Shown here: positions 1 through 64,000 of the stretch, piece by piece
Layout of the letters: each line of letters starts with the position of its first letter
Position numbering within the stretch: the stretch's first letter is position 1
Assembly (NCBI GenBank): GCA_019096195.1
Contig: JAGTXK010000187.1
Coordinates: 761,935-825,934 of the forward strand
Source of the DNA: Boletus sp. NGJ
Taxonomy: Eukaryota > Basidiomycota > Agaricomycetes > Boletales > Boletaceae
Length of the DNA stretch: 64,000 nt
Reading direction: 5' to 3'
Translations under genes and position numbers: made by a program
The notes under the pieces: generated by a model
What the model saw: the letters and a program-made list of their open reading frames with translations, nothing else
Told to the model about the DNA's origin: nothing
The model's database searches: none

Positions 1-1075
1 GGTGATCCACGCCCCGAAGGCGGGCCTGGCAGCTTTGAATGCCTCTGCGAGAGCGTGGGTGGTCATGGGGGAGTCTAATGGAACGGCGATAGTACGAGAG
101 GGATGTCCTTATGTACCCACCCATAGAAACCCAAGTCATGGGACCAATCATTGCGGGCCATGGTTGGACCCTCTAGTCTCGTGAGCTTTGGGTTACTATA
201 TTGGAAGGAAATCGATCCTAACCCCACTTTGCGTTGTAAACCCGACGTCCTAATATTGGCCATCTATTTTTTTCCCAAAGGTCGTCCTACCATCTGATAT
301 CCATCTCGCCACAACTATCAAAGAAATACCCGGGTCTGAGGTACTCGTGTCTACTGAGATATTGTGAGCACCTAGCATGTCGTCTACAGATTCCACTGCC
401 GACTTACCGCTTCGAAGTCATTATTATCCACGTAGTGTGCCAGCCCGGCCTCTTCTCATCGATCGCATCCATGTAGTGTAGCATTGACGTACAAACTGGT
501 CGACGTCCACAGCTTCCCGAACCTGTCGAACGTCTACCTTTGGTCGACAGGTACATGCGTGGGTAGGTGAATCTTCAATGGTGGTGTACTCGCATACGCG
601 TTTCGGTACGGGCCCCGGCCAGTGGTAGACGTTCACGCCTTCTTTACTTGATCCCTGTTTGTCGTCCTACAAGCTCCGATAGAGCCTTCTGTTGGGGAAG
701 CTCACGCCGCAGCACGGTGGTGTCAGCGAACTTTTCGTTGCGTCTTTCGGCAACTTTGAGTACATCGGCGGTGATTCCAGGACGGAGAGGGAGACTGATA
801 TGGTCCCATCAGTGTTTCAAAAGCCACGGGCCAAACCGTGGAATGCCACAAAGTGGGGCTGCGGTCACTGGTTCAGTAGCGAGTATGATTGGCATCTAAT
901 TCTAAGCATGTGGTACTCAGGGTCTGTCTGCCGCTGTTCAACACTGTACCAGACTATCTCGGTTGACTCTCGGTACAACATACCTTCACGCGATAAGGTC
1001 TGGTAGACAGTAGACTCCACTTCGGACTCAGTTGTAAATGTCATGATATTAGTCTAGAGATAAAGATACGGACAA
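1..1075. other. no recognisable gene
   Basis: Short open frames exist on both strands but none has domain-like sequence, a good start context or linked splice sites. It may hold the 3' flank of the minus-strand gene that ends at 1076, or part of a gene that lies mostly outside the window. Confidence 0.4.
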
Positions 1076-2176
1076 TTAAGCACGTAACTGTTGTGTGGCA
1101 TTCCTGGCAGGTGTCAATTCCTTTTGCAAATGTTTCCCACCCCTTGCCTGATACCTCCGTTCCGCCAGTGGTGGAAGCACATGACCCTCTCCTCTAGCAA
1201 TCCATTCGGTTATCCACCATGATCCACGACCTTGGTCTCTTTTAGTTTTCTTTATATCCATGAGAGCCTCCAATAGCCATAAGTCAGGTTTGACAGAATA
1301 GCGGGCGCGTAAATATTTTTCCTTGGGCTCAGGAGAGGGTGTAGTGTCTCTGAGAAGCGACTGGAGGGCCATTCGGATATCTCTCCCAAGCAACGACGCG
1401 TGTTTATTCTTGCTCCGTAGACAGGCTGCGTAGAGCATGGCGCAGCCAGCGAGATCATTGGTTACAGGCGAGAGATTGTTCACACCGAACAGCGATACTG
1501 CCGCAATTACGTTCTCCAGAGGATATTTTTGATAGAGAGAATGGAGGAGAGTACGCGCAGCGGGGAAGGATGAAAGCGCAAGACCATACTTTGGATGATT
1601 TCCGAAAACTTTCAGAGCAAGCAGAGGGCAATCAAGCTCTTCGCACCGACCTGTATAGAAGTACGATGAGTGTGACTACGAAGTGGTACAAGCGTCAGAC
1701 GATAAACGTACGAACGAACATCTCAGTGTCGAGCGGGGTAAATGATTTTCCCAACTCTCTCCACAGAGGGAATGTCTCTGCAACGGCCGCAAGATGTTCT
1801 GCCTTGCCCGCGAGCTGGAAGAGGCGCAACCAGGCCGTGGTGCGGACCTGGCCAGACTTGACGACTTTCACTCGGCCAGTACGGTCACGCACGAACTGAA
1901 GGAGGTCGTGGAACTTTCGTTCCCGAGAATTCGAGTATTTGGGCAGCGAGTCGGTGGGTGTTATTTGTGATACGGGCTCGTCCGGGATACCGAGGCCACC
2001 GTCTTTGCTGGCGCGTTGACCTACACACATAAATTACTCGGCCTTGGACGGCTTGTAAACAAGGACGAACTGAGTTGTGAGACGTGGATTTGCTTCATCA
2101 AGACCGAGCATTTTGTGAGGCGGGAGGCATGAACGGGCGCGTACCGCCTCGCAGCACCAACGAGAACACTGGCCAT
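1076..2176 (-). CDS. mitochondria-targeted helical (PPR/mS27-like?) protein
   Basis: Three exons join in frame: 2176-2027, 1976-1712 and 1650-1076 (150+265+575 nt, 329 aa). The introns are 50 nt (gtgtag...gag) and 61 nt (gtacgt...cag). The N-terminus, MASVLVGAARRYAPVHASRL, is rich in Arg, Ser and Ala and almost free of acidic residues, as in a mitochondrial presequence. The middle and C-terminal parts look like helical hairpins typical of PPR/TPR-like organellar proteins, for example the segment around AARTLLHSLYQKYPLENVIA, and the tail is basic. I do not recognise a named family with certainty; a fungal mitoribosomal small-subunit or PPR protein is the best guess. The clean splicing and uninterrupted frame argue that it is a real gene. 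The start is the ATG that opens the presequence-like segment. Confidence 0.6.
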
Positions 2177-2827
2177 AACAACTTTCGACCACAAGGAGTG
2201 CAGAACTTGGGTTTTCCTGCTGCAGCCAAACAAACGTAAACAGAGGCCGATCTTTCGTAAGTTCGAGAGCGAAACGATCCCGATATCAGGTCATTATATC
2301 GACGAAACATCGGACTAGAACTGAAACCAGTCTCAAGTCCGTGAGACGGTCGCTCCATTTCCTTATCACCAGTTGGTGCAATCCACTCATCATTTTCAAG
2401 ACAGGGCATTGAATATATGTAAACGGCCTCCATGGAAACAGTGGAAGGCACTGGGATGTCTTACAGATGCGAACTAGCAGACGAAAGAAGTGGCCGCAGG
2501 CTCATTTCCGGTGCCGATTCCCAGCATGAGCAAGTTGCCGTGTAATCTCACAGGTGTCAACTTGGAATTTGTTCGCAAACGCTGTTGATGAAATCGCCTC
2601 GGTACAGTCGAGATCTAACATTGCTGTTCCTGAAAACTGATATGGCATGCATGGCTATGTAACTAGGCTATCCGTGTCTGCACGAAATTAGGCATTTCTG
2701 GGGCGATGCTGAAGCTACACTCACTGAAGAGGAACTTGAATTGATTATGGCAGTGATCCTCCGAGATATTCCGTCGGACACGTTTTTTTTTCGGAGATGT
2801 GACTGAACGGCTTCAGATCTGAGAGTC

Positions 2828-3066
2828 TTATCTCGCGACGTATGTTTCTGTCGTATGTCTGCGAATGTTACCTTGCCGCTAACAAGGAGAGGGGATATTG
2901 TCAAGATAACAAGATCTCACATGTTATTTTGTCGCAAAGGTATCAGCAGCTGCTCATTGGATGATAGCGCTTCTCCTGCTTAGTAAGCACCCCTCTTATC
3001 TCGCCAAGTAGTACACCGCTAAGGCAAGTCAAGGTACAAAATTCCCACAAGGACACTGGTTATATC
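2828..3066. promoter_or_regulatory. GATA-motif cluster upstream of the ammonium transporter
   Basis: GATAA or its complement TTATC occurs near 2828-2832, 2905-2909 and 2996-3000, with further GATA cores near 2963 and 3063. All lie within about 320 bp of the ATG at 3146. GATA factors of the AreA/Nit2 type are known to drive fungal ammonium permease genes under nitrogen limitation. GATA cores are short and expected by chance, so the regulatory role is inferred from position and gene identity. The rest of 2177-3145 shows nothing else. Confidence 0.35.
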
Positions 3067-3145
3067 TACACAACTTGATTGCCCATCACTTGCATACGCA
3101 TCACTCCTCCCACCCGCTAATTTTGCCACTGAAGCCTCCCTCGAG

Positions 3146-4969
3146 ATGGTGAACGTGACCTACGACTCCTGTAAGATGCCTCTCGGAGCATTTCTACAAT
3201 CCTTCACTGACTTTCGACTCTTTTCGCAGCAGGAGACCTTATATGGTCCACCTCATCCGCGTCTGGCGTATACAACCTTGGTGATATTGCTTGGACACTG
3301 GCCTCAACCGCCCTGGTATGGATTATGATACCGGGCGTCGGTTTCTTCTACTCTGGTCTTTTGCGGAGGAAAAACGCTCTCAACATGATATATCTTAGCA
3401 TGATGACGGTCGCGATGGTGTCGTTCCAGGTGCGTTGGGTGATTTCGTATGAGCGACAAGCTCTCACTCGATGCTAGTGGTTTTTTTGGGGGTACTCTTT
3501 GGCGTTCAGCGAAAGCGCTGGTAAATTTATTGGCAATCTCGGCAAGTCGCTCATGTTCTGTCCGAATTAGGTCTGACTTTTTCATAGACCATTTTGCCCT
3601 CATGAACGTGATTGATCAGCCGTCTCTTGGGAATCCTCGGGTGCCAGCGATCGCTTTTTGTGTCTTCCAGCTCATGTTTGCTGCTATTACGTAGGTCATC
3701 CTCCCACGCTGGGTGTCACTGCTTATATTGACTCATCGCACAGCCCGATGATCGCTATTGGCGCAGTCGCAGAGCGTAGCCGACTAGGACCGCTCCTCGT
3801 GTTTGTGTTTGTGTGGTCGACATTGGTGTATGACCCGATTGCTTGCTGGACGTGGAATCCGCATGGTTGGGTGTACGTGTTAGGTGGCCTCGACTTTGCC
3901 GGCGGCACTCCTGTCCATATTTCTTCTGGCACCGCAGCACTGGCCATCTCGCTTTATCTCGGGAAGCGTCATGGTTATGGCACAGAGCAACTCGCTTACA
4001 AGCCCCACAACACTACTTATGTAATCTTGGGTACAGTCTTCCTCTGGTTTGGGTGGTTTGGATTCAACGGTGGTTCGGCTTTGTCCGCCAACTACCGTGC
4101 GACAGAGGCATGCATTGTCACCAACTTGGCGGCTAGCGTTGGCGGTTTGACGTGGATGCTCTGGGTGAGGATTTCTGGGAGAATGCAATTATGCCTTGCT
4201 AACGACCTTTGGCAGGATTGGCGGTTAGAACGCAAGTGGTCTGCCGTTGGATTTTGCTCCGGTGCCATCTCGGGTCTGGTTGCCATTACCCCTGGTTCTG
4301 GATTTGTTGGTGCCCCCGCTGCGGTACTCTTTGGGTTTATGGCTGGCACGTTGTGCAACTTCGCGACCCAGTTGAAGTTCATTTTCAGATACGATGATGC
4401 TCTGGACGTGGGTGCTCAACCGATTACTGTAGCTAGTGCTCACCCGATGAATAATAGATCTTCGCCTCACACGCTATTGGTGGGTTGGTTGGCAACCTGC
4501 TAACTGGTCTTTTCGCTCAGGCAAGTATTGCGGGTGCTGACGGAGTCACTACGATTCCGGGAGGCTGGCTGGATCACAACTACAAACAACTCGGAATTCA
4601 ATTGGCAGACTCGGTATCTGGCTTTGCGTACTCGTTCGTTATGACGGTAAGATGCTCTCCTGGATACATGTTGTGTTACATTGTCTGATCGCTCCATGTT
4701 ATTTTCTGCAGACCATTATTTTGTGGGTCATGCACTACATTCCATTCCTCCGTCTCCGTTGCGACGGGGAGACCGAGATTATCGGCGTGGACGATGCTGA
4801 GATGGGCGAATTTGCGTACGATTACGTCGGGATTGAGGCTGAGCTTCCACACCGGCAACAGTACAACAACGGCGCGAGTGGTGAACCCCAGCAGACCATT
4901 TCGGCCTCGCAGGAGAGCGAACAAGAAAAGACGACCAATGTTGTTTCTGTGCCAACACCGGACGCTTGA
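3146..4969 (+). CDS. ammonium transporter (Amt/Mep family)
   Basis: Plasma-membrane ammonium permease of the Amt/Mep/Rh family. Eight exons join in frame to 483 aa: 3146-3170, 3230-3429, 3478-3541, 3588-3690, 3744-4164, 4216-4407, 4458-4646 and 4712-4969. Family hallmarks in order are GVGFFYSGLLRRKNALNMIY, WFFWGYSLAFSES, an HFALMNV loop, VYDPIACWTWNPHGW, the GGTPVHISSGTAALA signature with its conserved His, WFGWFGFNGGSAL, and ASHAIGGLVGN with the second pore His. The hydrophilic cytosolic tail is typical of fungal Mep proteins. The intron at 3542-3587 starts with GC (gcaagt), a GC-AG intron needed to keep the frame and restore the conserved N-L-D-H-F segment. A GATA-rich upstream region suggests nitrogen control. 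The glutamine synthetase-like gene 3.5 kb downstream would act on related metabolism. Family identity is very secure. Confidence 0.97.
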
Positions 4970-5686
4970 TGAGCATTTATTTCGCAGACTGTGGGATGTG
5001 AGGGAGACATGTCAGTCTCTCAGTCCTTGTTTAAAATACTTTTCGCCTTTTGTACCTAGCAAACACGCTCGAGTGATTGTTTTGCTTATTCCTATTCCAA
5101 GTTATTTGAGATGTCCGAGCACTGTACTGGGCTTGCATCGTAGTAGAAAGACATCCGTTATTGCCTTCGAGGGACTGCGAGTTGTGAATCTAGTCACCTG
5201 AAAGGCCCCTTTGCCAGGATGGATCAAACGTCGCTCGTGGGATGACTCAGGCACTTCTCGGCAATGATAACGCGAAACGTTACGCCAAGTTCGTAAGCAG
5301 GAACGTCGGGCTATGCTCCGTAAGATGCCTATCGCGGTGGATGTTCAGTTCCTAGAATTCCGTGCTAGAGACGATTCGGATCCTTGCCTTGTGCTACCAG
5401 GAACTCGAAGTAGCGATACTACTTACCAGCCTCGACTCCGCTGCGCACTGCCAAGGTATCAGATTCAGCGGACGAGTTTCCTGGCAGGAACGTCAGGCTA
5501 TGCAAGTTGCAGTGGTGTACAGCTCTCAGGCTGTATGAAGAAGACCGAGAATCCAAAGCGTTCTACAACGACAGCGGAGGTGTACGTCAAGGCACTGGAT
5601 GGTTCCACTCACGCTGCTTGCTGGATGCTCAAGCGCTCAATTTCATTCCACAACTTTCTCCCCAACATCCAAGTGCCTAGTATTTC
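4970..5686. other. intergenic, no recognised gene
   Basis: This covers the 3' flank of the ammonium transporter and the presumed promoter of the DUF1399 gene. A weak open frame at 5313-5852 has no family resemblance and overlaps the real gene start in another frame. Confidence 0.4.
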
Positions 5687-8187
5687 ATGTCAGAGATTCC
5701 ACCTCCTTACACACATGTCGAAGCGTCTCCGCCACAGTACACGCTTCCAGAGACATTCAACATTGGTCACAGCCGTGTTGGTATGCTCATCCGACCCCAA
5801 CAACTCAGAGGACACCTCTCCATGTTGCATGCATTTCACAACCTCCGGCTAGTTGTAGAATCCGATTTCGTCCCACGGTTTCCAATCGACGTTCGTGCAA
5901 TGGAGCCAGAGAAACGTTGGGGCTGGTTCGTGAACATCGCAGTCGAGAGGTTTGTTGGTAATCTATCTTTTCGAACCTCGAGGCTGAATCTTTCAAGGTT
6001 TGAACGCTGGTGCCGCAGTCTTGGCACATGGTGCTCCGTGAACCTTGAGTTGGCTCTTCCCCCGATCGATGTGCTGGATGGTCTGGCATGCTTATCTTCT
6101 CAATCCAATGTACGACATTTCCTTGGATGTCTGCCGTCGTGAATGACAGAATGAATAGATGGTATGCGGAAGATACGGAGCGTATAGTGGCGTTGAGCTA
6201 CTTGCCGGTCATCACGCAGTATCTCGCCGCCAATATCGTACGTGGCTTGACCTGATTAAATTCCATCCACTGACGGAGTTGCAGGGATCTCCTCACCTCC
6301 TCATTACCGACTCGCCTCACCCCGATCGAGTCCACAACTGGGAGCATCACACAAATACACCGTATGACCCTTTTGATGCGGCAGCAGTTGTATCATACAA
6401 AGAGATCCAGTGCCCGCGGTGCTCGCACCGGGTAGTCGTGCGTAAGAACCGCTGAATTCCGCTGCTGTGAGAGGTACCTGACGACTACACAGCATTTCTT
6501 GGTGAAAATGGTACAGGGTATGCACAAAGTAATTTTGCTGCCAGCTGCACGTCTTGTTTGCAGATGATCAAGAAGGACCTATTGAGTCTTCACAAATTTG
6601 CGAACGATATCGTGAGGATTGCCGGATTCCTTCCGTACGTTCACCTCCAGCCTCCTGCTATGCATTGAGCTAAGTTACGTCGCAACAGTGGAACATTACA
6701 TACTCCTTATGAACAACATGACACTGGTCGTGCCACACTGATAAAAAAACGTGTCATGGCGGCGGCTAGACTTCCCGTGTCAAACGCACTCACCGCACAG
6801 GATGTCATGACGAAGTTGAAGTTTAACCCTACATTACTGACCGGGATATTGAATCTTCAAATTCAGCGCAGAATGTATGACGAGATGCTGATCGACCTCT
6901 ACCTTTCTAACCTTTTCACTAGAGGAAAGAGAATCCTGAGTGCATACACAGACGACCGACCCTTCTCAGTTGAACTCGTAGGCGCTGTCAGTCCCAACAT
7001 CCCCCGCTTCATTCGCTCCCGTGACCTTGCTCAACCAACGGTTGTTCTAGGTCCTGCGGCAAGCTTCATTCGTGCGCAAAATGGCTGATCTCGGCTGGAC
7101 GGACCCTGACTTCTTCGCCGACGAGGAGGAGATGGTCGTCTTGCAACACAGTGTCGCAAGATACCACGCGTGAGTATGAGGTGACGAGACTTTCCGCCGC
7201 ATATTCAATCAGCATTTTTGTGCAGTTTTTTGGGACTCATGGCTGATGCCCCCGGGTCGTTTTTCGTTCCGACGCTCGACATCGATCTTGCGTGGCATAC
7301 GCACCAACTTAGGGCAAGTTATTATCACACTGAATGTAAACGAGTCGTGGGTCGGTACATTGACCAGTAAGTACTCATTTCTGACTTACATTGTGATGGC
7401 GTCCGAGAACACCGTTTCCGCTAGTGATGACAAGGTCGACGAAGATCATCTCGCGACAGCGTTCGACGTCACATGTCGTGCTTGGACCGTGCGTGCACGT
7501 CGCTACATCAAAAAGATGACGCCAATGATTGCTGACTGACTAGGATCGTTACGGTCTCCCGTATACTTACTGCGGCTGTCCTCTCCCTGGTACGACGCTG
7601 GGTCAGCGGTTGCGGAACGCCTTGTCTCTGCATCATCGCACGACCAATGAATTGGATGTCCTTCGGCCACCACCCGACGCAGCGGCTGGCACACATGCCA
7701 GTGACCACAACGCCGTCTATCTCATGCACAACCGGAAGGGATCCGAGCGCGCACGTGAGCGAAGACGACAAAAGGCCGAGCGACGACGGCGACGAGAAGC
7801 ACTCGACGCCAAAGGCAAGGACAAGGAGAGGACCGCTGTGTCGCGGTACAACCGCAGTCAGACGCAGGCGCACGAACTCGCATTTTTTTATCCTGTCCCG
7901 ATCTGGATCGGGGTTGCGTCTTGCGTCACTGTACCGTTCGTCGTTGGGAATGGCGCGTGTGCAACAGTGAGAATTTTTTCTTGGCATGGCGAGGCTTGTT
8001 GACGAGTCTGGCGTGTATGCGTCTAGGGTGTGGGTGGTTGTATGGCAGCAGGTGCAGGATGTGGGACGTGCAGGGGTGGTGGCGGTTGTGGCGGAGGCGG
8101 ATGTGGCGGGGGCGGGGGCGGATGCGGCGGGGCGGGGGCGGATGCGGCGGGGGCGGGGGCGGATGTGGCGGGGGAGGCGGATGCTAA
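5687..8187 (+). CDS. DUF1399 / glycine-rich domain-containing protein
   Basis: Basidiomycete member of the glycine-rich-domain (DUF1399) family; plant GRDP relatives are linked to development and stress, but the biochemical role in fungi is unknown. It starts with a Pro/Tyr-rich leader (MSEIPPPYTHVEASPPQY). The family motifs follow: MVWHAYLLNP near 6080, WYAEDTERIVAL after a roughly 49 nt intron, IDLAWHTHQL near 7290, YHTECKRVVGRYIDH, and YGLPYTYCGCPLPG. A basic, Arg/Lys-rich stretch near 7740-7820 precedes a Gly/Cys-rich C-terminus. Two places break the frame. An extra G near 6075-6077 separates PPIDVL from MVWHAYLL. A missing G in a homopolymer near 8134 throws the Gly/Cys tail off just before a TAA at 8185. 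With both corrected the protein ends in (GGGGGGC) repeats as its relatives do. The true end depends on whether these are sequence errors. Confidence 0.85.
8079..8184 (+). repeat. G-rich imperfect tandem repeat coding for Gly/Cys tail
   Basis: Units of about 19-21 bp of the form GCGG(G)GGCGGGGGCGGAT are repeated several times. They encode runs of glycine with periodic cysteine at the end of the DUF1399 protein. The homopolymers make the region prone to slippage and base-calling error, which fits the single-base frame loss seen here. Confidence 0.85.
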
Positions 8188-8463
8188 TAACTTGATACCT
8201 GATACCCGCTTTTGTGTGAATATATGGGATTCAGTCCTCAATGGATTGTTGCTTTAATTACTGCGTAGTCAGATTTACTGCCTTCATTCAATAAAAAGAG
8301 GTTTATCTGGTAGGTCTGTTTGACTAATGCTATGTGCGCAGCTACCTCGCCACACGATAACGGAAACATACGTTCAATTGCAAGGATTGGATACAAGTAT
8401 GTCGATATGTAGCAGACTATCAAGATCGACGTTTGAATGCAAAGGAGATTCCCAGTACGGAGC

Positions 8464-10121
8464 TCAATAGCTTTCTACAAGACGTGTCACACCTTGGGAT
8501 TCAACTTCCCCGCGACGAGGATCCATTACTTTCCCAAGAATCTAGGGTACCAATGTTAGCAATAACGCACTACGATCAATCGAAACCATCGCCAAGCATT
8601 ACCTGGTTGAGCTGCAAAAAGTTTTCCACGAGCTCGACACCGAGAACGTCCTTGATGGCATCGTCGGCGGCCAGGTACCGTCTCGCCTCACGAATGTTCA
8701 AAGGCATGCGTTTCGTGATGCCCAACGTCTCCCTCTCCGCGACCGACATTTCGGCAGCCGTTCGCGGGACGTCACTATTTTTCACCGCGAGCGCAAGGTC
8801 ATCTCTGATGCCAATTATGCCACACGCCAAGACGCCTGCAAGAGCGAGGTATGGGTTGGATGTTCCGTCGACGGTTTTGATCTCAAAATTACGCGAGGAA
8901 GGGGTTGTTGCATTCGTGAGGCGAACGGGTGCCTCACGATTGTCGACCCCCCAACAGACCCACGTTCCTCCTGACCATATCCCATCCGCCATTCGGATGT
9001 AAGAAGCCGGTAGAGGCAGCGTGAATGCAATCACGGAAGGGAGATGGTGCATGAGACCGGACAGGAAGGTGGACTCAAGGGGCGTGAGGAACTCGGAAGT
9101 GGATGTTCCTTGCCTTTCCCCGCGTACTGAAACGTGCATGTGAGCACCGCTCCCGCCTATCTCTTCAATCAGAACGTTGACGCTAAAACAGTGTACGCAA
9201 TTACTTACAGCTGTCTTGGGCTAGCCTGGGGGCGAAGGTAGCCCTCAGACCATGCTTGTTTGCAATATTATAGATGGTCTCGCGAGTGTGGACAAGGGCG
9301 TCCGCAGCCTCTAGTGGAGACATGGCGCCCGTGACCACTTCATACTACAACAGGAACGGCCTATGAGTAAAAACCGGGATAAGTGTCAACTAGCCGGGAT
9401 GGACGGACCTGTCCTGGTGCAGCTTCCGCGTGGTACATCTGCAGCTCGATACCGTCCTCTTGAATGGCATCGACGATTTCTTCCAGTGCTTGAGCCTCGA
9501 TACTTCCCGTGGTTACCGCGAGGGAGGTGGACCATTGACGATCATGCACGGGGATGACTGGGTTAGTTGATTTGAGAAGAATAAATTCGGTTTCAAAGCC
9601 AACCAAAAATTGGATCCCGAGTTCCTCGGCGGCGTACCTGGCTACGATGTCAGCCATGTTGGTCAACCATCCCCAAGGTCACTCACTTGAGAAGCCGCAA
9701 CAAGACCATACGAGGGCATGAAGGCACTTCAAACGACGGTCCAGTTGGTCGTGGAACAGATACTTTTTCTTGAAAGAACCCGAAGAAGACGGCGTGTCGA
9801 GGAGCATAGTGACAAGGACGGAAGGAAGAGAGATCGAAGACATAAATGTACTCCCCGACTGCGCTGAATCCAGGTGCGAGCTGGAGGACTACCATCCCAA
9901 GAGCTGCCTTGGTCATTGTGACGCCGGGTCGCTCCAACAAGAGAAGCTTGCGGAAGTGGGTTACCGACAAGATCCGGCAACGAACCACATTGACGAGATC
10001 AACCCATTGAATTCGAACGTATCGGATGTTGTGGGCGTCGAGGAGGGATAAAACGTCGGCGTGCGATTTGAGCGGTTGTATACTTTGCAAAGGGAGGTTT
10101 GATCACCATCGAAAGGGACAT
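8464..10121 (-). CDS. FluG-type glutamine synthetase-like protein
   Basis: Catalytic-domain member of the glutamine synthetase fold, of the class found in FluG and gamma-glutamyl-ligases rather than the main fungal Gln1. Visible motifs are YVRIQWVDLVNVVRCR, PGFSAVGEYIYVFD, the metal-binding ETE in VGFETEFILL, HAEAAPGQYEV, GSGAHMHVSV, and NFEIKTVDGTSNPYLALAG. The last exon is found only after removing a 62 nt intron that begins gtaatg; it ends ...RRGEVESQGVTRLVESY at 8464. A 51 nt gtgagt intron joins LLRLL to KYAAEELGIQF. The 5' end is problematic: the conserved frame (LQSIQPLKSHADV) has no ATG of its own. The ATG at 10121 (MSLSMVIKPP) fits only if one T in the run near 10085 is extra. A GATAAG site near 10250 lies in the promoter. 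Substrate (ammonium plus glutamate, or an amine) cannot be told. Confidence 0.88.
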
Positions 10122-10554
10122 TATTCTGGTAGAATGCTGGGGGGCAAGTAAGAGAGGTTGTAGAAGACGATGGTGGCAAAAGGTTCGGCTTAAGCGCTGG
10201 CGAGCGTCGAAGAACCTCGCAATTTATATTCATTAAGAGGTGATGGCGAGATAAGAATTTTTGGTTTTCGAGTTGCATGAGGGAGGCCGCACTTGAGTAA
10301 TGATGAGTTTCAAAATTATATAAGTGAAGATGCTGTACGACAACATACGACTAAATCCAACACAAGGGGTAATCTACCGAGGAAACACAAGACATTAGGA
10401 CCTACCGATTCAGAGTACGACGCCAGGATGCATGTAATGATCTATCTATCTCGCCGCAGCCTGCCGCATCAGACGTTACGAACAGACTGAGAAGCATTCA
10501 TACACTGGTTACCGATTACATTCAATAACCGCAATACCTGCGCTCTTCATATGG

Positions 10555-11011
10555 CTACTTTCTGCCCGCTTTCTTGGCGGCTGTCCTCGCCTTGGTGATC
10601 TGCTTCTTCCACCCGAAGCATAGGTTGCATTCTAATGACATGCGGTTAGAAAGTACAGCAGAGGCCCGACGATGATCTCACCCGCAGACCCATGTTTCTT
10701 GCATTGATACACGCCATCTTTGTTGGTAGTCACCGCAGGTGGCTCGATGGGGTCCCGATCAACAGGGTCGAACTAACGACCAGAGGCAAAGTGTGAGCAA
10801 GCCCGGTTTAGAATTTGTGAAGCGATGAGATTGACCCCATAGAAAGAATCGTTTTCTTCCCTTCCGTCGTACCCGCAGTCAGTGCACTATTGAGACCAGA
10901 ATGAGATAGGTGGTCGTCAGCCGATCAACGTGGGTATGTAACACGTACGACTTCTTTCAGATGGGCGCAGAAAACGGCATCGTTGATTTCGACGGTTGCG
11001 ACTTCGGCCAT
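10555..11011 (-). CDS. small Cys-rich (zinc-binding-like) conserved protein
   Basis: A short multi-exon gene. The ATG at 11011 opens MAEVATVEINDAVFCAHLKE; a gtacgt intron leads to VCTDCGYDGREENDSFYG. Another exon gives FDPVDRDPIEPP and TTNKDGVYQCKKHGSA, and the last gives ECNLCFGWKKQITKARTAAK followed by KAGRK and stop. Cysteines pair as CTDC, CKKH and CNLC, which suggests bound zinc. The basic tail could bind nucleic acid or direct the protein to the nucleus. The frame stays open across all joins and the residues look constrained, so it is probably real. I do not know the family's function. Confidence 0.6.
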
Positions 11012-11358
11012 GGCGAATGGATTGGGTATTCAGGCCCAGGAAAGGTTCGCTACGGCGTATGGAGAAAGGGAGATCAAGAGCGGAAGTAGCCGAGCATCTA
11101 AATACTCTCAGAGGTCGACTCAGGGCAAGCACGCATAATTCTCATAATGCCCAGAGGATGCTCGTCGTCCGTCCAACATTTCGCAGCCCAGCCGAGTGCT
11201 AGCCAATGCAGCTACGTTGATACTGTAGCTGCAAAGTCCGGATGCGAGCAGAGTACCAGGAGAACTGTGTGGCGTGGGATTCTCACCACTGACCCACGTG
11301 ACATCAACCGCGTGCACGCCGAGTCGCTGACCTACCACCGCGATATCGCACAGGAAAG

Positions 11359-12986
11359 ATGGCGGAAAGACTTCCTCCAGAACTTTGGTCGCACATCTTT
11401 GACCTCGCCGCAGATGAAGATACCATATTCTACCCTGGCTTGCAAACCAGCATGGCCCAGTCGACCTGGTCCAAATCCCCCTGGGGCGGTTGGATCGTCC
11501 GAACACCCCAAGATACCATCAACCTCATCCAACGGCGAAGCTACGCCACCAAGAAGGTCTCATACTACCTCTCTTCTCTGCGTCGCTGCGCGAGATTGCT
11601 CATGGCGCTTTTCTTTCTTTCCTGCAGTCAATCATCGCCGCTTGCCAAACTTGGCGCAGACTCGGCACCGAGTTTCTCGTCCGTTGTCTCTTCTTTGACG
11701 ATCCTACGAAATTGCGTGATCTCTGCAACATCCTGGATCGCGACCCTTCGCTTGGATGGTGGGCGAGACGCCTACATATCACCCACTTCCTCAACGGACG
11801 CGGGACGAGGATGGATGACTTTGAGAATCCACTCATCACTATCCTCCAGCAATGTCCGAACCTCGAGATTTTCATCGTCGATTGGCCAATGTCGAGTGCG
11901 TTCGGATCTATCGCAGACACGCTCGCCATGTCCTGCCGTAACCTGCAAACAGTACACTGGCACGTACCATCCGAACTACTCTCCAAAGTGATTTGGGCGT
12001 TAGACGCGCTCCCTAATCTCGTTGCCGTCCACCTCGAGTTCGCCGCGGCGATTAAGGAATCAGACACCATCACATTGGGTTCCGCTCAAGACGTCAAACT
12101 AAAACTGCCGAATCTTCAGCAACTCTTTTTGAAAGCTTTCTGTCAAGACTTCATAGAACAGGCTACCGGGTGGTCGCTTCCCTTGTTACGCAGTTTCTCC
12201 TTCCACTTTGGCACCAACGCTCTCGACGTTCCAGACGTCATCGCTTTCCTCGCGCAACACGGCACGATCCTTCTCTTCCTAGACTTGAACTGCATTCCGA
12301 CACTTGACATCCGCGCTATCTTAGACCTTTGTCCTCTCCTAACTACATTCTGTTTCAATCTCGATTGGAAGGTTTTGCCAGCTCCAAATCCCGATGCCAG
12401 TCCTGATCATCCCGAAGACGAAGCTATGCTACCAATTACGCTTACAAACCGTCCACACGACCATCTCCAGCACATCGGGCTCCACGGACTCTTGTATGCT
12501 TTTGGGGTGGGATATGCCGCAGCGTATGCCGACTCTGACCCCGTGCGGACGATGATGGTCCAGCGCACAAACGATCGCAACTTCAAAGCCTTGAACAAAG
12601 CTTCATTTCCTAAGTTGGAGCGCGTAAGGGTCTTGAGTCCAGGGGTGTTGCAAGACCTAAACGACAATGATGGGCCTGCGGAGTCGTGCTTTGAGCGGTG
12701 GGAGAGGTGGTGGGAGATGTGCACGAAAATGCGCGTGAGGCTCGAGGATTGTTCGGGAGGAGTGCTTGGTAATCTTCCTCAGGATCAGAGTGAGGAAGAA
12801 GAGTACGACAGCGAGGAAGAAGGATACGAGTACGTCACGGACGAGGAGGAGCAGGAGCAGGAGCGGAAGGGAAGCGTCAGTTTGGCGGAGCTGAGGGAAT
12901 TGCTGGCAGAGTGCAGAAGGATGTCAGAGGAGGGCGAACGAGAACAGTCCACCTTCCAGTTTTTCCTCACCCCGCCAACATTTTGA
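11359..12986 (+). CDS. F-box protein with acidic C-terminus
   Basis: Substrate-receptor type F-box protein for an SCF ubiquitin ligase, by family. Two exons, 11359-11556 and 11628-12986, join over a 71 nt intron to 518 aa. The N-terminal MAERLPPELWSHIFDLAAD is a degenerate F-box start (LPPELW-IF). After the splice, IIAACQTWRRLGTEFLVRCL continues the F-box helix pattern. The rest is irregular leucine-rich sequence (for example CPNLEIFIVDWPM and LPNLVAVHLEF), as in the large basidiomycete F-box families. The last 90 residues are strongly acidic with repeated E/D/Y. It is tail-to-tail with the Trm44 gene; only 20 bp separate the two stop codons. The substrate is unknown. Confidence 0.85.
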
Positions 12987-13006
12987 CATTCACGACTTGT
13001 GTTACC

Positions 13007-14793
13007 TCAATGACCACCCGCTTTCCCCTCTGGTGTGCGTGTCTTGTATACTCCTCTCTTCGCTACGTCCCGGACTATGCCAAGTGCCCGTTCTACATAG
13101 ACTTGGTCGTTGTCGTCGAGCCGCTCTCGACCTATTTGGCTCCAGATTTGGTTCGGCTCGCAAACATATGGACGTACCTATGATGGCCCAGTTTCGCGTG
13201 CTAGGAATACGAAGCGTATCACATTCTACTTTCCATCCCATCCACTGGCTCAACTTCGCCAGCCAAATCCTATACGTCGAATACCGACTCTGGTGACCAC
13301 CTTCGCCGCCCATATTCAGACGGTCCACAAACGCATCGTTCTCAACGATGGATGTCAAGTCCGCAATGGTAGTGGTCGACGCGTGTGCGAACCGCTCGTC
13401 AAACGACCAGGCACAGCACGGGATAGAGAGATACCCGGATGCGTGCTCGACGGTTGCAATGAGAGGGAGCCATGGCGTCAGTTCGTCTGCGTGGTTGCCG
13501 ATGAGAAACGTGCCGGACTGGAGGTAGGGGATGGCGCTGTTCTCCATCACAGTTCGGACGTACCGCGTCGGATTGATCGCATGCACGTGTAAGGCGGCGC
13601 GCGTGTGTTCGGGATAGTGACCCCAGGAAGTACGCGCCCGGAGGTCGATGCCGTGGCCCTGGTAGCCCTCGGAGACGAGAATGTGTGTGAGCAGGCCGTT
13701 TCCGCATCTGTAGGCCGGTATGTACATGTGATGGGGAGAGCTAGTGCTGTATCTCAGACTTACCCAAGGTCCAAGAACCCACCAGGTGGCTGCGACCAGT
13801 GCTTCCAGGGCGCATCACGCTCAGGTACGTGACTTTCAAGATCCTCTGCGCGTGTGTAAGAATGTTTCCAAAGAAGCATGAGGTACGTCGCGATCCCGAT
13901 ATCCTGTAATGGGCATCAGCTAACCGTCGGCAGTGCCTTCAAGACGAGACGAGTAGCATCTGCATCGTTGACATTACCTCAAACACATGCTTGAGCGGGT
14001 CCGTGGACTCCTTCCACTCGGCCACCAAATGTTTGTATCGTTCTCGTATCACGAGATACAGATCCTGATATGCCTCCCTCGGGATCATACAATCGTGCTT
14101 CACACGCTTTTGGAAATGTGTCATTGCGCCCCATCCGTATCGATGGAGGGTCTCGAGGAGCGCCAACGCCGTACGGTACAGTCTTGAATTCAGATCCAAC
14201 GGGGTATCGGGCAACACGACCGCTTCTATGCGCAAGATCGGAGGAGTGCAAGGGACGAATCGAAACGCGAGATGCCGGACGGTAGGATGATAGTACGGCA
14301 GAGATGCACCAGGCGGGAGGAGAGGGCTCAAGACGAGCGTGCACGGCATGCCTTTGTATGCGCTAGTAGTAGATGCGTACAGCGTGCAGTGTTGCTCGAG
14401 GGTAGCATCACGGCCTGGTCGTCGAGGTAGGAGCTTGCGATGGATGGTGTAGATGGGCCGATAAGATTTGAGATTGCCCGAGGGAGTGTCGTCGGTATGA
14501 TGCGAGTAGGATGTCTCGCTAATGGTCTCTGAGCGGAGAATGAGCGTTGAATTGTATTCTGGATGATGGACGAGCTGCTCGACAGCGCATTCAAACTAAA
14601 GCAAAGAACATGGTCGTGAATTGCAACGGTGTCTGCATCGTTGGCTTACGAGCTCCAAGGGAAAGTCGGCTGGACAGCTGATAATGGGTAACCAAACCTC
14701 GTCCTGCGCGACAGAAATCAGAGGAGGGGTTGTTTGGGGTTGGATATCACAAGGCGAGGGCGTAAATTGTGGGCGGACAGATGGCTGGTGCAT
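13007..14793 (-). CDS. TRM44: tRNA (uracil-2'-O)-methyltransferase Trm44
   Basis: Cytosolic methyltransferase that 2'-O-methylates U44 of tRNA-Ser in yeast. The SAM-binding region reads GGFLDLGCGNGLLTHILVSE followed by GYQGHGIDLRARTSW, the Trm44/METTL19 signature. FLIGNHADELTPWLPLIA and SIPCCAWSFDERF follow, also family-typical. Upstream exons supply DEVWLPIISCPADFPLELFE and WGAMTHFQKRVKHDCMIPRE. At the 3' end an intron beginning gtacgtcc joins RNWAIIG to RERLDDNDQVYVERALGIVR, giving a stop at 13007-13009. The start is placed at the ATG at 14793 (MHQPSVRPQFTP); the frame is open further upstream, so the N-terminus is uncertain. Its 3' end nearly touches the convergent F-box gene. Confidence 0.93.
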
Positions 14794-15077
14794 CGTCGTG
14801 TTCAAGCATGGCCATCCAACACATCGAGCCCCGCTCGCATACATGTTTATTACAAGACAATGCTCGTGGCCTTCCCCGGGCGGGCTCCCGTCACTACACA
14901 TAGTCAACCAGCGCCGCATCACCACACGACCATTGACAAAATAAGATCAGACATCAACAAAAAGAGAGCGTCTGGTCAGAAGAGGTTGTTTAAGGGCGAC
15001 AAAACTTGGGTATGGTAGAGAAAGCGAACGGTGCCCAAAAGTGAACATGAGTCTAGCCTTCAGAAGTCGACACGGGC

Positions 15078-15502
15078 TACAGATTGATAGGGCTACATCC
15101 CATGTTAATGAGGCCATTCTACAAAGTAAATGCATTGGATGGGTCGAGACAAGAGGCAAAACGACACTTACAAAGCTCGTGTTGCTACAACAGACGGGCT
15201 GCGCTTCACAGCCAGAGCCAGCTCCGGAGAGTGAACTGCATTGCAAGCCAACTTGGGTGTCGTCGTCTGCCACAGGAAGATCCAGGCCCAGCAGACTCGC
15301 CAGTACACTTAGCGCCGGAGAGCCAGCCTATCCAACCGTGACGTCAGGTCAATCATGGACACAGGCAAACCCGACGCACCGGTTGCATGCTCTGACAGCA
15401 CTGCATCGACCCAGTGTCGCACTGGGGGTTGCGGCCAATGAGGGGGCCGCCATACGCAAGAGCGACAAAGGGGAGGACGGAGAGTGAGTGGTGTACGAGC
15501 AT
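15078..15502 (-). CDS. class I hydrophobin
   Basis: Small secreted amphipathic protein that self-assembles at air-water interfaces on hyphae and fruit bodies. Three exons (gtgcgtc...tag and gtaagtg...tag introns) give about 106 aa. The N-terminus MLVHHSLSVLPFVALAYG is a short secretion signal. All eight hydrophobin cysteines are present in class I order: C-X6-CC-X34-C-X9-C-X5-CC-X12-C. Landmarks are NPQCDTGSMQCC, LQCSSLSGAGSGCEAQPVCC and NGLINMGCSPINL. The last cysteine and the C-terminal SPINL lie on a separate last exon, so reading a single frame misses the gene. Stop is at 15078-15080. No other hydrophobin is visible in the window. Confidence 0.95.
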
Positions 15503-15880
15503 GCTGCCAGGGGAACGGGGAACGGGCCTCTAGAAAGGAGCGGATGGGTTCAAGTTTGCGGGAAGAGGGAAAAGAAGTTGAGGGAGGTTCGACGACGGGG
15601 CGACTTTATATGCCTGACCCGCATTCCAACGCGCAAGTTTAGCGCCCGGGCCGTTCATTGGAATAGATGGCGGACCAGCGCTAAAATTCGTTGGCGTACT
15701 TCAACAACGCTCAGCGCCATCGTCGGGAATGCCAAAAAGTGGCGCGGTATGAGTGCCATGTTCCACATTTCAAGTTTAATGTTCGACCCCGAGCCTCCAC
15801 AATGGCATCTATCTATGGCGTGTCCAGACTTTTTTCTTACCTTTGATAATGACTTTTCCTCGCGGATTGCTCAACTCTGC

Positions 15881-17400
15881 AGATGGCCGTCGCAACATTC
15901 GTAAGCGTCCCTTTTGTCCACTTTGATCCCGCGCTTAACTGATCCGTAATGGCAGACAATCGCCAAAAAGCCCATGATTAGCCATTGGCAAAGGCCTTTA
16001 CCCTACGCGAAACGTATCCGAACAATCATGCCGGAGTTTGGCGTCACCGGTTTCGGAGGACTTGCAACCACAACAAACACTCATCCAATCGTGCCCGTCC
16101 AAGCCCGTGTTTCCGAACCCAGTCACCCAACTATTTGTAGTATCGCCATCGTGGATGAAACGACGTACACGAAATCCATGTTCATGTTATCCCCCTCGAG
16201 CACGCTCCAATCTTTGAGTTTCCACTACCCTAGCGGTCGCAATGCCAAGGAGACGCGTACATTTTTGACGCGATTTCGAAACCACTTCGGGACTCTCGAA
16301 TCCCTCCGGGTATTTATGGGTGAGGTCGTGCCTCTACTCCAGTACAGTAAACTGAAAGATGATAATAGACGTGATTCCTCTAGAGATCACCGATTTTTTG
16401 ACTGTGTTCGCTTCCTTCCGGAGCCTTAAATGCCTCGTCCTGGCGCTTGGACCGAGTCTCCCTTTCACACCAAAACGCAAGGGGCTATTACTTCCGAATT
16501 CATCAGACGGATTTTCGGGTGTTCGCTCGCTCGGGCTCCATTCTTTCTCCCGTAGCATTCGTCCTGCAGCTATTGAAAGCCATTCGCGCGTCACAGCTCC
16601 AGATCGTCAACATACATCTCGCGTCCCGGATCAGCCCAGACGAACTCTGCGAGCTTTTTGGATCCCTGGCGGCGTTGTCTGGCCAGCAACAACCTGTCCG
16701 CCTGATATCATTGACCACGAGCGGCTATATCTCAGCTCTCCAATCGATCGGTGATCTGCTAACGCTCCAGCATCTCCGCCGCCTTACTCTGCACAATACG
16801 GGACTGGTGCTCGACGATCATAAACTCGACGAAATGGCGAGGGCGTGGCCAATCTTGCAGCACTCGTCTATTACTAATGATGTCCCGCCTTCGACAACCG
16901 TCAATGGGACATTGAAATCCCTCAACTCAATCTCACAGCATTGTCCCTACATCGAAAGCCTAGAACTTCGATTGAATGCTCGGGAAGTTCCTCCACTTGC
17001 AAACACCACAACTCCGCGGAGGGCTAAAGGAGCAAAACCTCTACACCTCCGCATTGATCTCCGCTCTGATATCCGTGATTCTGCCGGCGTCGCTTCATTC
17101 CTCTTGGGAACCTATCGTGGAATTTCGGTACAACTTGTAGGTGGTAGCCAAATGCCAGATCTGCAGGAGACATCACCGTGGAATAGGGTTGCAGAGATCA
17201 TTGACGAGACCCTTGGGCGAACTCCACCACAACCTGCAACACCGAAGGGACCACGGATAATGTGTATGTCATACCTGATGTATTTCCCTCAGTCACTTAA
17301 CCTGTTTGCTAGTCATGACTTGAATGATCAACATTATATTATGCACATGAACCCTACCTTTTTATGTTCTGCACTGCTGAAATACCTTGTTTGTTTGTAA
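15881..17400 (+). CDS. LRR / F-box-family-like protein, N-terminus uncertain
   Basis: A leucine-rich repeat-type protein pieced together from several frames. A first short exon MAVATF (15881) joins TIAKKPMISHWQRPLPYAKR after a gtaagc...cag intron. A roughly 48 nt intron then joins FGTLESLR to MIIDVIPLEITDFLTVFASF. A very short 37 nt gtgttc...tag intron joins the next frame, which reads FVLQLLKAIRASQLQIVNIH. Repeats such as LTLQHLRRLTLHNTGLVLDD and YIESLELRLN resemble the LRRs of basidiomycete F-box proteins. No F-box is visible at the start, so the gene could be truncated at its 5' end, or the F-box lies on an exon I could not place. It may also be decaying, since one intron is unusually short. 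Confidence 0.5.
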
Positions 17401-17850
17401 CAAATGAGGTGCTCACAATCAAAATCACAATGTTAGTGTAGGTATGAGGAAATATGTACCAGTGACCTATCACATGCTGTAGATGTACAGTACACTTCTT
17501 GGGATGACAGAGGTCGATCCTCCTAAGTTGATCTCGCGCCGCCTACGCTCATCTCCAAATAACGGGAGCATGTTTTAAGGATGCCTTTCCGTCGATATGC
17601 AGCTGGATGCAATTGTCTTTGAAGAGTAGTAGTAAGCGACACCAAGTGGGACAGGACGCTTTAGAGTCCGCCACTGCCAACACACAAGCGTCTGATACTC
17701 GACCTTCCATACCGATTTTTTCAACTTGATCCTGCACGTTCAAATATCCGTATAAAAGGGATGTGAGTTATATTTGTGAACCTCGCTAACGTCGGGCGGA
17801 CATGGCGAATGCAAATGATAGACAACAACATCGTGGATCTCTGAGAGAGT
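17401..17850. other. intergenic between convergent genes
   Basis: Holds the 3' flanks of the LRR gene (+) and the uS7m gene (-). A 64-codon minus-strand frame (17549-17743) has no family resemblance. Confidence 0.4.
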
Positions 17851-18635
17851 TTATCTGCGTAGGTTTCCCCTGAAAAAATATGCTCAGTCAACAGAACATG
17901 ATCGCGAAGGAGAACGGCACTGACCTGTTTACCATTGCCAGTCTGTGAAGGCGTTCCTTTTCGTCTAGTGATCTACTCTCTTTCTGTACCACAGAAATCA
18001 TTTCCCTCGCCAGTCGCACTTCCAAACTCTTTCCCGGCCTCGACTCGCTCGCAGCAATAATCGCCTTGAGTCCCGCACGCACGCGCTGTTTCTCCGTCAA
18101 CGGTTGCGGTGTCATCATCACTTTTGTCCCGTATTTGAACGAGACGACGCGCACGGCAGGCGCGGCGGTCATGATGGCCTCTCGAACGATGGGTGTGGGG
18201 GGTGCACGCGTAAAGGTGTGGATGTGGAGAAGCATACGAGAGACGGTGCGAGCAGCGCGTGCGCGGAGACCGTGTCGTTGGATGACGGCGGCGATGTAGT
18301 CAAGAAGGGGGTCGTGTGCGGGTGGAATGAACATGTCGGTCGCGATGGGGCTTCTGTTTACGGGTGAGGAATGAGCTTGTTGGGTCAAGGGGGATAAACG
18401 TAAAGGCGAAGGGGTGGAGGTGGACTTGGCGGTGTTGAGACCCATCGTTGAGCCCATGAGCGCGTTGAGCATGTCGGCCGATTTAGCGAGCGTGTGCTCG
18501 TCGTTGGAGGTTTTGGTGCTCACGCGCCGTATCCAGATGCAGGGAGACGGTGAAGGCGGTTTGGTGTGTGTGCATGAGGCGTGGAGGGAGTCGGGCGAGT
18601 GCAGACGCCGAGGCTGTTATTCTGCTGGCGTTCAT
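17851..18635 (-). CDS. RSM7: mitochondrial ribosomal protein uS7m
   Basis: Small-subunit mitoribosomal protein of the S7 family, which binds the 3' major domain of the small rRNA. The body has DPLLDYIAAVIQRHGLRARA, then VRVVSFKYGTKVMMTPQPLT, EKQRVRAGLKAIIAASESRP and LEVRLAREMISVVQKESRSL, all typical of S7. The N-terminus MNASRITASASALARLPPRL is a likely mitochondrial presequence; it joins the body through a gtgagc intron ending near the AAG before PHSSPVNRS. The last intron (gtcagt...cag) joins MVNR to GNLRR and stop at 17851. It is the last gene of a minus-strand run with eIF2-alpha and Tsr3; its start lies 115 bp from the eIF2-alpha stop. Confidence 0.9.
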
Positions 18636-18750
18636 CGTCGTGCCCGAGTATTGAGTGAAGCCGCGGTGGCAGTGTAAATTTGTGTGGAGGAACATGTGGC
18701 TGTGATCTTGTACTATGGCAAGGATTGGAGAGCTACTGTATGTCACACTG

Positions 18751-20045
18751 CTAAACCCCCTCCTCGTCATCCTCGTCACCCGAAACCTCTGCGTTCTCCT
18801 GTCCAACCTTGGCCATAAGCTGTGCCAAATCTTGTTCTTCTGTTTCCGAAACTGCTTTCGGCTGTGACAGAATTTAAACATTGGTTCGAGAAGACGCATC
18901 AATGTCTTACCTTCATTTTCACGACCAATGCCCCTCCTTGGGTTTCGATTGAGCCTTGAATAGATTCGATGGCGCGTTCGAGGCGGTCGATCGCAACAAA
19001 CTAGGAGTAACAGCACGCACGTCAGTGCCTCGGACCACATGTTCTCATTCATTCACATCGATTCCTCACCTTGTCCGTCGCGTTCGTACTCAACACATAT
19101 AGCGGCGGAGCAACTAACTTTGCTTTGATTGGAACAGTCTCATTACTCTCCTTCTCTCCTGCCTTCAGCGCCTTTTTGATTGCGTCGATTCCAGCTGGTG
19201 TATAGCACGTCAACTCGATGTCCGCCCGAAGTTTGATGGGCTGTGGCGTAAGTCGTCGAGCAATTGTGCTTGTGAGCACAGCAGTGGTAGCAGGACTTGG
19301 TGAGTTGGCGAGTGAGGAAAAGACCGTGTCTTGTTCGCTACATCCGCATATTGACACCCATCGTCAGCGTGCACGGATGCGAGCTAAGACGAATGAAAGA
19401 GGATACACTCACGTGAGTGCCAACTTGAATGCGTCATACGGATGCCCATAGATCTTCCCGAGTGGCCAAGCAACCTGCTCATACAGCTTTTCCAACCGTG
19501 CTTCTTCACTCGACCCACCGGGACCTTCTTCTGCCCCCGCACCCTCTTCCTCAGTGGGTGCGGGAGTATCGACAGAAGGTAGTTTCGATGCAACGTGTCG
19601 CATGATGGAGGCCACTGCTTTGGATTTCATATACCGTTCTTCGCACTTGGTGATGTCTTCAGGCGAAACGCGGCGTTTTGAGAGATCAATATAACCTAGC
19701 GATTGATTCGAGGGCGACTCAATCTGAGGATCTAGAACTGTATGAATGCATTCCGACATACCTTTCTCGCGATCTACCCTCAGTACGACAACGACCTCAT
19801 TCCTGCCGACTCTGATCAGTTTTTGAATTGATCTTATCCGTCGTCTCGAAAGTTCAGAGAGCAGGATCATTCCCTCGATATTGTCATATTCGAGCTGTTC
19901 TCAAAGTGCATCCATCGGCCATCTGTACGTTCGCCGAGAGTACACGACTTACTAGCTTCACATAAGCACCCATCTCTGCGATCTGACGGACCTGCACCAT
20001 GACGAGTTCGTCAACCTCAGGATATCGTTGTTCGTAGTATCGCAT
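18751..20045 (-). CDS. SUI2: translation initiation factor eIF2 alpha
   Basis: Alpha subunit of the eIF2 GTPase complex that brings Met-tRNAi to the 40S subunit. The N-terminal S1-type OB domain begins [20 protein letters not shown] then [20 protein letters not shown]. The regulatory loop [20 protein letters not shown] carries the serine (residue 47 here, equal to Ser51 of yeast and human) phosphorylated by Gcn2-type kinases, followed by [15 protein letters not shown]. The central helical domain ([20 protein letters not shown]) and the C-terminal alpha/beta domain ([20 protein letters not shown]) are intact. The end is acidic (GDEDDEEGV). Several introns of ordinary size interrupt it. The start is the only ATG that opens the conserved N-terminus. 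Confidence 0.96.
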
Positions 20046-20241
20046 GGTTGTTGTTTTCTGACCGACTGCTGATGATTTGAGTGAGCAATCAAGTTTCTTC
20101 ACCGATGGATACCAAGCCAAGCAAGTCACCTGATGAACATAGTTCGTTACGTAATATTCCACCAAACGCCTTCCAAGAGACGAACGTCCAGATTCCATCC
20201 AAAGGGCGACTTGATACATACAGAACGGTATATACTTGCAT

Positions 20242-21351
20242 CTATTCTTCATCTCCTTCTTCCCCGGACTCTGATCCACCGTCAGAAACAATCGGAGCGT
20301 GATTGGGATTGGGAACCAAAAGGTCCTCCGTGCTTCTCGATGCAAACTCTACATGCGGATTCATCCACAAGTCATGAGTCATTCTTGGATGCAGAAAACC
20401 GACCTTTGTTTTTGTCTTTACGCGATTCTTCATAGCTATTTTCGAGTTCGGCGAGAATCGCGTCCTGCATCGCAGTGACTTCCCCTGCTGACTTGCATGT
20501 CTTATATTTCTCCAAATATACCCTGGAGGTGAAACACGTATCGAATAGGTGTGCGATACGGAAGGCAACTGCACTCGCCTGTTGACTTTCCAGAATGCCT
20601 CCCCCCAGCCGAATCCACTCAAAAGAGTCTCTGCATATTGATCGAATCCCGTGATATAGAAAGCAGCAGCAAGAGCTTCCACGCAATTGAGTCTCCATGG
20701 TTTACCGTAATTCGTTGGGTTTGTGGCGAGGAGATATGGTACTAGAAGGCTATGCTATGAGCTGGCAAAAATGCCGAATGGCACCTACATACGCAAACGC
20801 TCGTGGGGGCTCGCTATCTTTGAAAAGGGAACATCGCCTAGACGTGCCCACGAACACTCGACGACCGCGATTCCGTCTTTGGCCACGATGTGCATATCAG
20901 CCGGACTTACGACGGAAGTACCGTTGGGTCTTGAACGGAACGAGACGAGGATCGTGAACATGAACTACCCACACGCCATGCGCAGCGACTCACGATACGA
21001 CGACACCGCGGAAGCGCAGCCCGACTTTGAGTTCCTTGATAAGACCGAGTCTGGCGAGCTTCTTACCAGAGCATCTACGCGGGTCGCAGTGATCAAAGTC
21101 CTTCCGTGTGGTCAGGAGGACTGCGGAGCAAATCTGACCCCGACACTCACCCACATAGCTAAGGGGACATCAATTTTGGTGGGACGAAGAACCGGCTGGT
21201 CGTCGACATGATCATCCTCGTCGTCGGCCACAAGGCTGTCTGGCTTCACATCTGGATGTTCATTGTACGGACCTCTTTTGGTGTGGTTTATACGTGAATG
21301 TCGTGCCCTTGGCCTCGACGATGAGCCCTGTTTCTTGGATCCCTTCCCCAT
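20242..21351 (-). CDS. TSR3: 18S rRNA aminocarboxypropyltransferase Tsr3
   Basis: Transfers the 3-amino-3-carboxypropyl group from SAM to a hypermodified pseudouridine of 18S rRNA during late 40S maturation. The N-terminus is basic ([20 protein letters not shown]). The conserved core reads VPLAMW, then [20 protein letters not shown] and [16 protein letters not shown], followed by [20 protein letters not shown] and [14 protein letters not shown]-terminal acidic tail ([13 protein letters not shown]) is usual in eukaryotic Tsr3. Its stop lies 196 bp upstream of the eIF2-alpha start on the same strand. It is divergent from the BTB/CAP-Gly gene, with 166 bp between the two ATGs. Confidence 0.94.
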
Positions 21352-21517
21352 GGTCGAACGTTGCTCTGATTATTTAACCCCCCTTCCACCTTTCCCCCGC
21401 GACCCCCCCTTGTTTCCAGACGTGGGACCCTAACCCGACAACACGTGTTTTGCGCCTGGCAGACTCGTTTGCTCGTCGTCGTCGTTGCCGTCGTCCAACA
21501 CGTCGTCCTCATCACCC
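21352..21517. promoter_or_regulatory. short divergent promoter TSR3 / BTB-CAP-Gly gene
   Basis: Only 166 bp separate the two divergent start codons (21351 minus, 21518 plus), so the region must hold both promoters and both 5' UTRs. It contains pyrimidine-rich strings and no clear TATA box. The role is inferred from gene layout. Confidence 0.6.
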
Positions 21518-24500
21518 ATGGCGACGAACAGCCCTCCCCCGCCCGGAATACCAGAAGCATCGCGTCTGTCCACGCAGACCTGGCAAAACGACCTGCTCGA
21601 ACTCTTCCACAACGCCAAGGATCGCTTTCCGGATGTCGTATGGGAACTGCATCCAGACGATGATCACGATTCCACAGAGGAAGTTTGGGGCCACAAAGGT
21701 GTGCATGGTCATCGCAGGTGCTGCCGCCAGCTGATACACTCCTAGCAATCGTATACGCGCGTGCCCCGCCTTCGTTCCAGGCGCGCTATTTCTCCTTTCG
21801 CCCTCCGCCCATCACGTCCCCGACACCATATTCATCCACACCCTCTCCAGCACCCGCACAGTCCTCAGTATCGCTAAGTCTGACTCTAGATTATGCTCAC
21901 AACTCACGTTCACCTTCCCCATATCGCTCCTCATCCTCATCACCATCTGCCAACCAAGGTGGCATTCTCCGTCTCCCGCAACAAATATCCCCCGCCCTCT
22001 TCTCCAACGAGCTAGAATATCTGTACACAGGAAAGGGCCTAGGAGAGGCTTTTGAATTCCTCTTTGACACCTCAGAATCACGCGACCTCGTCGATGCGGA
22101 GGAAAACCGCGTCGACAAGCTTCGCAAAGACCTGGTTTACATGTGGCGTTCTCGTCTCTACTCTGACATTCGCATCTCCCTCACCGGCACCTTTTCGACA
22201 TCAAACCCCGAGCATACGACCGCGATTTTCTCCTCTCACCGTTTCATTCTCGTCTCTCGTTCCCCGTACTTCCGAGCTCAGCTCCTCAGTTGGGGTCCTA
22301 AAGCTACCATTGCGGCTGGATCCGCCGCACCGGCTGAAGCGCTAACAGTCACACTTCCCTCCCCGCCATTCACCCCCGCCTCCCTCCACTTCACTCTGGG
22401 TTACATCTACACCGGCACCCTTGTTTTCTCCCATCGAACATATGACCTCGATACCGCGTTTGCCATTCTTCGATCAGCAAGCTATCTCTCCCTAACTCAC
22501 CTCTACAACGAGATCCAAGCCCGCATCGTCTATGAAATGCTCCATGGCCTCTATCATGCGTTCCTAGAATTCGACGAATACGAGCGTATCACTAACGCTA
22601 AGTGGGGTATTGGCGGATGTCGATGCCGCCAATGTGCCCGCAGAGTTCCACGCGTGCTCGAGTTCGCGCTCGCCGACGATGTTGCCAACAACTACCTTGA
22701 GCGTGGCGCCCGACGCGCACTCGTAGGCCTCTTTGGGGAAGGCTGGTGCAACGCCGAATTCGCCGCTCTACCTCAGAAAATACGGGATAGCGTCGTCAAG
22801 GGTGTCGGTAAGCGCACGACACCCACCAATGTTTTCCCACTGCTGTTCGCCGCTCAACATGCGATGAAAAAGTTGGATGCCGCCATCGATGCGTGGGCAG
22901 ATGTATCGAGGGAGATGGTAACGACGGCCCAAAAAACGATCGACGAGTGTCTCGTGAAAGAAAGCGAGATGTGCTTTGAACAGGCAGAATGGGTAGAGAT
23001 GTTGGAAGGCGATGGGGTCGGGTTTGAAGATGGGGAGAGGGTAGGCTGGGTCATGGAGGCGCTTAAGAGGGGAATGAGTGAACGCTACGCTGCGACCGTT
23101 TATCAGGTGCGTCTTTTGACCCCTTCTAATTTTAACTGATCTTGATCAATTTCTGGTCCCCACCACAGACACTTGTGTCTAACATATTACTTCGCCCACA
23201 TGTTACAGAAACAAACGCAACAATGCTCTCACAGACGTCACAAATCCGTGCGCAGGTGGAAGAAGCCCGCGTCGACTTGCTGAGATGGATCAGGAAACGG
23301 TGGATGGGGGTGCGTCAGGAAGGCGGCTTCGACGCTCTCGAAGGGTGGTCAATCAAAGAGATCTCGCAAGGTGCGACTCGTTCTCAAAACTTCATTCATC
23401 TCGCGTGTTCATTGATCTTTTGCAATCTTCCCAGAGATCGAAGTTCCTGTCGAAGATCTTATCTCTCCCGCACCACATCACACGCTCCGAAATCCACATC
23501 TATCTCGCGCTCTCCGCCCATCCTTAATCCGCGGTTCCGGCGACACAGACTCGGATACACTCTCAGTCCACTCTCTGCGTGCTTCCGTCCTCTCACGTAC
23601 AATTCCTGCCTCAAAATCCCACGGTCAGGGTAGGGATGGGAACCTTGCAAGCTCAGGGAGTTCGATGCGGAGCGTCGCGCGGGGCACAACCACCCTCATA
23701 CCAACAGGTTCCGCGAGGGTGCGCAACCACAGCACGGCGTCTCGTGCGAGCGAGAGACCCGACTCTAAGCTCACACCAGATTCTGCGAGCGTCATGAGTG
23801 TACGATCTGGTGCGACAGAAAAGGCCCGTGCTCACGGCCATGTGGTCGGACATAGGAAGTCGCCGTCAACGAATACGACTTCTACACGTTCAATTGTCAG
23901 TGTAGACGATCACGAATCGCGTGCAAGCGACAAGGATGACAATGGCGAAGGGGACGACAATCATGACGGTACATCAACGCCGACTCCGTCAGTCACAGCC
24001 CCTTCGAATGCCCGGCCAACTCTGTCCAAGATTGTCACCAACAGCACTTCGTCCATGCGCTCCACAGCCTCGACATCTATCAAGCATCCTGCACCTTCTG
24101 TCCGCTCCCGACATCTTACCACTGTCCGTTCCTCTCATCACTCATCTCATCATCCTAACGGTCTGTCTACCCTCCGCATACCATCCTCCACGACCCGTCC
24201 AAACTCCAGTCTTTCCTCCGCGACATCCGACACGTCAACTTTCCGCACCGCACCATCTGAGCTCGCTACGCCAACTTCAGCAGGCTCCAGTGGCGCACGA
24301 TCCCGTAAAGCATCCGGTGGATCCACGCTCTCGACCGTCAGCACGCGAACCGTCGGGACAACTGCCAAAAAAAGCACTACGTCCGGCGCAACAGGGTCAG
24401 GGCCAGGAGGCATATCGACAGTTCGAGCCCGCGTCGCGTCTGGTGTCTCTGTCACTTCCACACGAACTACTGTGCGACATCCCGACAAGGATACCGCCAA

Positions 24501-25449
24501 GATCAGTCCAGCAGCGACGCCAAGACGATTACCGTCTGGAGGTCGTACGACGCCTGTCGCACAGAAAAAGTCGTTGGGCAGGAGCATCGTGGAAAAGAAC
24601 GGGAGTCAGATATGCCCTCCTGCACCATCCCCGCGCATCGGTCGCGTAGATATCGGGAAAGAACGAGGGGCAAAGACCGACAATGACAAGGAAAATGCCC
24701 CTTCCGTCCCATCGGTTGAGTTGCCGGAGGGAAACGACGACACGGAGACAAACCTGTACACCGTCTACACGGCGCCAGAGTCCCCAGAACAAGGAGCGGA
24801 GCCGGTCATCACTCCCCCTCCCCTCGAAGAGAATCAACTTTCCGACGACACCCTCGCCGGGCGAGAGAGTACTGAAACAATCACTACCTCCACGCGAACG
24901 CCTGAGACGAAATCTTCGCATGAGCTTACACTTACCGAATCAACCCTCGCGTCTGCAGTCCTCCCAGGGGCAACGCTCGATATTGGTATTCCCTGTATCA
25001 TATCTTCCAAGCGGAAGCGGTTCCGCGCCTTTGCGAGATATATTGGAGAAGTCCTTGGCGAGCGTGGACCTTGGGTTGGCGTCGAGGTACCTATCGACAC
25101 CTGGGTCGGCGACGTTAGTGATGGCCGTGCATGGTGCGACGGCTCTTGGGGCGGCATTCGGTACTTTGACATTGGAGGGAACGGATCCGAATGGGAGTTT
25201 GGTGCTGGCGAAGATACTCGTGCGCCACGGCGGCGCAAAGCGGAGTGGAGTAACGGCACATCGACATTCAAGGGATCGGGTGGTACGAAGAGAGAGGGGG
25301 ACCAGTTACATGTCGGGTTTGACAGGATGAAGCGGATGCGGAGTGCCTCCCCTGCCGCAAGCGACATGTCGGCATCAGAGTCCATGGGACTATTTGTGAG
25401 GCCGCAGCAGGTGCTATATGTGGTGGACGCTGTCGGCGCGGATCTCTGA
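21518..25449 (+). CDS. BTB/POZ protein with C-terminal CAP-Gly domain
   Basis: Large multi-domain protein, about 1,200 aa. Start MATNSPPPPGIPEASRLS; a 50 nt intron follows WGHK and joins AIVYARAPPSFQARYFSF. The BTB-like region includes YSDIRISLTGTF, FSSHRFILVSRSPYFRAQLL and LHFTLGYIYTGTLVF, a split BTB fold with long inserts. A helical Cys/His segment (GGCRCRQCARRVPRVLEF) follows. After introns near 23106 and 23370 comes a long Ser/Thr/Arg-rich disordered stretch. Near the end (about 24980-25190) sits a CAP-Gly domain, with GIPCIISSKRKRFRAFARYI then GEVLGERGPWVGVEVP and DGSWGGIRYFDIG. CAP-Gly domains bind microtubule and EB1 C-termini; BTB domains dimerise or recruit Cullin-3. A microtubule-linked adaptor role is inference. 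The usual GKNDG motif of CAP-Gly is not seen, so tubulin-tail binding may be altered. Confidence 0.85.
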
Positions 25450-26437
25450 AGCAGTCCACCCTGCTTATGCGTTCTCCCCGTTCTCCCCATTACCGCATAT
25501 CTTGTCTTTTTGATGATCGACACGACCCCACCTCTTGCCCATTATGCTGCTTTTTCTGCGGATACCCGACGTAACCTTGCCATTTTAACAACCCCTAGTA
25601 TTCCCTTCATTCCCGTCGGATTTGTTGCAGGAACTAATTTCTCATACCACAAAGAAAATTCGTAATCCATTGCATTCTTGCGTTTTTTCGTTAGAAGGTT
25701 CGCATCGCTGTCTTTGTTACTCTGTTCTTTGCACTGAACTCTCTTGTTCTACACACCACCAAGCTAGCGAATATTTGTTCACAGGGTACCACATTCGTTT
25801 TTCTTTTCTTTTCTTTCTCTCTTTTTTCTTTGCCTCAGCGCGCGCGCTTCACCTAGCTGGATGGGGATCGAGGTTGAAAGGTTCACCTCTCAGAAATAAC
25901 AAGTTTCATTTTCTCTTTTCAATATCCCCGTGGACTGTACCATCTTCCTTCAAAGACACTCCTGTCGCTCGTTTCCCTTTCGTCCGTCTGCGCCCTGTCT
26001 ACATATTCTCAGGGACATTGTGATTGACCATCGCTCGCTTCACCTTCTCTTCTTTTTTTTTTTTTGATCATTTGCTCTCTCCGGGAAGGTTCCGCCGCAC
26101 CATGATGATTGTATCTTTGCTGGGCCACGAATATACAAAAACTAACCCAATACACTCTGCGCGTCGGTGTAGTAGTAAGTAGCAGCCGGGAGGTTGTGCA
26201 ACATTCGGACCGAGCCGACCGACGTCCTAGTTCACATCTTGCGCGTGAAGAGGTTAGTAGGGGAACCAATCATCGCAAGATACTAATAAGCGATGCAGCC
26301 ATATAAGGGGGGACTGCAGTACAGTAATGTATTGTTCAATCATATCAAGAGGGGGTTTATATACCGCGCGACTAGCTAACACAAAAGAGTATCATATCAG
26401 GATATAGGTCAAGCTTTAAGGACGACCTCACTGTCGT
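25450..26437. other. intergenic, 3' flanks of two convergent genes
   Basis: T-rich and pyrimidine-rich DNA, including a long T tract near 26048-26065. No open frame with family resemblance. Confidence 0.5.
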
Positions 26438-28621
26438 TCACCCAAGCGCAATCCATCCACACATCTCCATCCTCTGACTCACCTCCGTTGGCATCCTAAG
26501 CACAGTCTCCTTATGCAACCGACTAGCATCACCATCACACCTCTCCGAGCACAACACGAACCTCCCAAGCCCGCCCTCCCTTCCGGTAAACAAACACACC
26601 GTCGGCGGTCTCTTCGCGCAGAAGTAATATATCGCTCCTGCGCACGTGTCGATCAGCGTGTAGATCTGACGACCCTTTGCCTCTGCCTTCAAAGCTTCAC
26701 CATATTGTTTCTTCGAGCCCCCACGAACCGAACCGTGCTCCGGTCCTGCGAATTCCGAACCGCTCGGCGTGAAATTAAGTCGCGGGTAGTGTGCTGCGTT
26801 TCCTCCACCGTACAAATGCTCCGCTGCGGTGTCGATGTCCAGGACGCCTTTAACACCGATGAACCACGGTTGCGGATTGATCACCCGGCCTGCTTCACTA
26901 AATACAAACATCTTCGGCGAAACCAAAAGCAACACAATCCCGATCGTGACCAGCGTGATCCCGGCCTTGACCGAGAATATCAAAAGCGCCGCAACGCCAA
27001 CGATGAAAATCGGCCAAGCGAAGTAGGGAAGGAACCCGACCACTTTCCTCCTCATTGACTCAGGCTTTACGAGTGCAATTTCTGGGAAATCTTTCCATCG
27101 GATGGACGCGGCGCGACATCCATCGAGCACGAGCGCACCGTGCTCGGTGATCCCTGCGATTTGGGTTTCGGGGAGGATGTCCCAAAGTTCTGCACCGTAG
27201 ATGTCGTTGTCAGCGTACCAACATGCCTTCTCATGGGGTTCGGAGGGTAAGAGTGAGACCATACGCTCGGCGATACGGTCGTTGTCGTTGGCCATGGACA
27301 GGCGCGCCAATGCGGGTAGTTCCTCTTCTTCATAATTGGGGTGGATGCGGTGCTGAAAGAAGCCCATGAGAGCGTACACACGCTCTGCTGCGTGCGGGCC
27401 ACTCCCTCCAGGGGTACTAGTATTGTTAATGCCGCGTTTCCATACCGCGGACTTGAGGAGCGAAAGGCGCTCAAGTCTTTCCAGCGGGTCTTTCTCGCTG
27501 TAGGCATTGATGACGGCTTGCTCTGAGTTGTTTTTTGGGTATGCCAAGTTTGCTAGCTTGTGAAGCGAGACCGAGTTGATCTCGCTCTGGTCACGAAACT
27601 TGTAGAAGATATTTTCACTCAGGAGGGCTTCGGGTAGCGTCCAAACCCTTGCCCCCCATCGCTCCCATGCAGCCTTCTCGCCTTCCTCGGAATTCCCGAG
27701 CATGATCAAGGTAGACTCTGCGCCACGGTAGATGTCTGCCATGCAATAGAGACTGAGATTCTTCTCATCTTGCGTCTTCCCGATGCACTCCAAGTCAAGC
27801 CAGTACGCGTCGAAATTCATTCGGACAGCTGCGATGCGAACTTCCTGTTTGAACCTGTCTTTTTCCCTCTCCTGGTCAGAACCAGACTCGGAGTATACGT
27901 CGGTGGCACGGTACGAGATGGCGATGTACTTGTTTCTGATGATGGTGCTGGGTTCCGTGCATGGAGACCATTCATCCCGGGCAGGATCGCGAATCATGAG
28001 AAGGCGGGGGTGAAGGGAGTGCGTTGGGATCTTATCTTCTTTTTTGTCTTGGTCCAAGCCCTCGAGACGAGTGGAGTACTCCTTCTTCGAACGAGCTTCC
28101 CAGAGTTGACCTCTGAACTTGCGAGTGTAAGGTTTGTAGTAGCCCGTGTCATACACCTCCGAATCGCCGTCCAACCAGTTACCCGGTATATCTATCTGGG
28201 CATCCGCAAGGTCTATCTGGAGGAACAGGAACGCAAACGCCCCTATGATGACCCAGATAAGATACCAAAGTAGCCCGAGCGTGAATATAGACCATTTCAA
28301 AGTCCATAAAAAAAAAACACCAAAACCACTAAAAGGGTTGGTTGAGAGGAGCCAGAGGGCGCGCTTGTTCACATGACCCGTATGGTCCTTGATGCGATGC
28401 TCGTTTGGCCCGTTCGGTTGGATGGCTTGGATGACGAGCTTGCGACACACGCCTGTGGTAGGGCTAATGTATCGCTGTTCTTCCCCGTGGGTTTTGAGCC
28501 TTCCGAGGTAATCGTAGCAGGTGATCGTACGGTCTCGGCGCGTCATTGGAAGGAGTTGCCGCCATCTTTCGGATGACATCCAAGTCTGGGGGGCAGGCTC
28601 GCTCCCAGTGACTGAGGACAT
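26438..28621 (-). CDS. HET-like protein with transmembrane segments
   Basis: 727 aa from the ATG at 28621 (MSSVTGSEPAPQTWMSSERW), in one exon. The frame is open for 69 codons more upstream, with an ATG at 28828, but that part lacks protein character. A strongly hydrophobic stretch lies at about residues 86-135 (FGVFFLWTLKWSIFTLGLLW and onward). A second lies near residues 545-595 (PYFAWPIFIVGVAALLIFSV). Between them is a degenerate heterokaryon-incompatibility-type core: NKYIAISYRATDVY, FDAYWLDLECIGKTQDEKNL, YCMADIYRGAESTLIMLGNS and GARVWTLPEALLS match the HET order (ISY/W, WLD-C, MxxIYxxA, WTLPE). The C-terminal part (GVKGVLDIDTAAEHLYGGG and YTLIDTCAGAIYYFCAKRPP) is seen in similar basidiomycete proteins. 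HET domains mediate allorecognition cell death in ascomycetes; the role in basidiomycetes is not established. Confidence 0.8.
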   Translation of the reverse strand: MSSVTGSEPAPQTWMSSERWRQLLPMTRRDRTITCYDYLGRLKTHGEEQRYISPTTGVCRKLVIQAIQPNGPNEHRIKDHTGHVNKRALWLLSTNPFSGFGVFFLWTLKWSIFTLGLLWYLIWVIIGAFAFLFLQIDLADAQIDIPGNWLDGDSEVYDTGYYKPYTRKFRGQLWEARSKKEYSTRLEGLDQDKKEDKIPTHSLHPRLLMIRDPARDEWSPCTEPSTIIRNKYIAISYRATDVYSESGSDQEREKDRFKQEVRIAAVRMNFDAYWLDLECIGKTQDEKNLSLYCMADIYRGAESTLIMLGNSEEGEKAAWERWGARVWTLPEALLSENIFYKFRDQSEINSVSLHKLANLAYPKNNSEQAVINAYSEKDPLERLERLSLLKSAVWKRGINNTSTPGGSGPHAAERVYALMGFFQHRIHPNYEEEELPALARLSMANDNDRIAERMVSLLPSEPHEKACWYADNDIYGAELWDILPETQIAGITEHGALVLDGCRAASIRWKDFPEIALVKPESMRRKVVGFLPYFAWPIFIVGVAALLIFSVKAGITLVTIGIVLLLVSPKMFVFSEAGRVINPQPWFIGVKGVLDIDTAAEHLYGGGNAAHYPRLNFTPSGSEFAGPEHGSVRGGSKKQYGEALKAEAKGRQIYTLIDTCAGAIYYFCAKRPPTVCLFTGREGGLGRFVLCSERCDGDASRLHKETVLRMPTEVSQRMEMCGWIALG

Positions 28622-29678
28622 GTCAACGAAGGCAGGAAGAGATGATATTGGACTAGGACTTACGGTTTCGCGGGGATGACCCGAAAATTGACATGATAGC
28701 CATGACGGTGTCAGTGGGCGTCTTGAACGCCTACTCGAACATTCGCAGGTTGTTATAAGGTCTTGCCAAGAGACTGAGTCACGTAACATTATATGGGCCA
28801 GCCTGTGCTGTGGCCTCACGATGGGCACTGGGCAACGGTATAATGCTGCGCCAGTGACTAATATTCATCCATGGTTGCTGGTGAGAGTCTGCCTAACTTG
28901 GAAATTGATGTATATCGTATCCCACCTCCGCGACAACGAGCAGTGCGGAATCAATCAGATTTTAGACGCCAGATTCATAATAGCTTGTTCACATACCCGG
29001 GTGCTCCATTCTAATCGGCTCCACGATAGAAAGTGAGGGTTGTGCTCGGGGCCTAAAACCTTCCGAGTGTCGTCAGTGTATAGCGAACGAAGTAGTGGTG
29101 TACCAAAGATCCCGACCTTAGGGCTTTGACATCCCCAGTGCCAGTGAGGATACCGTGACTGACCCACTTTAATTCGACCCTACGATTGATCAACCTTAAA
29201 TTATGTCAGTGCCTGAGCAGTGCCTCATGAGCGAGGCCCATCAGCCGAGTCCACCTCATGTCTTGCCGAGACTGCCCGTGTCTGTCAATATTTCAATCCT
29301 GGGCAGGTACATCACCGCCCGACCTACATAGCTAGCCATCAAAATCAGCCCGAATGAATCTTTCATCACGCGGCGAGAAATGCACAATGGTAGACGAACA
29401 AACGAGTCCTCGTCACCGGTTCCGGCTAAGTTGTTAATCAAAATATAGAGTTTGGTTCTGTCGAGATTTTTGGGACCCTTAGTAAGCTCTGGCGAAAAAA
29501 GATCTCGTACAACTCCGAGCATCGGCTCACCAAGCTCCTGGATAGCTCGACCGAATCTCGTTTCCTTTTCCTACATACACTCGACTTCACGCTCACATTC
29601 AAGCCTTGGATTTGTCACGTATATGAACCGATATTTATTGTATACAATTCGCTTGTCATCCAACACTATTTATATAAT
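28622..29678. other. intergenic, no recognised gene
   Basis: This is the promoter side of the HET-like gene and the 3' flank of the CipC-like gene. Short open frames (for example 29256-29522) show no domain or linked splice sites. Confidence 0.45.
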
Positions 29679-30335
29679 TCACGAGTACTGCTCCACCAGG
29701 ATAGTCTCTCTGAGGCGTTCCTGAGCTGGTTTCGACGCGATCATGTCAACATAATGACAGAGAACAATTGAACCAAAATGAACCGGTAAAACTCACCCTG
29801 CTCCTGGATTTGCCTCCTCTCGTGCGCATCCCAGGCATCGCGCTTTGAAGATCGGGCAAGGATCAGTCGATAGGATCGAAAAAAAATTATATATCATAAG
29901 CACGTACACCCTTAGTCTCGGCCAACTGAGTGAGGGCAGCACCAGCGAAACCAGCACTAGAAACATCCGTATCATATCAAGACACGGTCTGGGTACTGAA
30001 CGGCCAAAGGGGGTGCTTACAGAATTTCCTTAGCCTTGGCGTGGCTGTCAGGCTGGCCGTTCGCGGCCAGGTGGTCCTCGTACGCCTTGGCAGCCTGGAT
30101 GGGACGCAGCATCGTGCAACGACGGTAAGCGAGACGAGACATGATACAGATAAAGAACGAGCACGAACCTCGTAGGCAACAGCGCCAGCGAGCGCGTCGT
30201 GGGTCAAACTACCTTTGCGGTGCTGCAGTGCAAAAGCGGGTCAGATCCCCAGGGCATCTTTGGCGGTTCTAATCCAAGCAACAACCAACGTACGACTTCA
30301 TTGTGATCGTTCTGGAAAGCTTCGAGCCAACGCAT
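29679..30335 (-). CDS. CipC-like small protein (DUF3759)
   Basis: A small intron-rich gene that gives about 105 aa. Exons in order read MRWLEAFQNDHNEV, HRKGSLTHDALAGAVAYE, AAKAYEDHLAANGQPDSHAK then AKEIL, AGFAGAALTQLAETKG, RDAWDAHERRQIQEQ, and AQERLRETILVEQYS with stop at 29679-29681. This is the pattern of fungal CipC/antibiotic-response proteins, where AxxAxxAYE, NGxPxxHAKAKEILAG and ETKG are conserved. CipC was named from concanamycin-induced protein in Aspergillus, and relatives respond to stress or wood decay; biochemical function is unknown. The five introns nearly equal the exons in total length. Confidence 0.85.
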
Positions 30336-31441
30336 GATGATGTTGTCGATGAAGTGATGAAAAGAAGTGGTGGGGATGCAAACAAAGGTCGACAGGACCA
30401 GTTTAAATATCCCTGCATCATCACCCTAGCAACCCAAAAAAGCAGATGACCCCCCCCACCGCAGTCTGTTGGCTATTCTTATCTGATCTCGTTTCGAGAC
30501 ACTGCCCATCGCGATCGATAAGACGTTGATAGGCACGATTATTGGATCTGACAAAATTTTTGCCCCGGCTCCGAGCCTGATTTCTGCTTCGCCTGGCAAC
30601 TTATTTCGTGACATCGCTCCACCGCGCGCGAGAATCGTCTCTGTCTGATGGAATTTGATTATATTCTTCGGTAGCGACGATGGCATAATGGTTGTGATTT
30701 CCCTTTTGTTCTAACGACGACCGAATGGCGTCTAGGCTATGACTCCGTTGACGGCTTTCTGATGAATTATGGTAGCCCATCAAAGGAAGATGGCACCGTA
30801 TGGCGCGATCCAAACGAAGGCGAAACTGTCAAAGTGGGACAAGGGGAATTTCCGATACCATACCTCCTGTCACTGAGATTTAATATGGATTCAGCCAATC
30901 AGACGTGGAACGATTACATCACTCGGCAGAGCTGTGGGATCTGCCACGGTTTAAACTTTACTTTCTGACTAGACAGGAAGGCACTATGGGGATATAAACA
31001 CCAGTGAGAACTGTAAATTGGGAGTCTCTCAGGCTTACCAGAATGTTGTGCAGCTTGGTGACGACCGTTTGTCGGTCATTTCCGACTCCGCATGGTGGCG
31101 CACAAAAGGAGATGAATTGTTCCCTATTTGCAATCGAGCGCGAGAAACACGAGGGGGGTGATTCACACTCCATTAAAGACCGAAGTCGGGGTTTGCTCTC
31201 TGCCCTCGTTCCCCTAACCACCATCCACGGAAGCGATGGGATGGCGTAGTGAATAGAGGGCATGACTTGGATGACGAAGAAGCAACAAAATTAAATCAGC
31301 TGTCTTCCCAACTTCACTCACGTAGCTTGGATAAAAATATATCATCAAGGCTGTCACATTCTTGAATGGTACTAGTCAAGATCGACACGTGTTATCTCAA
31401 GGGAATGTCTCTCAAGCCCTGAGCTGTGCACGTAGGTTGGC
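30336..31441. other. intergenic, no recognised gene
   Basis: About 1.1 kb between the start of the CipC-like gene and the 3' end of RPL10. It contains a CCAAT string near 30895 but no coding sequence that I can support. Confidence 0.45.
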
Positions 31442-31501
31442 CTCTAGTGGGCCTCTGGGACGAATATATTGTACATAGGCACCATCCCTACCGAAGAGTC
31501 A

Positions 31502-32243
31502 TCAGACATTGAACGAATCACCAGATCTTGTCGACTGCAAGAAAAGCACGTACTGCAACACACGCTTGTCCTCCTTGAGCTTGAGGTACTCTTCACGGTT
31601 GACATTTGTGAATCCCCACTTCTTGGAGACGATAATCTTCTGACGACCGGGGAACTTGTAACGGGCACGGCGGAGGGCCTCCTGGATGACACGGGCATTG
31701 CTGTCCTTGCAACGGATCGAGAGGATAATCTGGCCGATGTTGACTCGGGCGACCGTGCCATATGGCTTGCCCCAGGCACCACGCATACCGGTCTGGAGCC
31801 TAGAAGCAAAAGCATCAAAGGTCAACTCTATCAGCGATCATAAGGTGCGCACCTATCAGCTCCAGCACAGGACAACATCTTGTTGATCCTCAGAACGTGG
31901 AAGGGGTGGACACGAACACGCAAGTGGAAAGAATCTTTTCCAGAAGTCTTGGTGACATACTTGTTGGCACAAATACGAGCAGCTTCCAGTGCCTCTGACG
32001 AAAGCTGTTCATACTCGTCCGAAACGAGATGGCAGCAGAATGGGAATTCGTCAACAGATGCACGCTTGCGTCCCAAATCGAAGATACGGATCTAGAAAGG
32101 CGGGACCACGATCAGAACCAGAAAGATTGATGGAATGTGGGAAAGCGACATACCTTTGAATCGGGAACACCACGGTTGTACCGGGATTTGGGGTAGGGCT
32201 TGTTCTTGCAGTAGCGGTAGCAGCGAGCTGGACGGCGACCCAT
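31502..32243 (-). CDS. RPL10: 60S ribosomal protein uL16 (L10)
   Basis: Cytosolic large-subunit protein next to the peptidyl-transferase and A-site region. Three exons are clear: [20 protein letters not shown] plus [10 protein letters not shown]; then [20 protein letters not shown] to [13 protein letters not shown]; then [20 protein letters not shown] to [20 protein letters not shown]. The protein is about 209 aa if the last exon runs to the TGA at 31502. An alternative last intron (gtgattcg...cggtag) would give a stop near 31442 and a length of about 218 aa, closer to the family norm. The sequence is highly conserved across the body. It is divergent from the mitochondrial ribosomal gene mL41, 680 bp away. 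Confidence 0.96.
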
Positions 32244-32923
32244 TTTAGCGGATTCTCTGGATACAAATGATTAGCAACAGAATTGCGGAGTGGGCGACCA
32301 CTCGAGTCGCCGTGCTGTCCATAATCCATCCAATTGGCTTGCATTGCATCCACCAACGGATGCTACGCAGCCTTCATTTCTACCCTCCGTTTTCAATCAA
32401 GGATCACGGTAACACAACGACGCGGCAAGCGAAGACAGAGATTACACTCACAAAATACACGGGGACGTCGAGAGGCTGGGGAAACAGTGGAAGACCTTGC
32501 GAGGGAGGAACTTATAAGGTGGGAATTTTTGGGCGAGAAGGATGACAAATTTGCAAGACTGAGTAAGCTGGCAAAGCTGACACACTATACAACACAGCAA
32601 TGACTAAGCGGAATATGTTCGCAGTGAGTTCTGGTTTTCTCCCATAATACCTACCTCGAGTCGGTCAAGAGATCAATTAGACCAAAAAAACTGCTTCATC
32701 AATGACCAAACCACGGCTATCCGGATTAACGTTTCGCAAGAGAAGGAGAGTGTGGCATTACTCGACCTCATCGAGATGCATAGCGTACACAAGCGAGGTT
32801 CTACCACGATATTATACCCGTGTGTAAAAGCGGAGAGTAGTACCGTTGCCAGGGTAAACAACCACCAAGTATTTGTGAACCTATTTTACTACATTCACTA
32901 CCGCTGTAGTACTCGACTCGAAG
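32244..32923. promoter_or_regulatory. shared upstream region of RPL10 (-) and mL41 (+)
   Basis: The 680 bp between divergent cytosolic and mitochondrial ribosomal-protein genes must contain both promoters. No gene is visible inside it; the weak frames found lack protein character. Coordinated control is inference. Confidence 0.4.
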
Positions 32924-33547
32924 ATGCATCCGACTCTGGCTTGTCTGTCGAAAGCGTCTCGGCGTGCTTTGACGCCCAAACGAGGCAACAAAGATTTTTA
33001 CAAGGGTGCGTTTTCTCAGTCCAAGTCCACTCCCCCACTTGACACGTCCCGCCCTCCCATAGGCACCCGCCAGGCCACCCTCCCAGGTGGTCACCGCACC
33101 GGTGCACCAGGTCGGTTCGTCATTCGTGGCACGTCTAAATACCGCCTCCTCGACGAGAAAGTGCGCGTGTTCGTTGGACCAAGCATGGAAGAGATCACGC
33201 AGAGCGAGGTACGTTTTTGAGCCTATCTACCTGTGCCCCATCACTCGACGGACGGCTAAATCACCTGTTCCTTTGTTCCTTTGCTTTTCTTCCTCCTTTT
33301 TTTTTTTTGGGGGGGGGGCTGTCACACAAACAATGGATTGAATACAAACTCGACATATGAACGGCGAACACAGTTGAAGCCATATGTACATGTGTCGACC
33401 AAGTTGTCCAATCAAGACCGTCGTGATGCCCAGCTCCTCGTCCCTATCCTCCCAGGGACCAAAATTAAACAATGGAGACGAAATGCCGAGGCAGCGCTTA
33501 TCGAAAGCAGTTTGAAGATAGCCCAGCAGTCGGAAACACAAGCCTAG
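32924..33547 (+). CDS. MRPL27: mitochondrial ribosomal protein mL41
   Basis: Large-subunit mitoribosomal protein homologous to yeast MRPL27. Three exons, 32924-33005, 33063-33208 and 33374-33547, give 133 aa. The first exon has KRGNKDFYKG; removal of a 57 nt gtgcgt...tag intron gives KGTRQATLPGGHRTGAPGRF, matching the TKQGNK-YKGT-xxG-GRH pattern of the family. RLLDEKVRVFVGP and the LKPYVHVSTKLS exon follow, where LKPYV is the family's C-terminal hallmark. The second intron contains a T tract followed by a G tract near 33298-33318. The C-terminal extension is mildly basic. A mitochondrial presequence is short or unclear at the start (MHPTLACLSKASRRALTPKR). Confidence 0.92.
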
Positions 33548-34364
33548 ATACGCCATTGAGATGTGGTCAAGATGTCACGCGGCAGTGGTCAGATTTTTGT
33601 AAGTGTTCGTTTTGCCTGCCACCTTCATCTCTATGGGAACTCATCGATTTTTTTTCTCGTGGTGGAAAGCAGTGTATACTCTATAGCTTCTCCGACTGTA
33701 ATAACTGCATGATGCAATCAGGTCTCATTTTGCCGGCAGTCATGGTCAACTATTGAAGACGGGCGCATTATGCAAATCGGGGGACAAAGGTGCAGTCATT
33801 CTACGTTCGATACGAGTAATGGTGTTTCTGGCTAGTCTGTGTACTCAAACAAACGAAATCGCAACCAAGTCCCTACCTATGCACGAGAAGGCCTCGCCAA
33901 CAACTTGGAGATCTTGCGAACCCAGTCGCGCGACGCGACTCGCTTCTTTCTACAGCACAAGTCATTGTCACTCAAATCCTAAGGACTCGTCAATAATAGG
34001 TACAAGCATGACGTCGGCCAGCACTCCGGACTTGCCATCAAGTTTCCACAAATTTCTACCCCGTCATCCTCAACGTTCCTACCATCTTCGCTTCCTCCAC
34101 CGTTCCCCCGTAACATACACTGATCCGATGCCTGCATTGTCTGCTCACCAGGTCGAACGATCTAACACTACTTCATCGCCTTTCCTCGCGAAATCTCAGA
34201 GCTTTGGTTGAGTACAACGATTGTTGGCGGTTCGTTGGACGACCAAACGTCGCTCTTTCAACTATGCTGCGCACATTCTTGCCCGTCGTTCTTTTCACTC
34301 GAGCGGGCGAGATACTGATAGGGAGCTGATCGCACGTTCTTCCTTGGCGGGATCGAGGCATGGT
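33548..34364. other. unresolved region with broken open frames
   Basis: Several short frames on the plus strand (for example 33753-34211) switch often and contain stops. They might be the wrecked 5' half of the SGNH hydrolase that follows, or another decayed gene. No family match is clear. Confidence 0.3.
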
Positions 34365-34934
34365 CTCTGGAGGCGAGTGGTTGGGCGATCGTCAGTGATA
34401 GTATTACAGATGGTCGTGGAAACCACGCAGATGGAAATGGCTGGTGCGTCGCCCTCGTTCTTTCTCAGTATCTGTGATGGCTCACAGCACAGTGCGTCCC
34501 TGCAGCTGGCCTGTCGTCCTCCTCCGACGGATACAAGAGAACTCATTCTCGTTCCATCCGGGATCAAGTACACCATGATCTTTAAAGGCGTCAACGACAT
34601 CGGTACCACGCCGCCTAACAAATGGCCGGCGACCGTCTTATCCAAGCCCACCAACAAAGTCATTGTCTGCGTGCACACCCTTGGCTTCCCCACTTTCGCA
34701 GCGACGATCACGCCGTTTGGCGTGCCCTACGATAGGATTCAGCCGTATTTGGATCTGTTGCGCGAGCAGATGCGTGTGCAGATCAATGACTGGGTTATGA
34801 GGAGTGTTGCATCTGATGGGGTGATCGACTTTGCGGCAATCGTTGTGGATCCGACGAATGCGAGGCAATTGAATCCGGAGGATTTCTCGCATCCGAACGT
34901 GGCAGGGTATAGTATACGACTGTGTTCCCGATAG
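34365..34934 (+). pseudogene. decayed SGNH/GDSL hydrolase
   Basis: Remains of a secreted-type SGNH hydrolase (lysophospholipase/arylesterase superfamily). Block I is readable in one frame as GWAIVSDSITDGRGNHADGN; the family has GDSI(S/T)DGRGSTTNGN, so the Gly before Asp is now Ser. In another frame the rest continues: DTRELILVPSGIKYTMIFKG, then VNDIGTTPPN, VCVHTLGFPTFAATITPFGV and FAAIVVDPTNARQLN followed by HPNVAGY (block V with the catalytic Asp-x-x-His replaced by FSHPNVAGY). Block II and the region between are missing or scrambled, and the frame must change at least once. A short cryptic-intron explanation is possible for one break but does not restore the missing blocks. Confidence 0.7.
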
Positions 34935-37900
34935 AGCTGTTTGAGAGGCATGCGTTTGGGGTGAATGGAGATGGCCGATACCTTTTTAAAGCCTGGAGAC
35001 GAATGGCACTCGGATTTCGAAACCTTTGTCTTGAGAATGCTCGAGTTGGATAGATTGTTCTCCCATGCCGTAACCAGCTTGTCTGTTCAAGTTATTGCAC
35101 ATGTCTGAGAGCAAGAACCCGCATTGCAGGTGCACCGTTCGAGTCAACGCGGAATTTGCCCCCACCATTCACCGATCCTTCACAAGTTCCAGAATCCACA
35201 TCGGATCCCTCGCGCTTATTTTGAACAACACGTCAACAACGCGTCGACACCGCGCATCCAATGGGCTGTGGCAAACATCCTTTTCGTGCTCGCGTACGTA
35301 CGTCCGTGCCACTGCAATGTCCGAGAATGGAGCACGTTGTAAATGTCCCAAAACTTTATCGGCAGCCACACTCTATCATTACGTGATAGCATGCTGGCCT
35401 AGATTCGGGCCCCGTCGTGTTTCCCCTCCTACCCCCTCGTCACTCGCCTCGTCTTGGCAGCCTACGCCAGAGTCGTCTACGCGGGACAAGGTCGCCGGTG
35501 TGGCCAGAACACTGCGGGAAGAATGCCTGGCATTGGCTAAACTGCGCCTACGTACGCTTGACATACTTGGGTGGTAATAATATGGCAGGTGACTGTCAAC
35601 GACACTCGCACCGGGTCGTGGGGCAGTGATACAAGATGTCTGTAGTTGATTCGTGAAAGGGACTGCGTCGAAGAAATGCAACGCTCGCATGCACCACCGG
35701 ACGTTTGAAGTGGACGTGGGCACACGTTTTCAAACGTGAGGTTCCTGACATCGTCACCGTGCAGCAAACAATGGGTGGTGATGGGTGGTTGGTGGTGGCC
35801 AATGGCTGCACTCATGGGTATGAACCAATCAGCGGGTTCCGAGACTATCGAGAAGGAAATGGGTTTGCTCAAGCTCAGATGTTGTTCAGAGGCCGAGAAC
35901 GCCACGAGGCACTCGGTGATGTGTCACCGCTCCAAGTTATGTAGTAACCCATTTATTACTCACCGGAAGCGCGTGCCAAAGTCGTCGGGGAACTTTTACG
36001 GCGATTGTGCTCGGGTGTCGTGTGCTATCTGCCTATCCGTGTCCAGGAGCTCTTGACACGGATGGAAATATTGATGAGCCGGGAGCGTACGTGGACAAAT
36101 AATCCCACCGTATAGTCAAGTAGCCGAGAAGAATCAACTTCACGGTCCGCCAAGCCTCTAGATAGGGGTAGCCTGTAGCAAACGTCGGTTTCAAAATCTA
36201 CATTAGCCTGCCAGTGTGAAGGAGGTACACTCGCGATCCAATTGATCGGCAGTACGCATAAATTAAATCTGAAGAGATTAATGGAACCGGGGAATTTATC
36301 TGCTGCGACCGTCCTTCAAAAGCAAATCGGTGATGGGTGGACATCATGATGGAAGCGCCGAGGACGTCGTATCAAATGTTTTCAACGCGGGGACGCCGCG
36401 TAGCTGGAGGCTGCAGGGGTACTATATGCAGAGGCTCCAATATCCTTGACGTGAGATGTAGCGAGAACTCGAATAGCCTATTGGGTTCTGAGTGGCGAGG
36501 GCCGTATTCGTCGTCTTTTGCGCGGCCAACCAGAACACACGGAGCACCGACACCGAGACGTTCCGTTTCGGACCAATTAAACCAGCCGAGCCCCTGGCAG
36601 TGCCTATCGAGAGATCCTCTTGGCTTTACACTGAGGCGCCACAACGGCATATCTAGATAGTGTCAAATGATGGATACGATATGTTAAACCCGAGTGCTGT
36701 GTTGATAGAATGATTTGTGCATGAAGCTAGAAGCCCAGAAATCTGCGGTGCTATTGGGTCGCTTATTCGTATGAGTCCGAGCAAAGACACCGAATTCGCC
36801 CATCTTGAAGTTCGTGCATGAGCGCCATGTTGGCGATCTTGCTTCGTGAGTGGCGGATCGTCCTACGCTCGCGCCGCCATTTCTCCTGTCCGCGAGTCCA
36901 AGCACTCGGTGCGATGGGAGTCTGTCATTGTTGACGTTACGTCTGGGAGGACCACTGCGCCTCTTCGGCAACGCTATGGCCTCGAAAAGGTCTGGCATTG
37001 GAGTAGGTCATATTGGACGAGGAACCAGAACCGGGGAGCTTGGACGTGAAGAATTCGCGAGGGCAACGGATGCCAAGTCGCCACTAAGAACCCCGACACG
37101 GTGCCTCCGTCATGCCAGGAAGCGGTGATGGGCCGGGCCGCAGTTCTCGTACGTCGTCGGTACGTCACAGGCACGCGCGTAGTAAAGGTAAGACTCTGAC
37201 TTGGTGAAAGGCGACGCCGTCCGCTTCGCTGCCAGGTCGCGCCGGGCTAACGGGTGAATAGCGTCCATCTATATGTCCGCTGGTGTGGTCACCGTTTCCT
37301 TGCGTTGCCACAGAAGGAGAGGGCACGTCAATGTGTTGTGACGTTGGCGAGATGTGCACCATCGAAATGACAGGCAGTGCAGAGGAGACCTGTCACCATG
37401 CTTGCCTTGCTCGGACATTGAATAATAGTGAATATTGAATTCGATCAGCTCGCAGCGCGAACCCAGCTATGATACAAAGTGATGCTTTGAGCGAGCTGCA
37501 GAACCCTTGAGCTCTACGCATTATCTTATGGAGCTCGCTGACCGTAAAAGTGGACCTCGCCATCGTCAAAGTAGCCCATGCCATTGTCGTACGCATGTCA
37601 TGATGCAAGCACAGCCAGTAACAACGGTAGAGTGCAGAAGGCGGCCCGGTCTGTCTAGTTGGTTCTCGATTGATGATATTAACCCCGAGAAGGCACTATT
37701 TGGTAGGTGGACGTGTTTCCCAGCTCGGGCCATTCGTTTACTAGCACGGACTGGTTTGTCATTGCCGTGTTTCAGCACGTCCCGCCACGAAGTCAAAGTC
37801 CTTGCCCAGAATGGCGGTTGAAGAAGCTGTTCAATAGTACGAATTTCAACGATGGGCCACTAGACTCACCTTCGCCTCGAGAAGTTGGGACTTTCTTACC

Positions 37901-38500
37901 GTTTTGGATGTGGAAAGGGGCAATGAAACAGGGCACGGGGATGCGCACACGCGGAAAAGACAAGCATGATTTGGACATCCTTTCACAGGTTGACGGGAAT
38001 GAGGTAGCGGCCCACAAAAATGTAGTGGTAGGTTGACGATGTGACTTGTAGGTTTCCTGTTGGGTCCGCAGGAGGTGAGAGACGGGGACCGGGAGGATTT
38101 ATTACATACGTGAGCCCAACAACAATGTGTTTGTACGTAGCCTGCTGTGACGATCGGCCACACGTTGGGTCGCCTAAAACCCACCTCAATTTAAAGGCCG
38201 TGCCATTTGCTGATGGCGGCGGCAATCCTCTTGGGATCTGGGTGACAGTACGACATGGACATGCACCCAGTTCGATCAGAAAAAATTAAAATAAAATAGT
38301 TCATGGATGGCGGCATGAAGCAGATTTATGGTGGGGTTTTGAACAGCGCCTACGGCGACCTTGCCACAAGCCTCTTGGCCACTCACTTCAGCTTCTCCCC
38401 ACTACCGTGTCTGCTCGTCAGTTACTTCCTACGGTATTCACCTTGCAAAGAGCCCGCCACCTGACCCACCACCAGCGACGACGACGACGACAACCACAAC
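34935..38500. other. gene-poor stretch before the photoreceptor gene
   Basis: About 3.5 kb in which no frame could be tied to a family. Frames such as 35097-35577 (+) and 37793-38184 (-) are open but have shuffled-looking composition and no splice partners. The last few hundred bases are presumably the promoter and 5' UTR of the WC-1 gene. Confidence 0.45.
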
Positions 38501-41500
38501 ATGCCCTTCGAGCGATATCTTGCTGATGACCACGCTATCGACAACCAAGACCACAGACACGCCTACGACGACGCCGACTGCCATTATGCTCATGGCCAGC
38601 ACTTGTATTTGCCAGAAACCACTGCCCACTATAATCACCACCACGCCCATGCGGTCCAATTGCAGATCCCTCAGTTCATGCTGAATGGCCCACCCATACT
38701 CGCACCGGGTGGTGGTGCAGAAGTTCTCCCAGCCGGTCTCTTGGACAGCGGTACAGGTTCGTTTGGATCGTCCTGGTTCGCTAACAATGGCTTTGCACCG
38801 TATGTCCTGTACTTTTCCCACTCCTCTCGCTTGCTTACCCTCCCTCAAGCTTGCGCTCTGCCCTGATCTCGAGACAGATTACTTCTGGCTCAGTGCCTGA
38901 TAGTTCCAGCATTGTCTACCATACCTTTCCTCCTGATGGGTCGCAACGCCTCCCCTCCAATTACCCCCCGCGGTTCACTGCGAGCGTGGATCCGCGGCAG
39001 CAGCCACTTCCAGAACCACCACCCTCGCTCAAGCTCACCACGGCCTATATTTCTAAGCTTGCTACCTCCCCATCATCCATAGGTTCATCCAACACCACTT
39101 CGTATGCGTTCTCCAATGCCCTTGTTCCAGATCCTATTCCCTCTCTCTCCGTAACTGTTCCATCCACGCTTGGCCTCCCAGTATATTCAGCCTCAGGCTT
39201 TGATGTCATCTCGATTCTCTCACGAGTAGTGAATCGTCTCAATCCTACCGTCCAGCTTGGTCCAGTCGATCTTTCGTGCTCATTCGTTATCGTGGACGTG
39301 AGACGATACGACTGCCCCATCGTGTACGCTTCTCCCACGTTCTGCCATCTGACGGGGTATAGCGAGCAAGAAGTTCTTGGACGTAATTGCCGCTTCTTGC
39401 AGTCCCCGACTGGTAACGTCGCAAAAGGTGAACCACGTCGCTTCGCGTCCCCAGAGGCTGTTTCCCACATGCGAAAATTGCTTTCGTCGTCCAAGGAATG
39501 CCAAACGACTCTAGTCAATTATAGAAAGGGCGGACAAGCTTTTATCAATCTCGTCACCGTCATCCCTCTCCGCGGTGGCGTACATAATATGCCCGAGGAA
39601 GCTGATGAAGTCGCCTACCATATCGGATTTCAGGTGGACTTGACGGAGCAGCCAAACCGGATACTCGATAAACTACGCGATGGGAGTTATTGCGTCAACA
39701 ACGGTTCATGGGGAACGACCAGCGTAGCCAGCAACGCTGGGCTTCGCGACATGAGTCATGGTCTTAGCCAGCTCACCCGAGCTCAGAACATGACGAATAT
39801 CGGTCCCAAGGGCGGGAGACACGGGCAAATGATGAGTATAGCGGTGTCGAAGGACTTGAGAAACCTTATTGCCGACACAACTTTCACGGACTCCGTGCCA
39901 ATCTCGACACGGACAAACATGTCTGGTTCAACTGGTGCTTCAAGTGGAGCAGCAGAGCAAGGCAGCAATGCAACGACTCCCCTCACAATGCTCATAACCC
40001 CACCCCCTAGCTCCACTTCTATGAATCGCATGTCGGCTAGCGGTAATACGCCGACGGCTGGGTCGATTCCCGTTTCGGTATCCCCAGCCCTCTCACTCCT
40101 GCTTCTTGAATTTCTCCCAGATTTCTTGCTGGTCTTGTCTCTGAAAGGCGCCTTCCTGTATGTCGCGCCTTCGGTTCGACTTGTCCTTGGTTATGAACCA
40201 CAGGAGCTTGTAGGTAGGAGCATATCTGATGTTTGTCATCCTGCCGATCTAGTGCCACTTATGAGAGAATTGAAGGAGGGTAGTGTGAGTGGGCTCGGTA
40301 TTCCAGGGACCAGCGACGTTGGCTCGTCAACGGGAGCGGCGTCCAATCTTCTCCCAAAATCGGTGGATCTCCTCTTCCGCGCTCTACCCAAGGCCTCGCC
40401 GTCTAGCGAGGCGCAGGACACGTCTGCTGAACTGGATGACTTTCATCCTTCCCAATTGTCATCCGTATCGGCGTCCCAATCACCACTATCGTCGGAGACA
40501 CTGTGTTCAAATGATTCGTCCAACGGAACAACACCGCCATATGTTTGGCTCGAATGTCGTGGCAGGCTCCACGTTGAACCAGGAAAAGGGCGGAAAGCGA
40601 TCATACTCTCTGGGCGCGCACGGTGGATGCCAGTCGTGCGGTGGGGCAGCATTGATAAGATAGGTGGGGTTGGTAGTGTCCGGTGCCAAAGAGAAGATAC
40701 CCAGAGCGGCTCGCGTAAGACGACAGGTGTGAAATCTCTTCCCTTCCTGCTAAACTCGAATATCTGTAGTTCTGATCGTTGTTTGACTCTCAGGTTCGAG
40801 GCTAAGTGAGACGTCTCCGGGCGAGGCAGCTGGAGGGGGATCAATGGATCCCTTGGAATTTTGGGCGCTGTTATCGTCCCAGGGTACCTTCCTCGTGGCT
40901 TCTGCGAGCGTGAGGGACGTGCTCGGATGGGGAACAAGTGAGGTGATTGGGAGGAGTGTCTGGGCGATGGTGAGGGATAGCCGAACTTGTAGCATGAGAG
41001 AGCGTGTCGAAGCTGAATTGGCCAAGTTGGATACGCCGGAGGTATGTCTGCTCTCCTTCTGGTTTCTGTCATGGTCATTTAGAGAATGTGCTCTCTTTTC
41101 TCGTCTGTGTCCGTGTAGGTGAAGAGCATGGTCGACCCTCCACCCACGGTCGTGACGACGTCTCTGGTGCATAAAGAATCACATGTGGTGCCTGTGCGAC
41201 TCGTATTTTACCGTACACCACGGTCCCACAAATATGCGCCCCCCTTGACATCCTCCACTGGTGTTACCTCGACCCCACTTATCCATCCGCTCAACAACCC
41301 GCTGTGTCCTATCGTATGTCAGGCTACCGTGCTGCGAAACACCGAGTACCCGTCGAGCAACAACATTGACACTCGCTTTGGTCCTAGTTCGGGTCATGCA
41401 CCGAGCCAGGTACAGATTCAGAAGGATATAGGGGACGATACAGACGAGTCAGGTTTCTTCATGCACCACTCTGACGCATCGCTCTTTGGGGAACTGGAAA

Positions 41501-41916
41501 CCGGTCGAGGGTCAAGTTGGCAATATGAACTTCAACAACTCAAGTTTGCGAACCAACGACTGCACGAGGAGTTGAACGCGCTCGAGGGCGCGCGTGCGAG
41601 TAGTGGGGCTCTGGCCGTGTCCTCTTCCAACACGATAGGCACAGGACACACCGGAACTGTTCCGCTCGGACAACCTTGCTCGTCTTCTCCATCTACCGCC
41701 GCAATTCCAATCCCGCAGTTGCCACAAACACAGCTGCATTATACGCCGTTGATGCACTCCATTCTTTCCACATCCTTGTCTCCGTTACATCCACCCAACA
41801 GTTTGCACGACCAGGATCCACCGTCTTCAGAGTGGTCTTCGCTCGCTGGTGCGAATGGGCAAGGACCGAACCCCCTCAAACGCTCGTGGCGGTCAGAGGA
41901 CGGTCCGATGGCGTGA
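38501..41916 (+). CDS. wc1: white-collar-1-type blue-light photoreceptor
   Basis: LOV/PAS photoreceptor and transcription regulator of the WC-1 family. Four exons (38501-38799, 38874-40714, 40794-41041, 41119-41916) total 3186 nt, 1061 aa, in frame throughout. The N-terminus is His/Tyr/Asp-rich. The LOV domain contains DCPIVYASPTFCHLTGYSEQ, EVLGRNCRFLQSPTGNVAKG (photoactive Cys about residue 272), then NYRKGGQAFINLVTVIPL and VAYHIGFQVDLTEQ. A second PAS (LLEFLPDFLLVLSLKGAFLY, VLGYEPQELVGRSISDVCHP) and a third (DPLEFWALLSSQGTFLVASA, VIGRSVWAMVRDS, then SLVHKESHVVPVRLVFYRTP) follow. A coiled-coil-like ELQQLKFANQRLHEELNALE comes near the end. No GATA-type zinc finger follows, as in other basidiomycete WC-1 proteins, which depend on a WC-2 partner for DNA binding. 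Confidence 0.96.
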
Positions 41917-44289
41917 ATTCAGACCCAATGACTCCTCGCAGCGTGCAAGATGTAGATTGCGCAGATATGGATGGACAGACGAATATGGGCGGTGCAGAAA
42001 ATTTTACAAGGAGGCTGCCCCCCACCCACCCACCCACCCACCTCCTGTCCATCCTTTCCCTCTTTGCTATCGTACTCGCTTTTTTCTTTTTCTTTTCTTT
42101 TTGTCGCTGTTTGCGCATCTGTCTCCCTTCATCGTTGCATACCCCGTCGCTGAATGCTTTTTTTTTGCTGTGCACTAGTCGTGGTTCAATATAACCCTGT
42201 GACGGATGGTCCGTCCTTGCTCTCTGTATTGCTAGTAACTCGTACCGTTGCGAAAACTATACGTGCCCTCACGACGATGGCGACTATCTTCGAGGATGCC
42301 TTTTTGGCTTCGGACATAGTTCGGCGACACAGCGGCCGGCAAGTCCCTGGTAGACGCCCCTGTGTTGGCCACCTTCATTCATTTGTCCACGATGTCGTAC
42401 TTGAATACATCGTCGTTTTCTAATTCGAGACATCTTCCGACGGTTTCTGCTCTGTTTTTGTTTCTTTTTCTTCTTATAGATCCAAAGCACATTGACATAA
42501 TACACATCTGTATCACAATCTTACCATGCTACGCTGTACCTACGCCCTGATCTTCGCTAGCCCGAGAATTCGACGATCGTTTTCAACGCGTGGCCTTCTC
42601 ATCTCGGGTGTACCCTCGCGGCCACGTCGAATCATATACACACCTCCGATAAGGTTATCTTGTCGTTGAACGACATGCGAATGTGTCTGTGACACGGCGG
42701 TACTTGACCACGCTCAGCATTATAGTTTATATTGAGTATACCCAGACTATTACCTTTGTCTGGGGGGCGCATCGAACCAGAACGTCGACGACTTTGCTAT
42801 TCTGCTAAAAAGACTGTCCTATCACAAATCATTACTGGCACCGTCCATCGAACGGTGTGAGACTCGGATCCCAGACACTGTCGAGTGTCCACTACAGGTT
42901 CATGTATCACCCAGGACAGTCTCGTTTACTGGTCCGAGGTGTCCGAGAGCGGGTGTCGAGACGACAGAAATGGCTGTGTCATGAGTCTGGGTCGGAGAAA
43001 CTTGGACGATGCTCGTGTTTAGAAGGAGTCGGAGTCGGTGGAGCGCACGGATTGTGTCGGTAGTGTCATTACCCTGGGGCATCCTTGGGACATACGGAGA
43101 TGGAGCACAGGCGGGATGAGGCTAGCTACGAGTGCGTCAGCTCTCCATCGCAGTTGGTTTGACGCGAATAAACTCACGCTCACTTTGTGCGTAAATACAG
43201 ACCAGTCGTTTTAAATTCACCCTCGCGTGCTGAAATGACGCAACGAGGCCCGAATGTGCATTCGGTCTGGTATTGGGAAGCGTTGAAGTCCATCCATGGG
43301 TTCGTCCGACTGCAGAGGTCGTACCACCGCGACGATCCAAGCCTAACGAGCTAGTTTTCATTCCCGCGTCAGAATGCCGATAGTGAAGAAGATCATTTCT
43401 CTTGTAGGTTTCGTCGAACCTCGCAGGGGTGGCGCTCGAGAGCGTTCCGGCCTTCTTCCCGCGTTACGCATCGACTGAGCGTGTACATGAGCACTGGATC
43501 CAAACGGAACCAATCTCCCCTACTCATGAACACCACCTTCCATCTGTAAACAGGAAAGATCACCATCTTGAATCTGGTGAACGTTTAGTTCTCGGCTTCG
43601 ACATGTGCCGACGACTTGTCATCGACCCTAAAAAAGCGAGGATCCGCTGGTCACAATCGGCGCCTGGACAACTTCCCGAACGCTCGGATACTCGTCGGTG
43701 TATAACCACTGCAGAGCTGACCCGACAACTTTGGTTGCCAGAAGTGGACCACCCTGGCCAGATCGACAATGCTGACCTATGAGGCCGCTTTCGGACACCC
43801 TGGGCCGAGGCTCCAGTACTGTGTATTCAGAATGCGAACCTGCTGAGATCGATGGTAGCCTTGCAAACTTTTGCCCCACTTCGAGTTGGCACTGCCGGAA
43901 TCACCACCGTAGATTTAGGTTATATACGTATCGATTGATTTTGTATTGATCACTAGAACATGACATTTGGATGTTCGAACAAACATCGACTGGTGCTCGG
44001 ATCTATACTGCACATACATTTTCGTTAAAGGTTTTTAAAATGGGCTTCCGACAATGTGCGTTGACTGTTGAGCACGACCCGCACGCTTCCCACATCCGTT
44101 TAGTAGCGGGACCGAGGACGACCTCGGGATTTCTGCAGCGCGGTCAGAGCATACATTCGATTCCAGTGGAATTAATTCAGTCCCAGTAACCGTAAGCGCA
44201 AGTGCGACGAATCGTAGCGATTTTGGAGCATAGAAAGAGGCCATACATGAGAAAATAAATATGGGTATCGTGAGTGACTGGATTACAAG
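41917..44289. other. gene-poor 3' region of wc1 and unassigned DNA
   Basis: Pyrimidine-rich 3' flank of wc1, then 43.1-43.9 kb with a few open frames on the plus strand (for example 43429-43782). None could be assigned to a family. Confidence 0.4.
42018..42042 (+). repeat. (CCCA)n microsatellite
   Basis: About six tandem CCCA units directly after the wc1 stop codon region, probably in the 3' UTR. Confidence 0.8.
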
Positions 44290-44343
44290 TAGAAAATCGT
44301 AGAGGAAATCATTCAAAAGTCCACGAGTACGAGAGAATACAAA

Positions 44344-45889
44344 TCAGGAAAGAGTCATTGTCGCAGCAATGTCAGGGTGTAGAAGGGCCAGGTCGTATGT
44401 TGGTCTTATTTCCACTCCACGCTGTCGTGCCTGTGATTGCAGGATGATACAAGATTTGATCAATGGCACGAGGTCCTCGTTCTCGTTTCGTCGTGGCTTG
44501 AGGATATCGAATTCCTCGTGACCGAAGAGTGCCATAAATAATTCGTGCACCGTCGAAATGTGACGCTTCAACGCATCCTTGCGAGACAATCTAAACGGAT
44601 CGATATCAGCAAAAACAGCCCGATCGAGGATAGAAAACCCAACAAGAGACTCACGGTCGGCACGACTTTCCAAGTATCATACAAATGCGGCAATAAAATT
44701 CGCCTTCATCACAAGGTTTTTTCTTCTTGCGGCGCTTTACTTTGCAATCGCCCTGCTGTGGTCGAAACATCAGGCGATGAAATGTTTGCCAAAGTGTCAG
44801 ACATACCGCATCCGTGCATTCCCCCTGTCGTTGTTTTTTGGCACAGACCTCTAGGTCGTTCTCGGACCGTTTGCGTTTCGCTGCCGGGGGATGGGTCGCA
44901 GAATTGCTCGAAGAGTGGGAGGAAGATCCACTTGGTGCTGAAGTCGAGGCTGGTGAGTCGACTGGCGACTGTCCTGCATCTGGTCCCGGCGGAGTGATAG
45001 CATCGACGAAAAAATCTGCAATCTGTTCTGGGGACAGCACGTGTGGGTATCCCTCGACGACGGTGGACAAGGTGTCGATGCAATAATCTCCGTGACCAGA
45101 GCATTCAGAGTTGAGATTGCCGAAACAGCTGTGGATCGTCGTATTCTCCTCCGTTGGATGGGACTGGTTGTTGGACAGCACGTGTGGGTATTCCTCGACG
45201 AGGGCGGACAAGGTGTCGATGCAATAATCTCCGTGGCCAGAGCATTCAGAGTTGGGATTGTCGAAACAGCTGTGGATCGTCGTATTCTCCTCCGTTGGAT
45301 CCCCTGGCGCAACGAGACCCGAATGAGACTCTTCATTGGTCTGATAATATTCTCCATGAACGTCTCCAAGCTCCCGGCGAGGTTCCGCCACGGCGAGATC
45401 GCCTTCAGCAGCTTGCCCTTGATCCAGAGGTGCCTCGGACTGCGTAGGAACCGAAGACTGGAAAGTGAACGGGGCAGGTTGCTCGTGATGACCATTGTCC
45501 ACGGAAAGAGGGACGGGGGCGTTGGTACTGGTAACATTTCGAACAAGCATGTCGTGGAAAGGGTAGTGCGTCCCAGGGACATTGGTGTTATTCATCGGTG
45601 GCGCTGGATTTTCCAGGGGTGGAATGAAGCCCGTCGGCGAATAAATGGTGTTGTGGCCTTGAAAGTTCGGCACGTTGTAGACACCACCCGCACCATACGC
45701 ACCCCGAACCAAGGGAGAGAATGCGGGAAGGGTGGCATTGGCGGGCGAGGCTATAGGGGGGTGGGACGCTCCAACGATCGGGTACAAGCTGGGATACTTG
45801 TGAAAGAAAGCCCTTGGGAGAACTCCAACGAATCGGGACGGATCCAGATACATCGATGTCGAAGCCCCCGGAAAATGTCTAGACGACAT
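44344..45889 (-). CDS. orphan protein with 47-aa tandem repeat and zinc-finger-like tail, copy A
   Basis: Mirror copy of the gene at 62401-63946 and apparently identical to it. The start is placed at 45889 (MSSRHFPGASTSMYLDPSRF) because a TATA-like TATATA lies about 115 bp upstream, followed by a CT-rich block. An in-frame ATG at 46084 is also possible. Two exons are joined by a 64 nt gtgagt...tag intron (44654-44591). A Pro/Asn-rich N-terminal half is followed by two near-identical 47-residue units (SECSGHGDYCIDTLS core) and a Ser/Pro-rich linker. A basic cluster (AAKRKRSENDLE) and KVKRRKKKK suggest nuclear location. YCRICMILGKSC splices to LSRKDALKRHISTVHE, a C2H2-like finger with an unusually long loop. 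Function unknown; a DNA-binding regulator is inference. Confidence 0.7.
45018..45299 (-). repeat. 141-bp tandem duplication inside the orphan gene, copy A
   Basis: Two units of 141 bp (47 codons) begin with the string TCCAACGGAGGAGAATACGA on the coding strand and differ at only a few bases. Each encodes a segment with three cysteines (SCF, SEC, DYC) and ends PHVLS. Confidence 0.9.
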
Positions 45890-46002
45890 GGGAAACGAGG
45901 AAGCGGTGGATTTGAGGAAGGGGGTGGATGAAATATCTCGAGGTGAGGGATGACTAGCAGAAGCGGTCCTTCTGAGAGGGGGAGAAGCGTCAACGAGCTG
46001 AA

Positions 46003-46008
46003 TATATA
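46003..46008 (-). promoter_or_regulatory. TATA-like element of orphan gene, copy A
   Basis: TATATA on the minus strand, about 115 bp before the preferred ATG at 45889 and followed by a CT-rich run. It is the mirror of the element at 62282-62287. Confidence 0.4.
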
Positions 46009-47790
46009 GCCAAAGGTTGGACTCTGTGATTAACATGGTTAAACAAGCACCGTATGCTGTACGGTTAACGACTGGCACTTGCATGTCAAAGCGACCTCTG
46101 CGGTGATTTCCGGGTGTCGTTTCGTAAATCAAGGATGACTAGATGGATACAGGAAGTTTTTCGAAACCAAGCACGAGTTGCCTTAGGCGAGGTGTAAATC
46201 CGGTCCAAGAAAATATCCAATTTGTGGACCTACAATGGGTGATGCTCCAGAACAAAGCAAAGCTGCCGCTTTGACCGACATTGACCGGCCGTTTCATCGG
46301 CAGATTCGTGTCCATCTCTCCACGTTTTGGGGAGTTCAAAATTAATGGGATATCGATATCGGGAGATCTATTCGTCTACTTTCGTGGACCGTTTGAAAGT
46401 AGCATGTTCCCTGTGAAAATGTACAGTGACATATGGAAACAATGGACGGAAGCAATTCACCCACCTCATGCTGACCAAATGAACGATGAACCTGTTGTTA
46501 TGGGCTGCCGAATGGTCCTGCCATAGATGTGTTGAGTTCCGACCGGAGAGGGATTCGAGGGATGGACGGAGGGAAGCGGTGCACGTCAGATGTAACGCCA
46601 AGTAAACATCAACTTTCTGGGCCTTCCATGAGGGTCAAAGCGCCTCGCAAATCGGCGGTGCCAGAATTGAGAAAGGGTGCCAGATGTTCCATTAAACGAG
46701 GCAACAATAGACACAGAAGCCAATGTAGACGGGCCGGCCTGGCTTCCGCGCAGACTTGTCCACGAAAACTGGGGCATTTCTTCCCGCGTCAGAGAACGAG
46801 TGTATTTCCAGGAATGAAGATGAATCTCTTCGACGCCAGATGAGCCTGTGGTACGCGTCACTTTCTGTTGTCTTTATGTCAACATGAGCATTACCCCAGA
46901 CCCCCTACCTCCTTCCGCCAGCTTAAATCATCAAGTCAATGGATTTTTCCATTGCATCGTAGAACGACTCGCTCCAGGGAGTCCCAGACATGATACCTTC
47001 GCTGGGTTCCGAAGTCCATCACTAGGGTGCAGAAAATGTAAGAGACACGGTAGAAAGAAGAATGGTCGCCGCGAAATGCAAATAGGTGGCCGCCATGAAA
47101 CACTTGGGACAGACCCACAGACGGTTTCGCCGATCAGTACATCGCGGGCAGGCCAAACTACTCCGAACAGGCCGACTGGGCTTTTGACGGTGCTCTACAA
47201 AAATAGTGTCAACAAGATGAGTTGCACCTTTATCGACAGCTGGTTTTCGCCGACGTACCGTGAGCTGATAGGTAATCTGAATAGGGCGACATACCTGACT
47301 ACCATTTCATGTGTGTGAGACATTAACGACGATAGAAATTTTGAAAAGAATGTGCTCTCTTGCACGTTGCCTAGATGGGCAACCCAAGAACCGATATACA
47401 TGTGAACCATACACTGGCAGTCGCTGGAACGACTGACGACCCCAACAGTATTTCGTCTTGCGAGAGACACGCTGAAAAAACGCGGAAGTGACCGTGATTT
47501 GGGGAATTGGGTGGCAGGTGCAGAAGAGGTGCACTGAACGATATGACAAAGGGAGGGAAGAAGAGAGAAAACAGACAGCGATATCCACAATGAAACGGAC
47601 GACTTATAACCTTGTTCTGGCTCTGACCCACAAGCCACCGCGGACATCCGGGGTGAAGCTTTGGAGTTGGGCCATCCAGTACCCGTCACGGGCTTCGACA
47701 ATGAAAATACCTTCCGCTAGTGGTCTAGCTGTGTAAAACGTTTTCCACTGACGGACGACAATTCCCCGTACATTGACACAACACAGTGGA

Positions 47791-48347
47791 AAGATGATAG
47801 ACATGACATAGTGCTGTACAAAGTCATCTTCTTGCGAACAAGTTCGAGTTCACAATCACGTGCCAATGCGTGTTTACATGACCCGTCAACCTTTTGTTCT
47901 TGAATGAGTCCGGGTTCACTGTGCCCGAGGCGTCTGAATCCGACTGCACTGCCTGCAACTGCCTCAAGCCTGAGTACTAAGTTTTGAACCAAGTTCTCAT
48001 GCAGTAGAAGGTATGTTTTGCTTATCATCTCGACACTTGCTGTAGCTGGCAAATATAGCCTCACGGCTAAAGCGATGGCAGTGCGAGCAAGCGCTCGCCT
48101 CTCTGTTCAAATAATCGTCCACAATTCTCTGGGTGATCGCTAGACATCCTCGCACTCCAATCGGGGTATGTGTTGCTAAATAACGACTCTGACTCGCTTG
48201 CCTGTCGGTGTTAACTCTTTCCTGGCCGACAGATTAGCATTCGATCGACAGTGAAGTGACAGATTAGGACTCATTAACCGTGTCTTCAAAAGTATGTAGC
48301 GCGCCATTGTGGTCTTCAGATCCCGTCCCAACACTTCACACAGCAGC
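47791..48347. other. intergenic upstream of the HET gene
   Basis: No recognised gene; presumed promoter of the HET-GTPase gene. The inverted-repeat similarity fades out at its left edge. Confidence 0.4.
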
Positions 48348-50021
48348 ATGCGTCTTCTCAATTCCAGGTCGAAACAACTAGAGTTACTACACCGCAGTCC
48401 TGGTCCCTACGCGATCGTATCCCATCGATGGGGTGATGAATCGGAAGAAGTTCTCTTCACCGACATCGGTGACCAAGCGCGCGCTCAGAGCAAGGGCAGG
48501 GGCTACCAAAAGATCTTGGGTTCCTGCGAAAAGGCGATACAAGATGGGCTCAACTACGTTTGGTTGGATACCTGTTGCATCGATAAGAGCAATAGCATGG
48601 AACTCAGCGAGGCGATCAACGCGATGTACAAGTGGTATGAGAAGTCGGAAGTCTGCTATGCCTACCTGCACGATGTCAGCGACCCGTCCGAGTTTACCAA
48701 GAGCGATTGGTTCTTGCGTGGTTGGACCCTACAAGAGCTGATTGCACCAAAAGTCCTCAAGTTCTTTACGAACAATTGGACTTTGATTGGCACTCGGGAG
48801 GGGTTGATAGACACCATCACAGAGCAGACGGGGATCAGCCGCGAGATTCTTTGGTCTGGTAAAATTCCCCCAGAGGTCATATCCCAAAGAATGTTCTGGG
48901 CAGCCAAGAGAGACACGACTAAGGTGGAGGATAAGGCGTACTCGCTGTTGGGTATACTTGGCGTTCACATGGTTCCCATCTATGGGATAGACGATGTCGC
49001 ATTTGAAGAACTGCAACACAAGATCATCGTAAAATACCCCGACCAAACCCTCTTCGCTTGGTGCTATACTCCTCAGCCTGAAGACGTCGAGATGGTGGAC
49101 GCAAATCCACCTCCTGATGCACCTCCAGATTCGGCTCCTGATCCAGCCCCAGAGTCGGTTGAGGGCGATGCCAACACCCCTGTAACCAGCCCCACGGGAC
49201 TTCTCGCATCCTCTCCATCCCAATTCCCGGTATCCTACGATATCGATGAAGACGACTTCCGCACGAATTACTTGGACCGCATCGGATTCAGAGATCACAT
49301 GTTTCAACCATACTTCAACATCAGTAACAACTTGGTCAACATCTCCCTCCCTATCAAATATGTGACGGGAAAGATCTGGAAGGCAATCCTGCGTTGCAGT
49401 TTCGAACCTCCCGGTGATGAGCCCCAGTGTCCTCTCGTTATCTACCTTGAAGAAATTCAACCATTGAAATTCGTCCGGGTGCACCTTGCACGCAACGAGG
49501 AGGAGGGAGACAACCAGACGGATGACGTGAACACTATCCCCGGGAGCTTGGAGCGGTTGAGTGACGTAGAATCGAAGCTGGAGGGGTATATCTTACGGAC
49601 CATCCACGTGATCGGCCGACATTTAGAGGGCCCTTCTGATGATCGACCGAGACCACCGCCTGGTGATCCGGATTCTCTCCCCGAATTTAGCGAAGCCGAA
49701 CGTATCGCCCAGCTACCCCGACACCCGCCTGGTGTTAAGACCACTAACGTCATCGTCTGCGGGGAGCCAGGGGTCGCCGCAGGTAGGGTGGTCAACCTCG
49801 TTGTTGACAAACCCGTCATAAAGCCACTCACAGACTATGACCGTGAAGCCATGGCGGTCACGGTCATCGATTTCACTCTCCAATCCAAGAACATCCGTAT
49901 ATTCTATACCATTGGTCCCAGAGACCCTTTTCTCGATCTCGACATTTACCATACCGCGATCCGAAACATGTACCAACTCGTTCAATTTGCCGAGGAATCC
50001 ACCTCGTATTGTTGTGCATAG
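48348..50021 (+). CDS. HET-domain protein fused to a degenerate GTPase domain (frame-broken)
   Basis: The start is the ATG of MRLLNSRSKQLELLHRSPG, the usual opening of basidiomycete HET proteins. The HET domain covers about residues 1-230: YAIVSHRWGDESEEVLFTDI, NYVWLDTCCIDKSNSMELSE, INAMYKWYEKSEVCYAYLHD, WFLRGWTLQELIAPKVLKFF and KVEDKAYSLLGILGVHMVPI are all in place. A Pro-rich linker follows. From about residue 470 the sequence resembles P-loop GTPase domains of fungal STAND-like or AIG1-like proteins: NVIVCGEPGVAAGRVVNLVV, then KNIRIFYTIGPRDPFLDLD. The P-loop has lost the GKS/T of the Walker A motif (GEPGVAAGR instead of GxxGxGKS). The frame ends in a stop at 50019-50021, but coding similarity continues in another frame. 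HET domains in ascomycetes trigger incompatibility cell death; here the protein may be inactive or act through the HET part alone. Confidence 0.85.
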   Translation: MRLLNSRSKQLELLHRSPGPYAIVSHRWGDESEEVLFTDIGDQARAQSKGRGYQKILGSCEKAIQDGLNYVWLDTCCIDKSNSMELSEAINAMYKWYEKSEVCYAYLHDVSDPSEFTKSDWFLRGWTLQELIAPKVLKFFTNNWTLIGTREGLIDTITEQTGISREILWSGKIPPEVISQRMFWAAKRDTTKVEDKAYSLLGILGVHMVPIYGIDDVAFEELQHKIIVKYPDQTLFAWCYTPQPEDVEMVDANPPPDAPPDSAPDPAPESVEGDANTPVTSPTGLLASSPSQFPVSYDIDEDDFRTNYLDRIGFRDHMFQPYFNISNNLVNISLPIKYVTGKIWKAILRCSFEPPGDEPQCPLVIYLEEIQPLKFVRVHLARNEEEGDNQTDDVNTIPGSLERLSDVESKLEGYILRTIHVIGRHLEGPSDDRPRPPPGDPDSLPEFSEAERIAQLPRHPPGVKTTNVIVCGEPGVAAGRVVNLVVDKPVIKPLTDYDREAMAVTVIDFTLQSKNIRIFYTIGPRDPFLDLDIYHTAIRNMYQLVQFAEESTSYCCA

Positions 50022-50515
50022 TTGGGAGCAGGATCACAGGGGCTGTGGAGAGCAACTATCGCCTATTCAACGACTACATTTGTCGTAAGAAGGTACCTAT
50101 GATGCTCATCGTCACCGGGCTCGGGAAGACAAGGCGGATGGACGATTGGTGGGACAAGCACAAGACCGACCGAGAGATTCGAGCTATGAGCTTCAACAAG
50201 TACGCATGCATTATGGTATTGCAAGGCGAAGACGAAGAGCACGAGCAAAAGTACAAGGATTCCGCGCAGACTGTCAAGGAACTCCTCGTGGAGTTTTTGG
50301 AACGCCTCGAGACGCCACTCGAGGGGTATTGTCCCGATGACGCGAATCAATGGTTCGTATCCATGGGGAAACGGACGACGAATTTCCTCTTGCCTGGTCA
50401 GAGAAGGTCCCTCAAGCAGGAGGCTCTTGCGAAAGTTCTGCAGGAAGGGAACAGGTTGAGTGAGGTGCAGGCGAGTGATCTTGCGGGACAGTTCTTTGAT
50501 GAACACCCCATGTAA
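50022..50515 (+). pseudogene. out-of-frame remainder of the GTPase domain
   Basis: Directly after the stop, the next frame reads LLCIVGSRITGAVESNYRLF then KKVPMMLIVTGLGKTRRMDD, WWDKHKTDREIRAMSFNKYA and onward to EHPM and stop. This matches the second half of the same GTPase-type domain (hydrophobic strand, RxT, N-Y-R-L-F and VITGLE-like G4 region). A single-base loss near 50008-50010 would explain the break. The obvious 52 nt GT-AG candidate (about 49970-50021) does not restore the frame and would remove conserved residues. Either the gene is decaying or this is a base-calling error. Confidence 0.7.
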
Positions 50516-50832
50516 TTATGACACTAGATGTATCCACGTTGTATACCCGTGGCTAGTCGAATATGAGAGGTGCCCGAACCCACGTTTAGCTTGCATGGAG
50601 AGGAATTCGGCACTTTTGACAACAGCAGGGACCGATATCATAGTCATGACACGAGCTCGAGACAAGCGACAGGATGGGGGCCGCCAAAATAAGTCTAGTC
50701 GTATAGACGATTCGAAGCGACGAACGTACACAGAGCGTGTAGTAAGGAAGAACACAAGTAAGCAAACAACAAAAATCACAATAGCAGAGAATAATCATAG
50801 CAGGTTCTCGATCCCCCCCCCGCCTCGTGGTT

Positions 50833-53018
50833 TCAACCCAGCTGCGCAAAACTGCCATCGCTCACCGGTCCCGCCTCCCCTTCTATCGGCGTCCCCGAGG
50901 GCACTTCGCTCACTGGCGTACCCTGACTGGTCGTGCCAAGATTGGCGTTCTTGCCCAGCTCGGCTCTGACCCCGTCCAACATCCGTTTGAGGTTCACCCG
51001 CTCGTTGACGAGTGCCATGCGTGTGCTCTCCAAACCTTTTCGTTCTTCCTCGAGGAGCTCTTCTAGTTCCTCAAACGCGGTCATCTTGAGTTCGAGTTTG
51101 GTCAACGTCAGCTTGATCAACGACGCGAGCGTGCTTCGAATCGTCGCGTCCTCCGCATCCGCGAGCGCCGATGCAGCACGCGCCGATGATTTGAGAGCGA
51201 GCCCGGCAGCACGCGCCACGTGGGACTGAGGGATTTTCAGTGCAGGTTTGGTCGATTCCTCAGGCTGGTCGACGACCATGTCGTTTCCCTGCGGGCCCGG
51301 CGTACCGGTCTTGATCGACGGTTCACCATTTGGTGACGCCGACGGTACCTCTGGAACGTCTTGTTGCATCGCATTTTCCCCCTCGACTTTCTCGCCGTCT
51401 GCACCCTCCTTGGTGACCCTCTGCTTTTCGTTTTCGTTTTCCTTCGGGGCACCGCCCTCGACGAGCACGTGCATCGCTGTCTTGGCTGCTTCTGCGGCAA
51501 CAGCGGGGTTTACCACCCCGGCGAGGAAGGCCACTACGCTCATCACGGGATTATCCGCCTGCTCGAACGGGATCCTCCCGTATCTGAGCGGCCCTTGGTC
51601 CCCTTCTGCTGCAATGTACGGGTCTTCGATCGGTAATGAGAGGAATTTCCGTATACATTGTTGTGCCGTGCGCGTCCCGACGTGATCCTCGATCGCGGTC
51701 CAATCATCGTCATACATCTCGATGCCCTCCAGAAGCAACAACACCTCCTGGTCCGTCCATTCGTCATCCGCACCATGACCAACGCCAGGCGGTGCAGCGG
51801 TCAACTTCACAAAGTCGCCGCTGAACATGGTCGAGGGGAACCGCCCATCGAGATAACATGGAGCGCAGAGCTCAAAGTCTTTGACTTTCAGACTGTGATA
51901 CCGCGATGCGGTACAGTCGGTCCCGCAGGTATCGCATTGGTACGACATGTTTCCTTTGGCATTCGAGCAGATGCCGTTTGCGAGCGATTTGGCTTCAGCG
52001 GTCTTTAGTTCTCGAGAGGCTTTAGAGGTGGTTTGGTAGATGGAATTGCGGAGTTCGAGGGAAGCAGAAGTTGCTGTAGAACTGAGGATAGCGGATGTAG
52101 CGCCGAGCGTTACGGATGCCATCTGAGTTTTCGACATACCATTGGCAGCGGGGTGGGTGCTAGAAGGTCGTGTTCCGGGATGGAGAGACTGAAGACCGCG
52201 AGGCGTGTCGAGGATAACGCGGAAATGTCCTGTGAATGGAGGGACGAGTGCCGCTGGTCTTTGTTCTGGGTCGATCTTACAAAGCCAATCGGTTGGCACA
52301 CATGAGAAGACATCAAGACCGCAAAAAAACGTACCTGATAATTGATGAGTCCCCACTGCTCGAGGAAGGCGTGGACACGCATAATGGCGCAGACATCGCC
52401 AGCCAAGTTTCGTCTGCACGCCGTCACTGTCAAGTACTCTGTTGGCCGAAGACGATATGTGTTAATCATAAAGTCGCGGTACTCTTTATAAATCGAAGGC
52501 GTCTTGGACCGATTCCTCGAATTGAAAAACTCTGGGAGCGCACGACGCTCCACAGGATGGATGGTCGACATGTCGAACCAGGCCGAGTAAGAAGGGATGA
52601 TGACGTCGTGCGTCTGCGCTGCGAGGTATTTTCGGGCTTGTTCCTCGAGTTTCAACCGCGTCAATTCGAGTTGGGCGGGGTCTTCGTCCTCGCCTTCGTC
52701 CCCCGACTCGACGTCTTCATCAACAACCTCGCCCATCGACACGTCGCCCGCATCCTCTTCCCCCTCGCCCTCTTTCAGCACCCGCACCTCTCTCGTGGCA
52801 GCCTCTCCACTCGTCCCTCCTTCACCACCATCTGGGTCGTTCGGTATGTTGCCAATCTCGCCACCCTGGAGGGGGTCCAGTTCTGAGCGCTTTCCAGGTG
52901 CATTTTCGGGGTCGACGGGAGAAGCACCTTGTGATTGTTGGCCTAATGGAACTGTAAGCTTTATACGTTTCGTTTCAGAGGAAGAGGAAGGTGATCCAGC
53001 ACGTTTTGGCGAGTCCAT
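50833..53018 (-). CDS. Swi3/Rsc8-type chromatin-remodelling subunit
   Basis: Core scaffold subunit of SWI/SNF or RSC remodelling complexes (SMARCC family). Start [20 protein letters not shown]. After an acidic stretch the SWIRM domain reads [20 protein letters not shown], then [20 protein letters not shown] and [14 protein letters not shown]-like sequence ([14 protein letters not shown]). An intron follows and joins [23 protein letters not shown]-type zinc finger ([34 protein letters not shown]) precedes the SANT domain ([20 protein letters not shown], then [20 protein letters not shown]). The C-terminus has a long helix around [20 protein letters not shown] that should dimerise. Domain order and length fit Rsc8/Ssr2. 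It is convergent with the HET gene (317 bp apart). Confidence 0.95.
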
Positions 53019-53287
53019 GTTACGAAGCCAATCACCTTGAATGGCTACACTCACTTCTACACATGCGAAAACCGCGGCGCTGCAGTTGACGGCGTTACCA
53101 AACGTATACAAATATGGGGGGTCGAGAGGGGTTACGATGTTATGTAATTACTTAGATTAGCTTTCAATAACGCTGAAGATATGAAGCTTTCATTCAACCA
53201 TTCACTATTCGGCGTCTGACAACTGGCGAGGGAAAAAAAAATAACACGCAATGAATATTATGTCGACTGAGGTTGGTGTCCTTCACT

Positions 53288-53860
53288 CCCCCTCAACCTC
53301 CGTCATCCATCTCCTCATCAGACTCGTCATGATAGGCGGCCTAACAAACGCACTAGAAGATCCTCGATGAATCAACAAAGTTGAATACCTTGTAAGTGAC
53401 ACCGTCCCGCGCCGGGTCCATTGCTAACCACCCAACGGCCGGGGTATACACGCCCCCTTGCGTCGGGAAGTATAGCTGACCGGCCCAATGCCTTGCGACT
53501 CCGTGCTTCCTTTGCTCCGACGAACACCACTCTACAAGGAACCATCTTCAAAATGGGCGGCAAGCGCTTTCGTAGGTTCTGCACCCTTGATTGGTGACTT
53601 GAGACCTGAGCCAATGGTGATTTGAAATGCGAATATCTCTTTCTCGAGCACAAGAGCACTGTCGATGGCGGGGGGTGACCGAATAGTATGGTGGCGTCTG
53701 AACATTTGGTGCATCCTGGGTGGCGCATTCCCTAACAGCCTGTTCGGTGCCTGCAGGTTCCTCGACCATCCAATCCTGATGAGAATGCACCGCAGCAATA
53801 TTCGAGGAACAGCGCCCGCAGGAGTGGTTATGCGCTGGGCATTCAATCCCAACAACATGC
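53288..53860 (-). pseudogene. fragment resembling Crinkler/RHS-type C-terminal region
   Basis: Minus-strand frames, which must change once near 53548, read PPAIDSALVLEKEIFAFQIT, then KALAAHFEDGS. After the shift come VEWCSSEQRKHGVARHWAGQ and LYFPTQGGVYTPAVGWLAMD. A 46 nt intron leads to AAYHDESDEEMDDGG and a stop near 53288. The P-x-I-D-x-x-L-V ... F-Q-I-T pattern is like the nuclease-like ends of Crinkler/RHS-family proteins common in basidiomycetes. The frame break at a TAG suggests a dead or partial copy. Identification is weak. Confidence 0.3.
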
Positions 53861-55049
53861 TGGTCGTCTCGTCAGATTTTCACTGCAGTGCAAGCATATC
53901 ACTCACGCGAGGTTGACAACCTCCTCTTCCCACTAAATATCCATGATGTAGCACGAAGTGCCCATTTGCTTACTCCATTCGTTGGGCGGTGTCACATCTA
54001 GATGATTCGGATATAACATGGATGACACTCAAAGGCACCAGCCTGGAGGACATTCGACATCTGTATTGGAGTCACAGAGAACCCACACGAAGTACAGCGG
54101 GGTCACATCCACCAAGATGGATGCAAGGTGACAACATCTTTGAAGAGCAAGTAGAATGGGTCTGGCAGAAGCTGCAATGCAACCGGCTGTTTCTGGCTAA
54201 GAAAATGGACGAGCGAATGAAACGAGGAAGAAACAAGTATCTTAAACTCAAGTTACGCCCGACCTCAAAGACTTACCGATACCAGGGTGTCCTGTAATAC
54301 AACCTCCTCTTTGATATGCACCTGTCTGCGATGCGCGCACTGATGCAGCACGATACTCCTCTCTCACGAGAATCTTGTCATGTTGCAGAATCCCTGCAAA
54401 TGGTGCCCAATGGGACGGAAATATTCACTGAGGTCGATGAACTCGACACCGGATGGAAGCCATCTCAGGAGAGCCTGGGGATTACCCCAAACACTGCGGG
54501 CAAATCGATTCACTGGCAGATCTAGGTAGCGAGAGTGCGGAGTGTGGTGTGTGGGATGGATGTGTGAAATTGAAACTCGAAGAAGGGAGAAAATGACAGA
54601 TTCGTCATGCTCAGGGTGTCCTGTCGGCAGATTCATCGTAACAAGGGTTAGGATCCACCTAATGGCCGACCGCCATAAGGAGAGTACCGCGTTGTCGCAT
54701 TTTTTTCTACTCACCATGATGCAGGTTGAAGTGGTGTAACAACTCATCCAGGGACAAGGTCACGACAGATTCAGGCACCGGCTCAGAACGTTTGAATTGA
54801 TTGCCTAGAATATGGAAGACCTAACGTCTGCAACATACGTTGACAAGGGACAACGAGCACAGAGAGACATAATTCGGCCCATAACGACGTACCGTATCCC
54901 CCACGGTACACATACATACACACACTCGCGTTACACGGGTAGCACGGCCTCGCGCACCACTTGTTTGCTATCTCTGCTTCAAAACCATCGTCTTTAGGGT
55001 GCCAGGTACGACGAAACGTACAAGGGTGCCTGTCGGACCCCAGACCTAA
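53861..55049. other. fragmentary open frames, no assigned gene
   Basis: Frames at 53989-54297 (+; ends VEWVWQKLQCNRLFLAKK...) and 54364-54747 (-; GVEFIDLSEYF segment) look partly protein-like. They are short and isolated and could be gene relics. No family match. Confidence 0.3.
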
Positions 55050-57323
55050 TCAAGGCAACGGCTCTTGACTGCTCGAGAGTTTGTTCAGGTGAATATACAC
55101 GTCTGTGCCAAAGCCATCCATGGAGATGAGGCGCAAGTCGCCACCAAAATACCTCGCATACTATCCAAACAAAATGACCAGATCTAGAATGAGATGATAG
55201 CAGGAAAAATTGCCTCGTAGATGACGCACCAGACGAGACAGCGGTAGGCCATATCCGAAGCCTGCCATCGGCGCTTGGAAGTCGCCTGCCTGTCACAATG
55301 AGATCAGCCCATGACCTTTGTGAAGCGAAGTCAGAACCGAGATCTATTCTTACCTGGAAGTTCTGATCGATACTTTGACCCGCCATGGTCGTATACATAT
55401 ATGTCCAAATGAGTGGAACAGCACTCCTCGGAATACCACCACCCTCGTCCGAGATCTTGATTGTGATGTCCTCGCTCCCCTCAACCACGATGACTTTGAT
55501 CGCGGGGTATCCACCACTGCTCCCGTCCGAGGAAGAGTCTTCGACAATCCGGTCTTCGTACTCTGCCCCGAACCTTTCTACGACAGCTCTAAGCGAATTC
55601 TTGAGCAGCTCGAAGACGATGTGAGATAGATGTCCTGGTACATATGCGAACGTCAGATCGGGAGGGCAAATGAGTTGCACGGGTGGTCCTCGGAACATTG
55701 CATAATGTTCTTCACAGACGAACCGGGCATTCTCGATGGCTTCCTGCAGGATGTCGTGCACATTCTGTCAATGAAAAGTATGCATATGAGGAAGTTATCG
55801 TGAGACAAAAAACCGACAGGACGATGAGAAAGAACTCACGGCTTGGGTACAGATAATACCTACATAATCCTTGTGCGGTTCTTGAGTATTCAATGCAACA
55901 TCTGAGCGCGAGTCAACAAGATGAACGAAACCCATGAAATAGAGTACTCACGTTGTCCAATTAGGAACCGTATCCCGATGCGCGACATATAAAACCTATC
56001 CAACCACGCTTGCACTTCACCTCCGCTTTGCCCATACGCGGGCAGCCCCACTCCCATACCTGCTTTAATTCCCTTTGCCCTCTGCCATTCTAACACACCC
56101 TGAGCGACAGTAGCTACCGTGGGATCATGTCTGTGTTTGATAGCATCCAGTGTCTTGGTGAATCGGGCGTTGTAGTCGTGGACTTCTGGTGGGTAAACAT
56201 GGGAAGGGGTTTGGGCGTAATATCTGTGTGGGACCGCGGGAATCAGAAACGAAGATTGTACAGGGAAGACACCGACCTTCGTTCAACCGGAACACGCAGC
56301 TTGATGTTCCCACTTCGAAGGCCACACACCCCATTACCATTCCCACCTCCATTTCCGTTCCCCTTGTAGGTTCCATTTCCAACCTTGCTCCCGTACATGG
56401 GGCCCTGCTTCTCACCATACGCTAAGCCACTGGCAGCGCCGTCTCCGTCGAGATAGGAAGTGATGAGGGATGGATTAGGAACGTTCTCCGGAATATATAT
56501 ATTCATGTCTTCCTTGTCCGAACGGGCAAATAATGACTGCCGGGCAGCGGGGGATAAGGAAAGGGGCGGAAAATTGATTAATTCCTGTTAATGAAACGTA
56601 ATGTTAGTTGGTTTAAGTTCGAGGATATTCACAAGGGTACAGGGTCTGATAACCCACCTCGAAACTCTGCGCATACCAGTTCTTAACTTTACGTATGGAG
56701 GACATTTCGCTTAAGTTATATGGAAGTTTATCCAGCTCTTTGACACGGTGGGCAAGGCGGACGGGAAGCTCCTCTGCACACCGGAATCGCGTGACATACG
56801 CAGGAACGACAGAAAGTGAAGGAATATGATGAGTTAGAACAACTCAGCAAGTGCATCGAGCTCAAGATGGGCGACTCACCTACTAAAAATTGACTGGCTT
56901 TCAAAAGGGTACCTTGACTGGGATGCTGCCCGAAGAGAACCATTTGTCGAAGGGACACTAAAGCATGAGGTAACGATCAGTATCACATGAAACACGAGAA
57001 CGATCAAATAGAGCATAAAGTAGATAGAGATCAACACGATGCAAAGCAAATGATACCAGTTCTCCATGTCGCTACCTTTGGATTCGCGAAAATATGTACG
57101 ACCTCGGTTCACCCCGTCCACCGGTCTTATGTCCACGGCGGACCCCGAATCTAGAATTGGGGCTGAGGTGGCAAGTCCCGCCACAGAGAGGAGGAAAGAC
57201 AAGACACGAAAAGGAGAGCAACAGAGATATCAAGACGAATCACTGACCTCCAGTCTGAGGAAAGGACGCGAAATGGTGGATCTTCTCCCACAGCGCAGAT
57301 GAGATGCGGAATGCGGCACTCAT
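55050..57323 (-). CDS. mitochondrial pyruvate dehydrogenase kinase family protein
   Basis: GHKL-type protein kinase of the PDK/BCKDK family that inactivates a mitochondrial 2-oxoacid dehydrogenase by phosphorylating its E1 subunit. The start [20 protein letters not shown] leads over an intron to [40 protein letters not shown] and WYAQSFEELINFPP. The ATP site is complete: N-box [13 protein letters not shown]1 [20 protein letters not shown], and G2 [20 protein letters not shown] followed by [19 protein letters not shown] Gly/Asn/Tyr-rich insert of about 50 residues (for example [16 protein letters not shown]) sits between [17 protein letters not shown] and the [20 protein letters not shown] exon, and is not usual. 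At least eight introns. Whether it acts on PDH or BCKDH is not decidable here. Confidence 0.92.
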
Positions 57324-57969
57324 GATGGCAGCGAGATGAGTAGGATAAGTGTACAAGGATGATTCGAGATTGAGAAAGATTTGTGGTTCAGAGCTAGCTA
57401 TCGAAAAGAGGCTTGTGGAGTGGGTGACATGCGTCTGCGAGGGCGTAGGAGTGCCAGGGTTGCAGAGTTCAGTGAAGGGAATAGATGAGTGGTCGCAGGA
57501 ATATGCGCGGATAAAATGAGAGATCAGCCCATGCAAAGAAGAGCTGCTTGGTGGGGGTCGTTGAAGGAACCGTTTTAAATCAGGTGGAGTTGTCGGCTCT
57601 TAGCCCGCTTCCACTTGATACAGTGCCAATCACGTGCGTCGCCTCCCCTAAGCCCTTTCTGACACCGTTTTTGATTGCCGCCACATCACGCTGTGTCGCA
57701 AAGTAGGCAGGCCGACCAGGCACTATAACGATTAGCAGCGCTCAGCGTGCTTAACGGGTATTAGCAGTGCTTTCATTGAGAAGGCCTGACGAATACTTTG
57801 CCTTGTGAAGGGAGCGCACATAGAGCGTCCATAGGGCTTGGGTTCATCCAGAGTCTTCCACGGCTTAAGCGCTCACGCGCACGCCCGGCACACGACCAAT
57901 CGAAAGCACCTCATTCCCAGGTACTGAATATTTAATCACAATCCGGTGGGTGCCAAGTCCTTACAAACA

Positions 57970-58203
57970 TTACTTAGCGGGAGCGGCGTCCATCTGATAC
58001 TCAGGCTCTACCCCGTGACACCTGATACGCACTCCAAACACGTCATCTTTGATGTGGATCCGGTCACGTTGCCCCACCTTGGATTGGACTTGGATTTGGG
58101 TATCTCTGGTAACCGGCGTGTATAATCCACTGCCACGAAGCAAACCCTCCGGCCAGGCGTTAGTCTTAACCATATCTGTACCACCGCTAACTTCGGGGCG
58201 CAT
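57970..58203 (-). other. possible last exon of an unknown gene
   Basis: A minus-strand frame reads MVKTNAWPEGLLRGSGLYTP then VTRDTQIQVQSKVGQRDRIH and IKDDVFGVRIRCHGVEPEYQ, ending DAAPAK. Its composition is protein-like and strand-forming, but I could not link it to upstream exons or a family. Confidence 0.3.
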
Positions 58204-60489
58204 GAGCAGTGACTCGGAGGCGTCAAGATCCGGAGAGCAACCTTAGTCATTCTAGTCATCTTCATCCCAGTACGATCCACAGACGGCAGTAAACATGGAC
58301 CGTGCCACCTGAAACACTAGCTTTCACCCTTGACTACGGGTCAGGTCGGGGTTAATGACCAGGTTGGTCTCCAGCTGTCAAGAACATCTGGACATACGCA
58401 TCCGTGTGTGTCCGATATTGTGGACTTGGAGCCTTCCCTCAATTCGCGCCTTTTGTTTGACCTCGGCTGATCATCGAGCGAGTTTCGCTATTCGACACGG
58501 TCCGATGAACAGAAGCTCTACTGTCTAATATCATTATTCACAGGCATGTCTGGTGATCTTTAGATGTCCGAACTCCTCGGACCTTTGATGTGTTGCCATC
58601 TCGTCTCCCGCAAGGATAATCTATATCACCATGCGAAGGTCAGTGCTCAAGCGCTCACTGGCAAGCATTTTTCTGACGAGTATTATACACAAGTTGCCAG
58701 TAATCATTCGAGCGTTATTGTAACGCATTCCATGCGTAGACAAGGGGATAGCACCAGTTGGGCAGTTTCCGACAGCCTGCACGTAAGGCTGGATAAATGG
58801 GAAGGGCTGATGCTCCAGTGCTCAATGCTCTCCCTTGTCGCGCTACAGAGCGATTTCGCAAGGTGTTTGATACCAACGTTAACGAGAACTGGCATGCCGA
58901 CCGTGAGAACCTGTACAGCCAACGCTCAAAAGACGTGACGAATGTCCGTGGTTGCCTACGAGTGTAGCCTTGACAAATCATATTTTCCGTATCGCCCTAC
59001 ATTCGATGCTAGACCACAAGATTGGGACGGCACAAATGAGCTACGAATGTGCCAAGACGCGTTGGACTGAATGGAGAGGTTTCCCAAAAAACTTAAAGAT
59101 ATATACGTCTTCGTGGAGATCGATCTTGCTCACCACCGTCCGCTTGACTTGGAAGTCGCCGATGAGCTCTTCACGCTACATTTCACTCTGACTTGGACTG
59201 AGATCCTTGCACTCAGAGTGATTTCATGCAGCATCACTGCGCACATCGGGATGTACTCTACGTTAACTGTAGTAGTCGTCGATTGTATCCGCTGTGTTTC
59301 ACTCCCGGCGCGCGATAAGTTCTCCAGTGTTTATCGGATATCGACTGCGTATAATACTAACACCCTTGAAACCGCACCTGATCGAAGGTCAGAATCAGGT
59401 TACCCCCGACGTGGAACTAAATATCGTTGGAGCGAACGTTGGAATGTTGCAGTCAGGTGTCGTGAAGCTTCATGTCTTCTGCAGACCGACTTATTATGGG
59501 TCATGTAGCGTCGAGGATGACTTGCAGATGGGTATTGTGTGTGGAAATTTATGGAATCGGAGCGGTAGTTTGAGCGGTCGCGACGAAACAAGTATTAACC
59601 GCATGATCTGCTTAACACTCTTGGTTACTGCTCCGAGTCTGGTTATGCTGAATGCGTTGACAATTGTGCCGAGTCATTTGTCCCATCCTATCACACTCAT
59701 TGACCATCAGAGTGGCCATGGTGAGCTTCGAGAGCCATATCTCTGGGTACCACGTGCACCAGCACCAAATTGAAAGCACGGGATACACCTGAATGCAGGC
59801 GTATAGGAACCTAGAATCTACGTCGACGTCGTCCTCACATCGCGGCCACGCTCACCTCATTGACCAACTCGCCCGTGTCCACGGAAAGCGTTCGGATCGT
59901 GTGTTCAGAATAGTGCGGAACTATGCTAGTAGTAGGCTGGATTTCTCAAGCCATCAACAAACTTTGCCCACCATCCGTTCCCACGCCTCGTTTATATGGT
60001 CCGAGCATACGCTGTGCCCTTTCAAGGCAGAGCGCGTGAGGAAGAGACTCGTTATCGGTGGCCCATTTTCATATCCTCCGCCAACCTGTAACATAACAAG
60101 GACCTATCGTCTTCCACGGATTGACGTCTCTCTGGGCCGGGTAGATTAATGTCAAGTGTGGTTCACAAGCTTAAAAGCGAATTTGACTATCGAGGCACGT
60201 TCCTGTGCGAATGAGTCCTCTGAATCTAGAGTGACCTTTGCTGATGAAGGTGAAATCGCACCCTGTTGCCGGTGCAATGATGGAAGATGTACCGCAATCC
60301 AGGTGAGCACACAGTGGCCTCTGCACCGACAAGGATCACTGATAGGCTAACGTTCAAGCCAGAACCCAAGCAAGCGCTGGCACGTGATTCAATGTAAACA
60401 ATTAAGAGACGAACCAGCACACGGCGTGGCGTATCTGATCAGCACCAGTGACCGAGTGACTACTTAGCCGTTCCACGGTCATGGTTGTG
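58204..60489. other. gene-poor stretch with short open frames
   Basis: Overlapping plus-strand frames (58564-58938, 58952-59191, 59071-59508, 59294-59773) look like a broken gene seen in several frames. No domain could be identified. Part of 57324-57969, just to the left, is the promoter of the PDK gene. Confidence 0.35.
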
Positions 60490-62281
60490 GTAGTGCATGG
60501 GCAAATGTCGTCCGAAAGCCAAACATCGTAGCCACACTTCTAGCGGAGGCACAGTAATATTGTCCTTGGGATTGTCGGAAAGCGAACCGAATTGGAAGGC
60601 CCACTACACCGGATCTCCGCGTATTTGTCTTGTGGGTCAGACACCAAGACAAGGTTATAAGTGGTCTGCTCTGGTGTGGGTGTCACTGTCTCATTTCTCT
60701 CTTCCTCCGCCATACCGTTCAGTGCATCTCTTCCGCACCTGGCCGCTTCCCCGACTTATGGTCGTGTTCACGCTTGTTGGCAACGCATTTCTTACAAGAC
60801 GAAATATTACTATTTGGGTCAGTTGTCATTCAGTCGTTCCAGTGTCTGCCATTAATGTATGGCCCACCTTTTGGGTTGCCCATGGTAGCGTGCAAGACAG
60901 AACATTTCCCGTTGTCGGTATTTCCTGCACATATCAAAAAGTCAGGTATGTCGCCAGGTATAGATTACCACTGAGGTCAGGGTATGATGACTAGAATCAG
61001 GCGTCGACAAGGGTTCAGCTCGTCTTGTTCACGCTCTACTTCGGGAGTACCGCCAAAAGACCGACCGGCTAGGAGGTAGTCGTCTGTTCAAGGTGGTTGG
61101 CCCCACTTCTGACGCACGTAGCGATGAAGTTGTCTGCGGCGATTCTGTCGCAAGTGTTTCGGGTGGCCACGCTCGTCGCCATCTGCATTTCGTGGCAACC
61201 ACTCTTGCTTCTACCGAATCTCGTACGCTTTCTACACCCTCCTGATGTGGCTTGGGAGCCGTGAGGTACTATATGTGTGATGCCCTAGTGTGAGTTGTTC
61301 TACGATGCAATGCAATTCACTGACCTGGTGATTGAAGCTGGTGGCTGAATGCATGTGTCGTCTGGGGTGGTGCCCATACTGAGATAAAGACAGCAGAAAG
61401 TAACGTGTACCACAGGCTGATCTGGCGTCAAGGAGATTCCTGGAAATACACTTGTTCTCTGGCGCGGGAAGAAAACCTCTTAGTTTTCGTGGGGAGTCTA
61501 CGTGGAAACTAGGCCGACCCATACACACCGGCTTGCATCACATTTTTGACCTAGTACGTATTTATCCTCCCGATGGGACGCGCTGGATGTGTCGTCCAAC
61601 GAACATCTGGCACCCTTTCTCAATTCTGGCACCGCCGATTTGCGAGGCGCTTTGACCCTCATGGAAGGCCCAGAAAGTTGATGTTTACTTGGCGTTACAT
61701 CTGACGTGCACCGCTTCCCTCCGTCCATCCCTCGAATCCCTCTCCGGTCGGAACTCAACACATCTATGGCAGGACCATTCGGCAGCCCATAACAACAGGT
61801 TCATCGTTCATTTGGTCAGCATGAGGTGGGTGAATTGCTTCCGTCCATTGTTTCCATATGTCACTGTACATTTTCACAGGGAACATGCTACTTTCAAACG
61901 GTCCACGAAAGTAGACGAATAGATCTCCCGATATCGATATCCCATTAATTTTGAACTCCCCAAAACGTGGAGAGATGGACACGAATCTGCCGATGAAACG
62001 GCCGGTCAATGTCGGTCAAAGCGGCAGCTTTGCTTTGTTCTGGAGCATCACCCATTGTAGGTCCACAAATTGGATATTTTCTTGGACCGGATTTACACCT
62101 CGCCTAAGGCAACTCGTGCTTGGTTTCGAAAAACTTCCTGTATCCATCTAGTCATCCTTGATTTACGAAACGACACCCGGAAATCACCGCAGAGGTCGCT
62201 TTGACATGCAAGTGCCAGTCGTTAACCGTACAGCATACGGTGCTTGTTTAACCATGTTAATCACAGAGTCCAACCTTTGGC

Positions 62282-62287
62282 TATATA
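62282..62287 (+). promoter_or_regulatory. TATA-like element of orphan gene, copy B
   Basis: TATATA followed by a CT-rich stretch, about 115 bp before the ATG at 62401. It supports a start at 62401 over the earlier in-frame ATG at 62206, which lies upstream of the element. Confidence 0.4.
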
Positions 62288-62400
62288 TTCAGCTCGTTGA
62301 CGCTTCTCCCCCTCTCAGAAGGACCGCTTCTGCTAGTCATCCCTCACCTCGAGATATTTCATCCACCCCCTTCCTCAAATCCACCGCTTCCTCGTTTCCC

Positions 62401-63946
62401 ATGTCGTCTAGACATTTTCCGGGGGCTTCGACATCGATGTATCTGGATCCGTCCCGATTCGTTGGAGTTCTCCCAAGGGCTTTCTTTCACAAGTATCCCA
62501 GCTTGTACCCGATCGTTGGAGCGTCCCACCCCCCTATAGCCTCGCCCGCCAATGCCACCCTTCCCGCATTCTCTCCCTTGGTTCGGGGTGCGTATGGTGC
62601 GGGTGGTGTCTACAACGTGCCGAACTTTCAAGGCCACAACACCATTTATTCGCCGACGGGCTTCATTCCACCCCTGGAAAATCCAGCGCCACCGATGAAT
62701 AACACCAATGTCCCTGGGACGCACTACCCTTTCCACGACATGCTTGTTCGAAATGTTACCAGTACCAACGCCCCCGTCCCTCTTTCCGTGGACAATGGTC
62801 ATCACGAGCAACCTGCCCCGTTCACTTTCCAGTCTTCGGTTCCTACGCAGTCCGAGGCACCTCTGGATCAAGGGCAAGCTGCTGAAGGCGATCTCGCCGT
62901 GGCGGAACCTCGCCGGGAGCTTGGAGACGTTCATGGAGAATATTATCAGACCAATGAAGAGTCTCATTCGGGTCTCGTTGCGCCAGGGGATCCAACGGAG
63001 GAGAATACGACGATCCACAGCTGTTTCGACAATCCCAACTCTGAATGCTCTGGCCACGGAGATTATTGCATCGACACCTTGTCCGCCCTCGTCGAGGAAT
63101 ACCCACACGTGCTGTCCAACAACCAGTCCCATCCAACGGAGGAGAATACGACGATCCACAGCTGTTTCGGCAATCTCAACTCTGAATGCTCTGGTCACGG
63201 AGATTATTGCATCGACACCTTGTCCACCGTCGTCGAGGGATACCCACACGTGCTGTCCCCAGAACAGATTGCAGATTTTTTCGTCGATGCTATCACTCCG
63301 CCGGGACCAGATGCAGGACAGTCGCCAGTCGACTCACCAGCCTCGACTTCAGCACCAAGTGGATCTTCCTCCCACTCTTCGAGCAATTCTGCGACCCATC
63401 CCCCGGCAGCGAAACGCAAACGGTCCGAGAACGACCTAGAGGTCTGTGCCAAAAAACAACGACAGGGGGAATGCACGGATGCGGTATGTCTGACACTTTG
63501 GCAAACATTTCATCGCCTGATGTTTCGACCACAGCAGGGCGATTGCAAAGTAAAGCGCCGCAAGAAGAAAAAACCTTGTGATGAAGGCGAATTTTATTGC
63601 CGCATTTGTATGATACTTGGAAAGTCGTGCCGACCGTGAGTCTCTTGTTGGGTTTTCTATCCTCGATCGGGCTGTTTTTGCTGATATCGATCCGTTTAGA
63701 TTGTCTCGCAAGGATGCGTTGAAGCGTCACATTTCGACGGTGCACGAATTATTTATGGCACTCTTCGGTCACGAGGAATTCGATATCCTCAAGCCACGAC
63801 GAAACGAGAACGAGGACCTCGTGCCATTGATCAAATCTTGTATCATCCTGCAATCACAGGCACGACAGCGTGGAGTGGAAATAAGACCAACATACGACCT
63901 GGCCCTTCTACACCCTGACATTGCTGCGACAATGACTCTTTCCTGA
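62401..63946 (+). CDS. orphan protein with 47-aa tandem repeat and zinc-finger-like tail, copy B
   Basis: The same gene as copy A in the opposite orientation. Exons run from 62401 (or the in-frame ATG at 62206) to 63635, and 63700-63946. The 64 nt intron (gtgagt...tttag) keeps the frame: ...ILGKSCRP joins LSRKDALKRHISTVHELFMA, ending IAATMTLS. From 62401 the protein is about 493 aa. The N-terminal part is Pro/Asn/Gly-rich and probably disordered. Then come two Cys-containing 47-residue units, a Ser-rich linker, two basic clusters and the Cys/His tail. The coding parts of both copies show no differences, so both may be expressed or one may be an assembly mirror. No known family was recognised. 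Confidence 0.7.
62991..63272 (+). repeat. 141-bp tandem duplication inside the orphan gene, copy B
   Basis: Period 141 bp (the unit starts at 62991 and again at 63132). The two units differ at only a few positions (for example FDNPNSE versus FGNLNSE), which points to a recent in-frame duplication. Confidence 0.9.
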
Positions 63947-64000
63947 TTTGTATTCTCTCGTACTCGTGGACTTTTGAATGATTTCCTCTACGATTTTCTA

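Follow-up and report, generated by a model that had tools for sequence, protein, structure and literature searches.

An inverted repeat with identical outer and diverged inner arms at a contig end of Boletus sp. NGJ: the second outer arm is slightly more likely the first met again than an old arm kept uniform by gene conversion

How can one inverted repeat be perfect in its outer part and strongly diverged in its inner part? This question is raised by the final 64,000 bases of contig C101 (825,934 bp) in the Boletus sp. NGJ assembly (GCA_019096195.1), the whole stretch of DNA that was analyzed and that is referred to here as the window. The left outer arm (R; 44290 to 46689, minus strand) is the exact reverse complement of the right outer arm (R'; 61601 to 64000, plus strand), with 2400/2400 bases matching, and R' reaches the last base of the contig. 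Inward of these lie D1 (46690 to 47800, minus strand), on the 5' side of the gene carried by R, and D2' (60480 to 61600, plus strand), whose alignment contains 23 gap runs and 1042 ungapped columns, 69.1% of them identical. Letter-shuffled controls of this alignment (n = 20) gave 40 to 46% identity; the homology between D1 and D2' is therefore real. The spacer measures 14,911 bp between the identical arms and 12,679 bp between the diverged ones. Judged from this alignment, D1 and D2' are shown to form an inverted repeat, real and old, whose arms of about 1.1 kb enclose 12.7 kb.

The original prediction had described outer arms that mirror each other base for base, an abrupt change of identity, and about 12.7 kb of flanked sequence, all of which the measurements bear out. 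Its value of about three quarters identity for the inner arms was slightly high, while the homology and the indels that it reported were confirmed. The plot of identity along the aligned arms, which it had called for, displays a perfect match throughout R and R' and then a sudden drop in D. Just inside the switch, about 80 bases of the left arm are scarcely alignable between D1 and D2' (0.52 and 0.58), and an indel of 39 bases adjoins the switch; the next two 60-column windows reach 0.86 and 0.85, and values further inward range from 0.50 to 0.87. The D1/D2' differences comprise 196 transitions and 126 transversions with no strand bias, and thus carry no sign of RIP-like decay. The order of the arms is collinear, as R' continues D2' gaplessly just as R continues D1, with order and orientation preserved.

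The identical arms contain a gene. In R it occupies positions 44344 to 46138 on the minus strand, with a frame open from 46138 (576 codons open, start codon not fixed), a predicted 64-base intron at 44654 to 44591, and a second exon running to a stop at 44346 to 44344. The arm holds this entire open reading frame, and the stop lies 54 bases inside its outer border. A letter-for-letter copy is present in R' at 62152 to 63946 on the plus strand. A Pfam comparison of the product found nothing over the cut-off (the best match was EGF_alliinase, at 18.1 bits versus 25), and the end of the protein is presumably C2H2-like, as judged by eye. Two tandem 128-base units inside the gene (45032 to 45300, mirrored at 62990 to 63258) are 95.3% alike and encode a repeated peptide with CSGHGDYC. 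No tRNA genes were found in the 64-kb window, and no Rfam match was found in positions 40000 to 64000. Protein conservation was considered as the source of the identity between the arms and rejected: selection at the protein level fails to account for it, because the 669 bases of R in the intron and beyond the open frame are equally unchanged (zero differences; ln P of about -247 at the divergence of D). Perfect identity of R beside 69% identity in D is impossible at one common rate, so R' was either recently made from R or is R read again.

Gene conversion between two real arms would account for this contrast. According to this explanation, which the original prediction had put forward, an old inverted duplication that spans 3.5 kb or more and comprises the R gene and its 5' flank D lies with both arms on one chromosome; R was recently made uniform by conversion, while D drifted to 69% identity. 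We regard it as a serious possibility that falls somewhat short of an even chance. The repeat is indeed old and diverged, the R-D order is collinear in both arms, and the identical tract is adjoined by homologous but diverged sequence, as conversion would leave it. The identity of the 669 bases, for which protein selection is no explanation, also fits. Conversion tracts are expected to end where they meet heterology, and the switch is abrupt beside the 39-base indel and the poorly alignable bases; within the conversion explanation, the tract would have stopped at this stretch beside 46690. Against it, no outer border is seen, since the contig stops inside the right arm although the left arm was assembled through, and no other contig with the remainder of the right arm was found among the matches listed. 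The G+C content of R is not raised either (0.514 versus 0.499 to 0.515 across D1, D2', the flank, and the loop), which is a weak argument. The absence of a third copy among the listed matches and the presence of two haplotypes in the assembly, both described below, lend weight to the fold-back suggestion of the original prediction.

The position of R' at the end of the contig bears directly on the question. Because position 64000 ends C101, it is the end of the contig, and not the sequence, that fixes 44290 as the outer border of the identical arm, and the perfect copy ends exactly where the contig does. The left arm was assembled through from its flank into D1, whereas the contig stops within the right arm. 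We infer that reads or links bridged the left R, and that an R' of equal length with a unique flank of its own should have been bridged too. When the genome (32.8 Mb, 141 contigs) was searched, the matches listed included neither a further copy of R, D1, or D2', which argues against a mobile element as the origin of the arms, nor another contig end with the far side of R'. The search for a diverged second R gene elsewhere in the genome gave a best other match on C7 at an E value of 0.045 and 28% identity. The telomere motif TTAGGGTTAGGG and its complement are both absent from the window, and no N letters were seen in the window or in the 26 loci examined.

In a control on contig starts, megablast compared the initial 10 kb from 20 of the 141 contigs and found 0 pairs of places at ≥99% identity (a partner lying more than 10 kb in would escape); contig starts thus do not commonly carry exact duplications. 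No exact duplicate was listed for the start of C101 (4 kb) or of C40 (5 kb) against the genome, nor was one found for the repeat-rich start of C110 (10 kb) among the 39 of 237 candidates scored. The contig starts have features of their own: G+C content is below 0.46 in 12 of the 20, many have in common related repeats that reach about 6 kb in length, and several open with AGGGTTAGGG-like motifs. Separately, a TTAGGG array at 495981 to 496075 of C107, about 23 kb inside this 519,165-base contig, is a possible internal telomere remnant.

The assembly contains two haplotypes at a homeodomain locus. Matches to Homeobox_KN fall on contigs C130, C132, and C35, and, in the stretches compared, C132 (11,939 bases) matches the surroundings of the homeodomain genes on C130 at each of its ends, with 97.6% identity over 170 bases at one and 98.0% over 443 bases at the other. 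From these flank matches, C132 seems to be a separate small contig that carries the other allele of this homeodomain mating locus, and the sample is therefore probably a dikaryon. A comparison of C132 (1 to 11939) with C130 (66001 to 80000) revealed apparently two HD pairs on the former and one on the latter. Haplotype divergence beside the homeodomain genes amounts to 13/613 (one locus, 613 bases), and the case of C132 demonstrates that the assembly can retain differences between haplotypes. If R' were the allele of the other haplotype and the locus resembled the homeodomain flanks, about 2% difference would be expected, and the ln P of 0/2400 would be about -51, or -27 if the divergence stood at its lower 95% bound. 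Such an allele would be compatible with the observed identity only if the locus were locally alike in the two haplotypes or had become uniform through polishing.

Identical inverted arms around a segment of this size also recall mating-type loci that switch by inversion, as in Ogataea or Komagataella. The arm of about 2 kb and the segment of 12 to 19 kb resemble the Ogataea polymorpha mating-type locus, described in PMC8496258 as 2 kb repeats around a 19 kb segment. None of the 7 listed Homeobox_KN matches and none of the 24 listed STE3 matches lies on C101, the latter falling on C56, C102, C73, C16, and C59. Since these two basidiomycete mating-type gene families sit on other contigs, a mating-type flip/flop was rejected as far as they are concerned, and we consider it highly improbable. 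A cluster of several STE3 receptor genes was observed at 100502 to 111683 of C56. As a group, the STE3 receptors, the homeodomain genes, and the HET genes would fit a basidiomycete.

The evidence from the contig end, the searches for further copies, and the haplotypes leads us to the reading that we favor. We hold it marginally better than an even bet that R' is either R re-read, through an assembly or haplotype fold-back, or the product of a recent fold-back duplication, the two being taken together. The balance tips slightly toward R' being the left arm encountered once more, and away from an ancient arm whose identity conversion has preserved. What looks like another established gene may be a single stretch that was read a second time or copied recently. 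Past D2', the contig would re-enter the sequence of R in reverse, and past position 64000 the sequence would go on to mirror 44289, 44288, and the positions leftward of them. By the first route, which takes the larger share, this would be an assembly or haplotype fold-back in a two-haplotype sample. By the second, it would be a real and recent fold-back duplication in which the broken end at D2' paired with D1 and copied R outward. Both routes would leave one old locus for the R gene and not two long-lived arms. The fold-back side gains weight because the contig ends at 64000, a third copy is unlisted, and the assembly holds two haplotypes.

Several observations run against re-reading or fold-back. 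The order and orientation of R and D are repeated gaplessly in R' and D2', which a plain duplication explains at once. D1 and D2' are only 69% alike and an assembler would hardly confuse them; a pure software error would therefore require some additional cause. The roughly 80 scarcely alignable bases beside the switch are awkward for a pairing of D2' with D1 at that place, although the spacer does have the inverted homology at its edges that is a trait of fold-back duplications (69.1% over 1042 columns, poor in these 80 bases). The suggestion in the original prediction of a fold-back assembly error joined at an existing diverged repeat is thus partly upheld: the old repeat is real, and the contig end, the listed matches, and the haplotypes favor it, while the poorly alignable bases and the collinearity do not. 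A more specific version, in which one nucleus of the dikaryon lost a chromosome end that was rebuilt by fold-back at the old diverged inverted repeat beside the HET-domain gene, leaving nuclei that differ in structure, appears unlikely to us; if true, the rebuilt nucleus carries a long inverted duplication.

The segment between the diverged arms (47801 to 60479) includes the HET-domain frame (48309 to 50021, plus strand; PF06985, E value of 1.7e-10), two overlapping frames taken as one gene (50833 to 53111, minus strand) with SWIRM, ZZ, Myb, and SWIRM-associated matches, and a kinase-like region (54994 to 57323, minus strand) whose frame at 54994 to 55761 matches HATPase_c. Ten more frames from the segment and D had 0 Pfam matches at an E value of 0.1. 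A DNA search of the genome with the spacer found only pieces of 68 to 82% identity elsewhere, among the 3 of 4 candidates scored, the spacer's own place being unlisted. Pieces of 55050 to 57323 (71 to 82% to C81) and of 53503 to 54493 are, taken together, 68 to 82% similar in DNA to C81 and C129 and are probably paralogues. A second HET-domain protein, with a weak match (26.8 bits versus a cut-off of 22.5), is encoded at 26438 to 28864 of the window on the minus strand. The loop halves inward of D have no mutual homology in a six-frame comparison of positions 42000 to 64000 at an E value of 0.001, which speaks against two alleles joined tail to tail as the makeup of the segment.

With inverted repeats at both its ends and two haplotypes in the assembly, this segment of 12.7 to 15 kb might be inverted in one haplotype or in part of the population, with the contig joining both orientations; the shape of the contig has a yeast precedent in the assemblies described in PMC6692504. 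The position of the switch at the outer edge of D contradicts a simple inversion by crossover between D1 and D2' inside D. The lack of allelic differences in R also counts against the heterozygous or population-level inversion, which overlaps the share given to re-reading and fold-back and seems improbable on balance.

The mirror with an identical outer and a diverged inner part can arise from a contig turning back on itself, and arms that end with a contig should be attributed to gene conversion only when reads support it. Should the copy prove real, the locus would be a natural example, in a two-haplotype fungus, of inverted repeats undergoing conversion or fold-back repair. Inverted repeats are kept alike by gene conversion in sex-chromosome palindromes and in yeast repeats. 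As in these, an identical arm here adjoins diverged sequence at a sharp border; unlike in these, the contig breaks off within the right arm before any outer border or second flank. A precedent for the favored reading comes from the DISCOVAR assemblies described in PMC6692504: two from yeasts with an invertible segment have inverted arms of 118 and 195 kb, differing by 1 base per pair and reaching contig ends, and a third such yeast assembly has identical 15-kb inverted arms that likewise reach them; the authors' verdict was a real inverted repeat artefactually lengthened. The Boletus locus shares with them the identical or nearly identical inverted arms out to the contig end, around a segment that here is apparently unique (PMC6692504). 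The yeast arms of 15 to 195 kb enclose MAT genes, whereas here there are no MAT genes, the right arm alone ends the contig, and an older diverged repeat lies inside (PMC6692504). Human fold-back inverted duplications, as described in PMC3907307, have single-copy spacers of 766 to 70,466 bp (20 of 21 below 15 kb) and, among 21 sequenced junctions, inverted homology at the spacer edge of about 300 bp in 3 and of 2 to 8 bp in 13. Those were characterized by arrays and junction sequencing (PMC3907307), while the locus here is known from the assembled contig alone and its homology at the switch is poor; it nevertheless resembles them in having an apparently unique spacer of a similar size class, inverted homology at the spacer edge, and an outer copy (PMC3907307).
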